Assembly (NCBI GenBank): GCA_963691705.1
Contig: OY829542.1
Location: 3,950,188-4,014,187 of the forward strand
Length of the DNA: 64,000 bases
Direction of reading: 5' to 3'
Origin: Viola odorata
Taxonomy: Eukaryota; Streptophyta; Magnoliopsida; Malpighiales; Violaceae
The position numbers and the translations under genes are program-made. Below the pieces are notes generated by a model. That model saw only the letters and a program-made list of their open reading frames with translations, had not been told where the DNA came from and made no database searches. Positions 1 through 64,000 of the stretch are shown in pieces; position 1 is the first letter of the stretch; each line of letters begins with the position of its first letter.

Positions 1-57
1 CTACCCCATTTTCTATATCTTTTTACAACTAAATTTGATGCCCTCGACACGCAATCA
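1..57 (+). repeat. Element B 5' LTR, last 57 bases
   Basis: Identical to the last 57 bases of the 3' LTR (18027-18083). It ends in CA just upstream of the primer binding site, as an LTR does. Confidence 0.9.
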
Positions 58-62
58 AATTT

Positions 63-80
63 TGGCGTCGTTGCCGGGGA
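63..80 (+). other. Element B primer binding site (tRNA-Asp type)
   Basis: TGGCGTCGTTGCCGGGGA lies five bases after the LTR. It pairs with the 3' end of plant tRNA-Asp with one mismatch (C to T in GGCGCC), which fits decay by CpG deamination. Athila elements are known to use this primer. Confidence 0.85.
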
Positions 81-136
81 TCTTCTGACGGTGTATTTTG
101 TAGTTTTGTTATTTTTATTTTTGTCTTTCGCAGTTG

Positions 137-910
137 ATGACCAGGTCCTCAAAGGAAGAACTACTACCTTTGAATCCGGAACTTACAAGGACCGAAACCC
201 AAATCAGAAAGAAATCTAAGAGGAAATTCGTTGGTGAATTTTCGGGAACTCAATCAGAAACTGATTCCAGCAACAGTCTAGGCCAAGATCAGGACCCAGT
301 TGAGAATCCAATACCAAACATGGAAGAAAACCAAGAAGAACAGACGATGAGAGAACAAAACAGGGGGCAGAACGAGTGACCTACTCCTGTATTAATCTAC
401 CCCCGATGGCTAATGATTGGTCTATCAAGACGAACATCATTGCCAACTTAACCAAGTTTCATGGCCACTCAAACGAGAATCCGTACAACCACTTGAGGAA
501 CCTTCACCTCCAGTGTGATACCCTCAAGCCAGTGGGAGTAACAATCGAAAGAGCCAAACTGAAGGCATTTCCGTGGTCTCTTGAAGACTCAGCTAAGAAC
601 TGGTTCTATAGCTTACCCCATAACACAATTGCAACATGGGGAGACATGTCCGCTGCCTTCCTAAATAAATATTGGAATGCGACTAAGGCAGGGGCAGTAA
701 GAAAAGGCTTAGTCTCCGTTCAGCAAAAGGGAGGAGAAAGTTTGAGCGAGTATCATCAAAGGTTTAGAGAGCTTCAAGACATTTGCCCTACCCATGGGGT
801 AGCAGATCATCTCCTAATCCAATACTTCTATGATGGAATGTGTATAAAGGATAGGGAAAGGCTAGACTCAGCCGCTGGAGGAGCACTTCAAGATCTTACA
901 CCAACAAGAG
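137..910 (+). pseudogene. Element B gag, N-terminal part (frameshifted)
   Basis: Gag is the structural protein of the retrotransposon particle. The ATG at 137 opens a protein starting MTRSSKEE, as in A and E. This frame stops at 377-379, and the gag core continues in another frame from about 376, so one indel near 373 breaks it. The core (about 400-900) holds the conserved retrotransposon Gag region with the EYHQRFRELQ helix. It is cut at 910 by element A and resumes exactly at 8064 once one copy of the AAGAG target duplication is removed. Confidence 0.85.
906..910. repeat. Target site duplication of element A (left)
   Basis: AAGAG directly before the LTR, repeated at 8059-8063. Five bases is the usual size for Ty3/gypsy integration. 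Confidence 0.93.
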
Positions 911-2397
911 TGATTACATTGCATTTCATCATGTTTTTACTATCCATTTACTTGTTATTTGGGCAGTAAACCTACTGATTTATCCTTGTATTTTCCATAT
1001 CTTAGCAGTTCTGGTCTGGAGGCAATTTATAGAAGAATATGACTTGTGGAGCGTTGAAGATATTTTCCCGAGTCTTGGCCTAGCGCTTGGCCAAGACTCC
1101 GGCCAAGACTGATCCGCGAAAGAGGAATTTCGAGCAGCAACTTTGGCAACCACTTGGGCCGCTTTCCACTTGGGCCTTGCGAGCTGGCAGCTGTCCAGTG
1201 ACAAAGAGAAGGATCAAGAAGATATTTATTTAAGAATCCTATCAAGGATCTCCTTCCATCTTTGTATATTTTAAATTCCTATTTTTATTCAAAACAAATC
1301 ATGATAATTTATTTAGGAGATTAATTAGGAGATTATTTAGGAGATTGAGTTGAAGAAGGACAGGAAAGTTTGAGCTTACTTAGGGCTGAACTCGTTCTCC
1401 TCTCCCTCTCTCTCTTCTTCTCCTCTCTTCCGCCACTTTACACTATTGCTCCGGATTTAATTCTTTGAATCTCGGATTTAATTTATTTATGCAATTAAAT
1501 ATTTTTATTATTCATTCATGAGTATGAGTAGCTAAACACTTGTTCTTGGTAAGGGTTGATGAGCTTAGTTCTTATGCATTCGTGAGATCAAACCATGCTT
1601 AATAATCTCTTTATTCGTATTCATTTATTTCTTAAGCTTATTTAGTCGCTTACTCACTAGAGACAAGAGTTGGCCATTCTTGTACCCTAGTAGAGAAGAG
1701 TTGCAACCAGCCTAGAAGGAAAGAGAGCACCCGTCGGCTAGGCGAAGTAGGTGACTAGTCTCGCGCCAGACTAGAAGAAATAAGTGATCTAGGTCAAGAC
1801 CAGATTGACAACCTAGGGTTTCCATAGGGAGACACCTGGGTCTAGGTACTGCCTTCCCCTATACCATTGAGGAAGCGAACAGCCATTCAAGACAGCAGTC
1901 AAACGGATAAACCCTTTAACCAGCAAGGTGTCCCTTGGCTAGGATTATCAGGAAAGGGAGCACCCGCCAGGTAATTTGAAGAGGAGGGAAGACAGGAGTG
2001 AACAGGAGTACCTCCACTCTATAGTAGTACTATGAACGAAGAGATGAATACCCTTGAGTCTATGATCAAAGCATAAGAATAGAAGCTCTCATATCACCCT
2101 TACCTGGAATTCCCTTTTACTTGATTTATTTCAATTTTGACCCCTGTCTAGGCCAAGGCTTTGGCCAATACTGTTTTGTGCTGTTTTATTTCTTTCTGTT
2201 TTTGTCTTTATTTTCAGATTCAACCAACCAAATTCAGTGACGAGGAAGTCAACCAAGAACTACATTTCCTAGAGGTCTTTGTGGATCGACCCTCTTACCA
2301 CAATCTACAAACCCTTGTAGACAGTGATAAGTTGTATTTCTACCCCCTTTTCCATACCTATTTCACTCTTATATTTGACGTGTTCGACGCGCGATCA
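911..2397 (+). repeat. Element A 5' LTR
   Basis: 1487 bases, TG...CA, matching 6583-8058. It contains the dispersed TTGGCCAAGAC motif at 1071-1112 and 2146-2170 and a CT-rich stretch near 1398-1435. The short ORFs inside on both strands are repeated in the other LTR and are not genes. Confidence 0.93.
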
Positions 2398-2402
2398 AAT
2401 TT

Positions 2403-2419
2403 TGGCGCCGTTGCCGGGC
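2403..2419 (+). other. Element A primer binding site (tRNA-Asp type)
   Basis: TGGCGCCGTTGCCGGGC follows the 5' LTR by five bases and matches the tRNA-Asp complement except at its last base. Confidence 0.88.
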
Positions 2420-2478
2420 ATCTCTAACGGTATTTGTAGTTTTTGTTTTTTTTTGTTTTTTTTTATTTTTGATAGTTG

Positions 2479-5271
2479 ATGACCAGGTCCTCTTGCAGAG
2501 AAGAAGATTTGCTACCATATAATCCGAATCTCACTAAGGCCGAAGCACAACTCTGGAAAATAGCTCAGAAAAGGAAAAACCCAGAAGAAAGTGAATCGGA
2601 AACCTCTAGTTCCGAAACAGATTTTAGTCTAGACCACAGTCTTGGCCAAGACTCCGGCCAAGACGATTTCTTTGACCCAGCTATGGCAGGAAATCGGCAA
2701 GAACCCACGATGAGGGAACTGAACAAGACGGCGGAGCAGGAAACCTTCTCCTGTATCGCTTTGCCGACAGTGGCAAATGACTGGTCTATCAAGACCAATA
2801 TAGTGGCCAACCTTCCTAAATTTTTTGGCCATTCGAATGAAAACCCATTCAAGCATCTGCGAAACCTACACGTTCAATGTGACATGATGAAACCAGCTGC
2901 TGTGAATATGGAAAGAGCAAAGTTGAAAGCTTTTCCATGCTCTCTTGAGGGGGCTGCCCAAAATTGGTTCTACAGCCTGCCTCACAACACGGTCAACACA
3001 TGGGCCGAGATGTCCACTTTGTTCCTCAACAAGTACTGGAATGCAACAAAAGCAGGGGTAGCTAGAAAGAACATGGATGTCATCCAGCAAAGGAACAATG
3101 AGGGTCTAAGTGAGTATCATCAACGGTTCAGAGAGTTGCAAGAAGTATGCCCTACACACGGAGTTGCGGATCAGACAATGATCCAGTACTTTTATGACGG
3201 GATGCTTCCAGCCACCCAAGAAAAAATTGATTCAGCCGCTGGTGGAGCATTGCAAGACTTGACAGTTACAAGAGCCAAGATGCTACTTCAGACCATGGCA
3301 GACAATTGCCAGAATAATATCACTTCAGACAGAAATTCTATTCATATTCCTTCAAGTCTTAATGTTATTTCTGTCGAACAAAAGCTTAATGACTTAACTG
3401 ATATGGTCAAAAATCTTTCTGTTAACATTTCAGGTGCAATGCCCACAGGAATTCAGAATCAAAAGCAGGTAGCTTCCGTGTGTGGGATATGTCAGCAGTA
3501 GGATCATCAAACCAACAATTGTTATATGGTGCAACACCCTCCGGATGATGTGACTCAGGTTAACGCAGCATACACACACAACCAAGGGAGCATGCAGAAC
3601 TACCCTCAGGGAAGTAACGAGTACTCATGGAGAGGCCACCCAAACTTCAGATGGAGCGATCCAGTCCCTCCACAACAGAATCTAGGCCAAGCCTCTGGCC
3701 AAGCTCCTGTAGCCCAGCTACCGCCTATCCCTCAACCTTTACAGATTACTGGTCCATCTATAGAAGACACTCTTAAAAGTTTTATGCAGGTAACCCAAAC
3801 TGGTTTGGTAGAGATGCAGAAGAATTTTATGCAGTCACAGATAGAGATGCAGAAGAATTTTATGCAATCACAGGCAGAGATGCAGAAGCAAATCAATCAG
3901 ATGGCTAACCAAGGCAGATTACCTTCTACCACCGTGGACAACCCCCGACACAATGTTAGTGTCATGAGTCTAAGGAGTGGAAGTGTGTTACCAGAGAGGA
4001 AAGGTGCGAAAACAGATGAGGAACTAAGAAAAATTCAGTTGGAAGAGGAGGATGAAGATGAGGAAGAAAATGAATCAAAACCAGTCTTGGCCAAACCTCA
4101 GGCCAATACTGAAGTTATCAAGGAAACAGCGGGGACAGAACCTGTCTTGGCCAAGACGCATGCCAAGACGCATGCCAAGCCTGACCAGCCAGAGGAAATC
4201 ATAGAAATTCCTCCACCATTTCCTCCTAGATCCTGAAAAGAGAAAAAGCAAGATGAAGCAAGGGACATTATGAACTTTTTTGGAAAGATAGCTGTTAATA
4301 TACCTATGTTAGACTTAATTGCCAAAGTTCCCTCTTATGCTAAATTGCTTAAAGAATTTTGCACTAACAAAAAGAAAGTTGCAGGTATAGAGAGAGTGCA
4401 TTTAGCTCATAGTGTCTCTGCAGTGCAGCAACTTCCAGAGAAGTGCAAGGATCAGGGAACTTTCACCATTCCATGCCGAATAGGAAACAAGACGATTGAG
4501 AAAGCCCTTTGTGATTTAGGGGCTGGCATCAATGTGATGTCTTTGAGCGAGTTCGAGACCCTGAAGATAGGAACGATGAAGGAAACTGACTTGGTGATTC
4601 AGCTGGCTGACAGATTGTTCATCCGACCCAAGGGAGTCGTGACAGATGTCTTGGTAATGGTAAATGATTTTATATATCCAGTGGACTTTTACATTGTTGA
4701 AATGAATGTTCAATTGCCTTCTTGCACCACTGACATCTTATTAGGAAGACCATTTCTAAGGACATCGAAGGCTAAGATTGACTGCTATGAAGGGAGTATA
4801 ATCCTAGAATTCTTTGGAATGACTATGAAATTCAGCATTACCGAAGCATTGCAGCATCCTGATGATTTACATTGTGTGAATTTTCTTGATGTTTTAGATC
4901 CAATTATTGATAAAATGGTTGATATTTATGATCCCTTTGAGTGTGTGCTGAATAGAGGAACAAAGATTCTAGTAGGATTGGAGGACAGAACAGGAGATCA
5001 GAAGGAACTCCAAGAAATTTCGACCAGTTTGGCAGATCCAGAAAAAACAGATGCAATCTTGGCCTAGAGCTTGGCCAAGACGCGGGCCAAGACGCGAGCC
5101 AAGACGCGGGCCAAGACTGCAAAAGTGAAAGGGAAAATAGGACAACAGAATTATGAGCTGGAACAACCCCCTGATCCATTCAAACGTATACCTTTAGGGG
5201 TTGTCAAGGGAATGTCACGCAAAGGTCCTGACAAACTTAGCGCATGGGGGGAATTTAGAGGAGTTTCTTGA
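2479..5271 (+). pseudogene. Element A gag-protease frame with three in-frame stops
   Basis: One reading frame runs from the ATG at 2479 to a stop at 5269-5271, broken by TAG at 3499, TGA at 4234 and TAG at 5065. Gag core: about 2750-3270. A CCHC zinc knuckle (CGIC, then H and C) spans the first stop near 3480-3520. A 42-base unit coding EMQKNFMQSQ is repeated near 3811-3890. An aspartic protease with the catalytic DLGAGINV motif lies near 4516-4540. The tail (5065-5120) is an array of LAKT/RAKT codons made from the dispersed GGCCAAGAC motif, and the TAG at 5065 falls inside that array. Without readthrough only the N-terminal Gag is made. Confidence 0.85.
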
Positions 5272-5320
5272 TAAGAAATCCATGGCAGTGTCGAGCCCAA
5301 GACAATAAATAAGGGCGCTA

Positions 5321-5338
5321 CATGGGAGGCAACCCATG
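5321..5338 (+). other. Post-pol hairpin (element A)
   Basis: CATGGG and CCCATG stems around the loop AGGCAA. The hairpin and about ten flanking bases are the same at 13023-13040 in B, although the coding DNA upstream is deleted in A. Confidence 0.7.
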
Positions 5339-5574
5339 CTTCTTTTATTATTTCTTTTCATTTGATTTATTTTTCATTTATTCTTGTTCTGTTTGAGTTC
5401 GCTGGGTTGTTTTGGTTGCTCGCAGGAACTAAGTGTGGGGACGTTGCTGCGGCTTGCCCTAGCGCTTGGCCAAACATCAGGCCAAGACCCTCCCGCTCCA
5501 GCAGCTTGACCAGCTTCTGCCTCCATGTCGTTTCTTTCTTTTCTTTTTATTTTTTGTCTTTTATTTGTCTCTCC

Positions 5575-5594
5575 ACACAATGAGGACATTGTGT
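5575..5594 (+). other. Hairpin before PPT-like copy 2 (element A)
   Basis: Stem ACACAATG pairs with CATTGTGT around loop AGGA. Five bases later comes AAGTGTGGGGAGGG (5600-5613). Matched by 15526-15545 in B and 55026-55043 in E. Confidence 0.75.
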
Positions 5595-6544
5595 CTTTTA
5601 AGTGTGGGGAGGGTATTTTAATCTCTTGATTAAATTTTTGTTTTGTGTTTGTTGTTAATATTGATTGATTTGTGTGATTTTGAGTCAATTTTTTGCGTTT
5701 TAAAATTTTTCTTTTTACATCAGTTTGTCCAGTTTTGAGTTGGATGTTTGCATGATTTTTTGATCTTCTTTTTATGCTTGTTTGAGTCTGTTTTGATTGA
5801 GTGTACACCGCCCCCCCTAGATTTCAACTTAGGTTGTTTAGTTTACCACTGAAATTGCAAGTAGACACTTGTCTAGGCGAAACAATGCTTTAGTAACAGG
5901 GAAGCGAACGAGCGTAACTTGATCAATGCTTAAGGGGAATATTATCTAATGTTACCCAAACAAACTCTATCCACATGGTCTAAAGGACGTCTAGCTTAAA
6001 TCTTAACGAGCATTAGGGTGTCGAGTCTTGCTGCGTCTGATTTGAGTGTGCTGTTCTATCTGGTTGAGTGTGAGACACAAAAAGGTGCTGGAATGTCATA
6101 GCAGAATATAGCAAAGGTGGAAGTTCTGGATGCCCAAAAAGAAAAAGCTGTGTCTATATTTGATGCCTGTAAAAATGCAAAAGGCACGCGATATGTCTGT
6201 AAAAATACAAGGGCATAGAAAAAAAAAAGAGAAATCTGCTGAAAATGATTTAAATGGCACTAGTCTTTAGGCACCATTGGATAGAATAGCACTCGGTGGG
6301 ACTCAAATCTGTGGTAAGTTTAGACCCCTACACATTATAAATTCAATTCTTGCAGGATGTCTTGATACCATTTGAATGAGGTTTGTTTAGGGTATTGATT
6401 TGTCCTTGTTAGTCTAGCATTGGGTTGCTTAGGGAAGTGTCTTGGTGAATTCAGTGGTGAGGTGAACAACTGAAAGGAGAACTCTAGGGGTCATGGTGTC
6501 TGTTTTGTTGTGTTTTTATTTTTATTTTTGAGTCTTTGAGTATG

Positions 6545-6564
6545 TATGCTTGGGGGCAAGCATA
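6545..6564 (+). other. Hairpin before the 3' polypurine tract (element A)
   Basis: Stem TATGCTTG pairs with CAAGCATA around loop GGGG. Four bases later comes AAGTGTGGGGA (6569), ending at the LTR at 6583. Matched by 16580-16597 in B and 53513-53532 in E. Confidence 0.78.
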
Positions 6565-6582
6565 GTTTAAGTGTGGGGAATT

Positions 6583-8058
6583 TGATTACATTGCATTTCA
6601 TCATGTTTTTACTATCCATTTACTTGTTATTTGGGCAGTAAACCTACTGATTTATCCTTGTATTTCCCATATCTTAGCAGTTCTGGTCTGGAGGCAATTT
6701 ATAGAAGAATATGACTTGTGGAGCGCTGAAGCTGTTTTCCCGAGTCTTGGCCTAGCGCTTGGCCAAGACTCCGGCCAAGACTGATCCGCGAAAGAGGAAT
6801 TTCGAGCAGCAACTTTGGCAACCACTTGGGCCGCTTTCCACTTGGGCCTTGCGAGCTGGCAGCTGTCCAGTGACAAAGAGAAGGATCAAGAAGATATTTA
6901 TTTAAGAATCCTATCAAGGATCTCCTTCCATCTTTGTATATTTTAAATTCCTATTTTTATTCAAAACAAATCAGGATAATTTATTTAGGAGATTAATTAG
7001 GAGATTATTTAGGAGATTGAGTTGAAGAAGGACAGGAAAGTTTGAGCTTACTTAGGGCTGAACTCGTTCTCCTCTCCCTCTCTCTCTTCTTCTCCTCTCT
7101 TCCGCCACTTTACACTATTGCTCCGGATTTAATTCTTTGAATCTCGGATTTAATTTATTTATGCAATTAAATATTTTTATTATTCATTCATGAGTATGAG
7201 TAGCTAAACACTTGTTCTTGGTAAGGGTTGATGAGCTTAGTTCTTATGCATTCGTGAGATCAAACCATGCTTAATAATCTCTTTATTCGTATTCATTTAT
7301 TTCTTAAGCTTATTTAGTCGCTTACTCACTAGAGACAAGAGTTGGCCCTAGTAGAGAAGAGTTGCAACCAGCCTAGAAGGAAAGGGAGCACCCGTCGGCT
7401 AGGCGAAGTAGGTGACTAGTCTCGCGCCAGACTAGAAGAAATAAGTGATCTAGGTCAAGACCAGATTGACAACCTAGGGTTTCCATAGGGAGACACCTTG
7501 GCCTAGGTACTGTCTTCCCCTATACCATTGAGGAAGCGAACAGCCATTCAAGACAGCAGTCAAATGGATAAACCCTTTAACCAGCAAGGTGTCCCTTGGC
7601 TAGGATTATCAGGAAAGGGAGCACCCGCTAGGTAATTTGAAGAGGAGGGAAGACAGGAGTGAACAGGAGTACCTCCACTCTATAGCAGTACTATGAACGA
7701 AGAGATGAATACCCTTGAGTCTATGATCGAAGCATAAGAACAGAGGCTCTCATATCACCCTTACCTGGAATTCCCTTTTACTTGATTTATTTCAATCTTG
7801 ACCCCTGTCTAGGCCAAGCCTTTGGCCAATACTGTTTTGTGCTATTTTATTTCTTTCTATTTTTGTCTTTATTTTGAGATTCAACCAACCAAATTCAGTG
7901 ACGAGGAAGTCAACCAAGAACTACATTTCCTAGAGGTCTTTGTGGATCGACCCTCTTACCACAATCTACAAACCCTTGTAGACAGTGATAAGTTGTATTT
8001 CTACCCCCTTTTCCATACCTATTTCACTCTTATATTTGACGTGTTCGACGCACGATCA
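6583..8058 (+). repeat. Element A 3' LTR
   Basis: 1476 bases, TG...CA. Compared with 911-2397 it lacks 11 bases near 7347 and shows about 22 substitutions by eye. It is followed by AAGAG at 8059-8063. Confidence 0.93.
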
Positions 8059-8063
8059 AAGAG

Positions 8064-11000
8064 CAAAACTACTTCTCCAAACAATGGCTGACAACAGCCA
8101 AAACAACACCTCATCCGAGAGAAATTCTACACCTTCTTCTTTGAATGCTATAAATATGGAGAACAAACTTGATAAAATTACTGACATCTTGATGAATCTC
8201 TCTACAGGTACCCAATCTCAGGCACAAACTACAGTAGCAGCAGCCAATCCCATGCCCTCGGTTTGCGGGATTTGCCAACAGCTAGATCATCCGACCCATA
8301 GTTGTTATGTGGTAGAACAACCGGGCGATCCAGCCCCAATCCCAGTGAATGCCGTGTACGGCTACAATCAAGGACAATCTAATGGACAACCTAGATTCCC
8401 ACACGAGAGCAACCAATACTTATGGAGACAACATCCCAATCTAAGGTGGAGACAAGATACACCTCAGCCTAGCCAACCAAATCTCCAACAATACCAAACT
8501 CAGCCTAGCCAACCATCTCAACAACAATAGCAAACTCAGCCTAGCCAACCATCTCAACACCAATACCAACAATAGCCACAACGATCTCCCATAAATTTCC
8601 AACACTTCGTACCCAGACTACCAGGAGCAAACCAATCCAATGCCCCTGTCCCACTTCCTACACCTCAACCGCTTAAGATTACCGGAGTACCTATCGAGGA
8701 CACTATGCAAAAATTCATGCAAGCAACTCAATCCAGCCTTGTTGAAATGCAAAAGCAAATAGGTCAGCTCACCCAGCAGATCCAACAAGTAGGAACAGGT
8801 GGAAAATTACCCTCCACCACCGAGGATAACCTAAAGCACAATGTAAGCGCCATCCATCTAAGGAGTGGAAGTGTTCTACCAGAACGAAAGGGTGCGAAAT
8901 CGGATCAAGAGATTCACAACCAATCGTACGAAGACGAGGATGTGGACGTAGATGAGGAAGTACAAGAAGAAATCCAAGCAGAAGTTCAGTCGAAGCCAAT
9001 CTTGGCTAAGACTGGAACTCAGAGTGAAGCCGAGCTTGATATTCCAGTTCAAAAGGAACAGCCGACCTTAGCTAAGACTGAGGCCAAAGCTGATGAGCAG
9101 GTCATGAAACCTCTGGAAACAGCAGATATCCCGCCTCCCTACCCTCCCAAGTCCTCTAAACAGAAGAAATTAGACGAGGCTAAGGACTTCATGAACATTT
9201 TTGGCAAAGTGGCAGTGAATATTCCTATGCTAGACTTAATTTCAAAAGTACCTTCTTACTTTTGCAGAATGTTTTTGAAAGAACTCTGTACTAACAAAAG
9301 GAAACTTGCAGGTATTGAGAGAGTGAATCTTTTGCAGAATGTTTCTTCAGTACTTCAAAGCAAACTGCCGGAGAAATGTGGAGATCAAGGAACCTTCACC
9401 ATCCCTTGCAAAATTGGGAATAAAACGGTGGAAAAGGCTCTTTGCGATTTAGGGGCTGGGATCAACGTGATGTCTTTAAGGGAATATGAAGCATTGCAAA
9501 TGGGGCCCATGAAGGAGACACAGGTGGTGATTCAACTAGCTGACCGAACCGTGATCCATCCTAAGGGCTTGGTAGAGGACATTCTCGTCCAAGTCAATAA
9601 CTTTATATACCCTGTGGACTTTTATATTGTTGAAATGGATGCTGATTTACCTTCCTGCACCACTGATGTGCTTTTAGGTAGACCTTTCCTTAGGTCTGCT
9701 AAAGCAAAGATAGACGTTTATCAAGGTAGTATTATTTTGGAATTCTTTGGAAGCACGATTAAGTTCTACATGAAGGAGGGATTAAATTATCATAATGAGA
9801 CACATAGTGTAAATTTTATTGATATCTTATACCCTATTGAGGAAGAAACTGCAGATTTAAATGCTATTGACCCACTTGATTTTATCTTAAGCAGGAGTAT
9901 CTCAGCTAAGACGCTGGAAGAAATGGGAGACCGAGTAGGGAACCGAGAGGATCTTAGGGAGGTCTTAACGGATTTCCATGAGACTGAACCAGTAAAGGAA
10001 ACCACACCTTGTCCATTGTTTAGCATGTCTAACTCTGAGATGTTACCATCTATTGTGCAGCCACCCGAGCTGGATCTTAAGGAGTTACCAGAACACCTCA
10101 AGTATGCCTATCTAGGCCAAGACAAAACTCTCCCAGTGATAATCTCAGCTAAGCTTTCTAGCGAAGAAGAGACAAGATTGACAAGCGTTTTGAAGGAACA
10201 TAAAGAGGCCATTTGATGGACCTTAGCAGACATCAAGGGCATATCCTCAACCATTTGTACCCACAAAATTCATGTGGAAGAGGATAAGAAAACTATTAGA
10301 CAACCTCAAAGGAGGCTTAACCCTCCGATGATGAAGGTTGTCAAGAAAGAAATCATTAAATTACTTGATGCTGGAATTATATACCCAATCTCTGATAGTT
10401 CGTGGGTTTCCCCTGTGCAGGTTGTACCAAAAAAGACAGGTACCACCGTGACCGAAGGTGAGGATGGAATAAAGAGAACCACAAGAATTCAGAATGGATG
10501 GAGAGTCTGTATAGACTACCGCAGACTTAACCAAGTCACAAGGAAAGACCACTTTCCATTACCATTCATCGACCAAATGGTGGAAAGATTGACTGGGAAG
10601 TCCCATTACTGTTTCTTGGACGGTTATTTGGGATTTCATCAAATCCCAGTGGCATTAGAAGACCAAGAGAAGACGACATTTACATGTCCCTTCGGAACTT
10701 TTGCATATAGGAGGATGCCATTTGGATTGTGCAATGCGCCGGCCACCTTTCAAAGATGTATGGTTAGTATCTTTTCAGACTATGTGGAAAAGGGTATTGA
10801 AGTGTTTATGGATGACTTCACCGTCTATGGTGATGATTTTGATAAATGCTTAATGACACTGAAACATATTTTAAAAAGGTGTATGGCTACTGATCTTGTT
10901 CTTAACTATGAAAAATGTCATTTCATGGTTGAACAAGGTATTGTCTTAGGTCATGTAGTTTCTAAGAAAGGTATAAAAGTTGACCAGGCTAAGATTGATG

Positions 11001-12980
11001 TTATCAAAACCTTGCCTTACCCCTCATGCGTGCGTGAGGTTAGGAGTTTTTTGGGTCATGGGTGGTTTTATCGCATGTTTATCAAAGATTTCTCGAAGAT
11101 AGCGGAACCAATGTGCAAAACCAATGTGCAAACTCTTGCAAAAAGAAGTGGACTTCGATTTCGACAAGTCTTGCCAAGAAGCGTTCGACAAGATCAAGGA
11201 GAAACTCATATCATCCCCAATCATCCAAGCCCCAGATTGGAACCTACCATTCGAATTAATGTGTGATGCTAGTAACTCAGCTGTTGGTGCGGTTCTAGGA
11301 CAGAGTAATGGTAGAGATCCACACGTAATCTACTACGCCTCTAAGATGCTCGACGATGCGCAAAAGAACTATACTACAACGGAGAAGGAATTGTTCGCAA
11401 TAATCTTCGCTTTGGACAAATTCAGATCGTACTTGATGGGAACAAAAGTCATAGTTTTTTCTGACCATGCAGCCTTAAGGTATCTCTTGACAAAAGCCGA
11501 ATCTAAGCCAAGACTGATCCGCTGGGTTTTACTTTTGCAGGAACATAATTTGGAGATTAAGGACAAAACAGGAAAGAAGAACTTAGTTGCAGACCACCTC
11601 AGTAGATGTTTTGTCAAGGACGATTCAGAACCAATCAAGGATGATTTTCCAGACGAACATCTATTTGTCGTCAAGATAATCAGACCATGGTTTGCCGACC
11701 TAGTTAATTTCCTAGCCACGGGTAAACACCATGGAGACCTAACGGCACAAGAGAAGGTTAAGATCAAGCATGACAGTAAGTTTTTCGTTTGGGATGATCC
11801 ATATCTTTGGAAAATCGGATCTGATCAGTTGATTAGAAGATGCATTCCTGAAACTGAAATTCCATCGGTCTTAAGATTTTGTCATTCTTATGCATGTGGT
11901 GGACATTTTGGAGCCAAGAGGACAGCCTTAAAAGTCCTAGAATCATGATTTTATTGGCCCACCCTATTCCATGATAGTTATATGTTTTGTAAGACATGTC
12001 CTGCATGCCAAAAGATAGGAAACATAAGCGCTAGAAATCAAATGCCCATGAATGTTATATTAAATTGTGAAATTTTTGATCTATGGGGCATTGATTTCAT
12101 GGGGCCATTTCCTATGTCAGACGGAAAACAATATATACTGCTTGCTGTGGATTATGTGTCTAAATGGATAGAAGCTAAGGCAACTAGGACCAATGATGCT
12201 AGAACTGTTGTTTCATTCTTGAAAACTAACATTTTGAACAGATTTGGCGTGCCTAGGGGGATCATTAGCGACCGAGGCACACATTTTTGCAATAGTATTA
12301 TTGTTTCCCTTTTCAGGAAGTATGGAGTAACCCACAAAGTCTCCACTGCATACTACCCTCAGTCAAATGGCCAAGCGGAGGTGTCAAACAGAGAAGTCAA
12401 ATCGATCTTAGCTAAGACTGTTGGCTTAGATCGACTAGATTGGAGCCAAAGGTTAGATGATGCACTATGGGCGTATAGGACAGCCTACAAATCCCCCATA
12501 GGAATGACTCCTTACAAACTGGTGTACGGAAAAGCTTGTCACCTACCAGTAGGTATGCAACACAGAGCTTATTGGGCAATTCGAAAATGCAATCTAAGGT
12601 ACGACCAAGCAGGTGAGGAAAGGAAACTCCAAATCCACAAAATAGAAGAGTTAAGGAATCAAGCATACGACAACCAGCTCTTAGCCAAGATCAGGATGAA
12701 AACATACCATGACAGTAAGATTGTTGAGAAGAATCTCCAACTTGGGGGAAAAGTCCTTCTGTACAATTCACGATTTAAGCTCTTCCCAGGTAAGCTCAAA
12801 ACTAAATGGGAAGGTCCATATGTTATCACTAATATCTACCCTCATGGTGTAGTGGATATTAAGAATGAAAAGACAGGGATTGAATTCAAGGTCAATGGAC
12901 AGCGACTAAAACCATTCCTAGAAGGATTTCCTACGTTTCAGGAAAATCAGGCGATTGAAGCCCCACCTGAGATTCATTAA
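8064..12980 (+). pseudogene. Element B gag (3' part), protease, RT, RNase H and integrase, multiply broken
   Basis: It continues the gag frame from 910. Seen in order: CCHC knuckle near 8264-8305; a Gln-rich spacer with TAG at 8528 and 8573; aspartic protease with DLGAGINV near 9440; TGA at 10214; reverse transcriptase with YRRLN near 10518 and the catalytic FMDD near 10808; RNase H near 11260-11600; integrase zinc domain near 11880-12010; and integrase core with D, D and E in WGIDFMG (12087), SDRGTHF (12268) and QAEVSNRE (12373). A 13-bp tandem duplication (11106-11131) shifts the frame between RT and RNase H. TGA at 11946 splits the integrase zinc domain. These breaks make the polyprotein inactive. 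Confidence 0.9.
11106..11131 (+). repeat. 13-bp tandem duplication inside pol
   Basis: AACCAATGTGCAA occurs twice in a row (11106-11118 and 11119-11131). Thirteen is not a multiple of three, so the reading frame changes here; RNase H continues in the frame seen from 11124. Confidence 0.9.
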
Positions 12981-13516
12981 AAGAACAGCAAAGTCATGCC
13001 TAGGACTATAACTATGGCGCTACATGGGAGGCAACCCATGCTTTTTAATTTAGTTATCTCGAATAAACTTATCGTTCAAATTTTGCCAGTTCCACTGATT
13101 AATTTTCCTTTGCTGAATTTTTCAGGGAGTTTAGGAAAGAGAAGAAAATAATTTCCAGGAGTGATTTTGAGGATCTAAGTGTGGTGAGGACTATATTTGA
13201 TCTCAGCCACATTTTATTCAGCCTTCGGCTGATGGACGCGCGTAGATAAAGAAGGAAAAGAAAGGAAGCGTGTTCTAGGGAGGAGAATAAGGAAGAGATA
13301 ACGGTCACATTTTTGTAATTATTAATCATGATTTGGAAATTAATTTTCAAATCTTAATTAATAATTACCTACCAAGTTTCAGTCTCCTTACCTCCCACAA
13401 ACACAAAATCCCTAAAATTTCGCCCTCTCTCTCTAATCTTCCACGATCACCTCAGCTAAAATCTCTCCACTCTTCCACTCTCCTACTTCAAACCCACGAT
13501 TATTCAGCATTAAAAC
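12981..13516 (+). other. Element B spacer between pol and ORF3
   Basis: Noncoding. It holds the post-pol hairpin at 13023-13040 and the first AAGTGTGGTGAGGA copy at 13177-13190. A CT-rich leader (about 13420-13480) precedes the ORF3 ATG. Confidence 0.7.
13023..13040 (+). other. Post-pol hairpin (element B)
   Basis: CATGGG/CCCATG stem with loop AGGCAA, 43 bases after the pol stop. Same sequence and context as 5321-5338 in A. Confidence 0.7.
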
Positions 13517-15448
13517 ATGGGAAAATCAAAGCGATCATCTGCCAAGAAAGCAAAATCCACCCCAATTAGGCAAGAATCTCCTACCACTCCGCAGTCTCCT
13601 TCTCTAACGAATCCAGAGGAGGATTTGCCACAAAACCTCAACGAAGCGCTAGATATCGCAAGGACAATCATGTCCATGGAAGCAGCCGCCTCTGATTCTT
13701 CGAAGCAACTTCTCTCTACTCCTACTTCAGTCCCCGAGCCCAAGACCCAGTCTAGGGTTAGCAAGACGGCTGGCTCCGAGGTTCAAGAGATTTTGGATTC
13801 CGAGCCCAAGTGTGAAGAAGGGTCGGCCAAATCAAAGAAATCAGGGAAAAGAAAGGCAAGCCTGAATGTTGAATCTGCCCCAGCCAAGAGGACGCGATCT
13901 ACGGCTGCCAAGGGCAAGAAGAAAGTAGATGAGGGTAATCTTGGCTTAGACTCTGATGCTGATGCGGTTGCAGTCTTGGCCAAGCCTGCGGCCAAGACTG
14001 CCAAGGTAATCACCCTTCCGTCCTTGAACTCTTTGAAAGGCTGTTTAAGGCCTGATACTCCTGATTTTAGGGCTAAGTTGACTGAAAAGCATGCCTGTGA
14101 GATAACTCAGTTTGCTATCCTTGATTTTTCCTTTCTTGACGAGTTGGGGATAGGAAATAGAATTAGGCGGTTTATTTCTAATCTTGGGTGGGATTGCTTC
14201 TTCTATCTATGCATGCCTGCTTATGCTGAATTATGTTTAGAGTTTCATTCCTCTTTCTGGTTAGATACGGAGAGATTGTATGCTAATGGTAGGGCTTTTC
14301 CTGATCTGAGTGCTGCTGATGTTGTGCATTTTCGTTTACTTGATAAGTGGTGCCACTTTTCAATTGATGATTTTAATTTGCTGCTTGGTTTTGTGACTGA
14401 GGATGGCCTCAAATCTGATGAATATGTGAATGCCCTGACTGATTATCCCCCAGATTGGGATAAGGCAACGACCTATGGAGAATTGATTGGTGACCATGCG
14501 GCCAAACTAAATAAAAATTCTAAGGCTCACCAGATCCGAGATCCTACTTTGAGGATTCTCCAAAGGATCCTTTCAATCAATCTCTCGGCCAAGACCACAG
14601 TCTCGGGTAATATTTCAAAACTTGAGACATTTTTGCTTTGGTGCATGCTGCATGAGAAAAGAGTTAATCTTGGCTATTGGATTGCTAGGCAAATAAAAGC
14701 ATGTGATTCTCTTCCTAGAATGATTTTAGGAACTCTGATTTCCCATTTGACTGTTACTGCTAGGGGTATAGATCTATCTGCTTTCAATTTGTTTAAATCC
14801 TGTGCCATTAAGATCATGGATCTTAGGGCTTTTGACCAAATGGGTCATGTCCACGAGGAAAAAGGCTATCCCTGTTTTAATACAAGATTCACCCCAGTAG
14901 CAGATCACCTCTATGGGAAGAGGATCAACGGGAACTTTAAGATTAAGCCAATTCAGATTGAAGGTGCAGCAGAGGAGCCCAATCTGGGCCAAGATGACTA
15001 GATGCCTGAGCATACTAATAGCCTCGGCGTTGATCCTGACCACCCTGGACTTCCAGCATGGGCCAAAAAAATCCTTGAGCTTGTGCAGATCCAGCTCAAT
15101 GCCTTCACAACAAATCAGAAGCTGTTCTACGACTTCCAAGACTCATCTCGCAAACAGATGCAGCAGATTGTGGATCAACAACAATCTCTGTTTGCAAGTA
15201 TTGAGTTGGCACAGAAGGAGCGGCTGGACAAGTTCATGGAGCAGCAGGATGCCAAGTATAAACACATCCAGGCGCACTTAGAAGGTTCTTTTACCTACAT
15301 CAGAGCCATAGACAGAGTTGTTGCGCACATTCGCAACAAAGTGAACGACCACTTCAGCACCACGAGTGACTCCAGTGCCGCCTCTGATGAAGAAGAAGAA
15401 CCACCTTCTGTGCAAGATCTGAAGCCTCCACCTTCCACATCTCAGTGA
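13517..15448 (+). pseudogene. Element B third ORF (Athila ORF / env-like position), one in-frame stop
   Basis: The ATG at 13517 opens a 494-residue frame ending in TAG at 14999. The same frame resumes at once at 15002 and runs to 15446-15448, so this is one ORF of about 643 codons with a single stop. The N-terminus (about residues 1-165) is basic and Ser/Lys-rich with AKK, AKRTRS and KGKKK runs. The middle (about 185-490) resembles the plant transposon domain of Athila ORF proteins. The part after the stop is Gln-rich and likely coiled coil (15130-15290), with an acidic tail. The position matches the env-like ORF of Athila. No signal peptide or clear membrane segment is seen, so an envelope role is unsupported. 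The GGCCAAGAC motif occurs in frame at 13975-14005. Confidence 0.75.
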
Positions 15449-15525
15449 TTACCCCCAGGTCGTGTCTTTCTTTCTTTCTTTTTCAAATTTTTGTGTCTTT
15501 TTTATTTCTTTTTCTCCTCTCATTT

Positions 15526-15545
15526 ACACATTGAGGACAATGTGT
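15526..15545 (+). other. Hairpin before PPT-like copy 2 (element B)
   Basis: Stem ACACATTG pairs with CAATGTGT around loop AGGA. Relative to A (ACACAATG/CATTGTGT) one base pair is flipped on both arms, a compensatory change. Confidence 0.75.
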
Positions 15546-16099
15546 TCTCTAAGTGTGGTGAGGGGGTTTTTAGGAAGTCTGTCTGTATATACATGTTTCT
15601 GAAGTATTTTTGGTGTGATTTCTTTGATCGCATGAAATTTTTTATTTTTTTTGTGAATCTAGGCTAAGTTAGTTGGCCTAGATTGTCTAAAACAGGGTCC
15701 GATGCATGTTTTCTCTTGGTCAATATGTGTGTTTTTTAGGATTGTGTGTTCTCTGTTTTGTTTGTGTGTCAGCAAATTTCCTGAAGAATGCCTAAGGCCT
15801 GTTTTCTCGAGTATCTTAACCTTGACCTTTAGCATCCTTCGCCTTGTGACCCCATAACTTATGAACACAGCGTGATCAGCCTAGAGACATCCTTATTGTA
15901 CATGATCATAGGGTCTAGCATTGCGTAACTGACTTGACACATAGGCAAACTTCCACCAAAAATACCTAATACCCCCTTGAGGAAAATTGCTAGTGGACAA
16001 TGGAGTCTAATGCCTTGTAATTATGCTGAATTGCTCTAATATAGAGAACTACTACTATGCCTATTAAATTGCAGCTCTAGAAAAAAAAATATGAATAAA

Positions 16100-16245
16100 A
16101 CGTCTTGGTATTTCTGCCTCACCAAGTGGAAATCATCAAGAAACTTTTAGCAGAGCAAAGAAAAATAAATATACAAGCAAATGTCTTGATGTTTCTGCCT
16201 CACTAAGCATTAACAATAAAGAAACTTTTAGCAATTTTGGGCATA
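16100..16245 (+). repeat. Degenerate tandem duplication of about 80 bases
   Basis: The segment starting GTCTTGGTATTTCTGCCTCA near 16102 recurs from about 16183 as GTCTTGATGTTTCTGCCTCA. Both copies are followed by AGAAACTTTTAGCA. It lies in element B 3' noncoding DNA; no function seen. Confidence 0.6.
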
Positions 16246-16579
16246 GTAAAATAAAACTTCAGGCAAGATAATTACATGATGATATTGAGCAATTGAATTA
16301 AAGGGGGAAAATCCAAGTAGGTGGATGTTTTGCTTTGTTGAGTCAGTTGTGGAATGCGAAGGTGTTATGGTCATGTGGAATTCGGATGTCTAGGGTGCTG
16401 ATTAGGATGTATTCATAAGGGTTGGGATCCATTGAGAAGTATGCTAATTGTCATAGGCCAAAAATATTAAAGGAAATGGGCTAAGAGTAGTCTGTCCAGG
16501 AAATTTTGCCACTGTTTGTTTGCTCTGTTTTGAGTCTGTTTTGAGTCTTCCCTTTTTTTGTCTTAGTTAAGAGTCTAGT

Positions 16580-16597
16580 ATGCTTGGGGGCAAGCAT
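16580..16597 (+). other. Hairpin before the 3' polypurine tract (element B)
   Basis: Stem ATGCTTG pairs with CAAGCAT around loop GGGG, five bases before AAGTGTGGTGAGG, which abuts the 3' LTR. Confidence 0.75.
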
Positions 16598-16617
16598 TGT
16601 TTAAGTGTGGTGAGGTT

Positions 16618-18083
16618 TGATTGAAGTTAGATTTCACTCGTTTCTACCACTTCAAAACTCCTTGTTTGTGGCAGAAACAATCCTTTTTACGTCAATTTGG
16701 CTTCTTTTGGAGGAATCTTGGGCAAGACTGGTTCTGGAAGAATCTGGTGCTGGAGCGACAGAATAGCAATCTTAGCCGCATGTCTTAGCTAAGATTGCAG
16801 GATAGAGGTGTGCTCACCATGGACTCTAGGAAGGCGGATCAGATCAGGAAGCCAGCTGGCTGTTGCATCCGTTTGAAGAAATCTCGGATGTATTTATTTG
16901 AACAAAAACAATTAGTCATTATCTTGTTATTTATTTCGCGTTTTGAATTTAAACAATTGGGGATTTTATCCCTATCTTTTAGTTAATTTGAAGTGAGGAG
17001 TTTGGAAAGAGACGTGATTGGTGGGGACTCTAACCTTATTTAAGGTTAGGGAAGGCTGTCAATTACGATATCTTCCATCTTCCTTTCTTCTGTTTTGTAA
17101 ACAACTACTGTGATTTTCCTTCGGAAATATCGCATCTTAATTATATTTCATGTTCTTCAATTATTCCCTTTATTTCTTTAATTAATATGTTTAGTAGCTA
17201 AAGCACCTAATTCTTGGTAAGGGCCGAGTGAGCATGCTTGTAAATCGTGAGGCTGAGTTGTTCTGAATCATCCTCTCATTCGTATTCAGTTGAAGTTCTG
17301 TTTTAACAAACCGGTTCCCGTCTAGGCTAAGACTTGATCGATCTCAGCCAAGACAACGAATTTGCAACCAGTCACTAAGGGGACGAGCGAAACCGAAGTG
17401 ACGAAGTAGGTAGCTAACCTCGCGGGGGTTAGTGAACTTGAATTGATCTAGGCCTAACCAGATTGACGACCTAGGGCTCCGAGTTTTGAGTAGCTTGGCC
17501 TAGACTCTGTCTTTCCCTACGCCATTGGGATAACACATGTGCCTCAAGCCAGCGGCCAATTGGATAAACCCTTTAACCAGCAAGGTGTCCACTGGCCAGG
17601 ATCACTAGAAAGGGGGTACCCTCCTAGTGATTTGAATAGGAGGAAAGTAGAATTGGAAAGGGGTTCCTCCCAATCTATAGCAGAGTTATGAGTAAGAAGG
17701 AGAAAATCTAGAGTCAATGATCGATGAAGCAAGCCTTGTGCTCACGAATTCGCCCTTGCCAGGAGTTTACCTCAAGAAAGTTCCACCCGAATCTCAACCA
17801 GCAATCTTAGCTAAGATTCACATCTGCCCAAGATTGCTTCCTTACTTTGTTTTAGCTTATTCTTTATTTTTTCGTTTTGTCTATCTTAATCATCAGGAAC
17901 AAAAATACCCTCAACTCCAGTGACGAGGAAGTCGAGTCAAGGCTACAATACACCACCAAGATCTCTGCGGACGAACCTTTTATCGCAATCTACGAGTCCC
18001 TTGTGGACGAGTGATAAGTTGTATTCCTACCCCATTTTCTATATCTTTTTACAACTAAATTTGATGCCCTCGACACGCAATCA
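16618..18083 (+). repeat. Element B 3' LTR
   Basis: 1466 bases, TG...CA. It carries several TTAGCTAAGAT and GGCCAAGA type motifs (near 16770, 17330 and 17805). Its end equals bases 1-57. Confidence 0.88.
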
Positions 18084-18883
18084 TACTTACAAAAGATTGA
18101 ATGACTGTGATGGTCAAGTAGAGTTACCTAGGAGAAGAGTTAGCTTTGCGGTGTTGACCGACGAGAAAATAAACTTGACTCCCACTCCGATTGCATGAAG
18201 ATTGGTAATTGCCCAAAATGAGCGTGAAGGGGAGATTTGTTGTGGGTCCTGCTCAATTTGGGCTCATATGTAATTATTTATTTTAGTTTAATTAGAAAAA
18301 GAAAAAGAAAAAAGAAAGAAAGTGCCGTGCTGGATTAGAATTGGTTTCCAAACCCAAATCTAATGGGCCCACATATTTATATATATGGATGGTACCCAAA
18401 TCTAATGGGTCCACATATTTATATATATGGATGGTGGCACAGAGAAGAGGCAGAAGACAAGAAGATTAGTTTGGTTGAACGGAACAAATAAAGGCGAACA
18501 TCACAAGCTTTGATCGGACGGTGATTTGTGGGTCGATCTTGGCGAGATTATAAAGGGTTGTTTCTTACTTCGAGCTCTTCAAGGTGAACGGTGTTGATCG
18601 TTCATTAGGTTGGTATTATGTCTTTTGTTTTCTCAGATTGATTGATTAGATTGTTTGATTGGTACTATTGGTAATAGAGATGTATATCAAATAATTCTTA
18701 GAGTTGAGAAAGGAGTTTTTCGATCATACACATTGATCATCATATAGTGAATTGTTACTGGCTTAGTTCCGTGATTTTTTACCTGTTGAGGTTTTTTACG
18801 TTAAAAATCTCTACATTCTTTTCTTGATTGCTTTTGATTCATTTGATAACTAGGGGTTATTGATTTTTGGGATAAAATTATTA
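18084..18883 (+). mobile_element. Truncated Ty1/copia 3' end, copy 1 (LTR from 18238)
   Basis: Matches 28828-29662 closely. Bases 18084-18237 are the end of the copia interior, including a purine-rich AAGGGGAGAT tract. From 18238 the LTR starts TGTTGTGGG. The LTR is cut at about 18883, some 36 bases short of its end, exactly where the duplicated P450 block begins. A 40-base unit (ACCCAAATCTAATGGG... to TATATGGATGGT) is present twice here near 18345-18435 and three times at 29085-29215. Confidence 0.82.
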
Positions 18884-19033
18884 GATGATGCTAGGAAGAT
18901 TGTGATCTCTATGTTGCTGCAGCGATAAAGGTTTACTCTCTCGCCAAGTTATGTCCACTCCCCTGTTTTCCTTTTCTCAATCCAACCAAAACATGGACTT
19001 CAAGTCATTCTCCACCGACTCTAAGACCAAACA
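18884..19033 (+). pseudogene. P450 pseudogene fragment, exon 3 sliver joined to 3' end of exon 5 (copy 1)
   Basis: Part of the duplicated block. It codes in one frame for a C-terminal P450 tail like that of the intact genes (LLQRYRFTLSPSYVHSPV with a stop at RYR, since CGATACAGG reads CGATAAAGG here), ending at TCTAAG near 19023. The copy at 36676 keeps more of exon 3. Confidence 0.8.
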
Positions 19034-19524
19034 TTTGCTATTCAAGATCGTTGTAGACAAATTGTACCAGAAATAAATCGTTGGGTGCTCAATCCAAGAC
19101 TTCAATGGTGAGTTTAATGATCGGAAAAATCATTGGTGGTGGTTATAAACATATGTTCCACAATTTATATAATCCGTTTCCCGATAGAAAGATGCCTTTC
19201 GAAAAAGAATCTAATTCCAACCTTAAAAGGACAAAAACTAGTCAGGGATCGCTTATGTGGCACATAACTAAGTCCAACTCCGAAGGGAGAAGCTGCAATT
19301 TAATTTGAATGAAAATCATATTTTCTCCATAAAAGAAAGAAGAAACAAGTTTTTCAGCACATCGATTATATACAACTGCTGTATTTCTTTCTTGTCCGTC
19401 TATATTTTAAATTACTCCGTCATAAAAAGAAAGAAGAAACAGCTAAACCGAACCTAAATATTCTTGCGCCTAAACAACAAACTGAAAACTTTAAAAACAC
19501 CTTTATATCAACGCAACCCAGTTT

Positions 19525-19536
19525 CCATATATAGCC
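19525..19536 (+). promoter_or_regulatory. Possible TATA box of P450-1
   Basis: CCATATATAGCC lies about 50 bases before the ATG at 19581. The same sequence is at 37355-37366 before P450-4. Spacing allows a short 5' UTR; no other support. Confidence 0.35.
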
Positions 19537-19580
19537 AACTGCTATTGCCACGTAAATGCTAATTAGCAATCACAAAGGAA

Positions 19581-21638
19581 ATGGCTACTCTGTTCTTCTT
19601 CTTTTCGAGCTGCGTCTCTGTATACTTTCTGATACTTCTCGTCAAGTTTTTCAACAGGGTATGGTTTCATCCCCTTCGGGTTCAGTCTCTGATGAACTCA
19701 CGAGGACTCAAAGGCCCTTCTTACAAATTCCTGTATGGCAATACCAAAGAGATCCTGGCAATGAGAAATGAATTCAGCAGTAGTCCCATGGAGTTGTCTC
19801 ATCATATTTTTCCAAGAATTCAGCCTCACATCTATTCATGGATCAAGATTTATGGTAATTGCAATTCTTCTTACATGTAAATTTTACATTTTTTATAGGC
19901 AAAGATATCATTGGCAGACAATCACTAAACTAATGCTCAATATTACATGTAAATTACTGTAAATTACAAAGTTTACCTGTAACAATGTCAATGAATCTTG
20001 TCTTCCGAATTTGCTGCAGGAATGAATATTCTTTCCTGGATTGGTCCAGGAGCTCAAATTATAGTGACAGACCCAGATATGGTTAAAGAGGTAATGAACA
20101 ACAAAGATGGAGGATACCAAAAACCAGAGATGGAAATTTATGTAAAGAAACTTTTAGGGGATGGGCTTGTAACCTCACAAGGTGAGAAATGGCGTAAGAT
20201 GCGAAAACTGGCCAACCATGCTTTCTCCGCTGAGAGCTTGAAGGTAAACAACCAGAAATGAGAAACTGTGATATGATCAAGGCAAAAGAAAAAAGATAAG
20301 GGTGCAAGCCCGTCAATTCTATAATATACTCTTGTGTTTTTTTCAGGGTATGGTTCCGGCAATGGTTGTAAGTGCTGAGATGATGCTAGGAAGATGGAAA
20401 GAGGTAGAAGGCAAGGAGATTGATGTGGTCCCTGAATTCAAGATCTTAACATCTGAAGTCATTTCCAGGACAGCATTTGGGAGCAGTTACAAAGAAGGGC
20501 AGTGCATTTTTGATTCGTTGATGAAGCTGGGAACCATCATTTCAAGAAACCTCTACAAGATTAGGATTCCTATAATTGGGTATGTTTCACATTTATTTCT
20601 CCTCCTCATCAGACTCTTTAAAAACTAATAATGTATTCATTAAACTGGTCAATTGCAGAAAATTCTTACAACTAGCTGACGACTTGGAATCAGACAAGCT
20701 GCAACAAGAGATTAAAGATAGTATCATAAAAATGGTGAAGAAACGAGAGGAGGAAGCATTAATGTTGGATGATCATGAAGTTGATAGTTACGGGACCGAT
20801 TTTCTTGGATTACTTGTTAAGGCATATGATGATGCAGATGAGGGCAATAGAATATCTATCAGTGATTTGGTTGATGAGTGCAAGACCATTTATATTGCTG
20901 GACAAGAATCAACAGCAATCACACTTTCTTGGACTCTGCTTCTTGTAGCTATTCACCAAGATTGGCAGGATAAAGTCAGGAATGAGGTTCTCCAAATTTT
21001 TGGCCACCAAATTCCAAACCCTGACGGCATCTCAAAACTGAAAATTGTGAGTAAAATTTACTAACTTGTATCGAACCAAATAATTCTACATTGTTCAGTC
21101 TCACTAGGTGTCCTCTCTGCCTCTTCTAAGAAGAAGACTAATTCGGCTCGAGCACCAAATGATTTTCTACAGTGTCTAGCACTTTAATAACACGTTTTCC
21201 TTGATTCAGATGAGCATGGTTATCCATGAGTCTCTGCGGCTATATACCCCTGTTCCTTATGTGATGAGGAAAGCTGAGAGGGAAATCAAGATGGGGAAAC
21301 TAACCGTTCCAGCAGACATGACACTCTTTATTTCAATCTTAGCACTGCACCACAATCCTAAGGTATGGGGAGAGGATGTTCATGTGTTCAAACCAGACAG
21401 ATTCGCGGAAGGGGTGGCTATGGCTACCGGCAATAACATGGCCGCATTTATCCCATTTGCCTCTGGACCAAGAATCTGCGCAGGCTTCAACTTCGCCCTC
21501 ACAGAATTGAAGATTGTGCTCTCAATGATCTTGCAGAAGTATCGGATCACACTTTCGCCAACCTATGTTCACTCCCCTGTTCACCTTCTTACAATACAAC
21601 CTCAACATGGACTTCAAGTCATCCTCCACCCACTCTAA
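19581..21638 (+). CDS. CYP749A: Cytochrome P450, CYP749A-type (P450-1)
   Basis: Membrane-bound haem monooxygenase of the CYP72 clan; substrate not inferable from sequence. Five exons with GT-AG borders: 19581-19854, 20020-20243, 20347-20579, 20659-21046 and 21210-21638. Together they give 515 codons, a normal length. The N-terminus is a hydrophobic anchor followed by PLRVQSLMNSRGLKGPSYKF, typical of CYP749A22-like proteins. Seen: oxygen-binding I-helix motif AGQEST, ExxR as ESLR, FKPDRF, and haem-binding PFASGPRICAG with the Cys ligand. It is intact. It is identical in coding sequence to P450-4 as far as I can see. A copia RT remnant lies downstream on the opposite strand. Confidence 0.93.
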
Positions 21639-22029
21639 ATCAAATATTGCTATCAAATTTCCCTAAGTGGTTTTGTTTGTGGTTCAAACATTGTAACTAC
21701 TCTACAAGAAAACAAATTGTTGGGTGTTCAATTCAATTCCAAGATTTCAATAATGCTGGGTAAAACCGCACATCTTTTCTTTTAATTTTGTACATAACTC
21801 CACCTCCATTCATGTGAATTCCTAAAAGTATACACATTTGCAAAGTTTATGAAGTCAATACGAAAAAGAAGAGGAGGTATTGGAACCTGCAGTCTACCAC
21901 TTTCTATATTTTATCTTTGCTTCTCGAAGACGATGGAAAAGAAATTGGCCAAGTACAGGTAAATCATGGAGTATTATAAATAGTGGAACTTTTAAAACCA
22001 GCAGCGACAAAAAAAATCAGCTAACCTCG

Positions 22030-22330
22030 ATGGCGTGGCTTGACTGGATTATAATAGCCAGGAGGTTGCTCCATGTAATCAGATTCGTGGAGTTCACCAT
22101 TCATAACTGTTGAAGTTGCCTATGGAGTATAACTTACTGTCAACCCAGCCGTCAGAGCGGCGCTTCACGCGATATACCCATTTGCAACCGATAACATTGA
22201 GACGCTACGCTGTTCACAAGGCTAACTTGGTACGGGTGGGCCCAACTTGAGGAAGAAATTATTTTTTAATTACCGATAACATTGAGACGCTACGTTGTTC
22301 ACAAGGCTAACTTAGTACAGGTGGGCCCAA
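22030..22330 (-). pseudogene. Degenerate Ty1/copia reverse transcriptase fragment
   Basis: The minus strand codes for pieces typical of copia RT, with GELHES and YMEQPPGYYNP, then KWVYRVKRRSDG further upstream. Frame is not kept between pieces. The same remnant lies after P450-3 (35785-36070) and P450-4 (39850-40060) and again at 23125-23385, so it was already present when the cluster duplicated. Confidence 0.75.
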
Positions 22331-22401
22331 TTTGAGAAAGAAATTAAAACTGCATTTCCATTCATTTCCAATATTCAGTTATTGTATTTGGTCAATTTGT
22401 T

Positions 22402-22498
22402 TTCAGTTTGGAGAAGTATTGTCGTTTTGGAGAAGCAAGGAGAAAGAAGGCAAATAGAAGAAGTATAGAAAGTGGTGTAGACTGCAGGTTCTGATAGC
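22402..22498. repeat. Inverted copy of 24043-24151
   Basis: Reads as the reverse complement of 24043-24151, from the tract ending in CAAATACAATAAC back to GCTATCAGAACCTGCAG. It joins the next LTR fragment at the shared bases TGATAGC. Confidence 0.8.
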
Positions 22499-23104
22499 TG
22501 AGGGACCTTCCGCTCTAGATGTGTCTTTTCTTATCTTCATGGGCAGTCTGAGTATTGCCCACTCGCATTCGTGCCTGGAGGGATGGCGGGCTGTCAAGAC
22601 TACCTCATATGTGAAAACGGGGTGTAGTTTCTCTTAGGAGGAAAGTAGGGGATATCCGAGGAATCTGGTCCCTATGTCATATCTATGTCACTTGGATAGA
22701 ATATATTTGCGCCGATGACGATCGAACCCCCGAATGCAACCCAAGAATACCCTTTGCTAAGATCTTTCTCTCTATTTGACTTATTGTGTTTACTTGTCTC
22801 TCTGCTTTATTGTTCTAACCTTGATCATTGATTTGCCATCTTTTACCTTTCGGGACCCCGATTCAAGTTTCACTGTCGAGGCCCCGATTATTGCTTTCAT
22901 AGTTAGAATTGTTAGCTCCAAATCTCTCTTGGCTAACTTGATTAGTCAACTAAAACCCCCCCTTGTTTGTTACATTTCTGTGTTTTAATTCAAGACCTTG
23001 AATCAGTCTCTCCCAATCCCTGTGTTCGACCCTGACTACCACTGTACACATATCAATTGTGCACATATATTCAGGCATTATAAATTGTATTTGAGTGACG
23101 ATCA
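22498..23104 (+). repeat. Internally deleted LTR fragment of element E family, + orientation
   Basis: Matches the reverse complement of the LTR at 27285-27895, and more distantly the E LTRs. It ends ...GACGATCA before a primer binding site at 23108-23125. About half the LTR is missing at its 5' side. Confidence 0.8.
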
Positions 23105-23107
23105 AAT

Positions 23108-23125
23108 TGGCGTCGTTGCCGGGGA
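23108..23125 (+). other. Primer binding site of the LTR fragment
   Basis: TGGCGTCGTTGCCGGGGA, the tRNA-Asp type, three bases after the LTR end. The element stops here: its final GGGGATTATAATAGCC runs directly into P450-flank sequence. Confidence 0.8.
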
Positions 23126-23387
23126 TTATAATAGCCAGGAGGTTGCTCCATGTAATCAGATTCGTGGAGTTCACCATTCATAACTGTCGAAGTTGCCCAT
23201 TATAACTTACTATCAACCGAGCCGTCAGAGCGGCGCTTCACGCGATATACCCATTTGCAACCGATAACATTGAGACGCTACGCTGTTCACAAGGCTAACT
23301 TGGTACGGGTGGGCCCAACTTGAGGAAGAAATTATTTTTTAATTACCGATAGCATTGAGACGCTACGTTGTTCACAAGGCTAACTTA
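23119..23387. repeat. Second copy of the P450 3' flank (copia RT remnant)
   Basis: Repeats 22048-22310 from ATTATAATAGCCAGGAGG to AAGGCTAACTTA with a few changes. The copies were separated by the LTR fragment, so the flank was duplicated during rearrangement. Confidence 0.8.
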
Positions 23388-23896
23388 GTGTGTGTTTGGC
23401 GTTAGGAGTTGGGTACCCAACCCAACTTTTCCCAACCCAAAACCACTTAGAAGGTGTTTGGTAACACCATTGTTGCCCAGCTTTCTACAAAACACTTTTA
23501 AAATTTTGCCTTGGCCCCCTCCTTTCCTCACTGGAGCATTTTACTCCAGCAGCCCAACGCACCCTCTCTCTCCTTTTTTTTTTCATTTTAATTTTATTTT
23601 TTTACTTGATATAATGAACAAAATAAATTAAAAACTACCACAATAAATTCTCCATCTCAAGACAAGTAATTCTAGATCCACTTTTTCTATTTTTATTAAT
23701 TTTTTTAAAATGAGTTTTATTCTCCAACTCTTTCATTTTTATAGTTTTACCAAACACCAAAAACAACTTTTCGTTTCCCACAGCACTTTTAAAAAATGTT
23801 TACCAAACAGCACACTACTTTGCACAAAAGTGTTTTTCCCACAGCACTTTTGCCCACAGCACGTTTCGGACCAGAACCGGAACGCCAAACAGGCCT
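23388..23896. mobile_element. Harbinger-like MITE, 509 bp, TSD TTA
   Basis: Inserted at a site seen empty near 22312 (AACTTAGTACAGG). TTA flanks it at 23385-23387 and 23897-23899. Its right end, read outward-in, is GCCTGTTTGGCGTTCCGG, the same 18 bases as the left end of the element at 47160. TTA/TAA target sites and GCCTGTTTGG ends fit PIF/Harbinger (Tourist) elements. No transposase. Confidence 0.78.
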
Positions 23897-24681
23897 TTAG
23901 TACAGGTGGGCCCAATTTGAGAAAGAAATTAAAACTGCATTTTCATTCATTTCCAGTATTCAAGTCCTAAAACTATACACATTTATCAAGTCAATACTAA
24001 AAATAAGAAGAGGACAGTAAGAAAGTTCCAAAAAATGCTATCAGAACCTGCAGTCTACACCACTTTCTATACTTCTTCTATTTGCCTTCTTTCTCCTTGC
24101 TTCTCCAAAACGACAATACTTCTCCAAACTGAAAACAAATTGACCAAATACAATAACAACATATGGTTAGTTGTATATATAAAAAAATTAACTTTTTCCT
24201 ATCTATAAAAGGTTAAATTGTATTTTTTGTCCTTCTACTTAGAGGAAATGGTCACACTCGATCCTCTATGTTGGTTCATACTAAATCTCTCTACTCTCAA
24301 TCTGAAGAAACTTTAAATAATAACACATCAACAAAAAGAACGTAGCCAAATTAAGAGTAGAGTAACTAAATTTGATTATCATGATAGCAAGTAACTAAAT
24401 TTGAGAAAAAATTATAACATCAAAATTAAATAAGTTTGTGGCCTAAATAACAATAGGTCTGATCTTGTGGTGGTTGTCTCTGATACTGATAATTGTTCTG
24501 AAAATTGGGTCGGGGTTTGAAATTTTGCATGTTGAAGGGAGGGGGGTGGTTCCCGTATGGATTTTGTTGATATTGTTGGCTAGGTCCCGACTGTTGAGAG
24601 TTGTTCCATCCGTAATTAGGTTGTTTCCATCCTTGGTTGTTGTTCTGGCCATATGGGGCATTGAATCCTCCCATGGCATTG

Positions 24682-24686
24682 ACAGG
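24682..24686. repeat. Target site duplication of solo LTR (left)
   Basis: ACAGG, repeated at 26200-26204 right after the LTR. Confidence 0.9.
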
Positions 24687-26199
24687 TGATTGCGTGTCGA
24701 ACACGTCAAATATAAGTGTATAATAGATATGGAAATGGGGGTAGAAATACAACTTATCACTGTCTACAAAGACTTGTAGATTGCGGTAAGAGGATCGGTC
24801 CACAGAGACCTCTAGGGAAATGTAGTTCCTGGTTGACTTCCTCGTCACTGGTTTTGGTTGGGTGAATCTGAAATTAAAGATGAAAACAAAGGAAATAAAA
24901 CAGTTCAAAGTGGTCTTGGTCAAAGGCTTGGCCAAGACAGGGGTCAAGATTATAAGATATCAAATAAAAGGGAATCCTTGGTAAGGGCGATGTGAGAGCT
25001 TCTGTCCTTATGATTCGATCATTGATTCAAGGGTATCTGTCTCTAAATTCATAGCACTGCTATAGAGTGGAGGTGCTCATGTTCACTCCTGCTTCCCTCC
25101 TCTTCAAACTATCTGGTGGGTACTCTCTTTCCTGATAATCCTAGCCAAGGGATACCTTGCTGGTTAAAAGTTTTATCCGTTTGACTACTGTCTTGAGTGG
25201 TTGTTCGCTTCATCAATAGTACAGGGGAAGACAGTACCTAGTCAAGTTGTTTCCCTATGGAAACCCTAGGTTGTCAATCTGGTCTTGGTCTAGATCGTTT
25301 ATTCCTTCTAGTCTGGCGCAAGACTAGTCACCTACTTTGCCTAGCCGACGGGTGCTCCATTTCCTTCTAGGCTGGTTGCAACTCTTCTCTACTAGGGTAC
25401 AAGAATGATCAGGTCTTGTCTCTAGTGAGTTAGCAGTTTAATAAACTCAAGGAATCAACGAATACGAATTATAGAGACTCTTAAGGGCGGTTTGATCTCA
25501 CGAATATATAAGGACGCAACTCCTCAACCCTTACCAAGAATAGATGTTTAGCTAGACGTACTCATAGATGGAAGAATGAAAATATTTAATTGCATAACAA
25601 AATTAAATTCGAGAATTCTACACTTGGAAAATTTCGGAGCAGGAAAGTAATTCAATGTCGAAAAAAGGGAAAAGAAGAGAGAGTTCGAGAGGCAAGACAA
25701 AATCCGGCTAAATATTAGCTAAAGCCTCCTTGTCCTTCTCTAACTCTAACTCTTCAAACAAATCTAAAAAGATAGTAATGTTTTCTATTTGGGAAATAAA
25801 TCGTAACAAAGAGGGAGATCCTAAATAGAATTCTTCAATAGATTGGCGTCAGATCCCTCTAAAGTGGCTGGATAGCTACGACTTGTCAGCTCGCAAGGCC
25901 CAGATGAAACGTGGCCCAAAAGGCTTGCTGACGTTGTCGCTCGAGATGGCCTATCGCGATGTGATTCTTGGCCAACCTTGCGGCCAAGACGAACCGGTAA
26001 TCGTTTCTTGCTGCGCGAAGGGGTCTTGGCCAAGATCTAGGCCAAGACGATCTGGTAATCAACTTCAGTGTTCCACCAAAATGCTCCGCTCCAGAACCAG
26101 AACTGTCAAAGCATGAGGAATAAAAGGGATATCAATAGATTTACTGCCCAAACAACATGTAAATGGACAGTAAAAATATGATTAAATGCAATGCAATCA
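24687..26199 (-). mobile_element. Solo LTR of the element A family
   Basis: 1513 bases, TG...CA, related along its length to the A LTRs read on the minus strand. ACAGG flanks both sides, and the host gag reads on across the site. This is the scar of LTR-LTR recombination that removed a full element. It carries TTGGCCAAGAC motifs near 24911-24945, 25962-25990 and 26023-26050. Confidence 0.92.
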
Positions 26200-27264
26200 A
26201 CAGGCATCTCCTCGGGGATGAATGGACAAGAGTGCGTGGGGTGATCTGATAGTTGACAAAATTGACAGGCCTTGACTTGGACTGGGTGTCCCGATGCCTT
26301 ATTCTGAAGCATACCCGTGATGGCCTCTAGATGGTTTTCCATGGCTGCTGAGAGGGCGTCCTGATTGCTGGTGGAATTGTTGAGAGGGGCGTTATTTTTG
26401 GACATAAGCTCGATGGTGTCTTTGGCGGCAGCGGGAGTGAGTCTAGTGATGGAACCGTTTGCAGCGGCGTTGAGCAAGGCCTTATCACGAGCCTTGAGTC
26501 CTTCACAGAAATATTGGATGAGGGCATGCTCGGAGAGGTTATGTGAAGGGCACAAGGCCTACATCTTCTTAAAGCACTCGTAGTACTGCTCGAGGTCTTC
26601 TGTGTCCTTTTGGAGAATAGACACTAGTTGTTTGCGAGTTACCATGGCGATAGACACCAGGTAATATTTATCCGTGAAGGCTTTGGACATTTCAGCCCAC
26701 GAATTGATAGATTGAGGACGCTAGTCGTAAAACCAATCGAGGGCATCATCCTTAAGGGACCACATGAAGGCGCGGAGTTTGGCATGCTCAATACTAACAT
26801 TGTGTGGCTTCATGGCGTCGCAAATGGAGTGCAATTGTTGGAGATGGCAGTGGGAGTTCTCCTTGGCCAGCCCTCGATAGAGGGGTGGATGGTGCATAAC
26901 TGCAGATTTGAGCGCCCAGTCATTCGGGACTGCTGGCCAGACGATACAGCTGGTCGGGGCCTCGGGGGCAGCATTGAATTCATCGATAGCCTGGATTACT
27001 GGTGGAACATTGTTCCCTTCAGGACCTAGATCTTCCATTTCAGGTCCGTCTGGGTGGACAGGTGGTATGTTGTCAAGGTCTCGATTATCGAGATTGTCTA
27101 GGGTGAAAAGGTTTCTGTCGAGGGCAGGACAATGGACGGGAGATCCTTGTGCTAGTCTTCGAAGTCCTCTTTCTGTCCTAGTGAGCTCGTAATCAAGGGG
27201 TAGTAGGTCTGGTGCAGATCTCCTAGTCATACAAACAAGAGAAAGAAATCAGTCTTGAAACAAT

Positions 27265-27281
27265 TCCTGACAACGACGCCA
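27265..27281 (-). other. Primer binding site of element F, decayed
   Basis: On the minus strand TGGCGTCGTTGTCAGGA, a mutated tRNA-Asp-type site, three bases from the LTR. Confidence 0.75.
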
Positions 27282-27284
27282 ATT

Positions 27285-28021
27285 TGATCGTCACTCAAAT
27301 ACAATTTATAATGCCTGAATATATGTGCACAATTGATATGTGTACAGTGGTAGTCAGGGTCGAACACAGGGATTGGGAGAGACTGATTCAAGGTCTTGAA
27401 TTAAAACACAGAAATGTAACAAACAAGAGGGGGTTTTAGTTGACTAATCAAGTTAGCCAAGAGAGATTTGGAGCTAACAATTCTAACTATGAAAGCAATA
27501 ATCGGAGCCTCGACAGTGAAACTTGAATCGGGGTCCCGAAAGGTAAAAGATGGCAAATCAATGATCAAGGTTAGAACAATAAAGCAGAGAGACAAGTAAA
27601 CATAATAAGTCAAATAGAGAGAAAGATCTTAGTAAAGGGTATTCTTGGGTTGCATTCGGGGGCTCGATCGTCATCGGCGCAAATATATTATATCCAAGTG
27701 ACATAGATGTGACATAGGGACCAGATTCCTCGGATATCCCCTACTTTCCTCTTAAGAGAAACTACACCCCGTTTCCACATATGAGGTAGTCTTGACAGCC
27801 CGCCATCCCTCCAGGCACGAATGCGGGTGGGCAATACTCAGGCTGCCCATGAAGATAAGAAAAGGCACATCTAGAGCTGAAGGTCCCTCAGTTTGTCAGG
27901 CTCGTGACCCCACTCTAATCAACTGCTCACCCTAGCTAGGCGAGACCATGGTATATTAGCAGAATCATTCCTTAAATCAATGAAATAAATGGGGAAAATC
28001 ATGCATAAAAATACGCTATCA
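27285..28021 (-). repeat. Element F 5' LTR, internally deleted
   Basis: Its ends match those of the E LTRs (TGATCG... and ...CGCTATCA on the + strand). It is 737 bases against about 1980 in E. The deletion lies near 27940, after a GTCAGGCTCGTGACCCC stretch. It is inserted in the gag region of the copia element. Confidence 0.83.
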
Positions 28022-28935
28022 CTTGTGTCATACAAGTCACTGGTACAGTCCCTTGCAGCAGGGAAGACAAGTTTGAAGAAGGAGGATGTGACGACTTTCC
28101 TAATAGATAATGAGAAGCTGTTAGGAGTGGAGAACAAGAATAGTAGTGACAGACTATTGATTTCTGAAGGGTCATCGAGTGGACGGGATCATCGTGGTAG
28201 AAATAAAGGAAAAGGTGCTTCTTCCAGCTATGGAAGAAACATATCCAATTCAAGACCAAGGCAAACTACAGTGAGAAAGAGAGCTACTATTGCCACCAGA
28301 AGGGTCACATCAGAGCATAATGTCAGAAGATGATGACTGATTTGAAAGAACTGCAGAAGGGTAAAGAAAAGATTGGTGATGCTGCAACTATTCAAGATGA
28401 TGATGTTGGATTGTTGGTAGTGCAGAAAAGTGAGGAACATGTAAGAGATTCCTTGATTTTAGATTCTGCGTGTTCTTTTCATATTTGTGCTAACAAAGAA
28501 TTGTTCAGTACATTTAGTGATTGTGATGATAAATCTGTAACATTGGCCAATAACGAAAAACTAGAGGTTGAAGGCATTGGCAATGTGAAGATCAAGATGC
28601 ATGATGGATTGGTGAGAACTCTCGGCAATGTGAGATATATGTCGAAGTTGAAAAGAAATTTCATCTCTCTTGGAAGATTGGATTCTCGCGGGTATAGATA
28701 CGCAGCGAGAGATAGATTGATGAGGGTAAGCAAAGGAGCAACTGTAATCATAAAGGGGGAGCTTGCTTCTAACAATGTTTACCGATTGATTGAAACCGCG
28801 GTTAATAGTAAAGTACAAGGTACTTACAAAAGATTGAATGACTGTGATGGTCAAGTAGAGTTACCTAGGAGAAGAGTTAGCTTTGCGGTGTTGACTGACG
28901 AGAAAACAAACTTGACTCCCACTCCGATTACATGA
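28022..28935 (+). pseudogene. Copia Gag tail and protease/pre-integrase remnant
   Basis: Gag end with a decayed zinc knuckle (YYCHQKGHIR near 28287, followed by an in-frame TAA). A protease follows, in frame from 28330, with active-site DSACSFHIC near 28465. Next is VTLANNEKLEVEGIGNVKIK, then SKLKRNFISLGRLDSRGYR, typical of the copia protease and GAG-pre-integrase region. From about 28825 the frame runs into a short tail ending at 28935, with the rest of pol deleted. Confidence 0.82.
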
Positions 28936-28974
28936 AGATTGGTAATTGTCTAAAATGAGCGTGAAGGGAAGATT

Positions 28975-29699
28975 TGTTGTGGGTCCTGTTCAATTTGGGC
29001 CCATATGTAATTATTTATTTTAGTTTAATTAGAAAAAGAAAAAGAAAAAAGAAAGAAAGTGCCGTGCTGGATTAGAATTGGTTTCCAAACCCAAATCTAA
29101 TGGGTCCACATATTTATATATATGGATGGTACCCAAATCTAATGGGTCCACATATTTATATATATGGATGGCACCCAAATCTAATGGGTCCACATATTTA
29201 TATATATGGATGGTGGCGCAGAGAAGAGGCAGAAGGCAAGAAGATTAGTTTGGTTGAACGGAACAAATAAAGGCGAACATCACAAGCTTTGATCGGACGG
29301 TGATTTGTGGGTCGATCTTGGTGAGATTATAAAGGGTTGTTTTTTACTTCGAGCTCTTCGAGGTGAACAGTGTTGATCGTTCATTAGGTTGGTATTATGT
29401 TTTTTTTTTCTCGGATTGATTGATTAGATTGTTTGATTGGTACTATTGGTAATAGAGATGTATGTCAAATAATTCTTAGAGTTAAGAAAGTAGTTTTTCG
29501 ATCATACACATTGATCATCATATAGTGAATTGTTACTGGCTTAGTTCTGTGATTTTTTACCTGTTGAGGTTTTCTACGTTAAAAATCTCTGCATTCTTTT
29601 CTTGATTGCTTTTGATTTATTTGATAATTAGGGGTTATTGATTTTTAAGATAAGATTATTAGCTGCCCAAATTGATTGTGGATTGGAATTAACCCAACA
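28975..29699 (+). repeat. Copia 3' LTR, complete
   Basis: 725 bases beginning TGTTGTGGG and ending TTAACCCAACA, with TGTTG/CAACA terminal inverted repeats. It holds three copies of a 40-base unit with TATTTATATATATGG. A copy truncated on its right side is at 18238-18883. Confidence 0.85.
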
Positions 29700-29873
29700 G
29701 AAAAAATAATAATCTTCTGGTGGCGTGGAGTCTTGCCTACCCACCATTTCAATGCGAAGAAAGTAAATTAGAATCTAGTTGCTAGATCTGTCAAACAGTT
29801 TTGCATCACTGCAATATTATAGCTAGTCACTCTGCTCCCATCTTCTAACTTTTAATTTCTAATTACAGTGGAA

Positions 29874-31938
29874 ATGGTGGCGGCTACTCTGTTGTTGTTC
29901 TGTTTTCCAAGCTGCTTATGTCTATACTTCCTCATACTTTTGATCAAGTTCTTCAACAAAGTATGGTTGAATCCGCTTCGCGTTCAGTCCCTGATGAACA
30001 AGCAGGGATTGAAAGGCCCGTCTTATAAGTTCGTCTATGGTAATACCAAAGAGATCCTCGCAATGAGAAATGACAGCAACAACAGTCCCATGGAGTTGTC
30101 TCATGATATTTTTCCAAGAATTCAGCCTCATGTTTATACATGGATCAAGATTTATGGTAAGAGAAACCTTTATTACGTTTTTTTTTAAATAAGCGGACGA
30201 ATCCTTCGGTTACCACATGTAAGTTGTATAATAATACAGAGGATTAATTACCTGTAATAATTGACGTCAACAAATCTCGTCTTCCCAATATTTTTGCTGT
30301 AGGTATGAATATTCTTTCCTGGGTTGGTCCAAAACCTGAAATTATAGTCACAGATCCTGATCTAGCTAAAGAGGTGTTGAGCAATAAAAATGGAGGATAC
30401 CAAAGACCAGAGACCGCAATTTTTTTGAAGAAACTATTGGGAGATGGGCTTGTAACCTCAGAAGGTGAGAAATGGTCTAAGATGCGAAAACTGGCCAACC
30501 ATGCTTTCTTTGCTGAAAGCTTGAAGGTAATTAAAACAGCAAGATTGATGAATTATGACATCAACCAGAAGAAAATGGTTTAGTAACATCTCTCTTCTTG
30601 TTCTTGTAGGGTATGATTCCAGCAATGATTGCAAGCGCAGAGATGGTGCTTGAGAGATGGAAACAGTACCAGAAAGTCAAGGAGATTGATATTTTCCGAG
30701 AATTCAAGTTTCTAACATCAGAAATCATTTCCAGGACAGCGTTTGGGAGCAGCTACATGGAAGGGCAGAACATTTTTGATATGCTGATGAAGATGGCCAA
30801 CATTGTAGAAAATAGTGATTACAGGAGTAAAATTCCTAGAATTGGGTATTTTTTCACTTTTACTTACCAACCTATTGGTTGAGCTGGTTGGGCGATTCAA
30901 CTAGACATACCTAGATAGAAAACATGGATCACTTTGTAATGATTTTTAAATTCGCTCTCTTACAGAAGATTTAATTGCTATAATTGGTCTGATTCGGTGG
31001 CTAATTGCAGGAAATTCGTAAAACTGGCTGACGATGTGGAATCAGACAAGCTGCAACAAGAGATTAGATATAGTATCACGAAGATGGTGAATAAAAGAGA
31101 GGAGGAAGCGGTACTGTTGGATGATCAAGAAGTGGATCGTTATGGAAACGATTTTCTTGGATTACTCCTAAAGGCATATAATGATGAAGATGAGGCCAAG
31201 AGAATATCTCTAGATGATGTGATTGATGAGTGCAAGACCTTTTATGTTGCTGGGCAGGAAACAGCCTTGAGTTCATTATGTTGGTCTGTACTTCTTCTGG
31301 CAATTCATCAAGATTGGCAGGACAAAGTCAGGAATGAGGTTCTTGAATTGTTGGGTCACCAAAATCCACAAGCTGACACCATCTCAAAACTAAAAATTGT
31401 GAGTAAAACCCAATTCACTCCAAATTAGACTCATCTGATCAAAACTAATCTTGTTTGCGTCGTCCAGGATAATTTTTTAACATTTTTTTTGCTTTTTCTT
31501 TTCGTTTAGATGAGCATGGTTATCCACGAGTCTCTGCGGCTGTACCCTCCTGTTGTTTTTACGGGTAGGAAAGCTACACGGCAAATCAAGTTGGGGAAAC
31601 TAACTGTTCCGGCGGATATGAGACTGTTTATTTCGATTTTAGCACTGCACCACAGCCCTGAATTATGGGGAGAGGATGTTCAGGAGTTCAAACCAGAGAG
31701 ATTCGCAGAAGGAGTGGCTAAGGCTACAGGCAGTAACATGGCTGCATTTATGCCATTTGGAATGGGACCAAGAAATTGTGTAGGCTTCAATTTCGCGCTG
31801 ACAGAAATGAAGATTGTGCTCTCCATGATCCTGCAGCGCTACAGGTTTACTCTCTCGCCAACCTATGTCCACTCTCCTATTAAGGTTCTCACGATTCGGC
31901 CACAACATGGACTTCAAGTCATCCTCCACCAATTGTAA
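29874..31938 (+). CDS. CYP749A: Cytochrome P450, CYP749A-type (P450-2)
   Basis: Haem monooxygenase, CYP72 clan, ER membrane by its N-terminal anchor. Exons: 29874-30156, 30303-30526, 30610-30845, 31011-31398 and 31510-31938, all GT-AG; 519 residues. I start at the ATG at 29874. Seen: I-helix AGQETA, ESLR, FKPERF and haem motif PFGMGPRNCVG. Exon phases match P450-1 and P450-3, showing tandem origin, but the sequence differs along its length, so this duplication is older. It lies 175 bases after a copia LTR and before a P450 exon-2 fragment and a WAK-like pseudogene. Appears intact. Confidence 0.93.
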
Positions 31939-32295
31939 GAGCAATTGTACAAAATTCTCACAACTCTAGGAAGTAGTTCTCGTTTGCTCTGGAAACGCTA
32001 GCTCATGCTTTACATTTTACTCGAGTAAACGGTGAAATCTACCACCAGTCAGTGACATCCACAGCTAATACAAGAAATGAACTACTCCCTAGGACTGAGT
32101 AAACTGCATCATTTACTACAAGTAATGTATAGAAAAGTGGACTTTTTACCCTAGGATGACTGTGTCATATTACCAGGGAAATTGTCCTGACGCACGCTCT
32201 TGTTGCTGTACTGTACACTCAACTAGTACTAATCAAATTAATAATTGAAGCATGTTAGAACACTGATGATATAAAAAACGATATGCTATTATTAG
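31939..32295. other. Intergenic, nothing recognised
   Basis: AT-rich spacer after P450-2. No ORF, repeat or RNA seen. Confidence 0.4.
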
Positions 32296-32390
32296 AATAA
32301 CTCTTAGGGGATGTGCTTCCACGCTCAGGAGGTGAGAAATGGTCTAAGATGCGAGAACTGGCCAACCATATTGCTTTCAACTGCTAGATA
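32296..32390 (+). pseudogene. P450 exon 2 fragment
   Basis: Bases from ACTCTTAGGGGATGTGCTTC to GCCAACCAT match the end of exon 2 of the cluster genes (LLGDGLVTSEGEKWSKMRKLANHAF), with substitutions and an insertion. No other exon is next to it. It is the trace of a further, lost cluster member. Confidence 0.75.
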
Positions 32391-32442
32391 CAAAGTTGAA
32401 AGCTAATCGATTCTTTCAGTTTCTCCTTAAAGGGTCATCAAA

Positions 32443-33225
32443 ATGATTGAAATCCTGGACCAACAAACAAGATCATGGGTTCTTATCATCACAACAATTT
32501 TAGTAGCCATTTCGGCTGCAACAAAACCAGCAAGGGCACACCACCACATAGGAAATCACTGCCAGTCCTCTTGCAGGAACAAAATTGTTCCTTACCCTTT
32601 CGGATTTTCTCAAGGATGTCCAATCCAGCTACAATGCAACAGCAGCAGTTTTAGGGACATCACAATCGGCGATTTCCAAGTCCTAAACATAACCCAGAGC
32701 AGAATCTTGATCAAATTCCCTGGAGAATGCAACCGACCCATTGAAAAGATCCAACCTTTATTCAAATCCAGCTACGCAATTTCTTCCCGGAACAACTAGC
32801 TCTTGCAGGATTGTCGAAAATCATTGGATGGTTGTGTTGTGCCGACGAGGTCAATGGAAGGATTAATCAATGGAAGCAACTGTGATGATGCTTCAAGAAG
32901 TGGAAATTTAAGCTGCTACGCAAAGGGTTTCATGCAGGGGAGCTCCCCCCCTGTTTTTGATACTATTAGCTATGGTGATATTAACTGGACAGAGTGCAAA
33001 TCTGTCTTCTCTTCTTTTGCGGTGTCTGCTGATATGTTTCTCTGCAATTTCAAAGACTTGAGCTTGAGTGGTGGATTGATGGCGGATGTAACCAGAGTGC
33101 TTGTGACAGAGATGCAAATTGTGTAGATGTTAGGCTCAGTGATCGTGGGAAAGGGTTCAGATGCAATTGTAATGATGGCTTCGACGGAGATGGGTTCCCC
33201 GCGGGTAATGGTTGCCGGGGAAGTG
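32443..33225 (+). pseudogene. Wall-associated receptor kinase-like (WAKL) ectodomain pseudogene
   Basis: The ATG at 32443 opens a signal-anchor-like hydrophobic segment, then a Cys-rich galacturonan-binding domain (CQSSCRNKIVPYPFGFSQGC) as in WAK-like receptors. A TAG at 32797 interrupts the frame, which continues (LLQDCRKSLDGCVVPT) to about 33050. There the frame shifts before LEWWIDGGC and an EGF-like Cys pattern (33070-33220). No kinase domain follows: P450-3 begins 340 bases later. In intact family members the ectodomain senses cell-wall pectin and a cytoplasmic kinase signals; this copy cannot. Confidence 0.83.
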
Positions 33226-33565
33226 AGTCAATTAGTTGAAATTTTTATATGCTGCTACACCCCTAACTATTCCGGATTTGCAAAAACACCCCCTAACAAT
33301 ATTTCATAGCATTGACCTCCGGGAACTATTTTTTTTGTTCTAAAAAAGGCCTCTCCTTCCAATTTTTCATTAGAAACCTTAACAGACTAAGTTGCTCACC
33401 AAAACCAAAACATGGCATTTATTAGTATATATGATTAAAAGAAGCAGCCAATGCGAATCTTTCATAAACAATAAACAACAAGAGTAAGATCCAAAAACAC
33501 CCCTCTCTACATGTAGCCACTCTTCTCATTGTCATCTTCTAAGTTGTAATTACAGTGAACTGAAA
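33226..33565. other. Intergenic, upstream of P450-3
   Basis: AT-rich. No clear gene or repeat. The last 100 bases probably hold the P450-3 promoter and leader. Confidence 0.4.
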
Positions 33566-35501
33566 ATGGCAACTCCGTCGTTGTTGTTCTGCTTCTCAAG
33601 CTTAGTGTGTATGTACTTTTTCATAATTCTGACCAAGTTCTTCGACAAAGTATGGCTGAATCCTGCTCGGATCCAGTCTCTGATGAACTCACAAGGATTG
33701 AAAGGCCCTTCTTACATATTCTTCCATGGTAATGCCAAAGAGATCCTTGCAATGAGAAATGACATCAAAAACAGTCCCATGGAGTTGTCTCATGATATTT
33801 TTCCAAGAGTTCAGCCTCACTTTTATTCTTGGATCAAGATATATGGTACTTAATACTTACACCAATCTTTATTACATATGTTGATTAATTACTAATGTTA
33901 TCAACAAATCTTTTTGTCTTTCCCAATTTTTGTTGTAGGGATGAATGTTCTTTACTGGCTTGGTCCGCAAGCTCACGTTATCCTCACAGACCCTGATCTG
34001 GTTAAAGAGGTAATGAGCAACAAAGATGGAGGATTCCCAAAAGCAGACCTCCCAATCTGTATCAAGAAACTCTTAGGGAATGGACTTCTAACCTCAGAAG
34101 GCGAGAAATGGTCTAAGATGCGAAAACTCGCCAACCATGCTTTCTTCGCCGAGGTCTTGAAGGTAATTTATTCTAACAAGAGATGAAAACTATGGGTATC
34201 GAGGCAAGAAAGTGCAGGTCAACCAAGCAGTTCTGCGTTTCGTTTTGCTGCAGGGTATGGTTCCGGAAATGGTTGCGAGTGCTGAGATGATGCTAACAAG
34301 ATGGAAACATGTACAAGGCAAAGAGATTGATTTGGTCCCAGAATTCAAGATCTTAACATCTGAAGTCATTTCCAGGACAGCATTCGGGAGTAGCTACATG
34401 AAAGGTCAGCACGTTTTTTATTCATTGATGAAGCTGGGCACCATCGCTTCAAGAAACATCTACAGGATTAGGATTCCTATAATTGAGTATGTTTCAACTT
34501 TTATTTCTCTGATAATGTATTCATTAAGTTGGCTTGCTGGGGCTCACTTTATGGTTAACTGCAGAAAGTTCTCACGACTAGCTGATGACACTGAATCAGA
34601 CAAACTGCAACAACAGATAAAAGATAGTATTGTAAAGATGGTGAAGAAAAGAGAGGAGGAAGCAGAACTGCTGGATGATAAAGCTGATAGTTACGGAAAC
34701 GATTTTCTTGGATTACTTGTAAAGGCGAAGCATAATGCAGATGAGGCCAAGAAAATATCTATCGAGGATTTGGTTGATGAGTGCAAGGTCATTTATATTG
34801 GCGGACAGGAAACAGTATCAAGTGCACTTTGCTGGACTATACTTCTTCTAGCAATTCACCAAGATTGGCAAGACACAGTCAGGAACGAAGTTCTTGAATT
34901 ATTTGGCCACCAAAATCCAAAAGCTGAGAGCATCTCAAAACTTAAATTTGTGAGTAAACCCAATTTCACTCCAAATTAGGCTCAATCTGATCACATTATG
35001 TCAAAACTAATTCTGTTGGCACTAAGTCGGCCCGTATAAATTCTAACCACTTCTTTTTCTCTTTTTGTTTAGATGAGCATGGTTATCCATGAGTCTCTGC
35101 GGCTATATCCCCCTAATGTATTCGTCCTCAGGAAAGCTCGAAGCGAAATCAAGTTGGGGAAACTAACTATTCCAACAAAAGTGAACTTGATTATTTCCAT
35201 TTTAGGACTACACCACAGTGCTGAAATATGGGGAGATGATGTCCATGTTTTTAAGCCAGAAAGATTCGCAGAAGGGGTGGCTAGGGCCACAAACAATAAT
35301 ATGTCTGCGTTTATGCCCTTTAGTATTGGATCAAGAAACTGCGTAGGCTCCAATTTCGCGCTTACAGAAATGAAGATTGTGCTCTCCATGATTCTGCAGC
35401 GATACAGGTTTACGCTTTCGCCAACCTATGTCCACTCCCCTGTTTTTCTTCTTGCAATGCAACCACAACATGGACTTCAAGTCATCCTCCACCCACTCTA
35501 A
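33566..35501 (+). CDS. CYP749A: Cytochrome P450, CYP749A-type (P450-3)
   Basis: Same family and exon plan: 33566-33845, 33939-34162, 34254-34486, 34565-34949 and 35073-35501, all GT-AG; 516 residues. Exon 4 is one codon shorter than in its paralogues. ESLR, FKPERF and haem motif PFSIGSRNCVG with Cys are present. Two points differ: the I-helix reads GGQETV, with Gly for the usual Ala before Gly, and the residue after CVG is Ser where the others have Phe. The gene looks intact; these changes may alter substrate or activity, which is inference. A degenerate copia RT fragment follows on the other strand, as after P450-1 and P450-4. Confidence 0.92.
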
Positions 35502-35784
35502 ATCTAAATCAATACTTTGACATCAAAATTTCCAAAAGGTGGTTCTGTTTGTGGTTCAAACATTGTTACTACTCTACAAGAAAATAAACTGTTGGGTGTT
35601 CAATGCAATTCCAAGGTTCCAATAATGCTGAGTAAATCCAAACTGCACATCTGTTCTTTTCAGTATTGAAGTCCTAAAAGTCTCCACATTTCTCAAGTTT
35701 ATTGATTCAATACTAAAAAAGCTATGAATCAAGAGCTGAACTTTTAAAATCCAAGAGCAAGGGAAAAATCAGCTAACCTCTGGT
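35502..35784. other. P450-3 3' flank
   Basis: Homologous to the 3' flanks of P450-1 and P450-4 (TGGTTCAAACATTGT, CTCTACAAGAAAA). Probably 3' UTR and spacer. Confidence 0.5.
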
Positions 35785-36075
35785 ACCAAGCTTGCGGGGC
35801 CAGTTTGAGGCCGTAAAGGGACCGATTTGAGCTTGCAATCATGGTGTGGCTTTACTGGATCATGATAACCAGGAGGTTGCTCCATATAAAAAAGATTCGT
35901 GCAGTTCACCATTCACAAAATGAATTGTGCAGCCAATTATAACATGTTTTACAACAGGGCTTAGCGACAAGACGCGTTTTCAATCTGTCAACCGAGCTGT
36001 CAGAGCGGCGCTTCACGCGATATACCCATTTGCAACCGACAACATTGAGATTGGATGTTGGGGCGCCGTAAACGA
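35785..36075 (-). pseudogene. Degenerate Ty1/copia reverse transcriptase fragment
   Basis: The minus strand codes for GCKWVYRVKRRSD, then with frame changes ELHESFYMEQPPGYHDPVKP and LVPEVS-like ends, all landmarks of copia RT. Shares its origin with the remnants after P450-1 and P450-4. Confidence 0.78.
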
Positions 36076-36675
36076 CGAAGTTCCATGGGAATGTGGGATG
36101 AATGAATAAGGGTTTGGGCCGTGGGTGGCGGGTCTGGTATATCTTTGATCGGAGAGAGAAGGCGTCTGTGAAACGATGTCGTTTTACTGGTGTTTTGAAA
36201 GAGCAGCCACGGCTGAGTCTGATGGGCCGCTGAGGGTATGGGCTCAGGAGGGTTGAACGTAGTGGACTGCTGCGGCTGCGGACTTGAAAGAAACTTTGGG
36301 CCGGGTTTGTGAAAGTTTAGCGACGCGACACAACACAACGAGAGACAGTCACGAGGTAATTTTTTATCGTATTTTGGCACATAGAGACGAGACAAAAATG
36401 ACGAATCATATAAGTTTGAGTATCAAAATTGTAAGAAAATATATATTAATAACAGATTCAATAGAGAAAATAAACTTGTTGTTTATTCGGTTACTTATAT
36501 TGTTAAATTTCTCTATCATTCATATTGCCGTCCCTCTATTATATCTAATACAAAAAAAAACAAAAAACAAATTTCAACCCGTATCTTTTAATGTGTCAAT
36601 TTACTCACTAATGTTCTTGCATGTATATTGATTCTTTTACTCACTAATAAAAGCTTTCTGTTTTTGCTTTTGCAG
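36076..36675. other. Spacer, nothing recognised
   Basis: GC-richer to about 36350, AT-rich after. No supported gene on either strand; the 131- and 115-residue ORFs here resemble nothing I know. Confidence 0.4.
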
Positions 36676-36856
36676 GGTATGGTTCCGGCAATGGTTGCAG
36701 GTGCTGAGAATGAGATGATGCTAGGAAGATTGTGATCTCTATGTTGCTGCAGCGATACAGGTTTACTCTCTCGCCAAGTTATGTCCACTCCCCTGTTTTC
36801 CTTTTCTCAATCCAACCAAAACATGGACTTCAAGTCATTCTCCACCGACTCTAAGA
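36676..36856 (+). pseudogene. P450 pseudogene: start of exon 3 fused to end of exon 5
   Basis: After TTTTGCAG comes GGTATGGTTCCGGCAATGG, the start of exon 3 of the cluster genes. The sequence then jumps at GGAAGATTGTG into the last part of exon 5 (LLQRYRFTLSPSYVHSPV) and ends in a stop near 36853. The join lies at GAAGAT, found both in exon 3 (CTAGGAAGATGG) and exon 5 (TTGAAGATTGTG), so a microhomology deletion removed about 1 kb. Confidence 0.85.
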
Positions 36857-37410
36857 CCAAACATTTGCTATTCAAGATCGTTGTAGACAAATTGTACCAG
36901 AAATAAATCGTTGGGTGCTCAATCCAAGACTTCAATGGTGAGTTTAATGATCGGAAAAATCATTGGTGGTGGTTATAAACATATGTTCCACAATTTATAT
37001 AATCCGTTTCCCGATAGAAAGATGCCTTTCGAAAAAGAATCTAATTCCAACCTTAAAAGGACAAAAACTAGTCAGGGATCGCTTATGTGGCACATAACTA
37101 AGTCCAACTCCGAAGGGAGAAGCTGCAATTTAATTTGAATGAAAATCATATTTTCTCCATAAAAGAAAGAAGAAACAAGTTTTTCAGCACATCGATTATA
37201 TACAACTGCTGTATTTCTTTCTTGTCCGTCTATATTTTAAATTACTCCGTCATAAAAAGAAAGAAGAAACAGCTAAACCGAACCTAAATATTCTTGCGCC
37301 TAAACAACAAACTGAAAACTTTAAAAACACCTTTATATCAACGCAACCCAGTTTCCATATATAGCCAACTGCTATTGCCACGTAAATGCTAATTAGCAAT
37401 CACAAAGGAA

Positions 37411-39468
37411 ATGGCTACTCTGTTCTTCTTCTTTTCGAGCTGCGTCTCTGTATACTTTCTGATACTTCTCGTCAAGTTTTTCAACAGGGTATGGTTTCAT
37501 CCCCTTCGGGTTCAGTCTCTGATGAACTCACGAGGACTCAAAGGCCCTTCTTACAAATTCCTGTATGGCAATACCAAAGAGATCCTGGCAATGAGAAATG
37601 AATTCAGCAGTAGTCCCATGGAGTTGTCTCATCATATTTTTCCAAGAATTCAGCCTCACATCTATTCATGGATCAAGATTTATGGTAATTGCAATTCTTC
37701 TTACATGTAAATTTTACATTTTTTATAGGCAAAGATATCATTGGCAGACAATCACTAAACTAATGCTCAATATTACATGTAAATTACTGTAAATTACAAA
37801 GTTTACCTGTAACAATGTCAATGAATCTTGTCTTCCGAATTTGCTGCAGGAATGAATATTCTTTCCTGGATTGGTCCAGGAGCTCAAATTATAGTGACAG
37901 ACCCAGATATGGTTAAAGAGGTAATGAACAACAAAGATGGAGGATACCAAAAACCAGAGATGGAAATTTATGTAAAGAAACTTTTAGGGGATGGGCTTGT
38001 AACCTCACAAGGTGAGAAATGGCGTAAGATGCGAAAACTGGCCAACCATGCTTTCTCCGCTGAGAGCTTGAAGGTAAACAACCAGAAATGAGAAACTGTG
38101 ATATGATCAAGGCAAAAGAAAAAAGATAAGGGTGCAAGCCCGTCAATTCTATAATATACTCTTGTGTTTTTTTCAGGGTATGGTTCCGGCAATGGTTGTA
38201 AGTGCTGAGATGATGCTAGGAAGATGGAAAGAGGTAGAAGGCAAGGAGATTGATGTGGTCCCTGAATTCAAGATCTTAACATCTGAAGTCATTTCCAGGA
38301 CAGCATTTGGGAGCAGTTACAAAGAAGGGCAGTGCATTTTTGATTCGTTGATGAAGCTGGGAACCATCATTTCAAGAAACCTCTACAAGATTAGGATTCC
38401 TATAATTGGGTATGTTTCACATTTATTTCTCCTCCTCATCAGACTCTTTAAAAACTAATAATGTATTCATTAAACTGGTCAATTGCAGAAAATTCTTACA
38501 ACTAGCTGACGACTTGGAATCAGACAAGCTGCAACAAGAGATTAAAGATAGTATCATAAAAATGGTGAAGAAACGAGAGGAGGAAGCATTAATGTTGGAT
38601 GATCATGAAGTTGATAGTTACGGGACCGATTTTCTTGGATTACTTGTTAAGGCATATGATGATGCAGATGAGGGCAATAGAATATCTATCAGTGATTTGG
38701 TTGATGAGTGCAAGACCATTTATATTGCTGGACAAGAATCAACAGCAATCACACTTTCTTGGACTCTGCTTCTTGTAGCTATTCACCAAGATTGGCAGGA
38801 TAAAGTCAGGAATGAGGTTCTCCAAATTTTTGGCCACCAAATTCCAAACCCTGACGGCATCTCAAAACTGAAAATTGTGAGTAAAATTTACTAACTTGTA
38901 TCGAACCAAATAATTCTACATTGTTCAGTCTCACTAGGTGTCCTCTCTGCCTCTTCTAAGAAGAAGACTAATTCGGCTCGAGCACCAAATGATTTTCTAC
39001 AGTGTCTAGCACTTTAATAACACGTTTTCCTTGATTCAGATGAGCATGGTTATCCATGAGTCTCTGCGGCTATATACCCCTGTTCCTTATGTGATGAGGA
39101 AAGCTGAGAGGGAAATCAAGATGGGGAAACTAACCGTTCCAGCAGACATGACACTCTTTATTTCAATCTTAGCACTGCACCACAATCCTAAGGTATGGGG
39201 AGAGGATGTTCATGTGTTCAAACCAGACAGATTCGCGGAAGGGGTGGCTATGGCTACCGGCAATAACATGGCCGCATTTATCCCATTTGCCTCTGGACCA
39301 AGAATCTGCGCAGGCTTCAACTTCGCCCTCACAGAATTGAAGATTGTGCTCTCAATGATCTTGCAGAAGTATCGGATCACACTTTCGCCAACCTATGTTC
39401 ACTCCCCTGTTCACCTTCTTACAATACAACCTCAACATGGACTTCAAGTCATCCTCCACCCACTCTAA
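37411..39468 (+). CDS. CYP749A: Cytochrome P450, CYP749A-type (P450-4)
   Basis: Exons 37411-37684, 37850-38073, 38177-38409, 38489-38876 and 39040-39468; 515 residues. Promoter region, exons and introns equal P450-1, base for base as far as I can see, at offset 17,830. All P450 landmarks are as in P450-1: AGQEST, ESLR, FKPDRF and PFASGPRICAG. Identity that covers introns points to a very recent copying event or to gene conversion. Both copies are intact, so dosage may be doubled. Confidence 0.93.
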
Positions 39469-39849
39469 ATCAAATATTGCTATCAAATTTCCCTAAGTGG
39501 TTTTGTTTGTGGTTCAAACATTGTAACTACTCTACAAGAAAACAAATTGTTGGGTGTTCAATTCAATTCCAAGATTTCAATAATGCTGGGTAAAACCGCA
39601 CATCTTTTCTTTTAATTTTGTACATAACTCCACCTCCATTCATGTGAATTCCTAAAAGTATACACATTTGCAAAGTTTATGAAGTCAATACGAAAAAGAA
39701 GAGGAGGTATTGGAACCTGCAGTCTACCACTTTCTATATTTTATCTTTGCTTCTCGAAGACGATGGAAAAGAAATTGACCAAGTACAGGTAAATCATGGA
39801 GTATTATAAATAGTGGAACTTTTAAAACCAGCAGCGACAAAAAAAATCA

Positions 39850-40060
39850 GCTAACCTCGATGGCGTGGCTTGACTGGATTATAATAGCCAGGAGGTTGCT
39901 CCATGTAATCAGATTCGTGGAGTTCACCATTCATAACTGTCGAATAACTTACTGTCAACCCAGCCGTCAGAGCGGCGCTTCACGCGATATACCCATTTGC
40001 AACCGATAACATTGAGACGCTACGCTGTTCACAAGGCTAACTTGGTACGGGTGGGCCCTA
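39850..40060 (-). pseudogene. Degenerate copia reverse transcriptase fragment
   Basis: Same remnant as 22030-22330, with a 15-base deletion near 39943 and small changes. Read on the minus strand it gives YMEQPPGYYNP and KWVYRVKRRSDG. Confidence 0.72.
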
Positions 40061-40650
40061 ACTTGAGGAAGAAATTATTTTTTAATTACCGATAACATTA
40101 AAACGTTACGTTGTTCACAAGGCTAACTTAGTACGGGTGGGCCCAACTGCATTTCCATTCATTTCCAGTATTCAAGTCCTAAAACTATACACATTTATCA
40201 AGTCAATACTAAAAACAAGAAGAGGACAGTAAGAAAGATCCAAAAAATGCTATCAGAACCTGCAGTCTACACCACTTTCTATACACTTCTTCTATTTGCC
40301 TTCTTTCTCCTTGCTTTTCCAAAACGACAATACTTCTCCAAACTGAAAACAAATTGACCAAATACAATAACAACATATGGTAAGTTGTATATAAAAAAAA
40401 TAATAACTTTTTCCTATCTATAAAAGGTGAAATTGTATCTTTTGTCCTTCTACTTGAAGGAAATTGTCACATTCGATTTTCTATGTTAGTTTATACTAAA
40501 TTTCTCGAAGAGATTTTAAATAATAACACATCAACAAAAGAAACGTAGCCAAATTAAGAGTGGAGTAACGAAATGCAAGTAACTAAATTTGAGAAAAAAT
40601 GATAACATCAAAATTAAATAAGCTTGTGGGCTAAAATAAAAGTAGGGTCT
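40061..40650. other. Spacer shared with 23900-24445
   Basis: Homologous along most of its length to the DNA right of the MITE at 23896 and ending before the gag fragment at 24446. No gene seen. Confidence 0.6.
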
Positions 40651-41172
40651 CTAGCCCGGACATACCGATTGATGGTCGGGTTTACTTGTAGACTTAGGAG
40701 CCAGAAATTGCCAAGAATCTTTCTCACAAGTGCAGGTTACTAATCCCCCATTCTCCTCAACTCCATCAGCTTTCTCATGCTCCTCTTCATCAGAATCATT
40801 CAAAGACGGTAGCTCCCAAGATTCGTCCAAATCAAGGTTCTCCCGCTTATTATTATCCTCATCAATCTTTTCGTCGCTAATGACTTTTGGGCCTTTAATA
40901 ACGGGCTTCTTGGATGATGATGATGATGGCCCACCAATCAGAACTGCCCCTAAGAATTTCTTCAACTTCATGTCTAAAGATGCAATCTTGAAGACGAGGC
41001 AAGGAGAAACAAGAACGACCCAGAATGGCAAAATCAAGAAAAAATTAAAAGCCAAGAAGATGAAGGAAAGGAAGAGGAGTGGGAGAAGAAAGGGAGAGAT
41101 TAATAGAGCAATTGCAGAGAAATTTAAGAGCTGCAAAGTTGTGCTAGTAATTAGAGTCATTTGCGTTACCAT
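40651..41172 (-). CDS. Unrecognised ORF with hydrophobic N-terminus and acidic C-terminus
   Basis: A 173-residue frame. The first 70 residues are strongly hydrophobic, with two or more possible membrane segments. Then MKLKKFLGAVLIGGPSSSSS, an acidic stretch (DESWELPSLNDSDEEEHEK), and a Cys-containing end. A later start at MKLKKF is possible. I do not recognise the family. Support is only the length and the uneven, protein-like composition. Confidence 0.35.
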   Translation of the reverse strand: MVTQMTLITSTTLQLLNFSAIALLISPFLLPLLFLSFIFLAFNFFLILPFWVVLVSPCLVFKIASLDMKLKKFLGAVLIGGPSSSSSKKPVIKGPKVISDEKIDEDNNKRENLDLDESWELPSLNDSDEEEHEKADGVEENGGLVTCTCEKDSWQFLAPKSTSKPDHQSVCPG

Positions 41173-41191
41173 TCACACCACTACTAATTAA

Positions 41192-41665
41192 CTGCTAGTT
41201 CGTGATTGGTATATGGGGAAAGTAAATTTTTTTTCTGATTATCCATTTTTATTCAATTTTCTTCTCTCTTTTTTTTTTTTTTTTTTTTGGGTTCTGGTGT
41301 ATTCATTTTTTTGGTTTCATTTGGAAAAAAGAGTGTGGTGGGTTTGGTACGTGGAGGGCAGAGAGGGATTTGATGAAGCAGAGAAGCAAGAGTGTGAGGT
41401 GCACTTGGACTCATTTGGTGTGGATGAGTTAATGCAACTTTAGGAGTCTTATCCATGCGTCGAAATTAATGTTAGGATTCCCGATTCCGAACCGAAGTTT
41501 AGCTCTTTGGATTTTGGAACAGTACTGGTATGAAATTTTACTACAATTGATAATGTGATTGTGATCCCAATCTCAACATCAATTATTTTCTTTGATTTTA
41601 ATTTTAAAAGGCATCAAAATTTAAATAAGGAGAATAATCGGAGGAACTAATGGGTTTGAGACTTT
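41192..41665. other. Intergenic, nothing recognised
   Basis: Includes a run of 18 or more T near 41271. The ORF at 41213 starts across that run and is not credible. Confidence 0.4.
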
Positions 41666-41668
41666 TAA

Positions 41669-41908
41669 GGGCTTATTTGGTATCGTTTCTGTTTCTAATT
41701 TTCTGTTTTTTTTCCTAATTTTTAAAACACAAAACAGAAAATAAGAAACTATTTTTTCTAGTTTTTAAAATTATGATTATGTTTTCATAAATTATTCACT
41801 TAAAAAGATAAATAAAAAATAAAAAATAATTTTACCAAACACATTTTGTGTTTTTCTTTTAAGAAAAAAAACAGAAAATTAGAAATAAAAACAATAACGA
41901 ATAAGTCC
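41669..41908. mobile_element. Tourist/Harbinger-like MITE, 240 bp, TSD TAA
   Basis: Terminal inverted repeats of about 40 bases: GGGCTTATTTGGTATCGTTT at the left and, read inward, GGACTTATTCGTTATTGTTT at the right, both followed by TCTAATTTTCTG-like sequence. TAA flanks at 41666-41668 and 41909-41911. AT-rich, no coding. Confidence 0.75.
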
Positions 41909-41928
41909 TAAGATTACTTAATCTTTTA

Positions 41929-42237
41929 CTCTCTCCCTTTTTAAAATGATGTCTATTTTGGTCAAAATAAATCTTTTAATTAATTGTCTCATTTAAATTT
42001 TTTAGAAAGTTAGTTGATATTTTTTAATTATAGTTTTTATTTTTCCATCAGTTATAAAGTTCAACTAATCAATTTACATTACATTAATTTTGAATTGATC
42101 AATGTAAAATAAAGTAAGTAATATGATTAAAAAGTGATAATAAATGAAAGCGTATTTAATTATTTATAATCAAAACAATCATTATTTTGGTCAGCGATAA
42201 TATGGTTAAAAAGACAATAATTTGATATGGAGGTAGT
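41929..42237. mobile_element. Possible Stowaway-like MITE, degenerate
   Basis: Starts TACTCTCTCCC and ends GGAGGTAGTA, with partly complementary ends (AAAATGATG against AATTATTG). Ends are imperfect, so this is tentative. Confidence 0.4.
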
Positions 42238-42239
42238 AG

Positions 42240-43180
42240 TTCCTCTAGAAAAGAGTAGTGCTACTGATTCTTAATTCAAGTCTTAAATTTCTCAATAGCT
42301 GCAAAATATTAAAATAATCGTCTATAGGATTTTAATAATGAGTATGTAGCTCGTTAGTTGTTTACTTATTATGGTTAGGGATGATAATTGGACGGGTATG
42401 AACGGATATAAGTATGTTAAAATGGGTATGAACGGATATGAATAAATACTCAATTCATACCCAAAACTGAATAATGTAGCAGCATTTTTTTGCTGTTGGG
42501 TTTTTATGATATATATATTTATATCTATATATAAATCATAATAATATCAATTTGAAGGAGAATACAAGTTGGCTGGTATGTCAATCCTTAACTTATCCTA
42601 ATAAGTAGTAACTAGTTACAAACCATCCATGACATGAGAGACATTTTTAGGAGCTTATGTTAATTCGATTATTAATTTATTTCAAAATCCGAATTATATT
42701 TTTGTTGAGTTATTTAAATGTTTCAATTATCAGAATTTTAAAAAGAAGTCAATTTATTTGAATTGTTTAGAAAATAAAAAAAATGTTGGTGAAGTCAATT
42801 TATCTTCTTTCATTATTGGGTTCGATTGGCTGTGACATCAACATCTTTGAAATTCATGTTATATGGTTGGTCGTCACATGATAACAAATTAATAAATCAT
42901 ATAATAAATTAATTAAACTTTTATTATTTACAAATAAAAGAAAAGCAACCAATGCCAGCCGTTATATGAATTGAAGGAAATACTTTTAATATTTTAATAT
43001 TTGAAAAAAATATAATTATTCACGCACATTCCAGAGTATTAGATAATTTCTTGAAGGTAATTATCTAATATATGAAAATTAGATGGTTTTATTTTATTTT
43101 GTTTATAAAAAAAATTATCCAGAGTATTAGATAATTTCTTGTACCCTTTTTCTTTCTGATGATATTGTTCCTCTCAATTC
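42240..43180. other. AT-rich intergenic DNA
   Basis: No gene. A short unit (GGGTATGAACGGATAT) occurs twice near 42396-42440, and TATTAGATAATTTCTTG occurs twice near 43038 and 43126. Confidence 0.4.
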
Positions 43181-43550
43181 AAAACTCATCAAAGAAAGGA
43201 AAAGAAAGGAAAGTTGAATTCTCTCATAGGGAATTAAGGAAACGGGTTTTTTGAGAATTTGAGATTTCTGTTTCTCTCTACAAATTGGACATTGAAAATT
43301 GGATTTTCTTTCTTGTTCGCCTCAGGAAATTGACGAATTAAATGTGCACCAATTCTCTAGGACTTGCTTGATTTAATGGCACTCCATTTCCAAAAAAAAT
43401 TGACAGTGAAAAATGACTTTCGAAGTTCCATTGACTCCACTATATAATCAGTACCTGACTCTCCCCATTTTATAGGTACAGAAAAATTCCATCAGTGAAA
43501 GAAAGAAAAGCAGGTGAAGATTGCAAGAATTTGAAGAAGAAAGCCAGGCA

Positions 43551-43768
43551 ACAACAAGAGTGGTTCTTCTGGGAGTGGAACAGGATCAGGAGGAGCAACT
43601 GGTGGGAAGTCAGGCGGTTCCGGTTCTTCTGCTGGAAAGTCAAGCGGTTCCGGTTCGGATTCTGGTTCAATGAAAGCTCCTGGCCAAGATTTTCAGATTT
43701 CTAGGGATGGTTTTGAGAAGAATCCTTCTGGTTACTTCAATGACTTGCACAACCAGCAGAAGAAGTAG
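43551..43768 (+). CDS. Small Gly/Ser-rich plant protein, terminal exon (partial model)
   Basis: One frame reads SGSSGSGTGSGGATGGKSGG and further Gly/Ser/Lys repeats, then MKAPGQDFQISRDGFEKNPS and GYFNDLHNQQKK before TAG at 43766. A C-terminus with an ISR..FE.NP..YF..LH pattern is typical of a family of short Gly-rich plant proteins of unknown role. The frame upstream meets a TGA, so an intron or other 5' exon is needed; CCAG at 43546-43551 could be its acceptor. The first exon is not identified; a CT-rich leader-like region lies at 43150-43330. Confidence 0.5.
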
Positions 43769-43775
43769 ATGCGAT

Positions 43776-44807
43776 CTACTCATCAACTCCAAATTAAAAA
43801 TATAATAAAATAAAATAAATAAGTAAAACTCTGCTCTATGTTCTATCTTTTGTTCTGATGATTATGTTTCAAAATTAATGAAAGTTGCAGTGTTTTCTAA
43901 TTCCAGCAAGTCTTGTGTTCTTTTCATTTTATGCTTGTTCATCCATGATTAATTCGGGGGCCAATTTGAACTTTCTTTTTACACATGGACTTAATTGCAC
44001 AATGGAGAAATATAGTGGTACTGGTAAATAAAAATTTCAATGAGCTGTATTTTTAGGGAGTGATAAATTTGTAAAATATCTGAGAAAGTAGTTTAGTAGT
44101 TATTTAACTTATGTTACTAACAAAATTAATTATTCATTCTATTAAATATGTGCTTGGACTTTTACAAGATGCAAACATTGAGTGTATGAACCGCCACGGC
44201 CCAAATTTTATTTTTTTCCGAATATCCTTTGTTTATACTTTATACTTTCCACTTTTTATACGGCCCAAATGTTATACTCGTTATAATTTTCTTCCCATAT
44301 AATTCTTGTAAATTTTATTTTATATGGGATTTTTTTTCCCGATAAGACATGCTAAAAATTCAATGAGAGTCACAACCCGACCTCAAGCCATGAATTAAAT
44401 CCGCGATTCATCTCAATTATTTATATGGTCCTTCTTAATTATTTTTATCTACCTCTGCTATTTTATATTAAAAGATTCAAATGTTTGAAGAATTTGAAAC
44501 AGATTATAGATGGAAATTAAAGTATTTTATCCAAGATTCAAATTGTTCGATTTTTTAATCCGAACCGGTTCAATATCAAATCTCACTGACTCTAGTCGAA
44601 TAGTAACTGACTGAATTCAGTTCAGTTCAGTTCGGATGAAAATATTAAATTTAGTTCTGATAGTCGGACCTGGATAAATTTGCTCAACCCTACTCCAAAA
44701 ATCGTTAGTGATTGGACATAATATATTTTATTTAAATCTAAGTTCAAGTAACCCAGTTACACAATACATATCCCAGGATTAGTATTTTAACTTATTGTTT
44801 AGCAATT
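43776..44807. other. Intergenic, nothing recognised
   Basis: AT-rich. The start is likely the 3' UTR of the Gly-rich gene. No credible gene on either strand. Confidence 0.4.
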
Positions 44808-45177
44808 CTAATAATTGATGTTGTGGGCATTAATTAGGTCGGTCGTCCTTGGGTTAGGAGGGCAGGCACACTTCTTGTCCGGACCACAAAGGCAATAGAA
44901 GCAGCTGCCGCATTGTTTACCTAAGCAATCTGCATTCTTTTCGCAACTGGTGCCGGCCCCAGACGCACGACTCTCTCCTACCTCTGCACCTACAAAATAA
45001 CAAAATCCACATACATACATCATTGTTTTTTATTTCAATTTTATGCTAATTAATATAATTAATAATTGAATTCTAATCAAAAATTCAAAATTGAGAGATC
45101 AGATAAATAGAGAACCAACCATATGCTATGACCAAGATTACAACTAAAAAAGCCAGTTTGATCGAAGAACTCCTCAT
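44808..45177 (-). CDS. Secreted cysteine-rich peptide, 8 Cys (CRP-1)
   Basis: Two exons on the minus strand. Exon 1, 45120-45177, codes MRSSSIKLAFLVVILVIAY, a signal peptide. A 130-base GT-AG intron follows, then exon 2, 44808-44989. The mature part is about 58 residues with eight Cys spaced C-x5-C-x4-C-x2-C-x2-C-x-C-x5-C-x-C and a tail ending HNINY. This compact, disulfide-rich, secreted form is what plant knottin/defensin-like peptides look like. I do not recognise the exact family or target. CRP-2 is a paralogue with the same exon structure and a shared DxINxHNIN tail, which supports both as real genes. Confidence 0.72.
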
Positions 45178-45491
45178 CTCAGATTTATGGTTAATTAATC
45201 AGGAAATTAGTTAAAGACGCTTTGTTTTTTTTTTCTTTTTTTTTTGCTCCAAGTAATTTGAATGTGGGGGAGCAAAATTGGTGGAGAAAAATACATATAT
45301 ATACCATGTATGTCAATCTGTGGTCATAAATGCTAATTCTGCATTTAGGCAATTCTAGATCAGGGCAGTCAAATTCTCAGTCATATTCTTTTTTTTTATT
45401 GTAGTCCACATTCAGTGTTTTTTACAGGCTAATTTTAGACATTTATGTCCAACCAATAGATATATATTACCTGTCTCCCCGTTATTTGTTA
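45178..45491. other. CRP-1 upstream region
   Basis: AT-rich. Likely promoter and leader of CRP-1; no clear TATA box assigned. Confidence 0.35.
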
Positions 45492-45751
45492 CTCCCTCTG
45501 TTCTCAAATAATTAATTTTTTAAAATAGTAGATAAACTTAAAATAGTAATTTTTAATCACGTTTTCTTAAGTGTAGTTTTCAATCTGACCATTTTTTATA
45601 GTATAATTACAATAATACTATTGTACCAAATTAATTGGTTGGGCGAAAAAACCAAAACAAAAGGCAAAAGTCGTAATTATGACTCAAAACGACAGTTAAT
45701 TTGGACCACGTTTTCAGTAGAAAAACGATGATTATTTGAGGACGGAGGAAG
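45492..45751. mobile_element. Stowaway MITE, 260 bp, TSD TA
   Basis: CTCCCTCTGTTCTCAAATAA at the left and ATTATTTGAGGACGGAGGAAG at the right form the classic Stowaway (Tc1/mariner) terminal inverted repeats, flanked by TA at 45490-45491 and 45752-45753. Confidence 0.88.
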
Positions 45752-45753
45752 TA

Positions 45754-46427
45754 TATAACAATATTAAAGAATACTTTTAAATTAAGGATATGATTGGTTA
45801 TCTTTGCCATTGAAAGTTTAAGCTTTATTGAAAGTGATATCAAATGGAAAAGAAACTAATTTATTTATTTTTGTATTTTTATAAAATGACTTGCATATTT
45901 ATAGATGTTACAATTATTAAACTATAGAGTTTACGTTAATGAAATCATTAGTTTGTATTTTATATATATTTTAGAATTTTTGTTGTTGTTTGGATGAAAA
46001 AATTAAGGGATAAAGACAGTCAAATTACCAGCTTTTCGCCATATGTACATTTTGGGCACTAACTTTTAACTTTGCTCAAGTTTGCCATTATTTTTTACTC
46101 TTTTGACCACTAAATTTTGCTCTGTTAGATAAAAAATCATCGAGTTATAAATTTATCATCAAACTTTGACTAAAGATATTAAAATTCTAACGTAATTTAA
46201 ATTTATTAATGTAATGCATAATGTATGTTTTGTAAATAATTAATCATGCTGAAAAACTGACCAAAACTCATGAAAATAGTAAAACTAAATAAAAATCGTA
46301 AAAGCAATATGGAAAATTCAAAACATACTGCTTAAATTGTTGAAAAGAAATTAAAAATTGATGAACATTAACTAACATTTAAAATATTCCACACCACATA
46401 GCCAAAATTATTATTTGAAATCGAAAT
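45754..46427. other. Intergenic, nothing recognised
   Basis: AT-rich spacer between the MITE and CRP-2. No gene or repeat seen. Confidence 0.4.
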
Positions 46428-48012
46428 TTAACACAAGCCACTTCCACATTGATTAATGTTGTGTCCATTAATTTGATCCGACGTCGTCCAGCTGGGTTGG
46501 TGCGGTGCGATGCAGACACATCTATTCCTATTATCGCACCTGCAAGCCACACAGTGTGGGCACGGTACAGCCTCGCAGATGCCGCACGGTTTACCAATGC
46601 AATCTGCATCTGTATCGCATTGGAGGCTCACTATTGGCCCACGACTTTCCCCTACAAATGGACCAACAAAATGAAATTATATTAATTAAACAACCTTTAA
46701 TTTTATTAATTTATTATTTCTCATACTAACCGATGTATCCCGACGTATCAAAATATGAGTGATACGCATTGATTTATTTGTGGGCTCCATTATTTGAAGC
46801 ATATCATTAACAAATCAATTAGTGTAATTTTTTTCAATTTGTTTATACGTAAAGTATTTTCTTCAACCAAACCAATGAAATTAATTAATTGCTTTCTTCT
46901 TTCTATAGCTTTACACAAATGCCCTTCAACGTAATAAATATTCTTTGTTTTTTCCATAAAACAAATATTACCGGACAAAAAGAACTCTCATGATGGTCTA
47001 ATATTACGAGACAATAGGAGTATGAAAATAAGATATATTAACTAATTGATGGTTATCAAGTATAGTAATACTAACATAATTATGAACTTGAAATAAAATT
47101 GAAAAAAGTGGATGGAGAAGAGAAAACCAACCATATGCTATGAGCAAGATTACAAGTAATCGCCTGTTTGGCGTTCCGGCTCGGTGGAAAAAAGTTGATT
47201 GGAAAAAAGTTGAGTGGAAAAAAGTCAGTTTCTGACTTTTTCAGAACAGAATTTAGCTGTTTGGTAAATGTTTGTTAAAAGTTGTGTGGGGAAACCAGAA
47301 GTTATTTTTGGTGTTTGGTAAAAACTGTTTTAAAATTATGGTTGGAATGTAAAATAACCATAAAGGGCATAATTCATTTCAAGTGTTACAATTAATATTT
47401 TTAATATCTTTATATGTTTTTAATCAATTTATTTATAATTTGATATTTATCTAATATAATAAATAAATTATACTTATTAATGTCATAAAAAATATAAGTT
47501 ATTAATACCATGGTTTAAAGCATTATATTAAAAATTTTGTAAACTCTATATTGATATTTTTAATCAATATATTTTGGTAAACAAATAATTAATATTTTAT
47601 TTATAATAAAAAATTATGCTACAATTTTTGGATACTTTCATAGGTGAAAACTCACTATTAACAATTTTTGCTCACACAAGGAATTGTACAAGGAATTGTA
47701 ACATTATTGGTTAAAAAATTCATTGTTTACACATTCAGCATACAAGCTTGTAAACATGGGTTTCTCTTATTTTCACATTCAGCATACAAAGTCCAACACA
47801 CCTTGTAAGGGAAAGGATTTACACATTAAAGAGGAAATAAGAGTACAAAATGATCCAAAATACAATTACTTCACCAAACTCAAGCTAATCTACTGTGTCT
47901 TACATGGACTAGTAGGAATTATTCTTTAGACATTGCACAACATACATCTGTTGAGGAAACTCTGTAAAATAAAAGCACCATCAAAAGAAACTATGTTGTA
48001 TGACAGAAGCTC

Positions 48013-48177
48013 TCATACAACCACAACAGGTGAGATTTTGAAATCAAGATCCCAAAGCTCAAAGGCTCCCTTGACAAAATCATAATGACCACCCTTCAGC
48101 AACACAGTGTTGTTCACCACCGCTTCTCGGACAAAAGGATACGTCAGTAGGTTTCCGAGGGAAACATTCACAGCCTT
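48013..48177 (-). pseudogene. Captured last exon of beta-carbonic anhydrase
   Basis: After a CAG splice acceptor (48178-48180) the minus strand reads 54 codons without a stop. It begins [19 protein letters not shown] and continues [20 protein letters not shown] before TGA. This is the conserved C-terminal segment of plant beta-carbonic anhydrases, chloroplast or cytosolic enzymes that interconvert CO2 and bicarbonate. The zinc-binding Cys and His residues lie in earlier exons that are absent, so it cannot be active. The frame is still open, so capture was not long ago. Confidence 0.85.
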
Positions 48178-49244
48178 CTGCATTAGTTAAGCAAGATACC
48201 ATTATCATAGAAGAGCTCTGCACTCAATTGCTTTCTTTAGGCATGCAAAACTAATTCTTTCATCAAACTACAGTAAACATACACTCTTCCTTCTTAAAAT
48301 TAGAGAAAAGTCAAATAACACTCATGCACAAGGAAAAGATGGATCAGTATCTCCAAGCAATTGTGAACTTTCTTTTAATTCCTTCATGAGAAAGAAAACC
48401 ACTTCAGTTGAGCTGAAACCAAATGAAAATATCTGAATAACAACTAAGCCCACATGGCTCTCATGGCCACCTTAGGGAGCTCCAACAATTAGCAAATATT
48501 TACCACAGAAAATATCTGAATCAACCACACAAACACAAGATTTTCGGAATTTTCTTTTTTTGGGTTCCCACAAAATCAAACACGAAAACCAAATGAATAC
48601 AAGATGAACAATCAAGAACACCCAGCAGACATTCGGCTTCTGCCTTTAAAACATATCAAACGTGGACCAAAATTCATGAAAATTTGTAGACAGACTCAGA
48701 AGACTCCGATCTAAAACTTTGTAGAAGAAAGAAAATTGAAATTCCAAGTGGAAGACACTCAAAACAGACGCACAACACAATGCTGTTTTTCTCGCGCGAT
48801 TTCTTCACACTTTTCTTCCAAGGCCGAAAAGTGTGCCAAGATCACTGAGTTAGCAGCCGACTCAAAAAGGACATTTTCTCTACTCAGATAGACGAATAAG
48901 CACAGAAAAGTTCAGATCATTCTGATGGAAGAAACGCACATAAAATCAAAACAAAAACAGACACAAAACTGTTCTGAGCCATTTGGCTTCTGTCCATTTG
49001 TGCATCACTTATATAAACATTTAAACACTCATTTGGGCATTTTTACAAACACATGGTATGCGTAGTAATGGAAATCAGCCACAACAACAAATTACCTCAA
49101 GGCAACCCATTAATTTCAGCCAAATCAATTCCTAAGATGGTGTAAACATGCATCTGACAATAATATTTTGCAAAAAATGGCAAAATTCCAAAGTAATTAT
49201 AACAACAATATATTTTCAGATCAAGATGTAGTAAGGGTTGTTAC

Positions 49245-49400
49245 CGATCAAGATGAGGCATGAGATTCCAGGAGAGGAGAGCAGGAGCTGGAGGTGGCCC
49301 GATTCAGTGGAGAAAACCCAATCGGATTCGCAGTTTAGAGGGACGAAGAGAGCAACGACGTGGGTCTGGGAAGGGAATAAGCTTTACCTGTTCTTCCTAC
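49245..49400 (-). other. Second exon-like piece in the Pack-type element
   Basis: The minus strand reads LFPSQTHVVALFVPLNCESD, then WVFSTESGHLQLLLSSPG and a hydrophobic end at ATCG followed by a GTAACA donor. Open frame, protein-like composition and a splice donor suggest a captured exon. I cannot name its source. Confidence 0.45.
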
Positions 49401-49982
49401 AGTGCTGCTCTACCTTTCTCCTCTGGAACCGACCAACAAACAATCGTGAAGAGAGCAGAAGGCCGGCGTGAGGCTGAGAGCGGCTGCTACGGACACGGAT
49501 TCGAAGAAGAAGAAGATCGGGCACGATGGACTGCGGCTGCGTGAGGCGAAGAGAAGAAGGAAATTTTTGGGGCTGGAATGAAATCTTGCGGACGACCCAT
49601 GCGATGAGGAGGGGTATTTTTGGGTTTCCAAAAATTCATTAATCACAAAACACGAGAAATTGTTTTGTTTGAACCATTGGTTTGGCCAACTGCAGCATTC
49701 TCATCAAGTGGCCAAACCATTGTTTTCTTTGGTTTTATAAACCAACTTCTGCGGAAGTTGGTTTGAAATAGGTGTTACCAAACACCTATTTTGGCTTTCT
49801 GGTTTGGTAAACCAACTTCCTGGTAACCAAACCAGAGTTCCAAACAGGCACTAAGAAAGCCAACTTGATCGAAGAACTCCCCATTCTTGAATCTCTCTGG
49901 TCAAGTTAATCAAGAAGCAAAAAGACTATTTTTTTTTAAAAAAAAATTATAGGTAATTTGAGTGTCGGGGAGAGGAATTGGT

Positions 49983-50008
49983 GGTTATATATATATATAT
50001 ATATATGC
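49983..50008. repeat. TA microsatellite
   Basis: About ten TA units between GGTTA and GCAACC, upstream of CRP-2. Confidence 0.8.
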
Positions 50009-50133
50009 AACCGGATCCGATTCTTCTAATGTTGATTAAAACATAATAATCTCATCCATTTATTATAAATAGATGATTGAGATTTGATTGTGTTTTCTTA
50101 AATCTTAATAGGTAGCAGAAATTACGTTGCTTT

Positions 50134-51012
50134 TGTTAGCCCAAGGGTAATTCGAACCTATTTTGATGATGAAACGACATAAATTAATTAGATTACTAAT
50201 TCAATTTTAAGTGAAAATGTATTTGTAGTTTGCGACGAGATATCAAAGGAAGCAAAATCGATCATCGCTAGTTTTTGTTAGCCCAACGGCTAGTTTTCTA
50301 ACAGCTAGTTTTTCCACCAAAAACGGCTCCTTTTGACCCCATTCCTTCTTGTCCGTTCATCCCTTCATAAAAGGCTATAAATACTCATCCTAGATGAGCT
50401 GAACATGCAGAGGAACATAGAAGAGAATTCATTGAACTTGAAGAAACCATAAGAATCATTTTATTCATTTTACAAGCTTCAAAAATCAGATTTTACAACA
50501 CAAGCATTTCACAACGATTTCAATCCTTCTTGTGTTAGTTTCTCAAGCTTGTTTTTGGGTTTCTTCTTGAGGTAATTTGTTCATTTATTGGTGTTGAATT
50601 TATTCATACAAATATACATTTTGTACACCAATTTGTTTGTTGCATATTTATACAAAATCATTGTTGAGGTTTGAAAAGTGTACCTAACACTTTTAGGAAA
50701 AGGGTAGTGTTCTCATCCCATTGAAAGAGAACTTAGGTTGTGGTTGAACCTTGGAAAAACCATTAGGTTGTAGTTTAGCCCGTGAAAAACTACTTGTAAG
50801 GTTGTTGGTGAACCCGTGAAAACCAAGTGTAAGGTTGTGAGCTAATCCCGTAAAAGCTCAAGTTAATAGCAAAGTGGTTTGCATTAGAAAATCCTAAGAG
50901 GAGGACTCTTAGGTAGTGGAGTACAATTCGGTTGTGAATTGGAACCACTATATATCGTGTGTCTTTGCTATTCTTCCTTCACTTGTGTGCAGAATTTTTA
51001 AGTGCCTATTCA
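50134..51012 (+). mobile_element. Probable solo LTR of a copia-type element
   Basis: Starts TGTTAGCCCAAGGG and ends GTGCCTATTCA, followed by CCCCCCCTCTAGG, a junction common at copia LTR ends in plants. A TATA-like ATAAAAGGCTATAAATACTC lies near 50365, as expected for an LTR promoter. No internal genes follow. The target duplication is unclear, so the left edge is tentative. Confidence 0.5.
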
Positions 51013-51074
51013 CCCCCCCTCTAGGCCTAGTATTGAGATCATCAGCTTTCTATTTTTGGACTTCTATCATATAT

Positions 51075-51515
51075 TGATTGACGTTTATTTTCATGTGTTT
51101 TTACCATCTAAAACCACCTTGGTTATGGTAAAAATAATTTCTTTCACGTCATATTGTGGTCTTTTGAAGGAAATCTCAGGCAAGAGAAGAATTGAAGGAA
51201 ACGGGTGTCTTGAGCGACAAAGCAGCAATCTTGGCCGCAAGCTTGGCCAAGATTGCAGAGATAGAGGTGTGCTCATCTTGGACTCACGGAAGGCGAATTC
51301 GGATCAGGAAGCCAGCTGGCTGTTACATCCCTTTGAAGAAATCTCGGATGTAATCTTTTAAGAACAAAACAATCTGTTTAGATATTTATCTTATGTTATT
51401 TTGAATTCAAACAATTGGGATTTTATCCCTATCTTTTAGGCATTTGAAGTTTGGAATTTGGAAAGAAACGTGATTGGTGGGGACTCTAACTTTGTTAAAG
51501 GCTAGGAAAGGCTGT
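51075..51515 (+). repeat. Partial LTR related to element B (element G)
   Basis: From TGATTGACG onward it follows the start of the B LTR (16618-17060), including a CAATCTTGGCCGCAAGCTTG motif block and the stretch with GGAAGCCAGCTGGCTGTT. It is interrupted by element E within GGCTGT. Nine further bases (GCTGTCAAT) resume at 63322, then homology ends. Confidence 0.75.
51511..51515. repeat. Target site duplication of element E (left)
   Basis: GCTGT, repeated at 63322-63326. Confidence 0.93.
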
Positions 51516-53494
51516 TGATCGTCAGTCAAATGATAATTTATAGTGCCTGAAAATATGTGTGCACAATGGATTATGTGTACAGTGGTAGTCAGGGTCGAAC
51601 ACGGGGATTGTGAGAGACTGATTCAAGGTCTTGAGTGAAGTCACAGAACAAAGGCATGAAAAGTAACAATCTGGGGGGTTTTATGCTTGACTGAAACTAA
51701 TCAGTCAAGAGAGATTCGGGAGCTAACAATTTTATCTAAGTAAGCAATGCTCGGGGTCCCGAATGTCACTTTCGGGGTCCCAAATGGTAAAATAAAGTAA
51801 AACAGTAAATAATTCAAGAGTAATAGAACAGAAGGTGGTAATTGATTAATAACCAAATTAGTAAATCAGTAAAGGAGACAAGATAATAAAACAGAGGAAT
51901 AATAAACACAAATAATCAATCAGAGAAGATTCTTAGCAATAGGTGTTCTTGGGTTGCATTCGGGGGTCCCGATTATCATCAGCACAAAATTATTCTATTC
52001 GAGACGTCATAGAAGTGACATAGAGACCAGATTTCTCAGATATCTCCTACTTTTCTCTTAAGAGAAACTACCCCCCGTTCTCACATATGAGGTAGTCTTG
52101 ACAGTTCGCCATCCCTCCAGGCACGAATGCGGGAGGGCAATACTCAACCTGCCCATGAAGATAAGAAAAGACACAACTGATCCTAAGGGTCCCTCAGTTT
52201 GTCAGGCTCGTGACCCCGAATCAATCAACTACTCACCCTATCAATTCAAGACCACTCCTAAGCAGTCGAGACTAAATAGACGCCTACTCTGTCATGCAAT
52301 TTTCCTCTCGTATTCATCACACAAATGGCAGCATTCACACAAGGTATAAATCGGGTGATCAAGCCTTTAAACACTCCATGTGAAGTTTTAATAAAAACGA
52401 TAAGCAATTGAATATAACATCAAGAATATATTAAACACACTTAGGCTTCAAATCTGACCTTGCAACCCTTGAATCACCCTTGCTAAGAATTAAAGGTTTA
52501 GCTACTCATGCTTGGATAAAAATAAATAATAATCAAAGAAAGCATAATAATTAAATTAAAAGATTAAAGGAGGAACACTTGTTTACAAACACCAAATCTG
52601 GTTTTAGGCCCAGTAGCCAAGAGTGAAGGAGCTAACAAGAACTAGAAAGAGAAACTAGAGTGAGAAATCAGAAACTATCTAAAAGTCCTATGTAAAAATC
52701 AATGGTAAAAATTACACACTTCAAATTATGCTCTTCCTTGCTTCTATAGTCTCCAATCCGACCAGCCTCCTCATCTTTCCACTCAAGAGAGATTCTCCAG
52801 CTAAAGAGAGTTGTCTTCCACTTCTAGGGGACAAGAAAAGCACTAAGGATTAAAATAATCCTTTACTTGATTAATACTTTAAGTAGCCCATGATATTCTT
52901 GAACCAAAGAAGGTGGGAAACATGAAGTTGAGGGAGAGGGGAATATTAGGAGCTAGTCAGGCACGCCTAGGGACCAGAAGAATATTGAGAATTAAATAAT
53001 CCTTGGCGCGCGGATTCATGGCAGACTGCCCAGAAATATCTTCGGGGGTCCCGAATTCGGGACCCAGGCCGTTTTGTGGACAAGTGACTAGTCCTTCGTG
53101 CTACTTCTTCCCGTTGGTCTGGTTGGAAGGTTGTAGCCGTTTCGGATTGTTAGTCGGCCTTGGGCCGTTTTGCTGAAATCGGACAGAGCCGTTTTAATCA
53201 AATCGGACAGAGCCGTTTTAATCAAATCGGACAGAGCCGTTTTAATCAAATCGGACAGAGCCGTTTGTACCAAATCGGCCTCGGGACCTCGAAGGTTACT
53301 TTGGACTCGGGACCTCGACTGCAGTCTTGAAGCACGAAATTGCACAAAAATGCACCAAAAATGAATCTTTTTGCATAAACTCCCTTTTCAAGCCTAAATC
53401 TGCAATAGGAATGAAAACAAGGGTAAATTAGCAGAGTCATGCTCTTAATCAAAGGAATAATGGAGGGAAAATCATGCAAAAATACACGCTATCA
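51516..53494 (-). repeat. Element E 3' LTR
   Basis: 1979 bases, TG...CA. It contains the dispersed TTCGGGGTCCCGAA type motif near 51745, 51775, 51960, 53042 and 53281, and the 24-bp tandem array at 53170-53266. Confidence 0.95.
53170..53266. repeat. 24-bp tandem repeat in the LTR, about four units
   Basis: Unit AATCGGACAGAGCCGTTTTA plus ATCA repeats, the first and last copies diverged. The same array is at 62997-63093 in the other LTR. It gives the repetitive SDLIKTAL peptides in a spurious ORF. Confidence 0.9.
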
Positions 53495-53512
53495 AATATC
53501 CCCACACTGCCC

Positions 53513-53532
53513 AATGCTCGCCCTCGAGCATT
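53513..53532 (-). other. Hairpin before the 3' polypurine tract (element E)
   Basis: On the minus strand AATGCTCG pairs with CGAGCATT around AGGG, four bases before AGTGTGGGGATATT and the LTR. Against A (TATGCTTG/CAAGCATA) base pairs change on both arms. Confidence 0.78.
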
Positions 53533-55025
53533 CACAAAATTTGAAACAGTCCCCAAGACAGAACAAACACACCAAACCATAGCACAGAGAATAAACATGC
53601 TTTTCCACATTCGGGACCTCGAATAAAACAAACTCTACCTAGATACACCTGCATCAAATCAGAAGGATAACGACCCTTAAGACGAGACTTTTCCACATCA
53701 GCCTATTAACCAGTAGTCCTCACATGAATAAGTGTTTGCACTCACACTCGTGGGCTAGGTGTTTAAACACTCAAAATGCAGAAAACGCAGCACGAAACCA
53801 AGTTTGCACATCAATCCGAGTACATTAGACACATGCATAGGCAATCTAGCAATCAAAAGACTTCGCATCGAGGGTAAGAAGGGAAGACAAGGAAAGGAAA
53901 TGATAAGATGGAACACAATGAGAAGAAAAAATGGATAAGAGGGAGAGAAAGGAGTTGAAATGAGAAGGTAGTTAAACCAACTCAAACCTGGAATGCTCCC
54001 TTGGCAAGAAAGAAACGAAATGGTGAGACAATGTTGCTGGAGCGAAAGCTAGACTAGGCTCTTCTTCTTCGAGGGGGATCCTTACTTTCTTCATTCGGGA
54101 CCTTGAATGGATGCTGGCTGCTGATTTTCCTCTTCTCTATGAAATTTGGTCTCTTCTTTCTCTCTTTTATTTATATTTCTGTTTTTCTATTTTTTTTCAT
54201 TTTTTTTTCTTTTTTACAAGAGAGAGAGAGATCTGAATTGAGGATTGAGACCTTGTTCTTCGGGGCTGGATATTCTGATTTCACTTCCCCACACTTGTGT
54301 TTTGCTGTGGATGGGAAGTGAATTTTTTTTTTCTGGTTTGCCCTTGAATTCGTTATTTTGACTTCGAGGTCTTGAATATGTACCAACATTCGGGGCCTTA
54401 AATCTGCGGGATCCCCTCACTTCGCTTTTGCTGCTTCATTTGTCTAGTCTAGCCCTCGATGGTACTCCCAACAACACTGCTCACCTGCCAAGAGAAAAAT
54501 CAAAGAAAATTCAAATGGTTAGAATGGAGGGGAAAAGAGGGGATTCGGGGGCTCGAATGAAACAGAACAGAAAAAATAGAGAGAACAATTTGATGCGAAG
54601 ACTAAATCTTTTTGCTGCTTTCCTATGTCTAATCATGTTTATACTCATGGATATCATGCAAGCTCAGCCAGCACCTAGTCATGCATTCACTCCAGCAATA
54701 AATATAGTCATGAAGGCTCAAAATGCTCACAAGGTGTAATTTAGTGACTACTGGTTTCAAGGCCTTGAAGCAGATATAAGGCATAACAGGCATACAAGGA
54801 ATCATTCGGGACCTTGAATACAGACAGCATTTTCATTCTATGTGCACAAGTCATGTGTGTGTGTTCATCATTGGGATTAAAACTGGGCAGCATGAAAAGA
54901 TAAAAATCCGAGAATAAAAATAAAAGCAAAGCATGAAAATAAAATAAATAAAGTCGAACACAAAATAAAAATAAAAAACTGAATAATAAAACAAAGCAAC
55001 TAAAAACCTCCCCACACTTAGGCTA

Positions 55026-55043
55026 CACATTGCCCTCAATGTG
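55026..55043 (-). other. Hairpin before PPT-like copy 2 (element E)
   Basis: On the minus strand CACATTG pairs with CAATGTG around AGGG, five bases before TAAGTGTGGGGAGG. Confidence 0.76.
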
Positions 55044-55737
55044 AGAAGGAAGCAGAGGTAGGTGGAGAAGGTGGTGGCTGGGCAGAGTAGATGAATGAGA
55101 AGTGGTAGGTTGGTTTAGTTCTAGGATGTTGCGTGCCATGAGGAAGAAAGAGAGAGATGGAATTAATTTTTGGGGAAAGGAATTAATTAATTTGATGAAG
55201 ATGGAAGTTGAAAGGAGAGAGGTTGAGTGGGATGGCAGTAGGTGGCGTGCGTGAGTGGGAGTAATGGTGGATAATGGAAACATGGAATGATGGAGAGAAA
55301 AGGGGAATTTATTTTATTATTTTTGAATTTTGAATTTTTTTTTTTTTTTATTCTCTCCGCCACGTGGCACGCTGTGAGTAGTTGGAAGAACCCAAGATTC
55401 CCACGCCTGCACACCTGCTGAAAAGAGGGAAAAAGGCAATTAATTCTAGAAATTAAAAAGATTAAAAAGGAATAAAACCAAAATGAATTAATTGGGAGAA
55501 TAAAAAGGAGGGGACAAGAAATTTAAATAAGAGGGAAAGAGAAAAAAGCAATTTAAAAATGCACCTAGGTAATGTAAAAAGCTGGAAATGTAATATAAAA
55601 AGTTGAGTGGACTAGGAATTTGAAATCTGAAAGGAATTAAATAAAGCAAAGGAGAGAGAAAAGGGTCCTGGGAAACCGTGGGTTTCCCCACACTTGGCCT
55701 TGAATTAATGTCTAGGCCTAGACAACACTTCTGGATT

Positions 55738-58700
55738 CTAGGTCCCGAGTGCAGGGTCTCCAACCCTCATCTCTTCGTGGGTCGAGGGCTTGAATCCTTC
55801 ATAGAAAGGTTTCAGCCTATGACCATTGACCTTGAATGGCGCATCATTGTGCATATTCTGAATTTCAATCGCTCCATGGTTGAAAACGGCGGTGATCTTG
55901 TATGGTCCCGTCCATTTGGACTTTAATTTTCCTGAAAAAATTCACAAACGGGAGTTATACAATAAGACTTTCTGCCCCACAGTAAAGGTCTTGATGATGA
56001 GATGCTTGTCGTGTTGGGCTTTGGTTTTGTCTTTATAAATCATGGAATTTTCGTAAGCATCCCCCCGAAGCTCTTCAAGCTCTTGAATCTGTAGGGAGCG
56101 GTCCTTGCCTGCCAAGTTAAGGTCCAAATTAACTTTCTTAATGGCCCAGAATGCCTTGTGTTCGATTTCAACCGGGAGGTGACATGGCTTGCCATAGACT
56201 AACCGATATGGTGTCATACCAATCGGGGTCTTGAATGCTGTTCGGTAGGCCCATAATGCATCTCCTAACTTTAGACTCCAATCCTTTCGGGACTGATTGA
56301 CGGTCTTCTCCAAGATGGCTTTGATTTCTCGATTCGAAACCTCCGCTTGGCCATTAGTTTGGGGGTGATAAGCTGTGGATACTCGATGGGTCACTCCATA
56401 TTTGTTAAGTAAAGAGGAGACCATTCGGTTGCAGAAGTGTGTCCCTCGATCGCTGATGAGAGCCCTCGGGGTCCCGAATCGGTTGAAGATATTAGTTCTG
56501 AGGAAGTTTGCTACCACTTTTGAATCATCTGTCTTGGTGGCCACGGCTTCAATCCACTTAGAAACATAATCTACTGCAAGCAAGATATATGTGTTCCCGA
56601 ATGAATTTGGGAAGGGACCCATGAAGTCGATGCCCCAAATATCAAAAATTTCGCAAGCTAGGATGCTGTTCAAGGGCATTTGATTCCTGGCCCCTATGTT
56701 TCCCATTTCTTGACATCTAGGGCAAGAGGCACAAAATAGATAGCTGTCCTTGAAGATTGATGGCCAATATAAACCGGCATTTAAGACCTTGAGTGCAGTT
56801 TTCTTGGCACCAAAATGCCCTCCTTCCGTGGTAGAATGGCAGAACTTGAGGATTGATGGGACTTCATCCATCGAAACACAGCGTCTAAGGATCTGATCGG
56901 AGCAATATTTCCATAAGTAGGGGCTGTCCCAGACATAGAACCTTGCTTGTCTCCGGATTCTGTTTTGCTGAGCACTCGAGGCCTCGAATGGAAAGACACC
57001 GGTGGCACAAAAATTAGCAATGTCTGTGAACCATGGAAAACTTGCTGCTTCAGCTAGGCATAGATATTCATCTGGAAAGTTGTCTCGGATGGCCACTCGG
57101 GAGTCATCTTCTTGGTTCGGGAGTCTGCTTAAGTGGTCCGCAACAGAATTTTCCGTTCCCTTCTTATCTTTGATGACTAGATTGAATTCTTGGAGCAAGA
57201 GGATCCATCGGATAAGTCGAGGCTTGGCGTCTGCCTTCTTGAGTAGGCATCGAAGAGCTGAGTGGTCGGAATAAACTATCACTTGGGTACCCAAAAGGTA
57301 CTGCCGAAACTTGTCAAGGGCATAGACAATGGCCAAAAGCTCTTTCTCCGTCGTGGTGTAGTTTTGTTGTGCGGGATCCAGCAACTTGGATGCATAATAA
57401 ATAACGTAGGTCTCCTTATCTTTCTTTTGCCCTAGAACAGCTCCTAATGCTTGGTTGCTAGCATCACACATGATTTCGAAAGGGAGTGTCCAGTCGGGGG
57501 CTCGAATGATAGGAGCAGAAATAAGCTTGGCCTTCAAGGTCTCGAATGCTGTTTTGCACTCTTCGTCAAATATAAATTCCACATCCTTGTGCAGTAGCCG
57601 ACACATAGGTTGGGATATCTTGGAGAAATCCTTGATAAACCTCCTATAAAAACCTGCATGGCCAAGAAAAGAGCGCACATCTCGAATATTCGAGGGGTAA
57701 GGCAAGGTCTCGATAACTTGAATTTTAGCTTTGTCAACTTCAATGCCTTTACTGGACACAATGTGGCCTAAGATAAGACCTTGATCAACCATAAAATGAC
57801 ATTTTTCAAAATTAAGCACAAGGTTAGTGTCCACACATCTTTGTAAAAAAAATTTCAAATTCGAGAGGCATTCGGAAAAGGAGTTACCATAGATGGTGAA
57901 GTCATCCATGAATACCTCGATGCATTCCTCTACAAATTCTGAAAAGATGCTGACCATACATCTCTGAAATGTGGCAGGAGCATTGCACAATCCAAAAGGC
58001 ATGCGTCTATAGGCAAAGGTCCCGAATGGGCATGTGAAAGTAGTCTTTTCCTGGTCTTCAAGGGCTACTGGAATTTGGTGGAAGCCCGAATACCCATCCA
58101 AACAACAATAATGCGTCTTGCCCGCGAGACGCTCTAACATTTGATCTATGAAGGGCAGTGGGAAATGGTCTTTCCGGGTGGCCTCGTTCAAGCGCCTATA
58201 ATCAATGCATACACGCCAACCATTCTGGATTCGGGAGGGGATTGGCAGACCTTCGGGACCTGGAATGATTGTGATGCCTGTCTTCTTCGGGACCACTTGA
58301 ACGGGACTGACCCACTTGGAATCAGAAATAGGGTAGATTACTCCTGCATCGAGCAATTTCAGGATCTCTTTCTTGACTACTTCCATCATGGGAGGGTTCA
58401 AACGCCTTTGAGGCTGCCGGATAGTCTTGCTATCCTCTTCTAGATGGATTCGATGGGTGCACAGAGATGGGGACAGACCCTTGATGTCTGCAATAGTCCA
58501 TCCAATGGCTCCTTTAAAATTCTTTAGAAGCTCCACTAATTCAAGCTCTTGAACCGCCTCCAATTTGTTGGAAATGATGACCGGGAGGGATTCCTTCTCC
58601 CCAAGATAGGCATATTTTAAATGTGAGGGTAGCTCTTTAAGTTCAAGGTCTGGAGCTTTTATCAGAGAAGGGGTGAGTCGCACATAATCTTCACATTCGG

Positions 58701-61284
58701 GGGCTTCATTCGGGAGCTCGAATGATAGAAAAGGATTTTCTTCCAAGGCTGCTACTACTGAACTTAATTCAGTGGGGATGTCAAGGGATGATGCCATCTC
58801 TTTCAAGGCTTCAGTGGTCAGACTTCGGTTAAGAGCCAGCTTCAAGGGCTCGACAGAATTTAGCTCATCAATTTGCTCAATAAAAGGATCGACGACATCA
58901 ACAAAATTCACACTTGAAAAGTCGGATGGGTACTTCATTGAGTCCAGCATGTTGAAGCGGATAATTTCTCCATCAAACTCAAGGGATATGGAAGCTTCAT
59001 AGACATCAATCTTGGCGCGAGCAGTGGCCAAGAATGGGCGTCCCAAGAGTAGATCCGAAGATTTAGTGGTTGCTGGATTTTCCATCGAAAGTATATAGAA
59101 GTCTGCTGGAAATAGGAATTCTCCTATTTGGACCAGAACGTCAGTGACTATTCCTTTGGGATGGACAACAGAGCGGTCAGCAAGTTGAATAACCAAGTTG
59201 GTCTCCTTCAAGGGCCCGAGTCCAAGACTGTTATAAATAGTCAAGGGCATAACATTGATTCCAGCCCCCAAATCACACATTGCCTTTCCAATATCGATGG
59301 TTCCAATCTTACAAGGGACAGTAAACATGCCTTGATCCTTACACTTGGTCGGGAGCTTGCGCTGGATATGGGCAGTCAAGTTAGCCCCCACACTTATCCT
59401 ATTCACTTCGGTGAATTTGTTTTTGTTGGTGCAAAGTTGCTTGAGGAACTTGGCATATCGAGGCATGTTTTTGATGGCCTTGAGTAGAGGAATATTGATA
59501 ATGACCTTGCTGAAGGTTTCAAAGATGTCCCGATCTTCTTCTTCTTTCTTCTTTTTGAGCAAACGTTGAGGAAACGGGGGCTCGAGTACCTTAGTAATGA
59601 ACTCTCGAGAGAACTCTTCTTCCACGGGCTGCTTCTGCTTTTTCTTACATCGATCCTTCGTGCTGGTGAAGAAGTGGTCAAGAACAAGGTCATTGAATCG
59701 AGACTTCTTTGGTTGTTCAGTGGGCTGAACTAGAGGTGGTTGTGCACTGCTGCTACACTCGGGACCTTGAACAACATTATCATATTCGGGACCTTGAAAG
59801 GTCTGTGTGGAGTCGGGGTCTGGATTAACTCGAGAGGGTAACTCAAGACCACTTCTAAGGTTCATAGCACATGCTTCATGCTTCGGGTTGGGTTCCGTCT
59901 GCCCTGGAAATCTTCCACCATTTTTTATCTCCTTCATTTCAGTCATGAGGGTCCGAAGCATTTTGTTCATTTCTGCTATCTGTTTCATTTCGGGAGAGGG
60001 TTCCTCCTTCGGGGGTATGATGAAATTCTGGTCTTGAGGCGGTTGCCTCTGATATTGATAATTCTGAAAATTCGGCCTAGGCTTGAAGTTTTGCATGTTG
60101 AAAGGGGAAGGGTGGTTTCCATAAGGATTCTGTCCGTATTGATGGCTAGGTCCGGCCTGCTGGTTGTTATTCCATCCATAGTTGGGTTGTTTCCAGCCTT
60201 GATTTTGGTTCTGACCATACGGGGCCTGGAATCCTCCAGCGGCATTCACGGGCATTTCTTCAGGAATAAATGGGCAAGCATCGGTAGGGTGGTCTGAAAG
60301 CTGACAGATTTGGCAGGCCTTGAGCTGGACTGGATGTCCCGAAGCCATGTTCTGCAGCATACCAGTGATGGTTGCTAGTTGGTTCTCCATAGCAGCTGTT
60401 CGGGCGTCTTGAACGCTGTCAGAGTTGTTGAGCTGGAGGTTGTTCTTAGCCATGAGCTCGATGGTGTCCTTGGCGGCAGCTGGTGTTAGTCTAGTAATGG
60501 ATCCACCGGCAGCAGCGTTTAGCAAGGCCTTGTCTCGGCCCTTGAGTCCTTCACAGAAATATTGCATGAGGGCATGCTCGGACAGATTATGCGAGGGGCA
60601 TAAGGTTTGCATCTTCTTGAAGCGTTCATAGTATTGCTCTAGATTCTCCGTGTCTTTTTGAAAGATAGACACTAGCTGCTTTCGGGTTACCATGGCAATA
60701 GAAACCGGATAGTACTTGTCCGTAAAGGCTTTGGACATTTCAGCCCATGAGCTAATGGATTGTGGTTGCAAGTCATAGAACCAGTCGAGAGCATCGTCCT
60801 TGAGGGACCACATAAAGGCACGGAGTTTGGCATGCTCGACAGTGACGTTGTGGGGCTTCATGGCATCACAAATGGAATGTAATTGCTGGAGATGACGGTG
60901 GGGATTCTCCTTGGCCAGCCCTCGAAAAAGGGGCAGGTGATGCATGGTGGCAGATTTGAGTTCCCAGTCATTCGGGACCACTGGCCAGACAATACAACTG
61001 GTCGGGGCCTCGGGGGCAGCATTGAACTCATCGATGGTTTGGATTATTGGTGGGACTGGTGGAACAACATCTCTTCCAGGACCGTTATGATCCATGTTGG
61101 GTACTTCTGGAGGAACAGGTGGTGGGTCTTCGGGGTCTCGAGTGTCTTCAAGGGTAAAAAGACGTTCGAGGTCCCAAATACAAGGATTTGAATTTGATCT
61201 TTGGGCTTGTTGTCGAAGTCCTCTTTCTGTTCTAGTGAGCTCAAGATCAAGGGGCAGTAGCACTGGTGCCGATCTCCTGGTCAT
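55738..61284 (-). CDS. Element E Gag-Pol polyprotein (1780 residues, C-terminus cut by a TGA)
   Basis: Single frame from the ATG at 61284 to TGA at 55942-55944. In order: Gag core (about residues 95-290); CCHC zinc knuckle [14 protein letters not shown] (about 322-338); Gln/Asn-rich spacer; aspartic protease with DLGAGINV (about 670); reverse transcriptase with YRRLN (about 1030) and FMDD (about 1125); RNase H from CDASNQALG (about 1275); integrase zinc domain (about 1480-1525); and integrase core with D, D and E near 1553, 1610 and 1646, with 35 residues between the last two. These make, cut, copy and integrate the element in virus-like particles. The frame stays open for 67 more codons after the TGA, to 55738, so the integrase tail is lost by one stop; all catalytic motifs are intact. 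Confidence 0.93.
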
Positions 61285-61317
61285 ACAAACAAGAAAAATA
61301 AATCAGTCTAGAAACAA

Positions 61318-61335
61318 TCCCCGGCAACGGCGCCA
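61318..61335 (-). other. Element E primer binding site (tRNA-Asp)
   Basis: Minus strand TGGCGCCGTTGCCGGGGA, a full match to the tRNA-Asp complement, three bases from the 5' LTR. Confidence 0.92.
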
Positions 61336-61338
61336 ATT

Positions 61339-63321
61339 TGATCGTCAGTCAAATGATAATTTATAGTGCCTGAAAATATGTGTGCACAATGGATAATGTG
61401 TACAGTGGTAGTCAGGGTCGAACACGGGGATTGTGAGAGACTGATTCAAGGTCTTGAGTGAAGTCACAGAACAAAGGCATGAAAAGTAACAATCTGGGGG
61501 TTTTATGCTTGACTGAAACTAATCAGTCAAGAGAGATTCGGGAGCTAACAATTTTATCTAAGTAAGCAATGCTCGGGGTCCCGAATGTCACTTTCGGGGT
61601 CCCGAATGGTAAAATAAAGCAAAACAGTAAATAATTCAAGAGTAATAGAACAGAAGGTGGTAATTGATTAATAGCCAAATTAGTAAATCAGTAAAGGAGA
61701 CAAGATAATAAAACAGAGGAATAATAAACACAAATAATCAATCAGAGAAGATTCTTAGCAATAGGTGTTCTTGGGTTGCATTCGGGGGTCCCGATTATCA
61801 TCAGCACAAAATTATTCTATTCGAGACGTCATAGAAGTGACATAGAGACCAGATTTCTCGGATATCTCCTACTTTTCTCTTAAGAGAAACTACCCCCCGT
61901 TCTCACATATGAGGTAGTCTTGACAGTTCGCCATCCCTCCAGGCACGAATGCGGGAGGGCAATACTCAACCTGCCCATGAAGATAAGAAAAGACACAACT
62001 GATCCTAAGGGTCCCTCAGTTTGTCAGGCTCGTGACCCCGAATCAATCAACTACTCACCCTATCAATTCAAGACCACTCCTAAGCAGTCGAGACTAAATA
62101 GACGCCTACTCTATCATGCAATTTTCCTCTCGTATTCATCACACAAATGGCAGCATTCACACAAGGTATAAATCGGGTGATCAAGCCTTTAAACACTCCA
62201 TGTGAAGTTTTAATAAAAACGATAAGCAATTGAATATAACATCAAGAATATATTAAACACACTTAGGCTTCAAATCTGACCTTGCAACCCTTGAATCACC
62301 CTTGCTAAGAATTAAAGGTTTAGCTACTCATGCTTGGATAAAAATAAATAATAATCAAAGAAAGCATAATAATTAAATTAAAAGATTAAAGGAGGAACAC
62401 TTGTTTACAAACACCAAATCTGGTTTTAGGCCCAGCAGCCAAGAGTGAAGGAGCTAACAAGAACTAGAAAGAGAAACTAGAGAGAGAAATCAGAAACTAT
62501 CTAAAAGTCCTATGTAAAAATCAATGGTAAAAATTACACACTTCAAATTATGCTCTTCCTTGCTTCTATAGTCTCCAATCCGACCAGCCTCCTCATCTTT
62601 CCACTCAAGAGAGATTCTCCAGCTAAAGAGAGTTGTCTTCCACTTCTAGGGGACAAGAAAAGCACTAAGGATTAAAATAATCCTTTACTTGATTAATACT
62701 TTAAGTAGCCCATGATATTCTTGAACCAAAGAAGGTGGGAAACATGAAGTTGAGGGAGAGGGGAATATTAGGAGCTGGTCAGGCACGCCTAGGGACCAGA
62801 AGAATATTGAGAATTAAATAATCCTTGGCGCGCGGATTCATGGCAGACTGCCCAGAAATATCTTCGGGGGTCCCGAATCCGATTCGGGACCCAGGCCGTT
62901 TTGTGGACAAGTGACTAGTCCTTCGTGCTACTTCTTCCCGTTGGTCTGGTTGGAAGGTTGTAGCCGTTTCGGATTGTTAGTCGGCCTTGGGCCGTTTTGC
63001 TGAAATCGGACAGAGCCGTTTTAATCAAATCGGACAGAGCCGTTTTAATCAAATCGGACAGAGCCGTTTTAATCAAATCGGACAGAGCCGTTTGTACCAA
63101 ATCGGCCTCGGGACCTCGAAGGTTACTTTGGACTCGGGACCTCGACTGCAGTCTTGAAGCACGAAATTGCACAAAAATGCACCAAAAATGAATCTTTTTG
63201 CATAAACTCCCTTTTCAAGCCTAAATCTGCAATAGTAATGAAAACAAGGGTAAATTAGCAGAGTCATGCTCTTAATCAAAGGAATAATGGAGGGAAAATC
63301 ATGCAAAAATACACGCTATCA
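61339..63321 (-). repeat. Element E 5' LTR
   Basis: 1983 bases, TG...CA, partner of 51516-53494. It differs by an extra CCGAT-type five-base insertion near 62878 and single-base changes. Confidence 0.95.
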
Positions 63322-63326
63322 GCTGT
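63322..63326. repeat. Target site duplication of element E (right)
   Basis: GCTGT, identical to 51511-51515. Confidence 0.93.
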
Positions 63327-64000
63327 CAATTTTTGGACTCCTATCATATATCATATTTGTTAAATTCTAATGATAACTATTAAGTTCCTACCATCTTTAT
63401 ACTAAAAATCGTATAAATATACAATTATTCCATTGGAGATAATTTAATATATAAACTATATTCAATATCATTAAAATATCTCAACATTTCTAGAAAACTT
63501 TAAAACAAAAATTACGAACCAATGGAAAAAATATCAAATATAGCCAAGTTTGAGTTAAAATAGTTTATATATTTTTTGGTTTATACCACATTAAAATAAT
63601 TTGATTCAAGTGCTTGTACTGTGTGTTATAATTATATATGAGTGACGGTGATGAAGTTTCTATCGAAAAGATAAATGGCAATATTTTTTTGTCAAAATAT
63701 ATAATTGAGTGGTATTTTTTTTTAACGCTGAAATTTAACGATTTTTTTGTTTCTTAAATGGTGATAGCCTTTTCTTAAGGTAAGTAATATATATTTTTCT
63801 TTTTTATAAATGTGGAAGAAAAGAAAGTAATTAAATCTCAGTCATTTATTTGCAATGAATAAATGAGATTGATCTAATATGATAAATCATGTTTTAATTA
63901 ACATTAGAGTCGCCGGATCCTATGCAAGCATATCTAAGCATATCTAAGCATATATAGATATGCTAATTCTGCATTATAGTAATAAAATCCTCAATTTTCT
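63327..64000. other. AT-rich intergenic DNA
   Basis: Begins with a 23-base near copy (63329-63351) of 51051-51074. CTAAGCATAT-like repeats near 63931-63960. No gene seen. Confidence 0.5.

What the first reader, a model, noticed from the sequence alone, without database searches (positions are those of the whole stretch)
5430..16617. Conserved hairpin plus PPT-like module, three per element, in A, B and E
Each element has three copies of AAGTGTGG(G/T)GA: A at 5431, 5600, 6569; B at 13177, 15551, 16603; E on the minus strand at 55697, 55020, 53508. Only the last abuts the LTR and is needed as the plus-strand primer. In all three elements copies 2 and 3, and only these, follow a perfect 7-8 bp hairpin with a purine tetraloop (AGGA, AGGG or GGGG) by 4-5 bases. 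Stems differ but stay paired: ACACAATG/CATTGTGT in A against ACACATTG/CAATGTGT in B; TATGCTTG/CAAGCATA in A against AATGCTCG/CGAGCATT in E. That covariation argues for a selected RNA (or cruciform) structure. In B, copies 1 and 2 bracket the third ORF. It may mark extra plus-strand initiation sites, like the central PPT of lentiviruses, or a processing signal for an ORF3 transcript. The role is inference.
Basis: partly seen in the sequence, partly recalled or inferred. Interest (0 to 1): 0.87.

Follow-up and report, generated by a model that had tools for sequence, protein, structure and literature searches.

The report
Folded RNA beside retrotransposon primer sites
In a large group of virus-like jumping elements of one plant genome, short signals that resemble the primer for second-strand DNA synthesis sit next to, or inside, conserved RNA folds, which may help the copying enzyme cut at the right spot.

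Summary
In elements A, B and E the six hairpins exist, 3-6 nt before an AAGTGTGG-type motif. The window's own plant genome holds 11,498 AAGTGTGGKGA places against 636 for the reversed pattern, and 5,995 apex-plus-motif places against 1. "Three per element" is not general. Stems covary between families. At the LTR, the hairpin's outer base lies 18 or 19 nt from the LTR in 50 of 56 contexts. This stem also covaries and excludes the short hairpin. An extra polypurine tract in Athila4/Calypso is already reported (PMC2829016, passages); the structures look new. Best reading: a structured polypurine-tract array whose hairpin stalls reverse transcriptase so that RNase H cuts at the tract's end. That mechanism is inference. 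The ORF3-transcript idea is disfavoured: a family with no ORF3 match, and E, keep both hairpin modules.

The parts
5431..5441 (+). A, motif copy 1 (no adjacent hairpin)
5575..5594 (+). A, short hairpin S1 (8 bp, loop AGGA) before motif copy 2
5568..5612 (+). A, long stem S2: 5568-5578 pairs with 5602-5612 (holds motif copy 2), inner helix 5582-5588/5592-5598; excludes S1
   Evidence: -24.5 kcal/mol, z -5.3
5600..5610 (+). A, motif copy 2
6545..6564 (+). A, terminal hairpin hp3 (8 bp, loop GGGG)
6569..6579 (+). A, terminal motif = polypurine-tract position; 3' LTR starts at 6583, 18 nt from the stem
13177..13187 (+). B, motif copy 1 (no adjacent hairpin)
13514..15001 (+). B, ORF3 (495 aa), weak Transposase_32 and ATHILA ORF-1 matches, homologues in 7 of 20 fetched loci
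15526..15545 (+). B, short hairpin S1 (8 bp, loop AGGA) before motif copy 2
15516..15565 (+). B, long stem S2: 15516-15524 and 15526-15529 pair with 15553-15565 (holds motif copy 2)
   Evidence: -24.7 kcal/mol, z -5.3
15551..15561 (+). B, motif copy 2
16580..16597 (+). B, terminal hairpin hp3 (7 bp, loop GGGG)
16603..16613 (+). B, terminal motif; LTR TG at 16618
55685..55695 (-). E, motif copy 1 (no adjacent hairpin)
55026..55043 (-). E, short hairpin S1 (7 bp, loop AGGG) before motif copy 2
55007..55049 (-). E, long stem S2: 55049-55038 pairs with 55018-55007 (holds motif copy 2)
   Evidence: -23.1 kcal/mol, z -3.8
55009..55019 (-). E, motif copy 2
54286..54296 (-). E, extra exact motif copy between copies 2 and 3; forms the 3' arm of another predicted stem
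53513..53532 (-). E, terminal hairpin hp3 (8 bp, loop AGGG)
53499..53509 (-). E, terminal motif variant CAGTGTGGGGA; LTR starts at 53494

Best explanation
A structured polypurine-tract (PPT) array shared by many Athila-type (Ty3/gypsy) families of this plant genome. SHOWN: the terminal PPT-like motif follows a conserved hairpin (hp3) whose outer base lies 18-19 nt from the LTR in most contexts. About 0.9-1.55 kb upstream lies a second copy with the same hairpin apex and nearly fixed spacing (S1). SUPPORTED by computation: at that copy a longer, mutually exclusive stem (S2) pairs an upstream pyrimidine tract plus the S1 5' arm with the motif itself, on the RNA sense strand. INFERRED: while minus-strand DNA is made, reverse transcriptase (RT) runs into hp3 just after copying the PPT and pauses; its RNase H, about 18 nt behind, cuts at the PPT/LTR junction and sets the plus-strand primer's 3' end. 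At copy 2, S2 hides the motif in the genomic RNA; once RT has copied the motif strand, the freed 5' arm snaps into S1 ahead of RT and gives the same pause, making an internal plus-strand start or a strand-transfer site.
For: Abundance: 5,995 apex-plus-motif places against 1 control. Unselected motif sample: 49 of 100 with hairpin against 1.9% of shuffles. Downstream of copy-2 places, hp3 was seen in 15 of 19 one-kb stretches. Covariation: hp3 score 0.256 and 0.271, 0 of 500 shuffles; S1 0.259, 0 of 500, plus a further A-U to U-A pair in the L139 family; S2 0.326, 0 of 500, and RNAalifold picks S2. S2 is the minimum-energy fold in 41 of 41 and more stable in sense than antisense in 28 of 28. 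Flank-swap test 0 of 10,000. Motif accessibility at copy 2 is 0.16 against 0.28 with shuffled flanks. Distance 18 or 19 nt in 50 of 56; HIV-1 RNase H cuts 18 nt from the polymerase site, also 17 (PMC5766924, passages). Families lacking an ORF3 match keep both modules.
Against: No biochemical data. Ty3, an enzyme of the same superfamily, is quoted at about 13 bp between the two active sites (PMC5371799, passages), so the 18-nt match may be a coincidence. Constant spacing can also come from shared descent. Shuffle controls do not allow for relatedness; the number of pairs changed on both sides is not above shuffles. In the 23-sequence group S1 has one such pair and a +2 slide scores as high (0.122 against 0.109). 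The S2 flank-swap result comes from one group (0 of 20,000); the other group gives 2,787 of 20,000, and flank-only tests are not significant. Folding puts hp3 in the minimum-energy structure in 17 of 24 representatives only, and the terminal motif is not more accessible than shuffled.
Confidence: 0.42

Rival explanations
1. The modules are RNA-level signals unrelated to plus-strand priming: a binding site for Gag or a host protein (packaging, dimer formation, export, stability), built from the PPT-like word and its folds in the 3' non-coding region.
For: S2 is a sense-strand RNA structure that would exist before reverse transcription. Copy 2 lies downstream of the last recognisable reading frame whether that is pol or ORF3. 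E-type families carry further motif copies in the same region.
Against: The motif is the same word that serves as PPT at the LTR, and the hairpin-to-motif spacing is kept at both places. The loops are purine-only, so loop-loop kissing with themselves is not possible. No 8-mer complementary to the motif occurs in the sense strand of A, B or E.
Confidence: 0.28
2. Only the terminal hairpin works; copy 2 is an old duplicate of the PPT region kept by descent, and S2 is a by-product of a pyrimidine tract facing a purine-rich word.
For: S1 and hp3 share the apex and loop type. Flank-only swap tests are not significant. Pyrimidine and purine tracts pair easily through G-U.
Against: S2 changes on both sides in 22 cells against 10.3 +/- 3.4 in shuffles, and the score is above every shuffle and every slide. 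Shuffling the upstream 20 nt weakens the fold by more than 1 sd in 34 of 41. The copy-2 module persists in families whose flanks no longer align.
Confidence: 0.15
3. Pause sites that raise template switching between the two packaged RNAs, so that the 3' non-coding region and ORF3 are shuffled between families.
For: Inference: RT pausing at hairpins is known to favour strand transfer (general knowledge, not looked up). Copies 1 and 2 bracket ORF3 in B. Recombination among distant Athila elements is stated in the abstract of PMC2410132 (search listing).
Against: No recombination breakpoints were tested here.
Confidence: 0.08
4. One reading: a processing signal for an ORF3 transcript.
For: In B, copies 1 and 2 bracket ORF3. 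In the A family copy 1 follows a TGCAG|G stretch that resembles a 3' splice site (the resemblance is recalled).
Against: L040/L046 and E show no ORF3 match yet keep both hairpin modules. Five loci with integrase in view (L040, L043, L046, L048, L050) show no copy 1.
Confidence: 0.04

Closest known systems
Extra PPT in the linkers of Athila4 and Calypso (Wright and Voytas 2002, as cited in PMC2829016; the 2002 paper is not held)
   Same: A second copy of the PPT word between the last gene and the 3' LTR in elements of the same lineage.
   Different: The passages seen mention no hairpin at those copies; here both copies carry a conserved hairpin, and the internal one a mutually exclusive long stem.
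Sirevirus (Ty1/copia) multiple PPTs with an inverted repeat at the terminal PPT (PMC2829016, passages)
   Same: Several PPT copies near the 3' LTR; structure at the terminal PPT; the authors propose a role in RNase H recognition.
   Different: There the PPT itself is part of the stem and the repeat reaches into the LTR, and the upstream PPTs lack the repeat. Here the terminal hairpin lies wholly upstream of the PPT, and the internal copy has its own folds.
Central PPT of lentiviruses and PPT2 of Ty1
   Same: Possible second plus-strand start inside the element.
   Different: No plus-strand start has been shown here; the copy is non-coding and near the 3' end. Ty3 has no identified central PPT (PMC5371799, passages).
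Ty3 PPT in genomic RNA (PMC11381356, passages)
   Same: A PPT that is base-paired in genomic RNA.
   Different: Reported there as low-probability pairing; no hairpin at fixed distance is mentioned in the passages seen.

Membership tests
Athila lineage of Ty3/gypsy LTR retrotransposons | Ty3/gypsy order of pol domains (PR-RT-RH-INT) | tested here: met
   E: gag, RT, RNase H, integrase in that order in one frame; B: RT, RNase H, integrase in successive frames. A lacks RT and integrase matches.
Athila lineage of Ty3/gypsy LTR retrotransposons | Placement by RT phylogeny in the Athila clade | not tested
   No tree was built; reference sequences of the clade were not at hand.
Athila lineage of Ty3/gypsy LTR retrotransposons | Extra ORF of the ATHILA ORF-1 type (PF03078) | tested here: inconclusive
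   B ORF3: PF03078 at 16.2 bits, below its cut-off of 20.2; Transposase_32 at 25.4, below 45.
Athila lineage of Ty3/gypsy LTR retrotransposons | Typical primer binding site next to the 5' LTR | tested here: inconclusive
   TGGCGCCGTTGCCGGG follows the 5' LTRs of A (2403) and E (61335, minus); that it fits Athila and tRNA-Asp is recalled.
Extra-PPT elements (Athila4/Calypso type) | Additional copy of the terminal PPT word between the last gene and the 3' LTR | tested here: met
Sirevirus-type structured PPT | PPT lies in the stem of an inverted repeat that reaches into the 3' LTR | not tested
   A repeat shared with the LTR was not searched for; the terminal hairpin found lies upstream of the PPT.
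Functional central PPT | Plus-strand DNA starts at the internal copy | not testable with these tools
   Needs cDNA end mapping.
Conserved RNA structure | Compensatory changes above shuffled and slid controls | tested here: met
   hp3 and S2: covariation score above every shuffle and every slide; S1 likewise on 17 sequences but not above the +2 slide on the 23-sequence group.

The most novel reading that the evidence does not exclude
Copy 2 is a bistable RNA element whose two exclusive folds (S2 burying the PPT word, S1 freeing it) are exchanged by the reverse transcriptase itself as it copies the motif strand, so that the fresh hairpin becomes a self-set stop that times RNase H cutting and makes an internal plus-strand origin. 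That would be a co-replicational RNA switch in a retroelement.
Probability: 0.2. Interest if true: 0.85.

Novelty: new variant of a known kind. Interest (0 to 1): 0.62.

Why it matters
How reverse transcriptases pick one exact plus-strand primer end is usually put down to the sequence of the PPT hybrid. A covarying hairpin at a near-fixed 18-19 nt from the LTR, kept across many families whose flanks no longer align, would add a template-structure signal that can be tested with short RNAs in vitro. The internal copy with two exclusive folds gives the long-noted extra PPT of this lineage a concrete, testable role. The modules also give a sharp mark for finding 3' ends of these elements in plant genomes.

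Tried and rejected
Led nowhere: IMG/VR and GTDB contigs held no match to the hairpin-motif patterns, and the RT alignment found no related viral contig. The ORF3 protein search found no homologue at E <= 0.001 among the 8,000 candidates scored. Rfam at gathering thresholds gave nothing in the window. The search for the AAGTTTGGGGG variant at LTRs did not complete (last try), so other PPT words remain untested. No other plant genome could be searched.

Considered and rejected or weakened: a cruciform as main form (G-U pairs; sense strand favoured 28 of 28); loop-loop kissing (purine-only loops); long-range pairing of the motif (no complementary 8-mer in A, B or E); a general rule that internal copies are hidden while the terminal one is exposed. 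On the last: copy 2 is less accessible than shuffled flanks give (26 of 28 below their own shuffled mean), but the terminal copy is not more accessible (0.26 against 0.31, 24 representatives), and 15 other internal copies are mixed (0.29 against 0.35).

Rows dropped before counts: from the LTR-junction set of 43 five rows were left out of the pair count (L111, L069, L099 and L014 at 108, judged not LTR junctions; L046 with a 3-nt loop), and L112 was added. The rows had passed a filter of at least 5 Watson-Crick pairs, and part of them came, whose pattern fixes six pairs. The 16 rows, 86 were chosen by hand: 13 of the 24 hp3 representatives plus the three window elements; the 11 left out were near-duplicates (7) and decayed copies (4). 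The 23 rows are one register group chosen by hand; families whose 5' arm starts ACAC, and L009, were left out.
Full report
WHAT IS THERE. It contains Ty3/gypsy elements of Athila type. A (LTRs 911-2399 and 6583-8060, 97.9% alike over the aligned stretch) has gag and a weak protease match but lacks RT and integrase matches. B lacks a recognised 5' LTR and has RT, RNase H, integrase, ORF3 (13514-15001) and a 3' LTR from 16618. E (minus strand, LTRs 51515-53494 and 61338-63321, 99.2% alike) has one open gag-pol frame. A TGGCGCCGTTGCCGGG stretch follows the 5' LTRs of A and E; its link to tRNA-Asp and to Athila is recalled.

THE MOTIF AND THE HAIRPINS. Genome-wide, AAGTGTGGKGA occurs 11,498 times against 636 for the reversed pattern, and TTGRGGRCAA followed after 6-12 nt by AGTKTGG 5,995 times against 1. 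The first 100 listed motif places were read without regard to hairpins: 49 have a tetraloop hairpin of at least 7 bp ending 2-9 nt upstream, against 191 of 10,000 shuffles. These 100 all come from the first 10 Mb of one contig and hold repeated families. Going the other way, 19 one-kb stretches downstream of copy-2 places were read; a recognisable hp3 with motif and LTR start, some of them decayed, was seen in 15 and none in 4.

ARCHITECTURE. The recurring pair is: copy 2 with its hairpin downstream of the last recognisable gene, then 0.90-1.55 kb of linker (20 loci with both), then hp3, motif and 3' LTR. Copy 1 is not general: in L039-L046 no copy was found in the roughly 3 kb upstream, and in five loci with integrase in view (L040, L043, L046, L048, L050) there is none. 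E-type families have more copies, several without the hairpin. ORF3 of B has tblastn homologues (34-67% identity) in 7 of 20 five-kb loci. L040 and L046 have integrase followed after about 320 nt by copy 2 and no ORF3 match, and E has none either. So the hairpin modules do not depend on ORF3.

COVARIATION OF THE SHORT HAIRPINS. hp3: 18 distinct hairpins, 91.0% of cells paired, covariation score 0.256 against 0.137 +/- 0.023 (0 of 500 shuffles; slid controls at most 0.109), with changes on both sides at pairs 1, 2 and 7. A second set of 16 modules gives 96.1% and 0.271 against 0.098 +/- 0.023 (0 of 500). Copy-2 hairpin S1: 17 distinct, 92.6%, 0.259 against 0.112 +/- 0.023 (0 of 500), with double changes at pairs 1, 3 and 6. 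A family read later adds A-U to U-A at pair 5, fully paired in 3 of 5 loci (L139, L141, L143). Against: the number of pairs with double changes is not above shuffles. Shuffles ignore relatedness, and most double changes probably stand for one event per clade. In the 23-sequence group S1 has a single double-changed pair, and a +2 slide scores 0.122 against 0.109.

THE LONG STEM AT COPY 2. Folding of the window's copy 2 gave, in A, B and E, not the short hairpin but a stem of -23 to -25 kcal/mol that holds the motif (z -5.3, -5.3, -3.8). In 41 of 41 copy-2 representatives (less than 70% flank identity) the short hairpin has no pair in the minimum-energy fold; 7-10 of the 11 motif bases pair with upstream sequence; energies are -15.7 to -31.1 against -2.1 to -10.4 for the short hairpin alone. 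Shuffling the upstream 20 nt makes the fold worse by more than one sd in 34 of 41. On 23 sequences of one register group S2 has 92.9% paired cells (shuffled 89.4 +/- 0.8), 22 cells changed on both sides (10.3 +/- 3.4) and score 0.326 (0.252 +/- 0.014), each 0 of 500; slid versions reach at most 67.1% and 0.222. RNAalifold on the same alignment chose S2. Swapping upstream flanks between 28 families weakens pairing from -19.4 to -17.4 kcal/mol on average (0 of 10,000 permutations). Split by register, the effect is in one group (16 families, 0 of 20,000) and not in the other (12 families with like flanks, 2,787 of 20,000); flank-only tests are not significant. The sense strand is more stable in 28 of 28 families (mean -23.9 against -14.2; mean z -3.9 against -2.3), as G-U pairs predict for an RNA. 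The motif at copy 2 is less accessible than with shuffled flanks (0.16 against 0.28; 26 of 28 below their own mean). S1 and S2 share the 5' arm, so they exclude each other.

THE TERMINAL COPY. hp3 is in the minimum-energy fold in 17 of 24 representatives, and the upstream flank adds nothing (mean z 0.1). In 56 distinct contexts with at least 5 Watson-Crick pairs, the distance from the outer stem base to the LTR's TG is 18 nt in 32, 19 in 18, 17 in 3, 20 in 2 and 16 in 1. Gap and tail vary (4+3, 4+4, 3+4 and others) while the sum stays near 18, which hints at constraint on the total. HIV-1 RT cuts RNA 18 nt, and also 17 nt, from its polymerase site (PMC5766924, passages). Ty3 RT is quoted at about 13 bp (PMC5371799, passages), so the match is suggestive only.

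OTHER COPIES. In the A family copy 1 lies in a 14-16 bp predicted stem (L066, L067, L082, L108; z -4.6 to -5.6) just after a TGCAG|G stretch. B copy 1, E copy 1 and E's extra copy also fold with z about -3 to -4, A's own copy 1 does not (-0.7). Over 15 such copies accessibility is mixed.

HOW IT MAY WORK. Shown: abundance, spacing and architecture. Supported by computation: hp3, S1 and S2. Inferred: the pause of RT at hp3, RNase H cutting at the PPT end, the exchange of S2 for S1 once RT has copied the motif strand, and an internal plus-strand start. The odds on the mechanism (0.42) are lower than my trust that the folds are under selection (about 0.85 for hp3, 0.75 for S2, 0.65 for S1 at copy 2).

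KNOWN OR NEW. Passages of PMC2829016 state that Athila4 and Calypso have one extra PPT in the linker, and describe multiple PPTs and an inverted repeat at the terminal PPT in Sireviruses. T-rich boxes upstream of PPTs are known (PMC10085805, passages). No paper of the held library holds 'Athila', 'polypurine tract' and 'hairpin' together. The searches listed none whose title or abstract start reports such folds in Athila. Most subscription papers are missing from that library, and Wright and Voytas 2002 and Havecker 2004 are not held. I therefore file it as a new variant of a known kind.

Noticed in passing
18880-22330 and 36710-40146: Direct duplication of about 3.45 kb at 99.3% identity, among several related copies; the related copy at 34167-34979 matches cytochrome P450.
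   Followed up: no
911-8060: Element A keeps gag, a weak protease match and both hairpin modules but lacks RT, integrase and ORF3 matches.
   Followed up: partly
L012, minus strand 126, 184 and 243: Three CAGTGTGGGGA copies within about 120 nt, upstream of copy 2 of an E-type family.
   Followed up: no
L066, L067, L082, L108 (161 nt each): A-family copy 1 follows a 3'-splice-site-like TGCAG|G and lies in a 14-16 bp predicted stem.
   Followed up: partly
22498-27891 and 24687-26200: Inverted LTR-like pieces and minus-strand fragments related to A's LTR and to E's gag region; the LTR-like edge at 26200 has no hairpin module.
   Followed up: no
51074-51515: Truncated piece like the start of B's 3' LTR, directly next to E's 3' LTR edge.
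   Followed up: no
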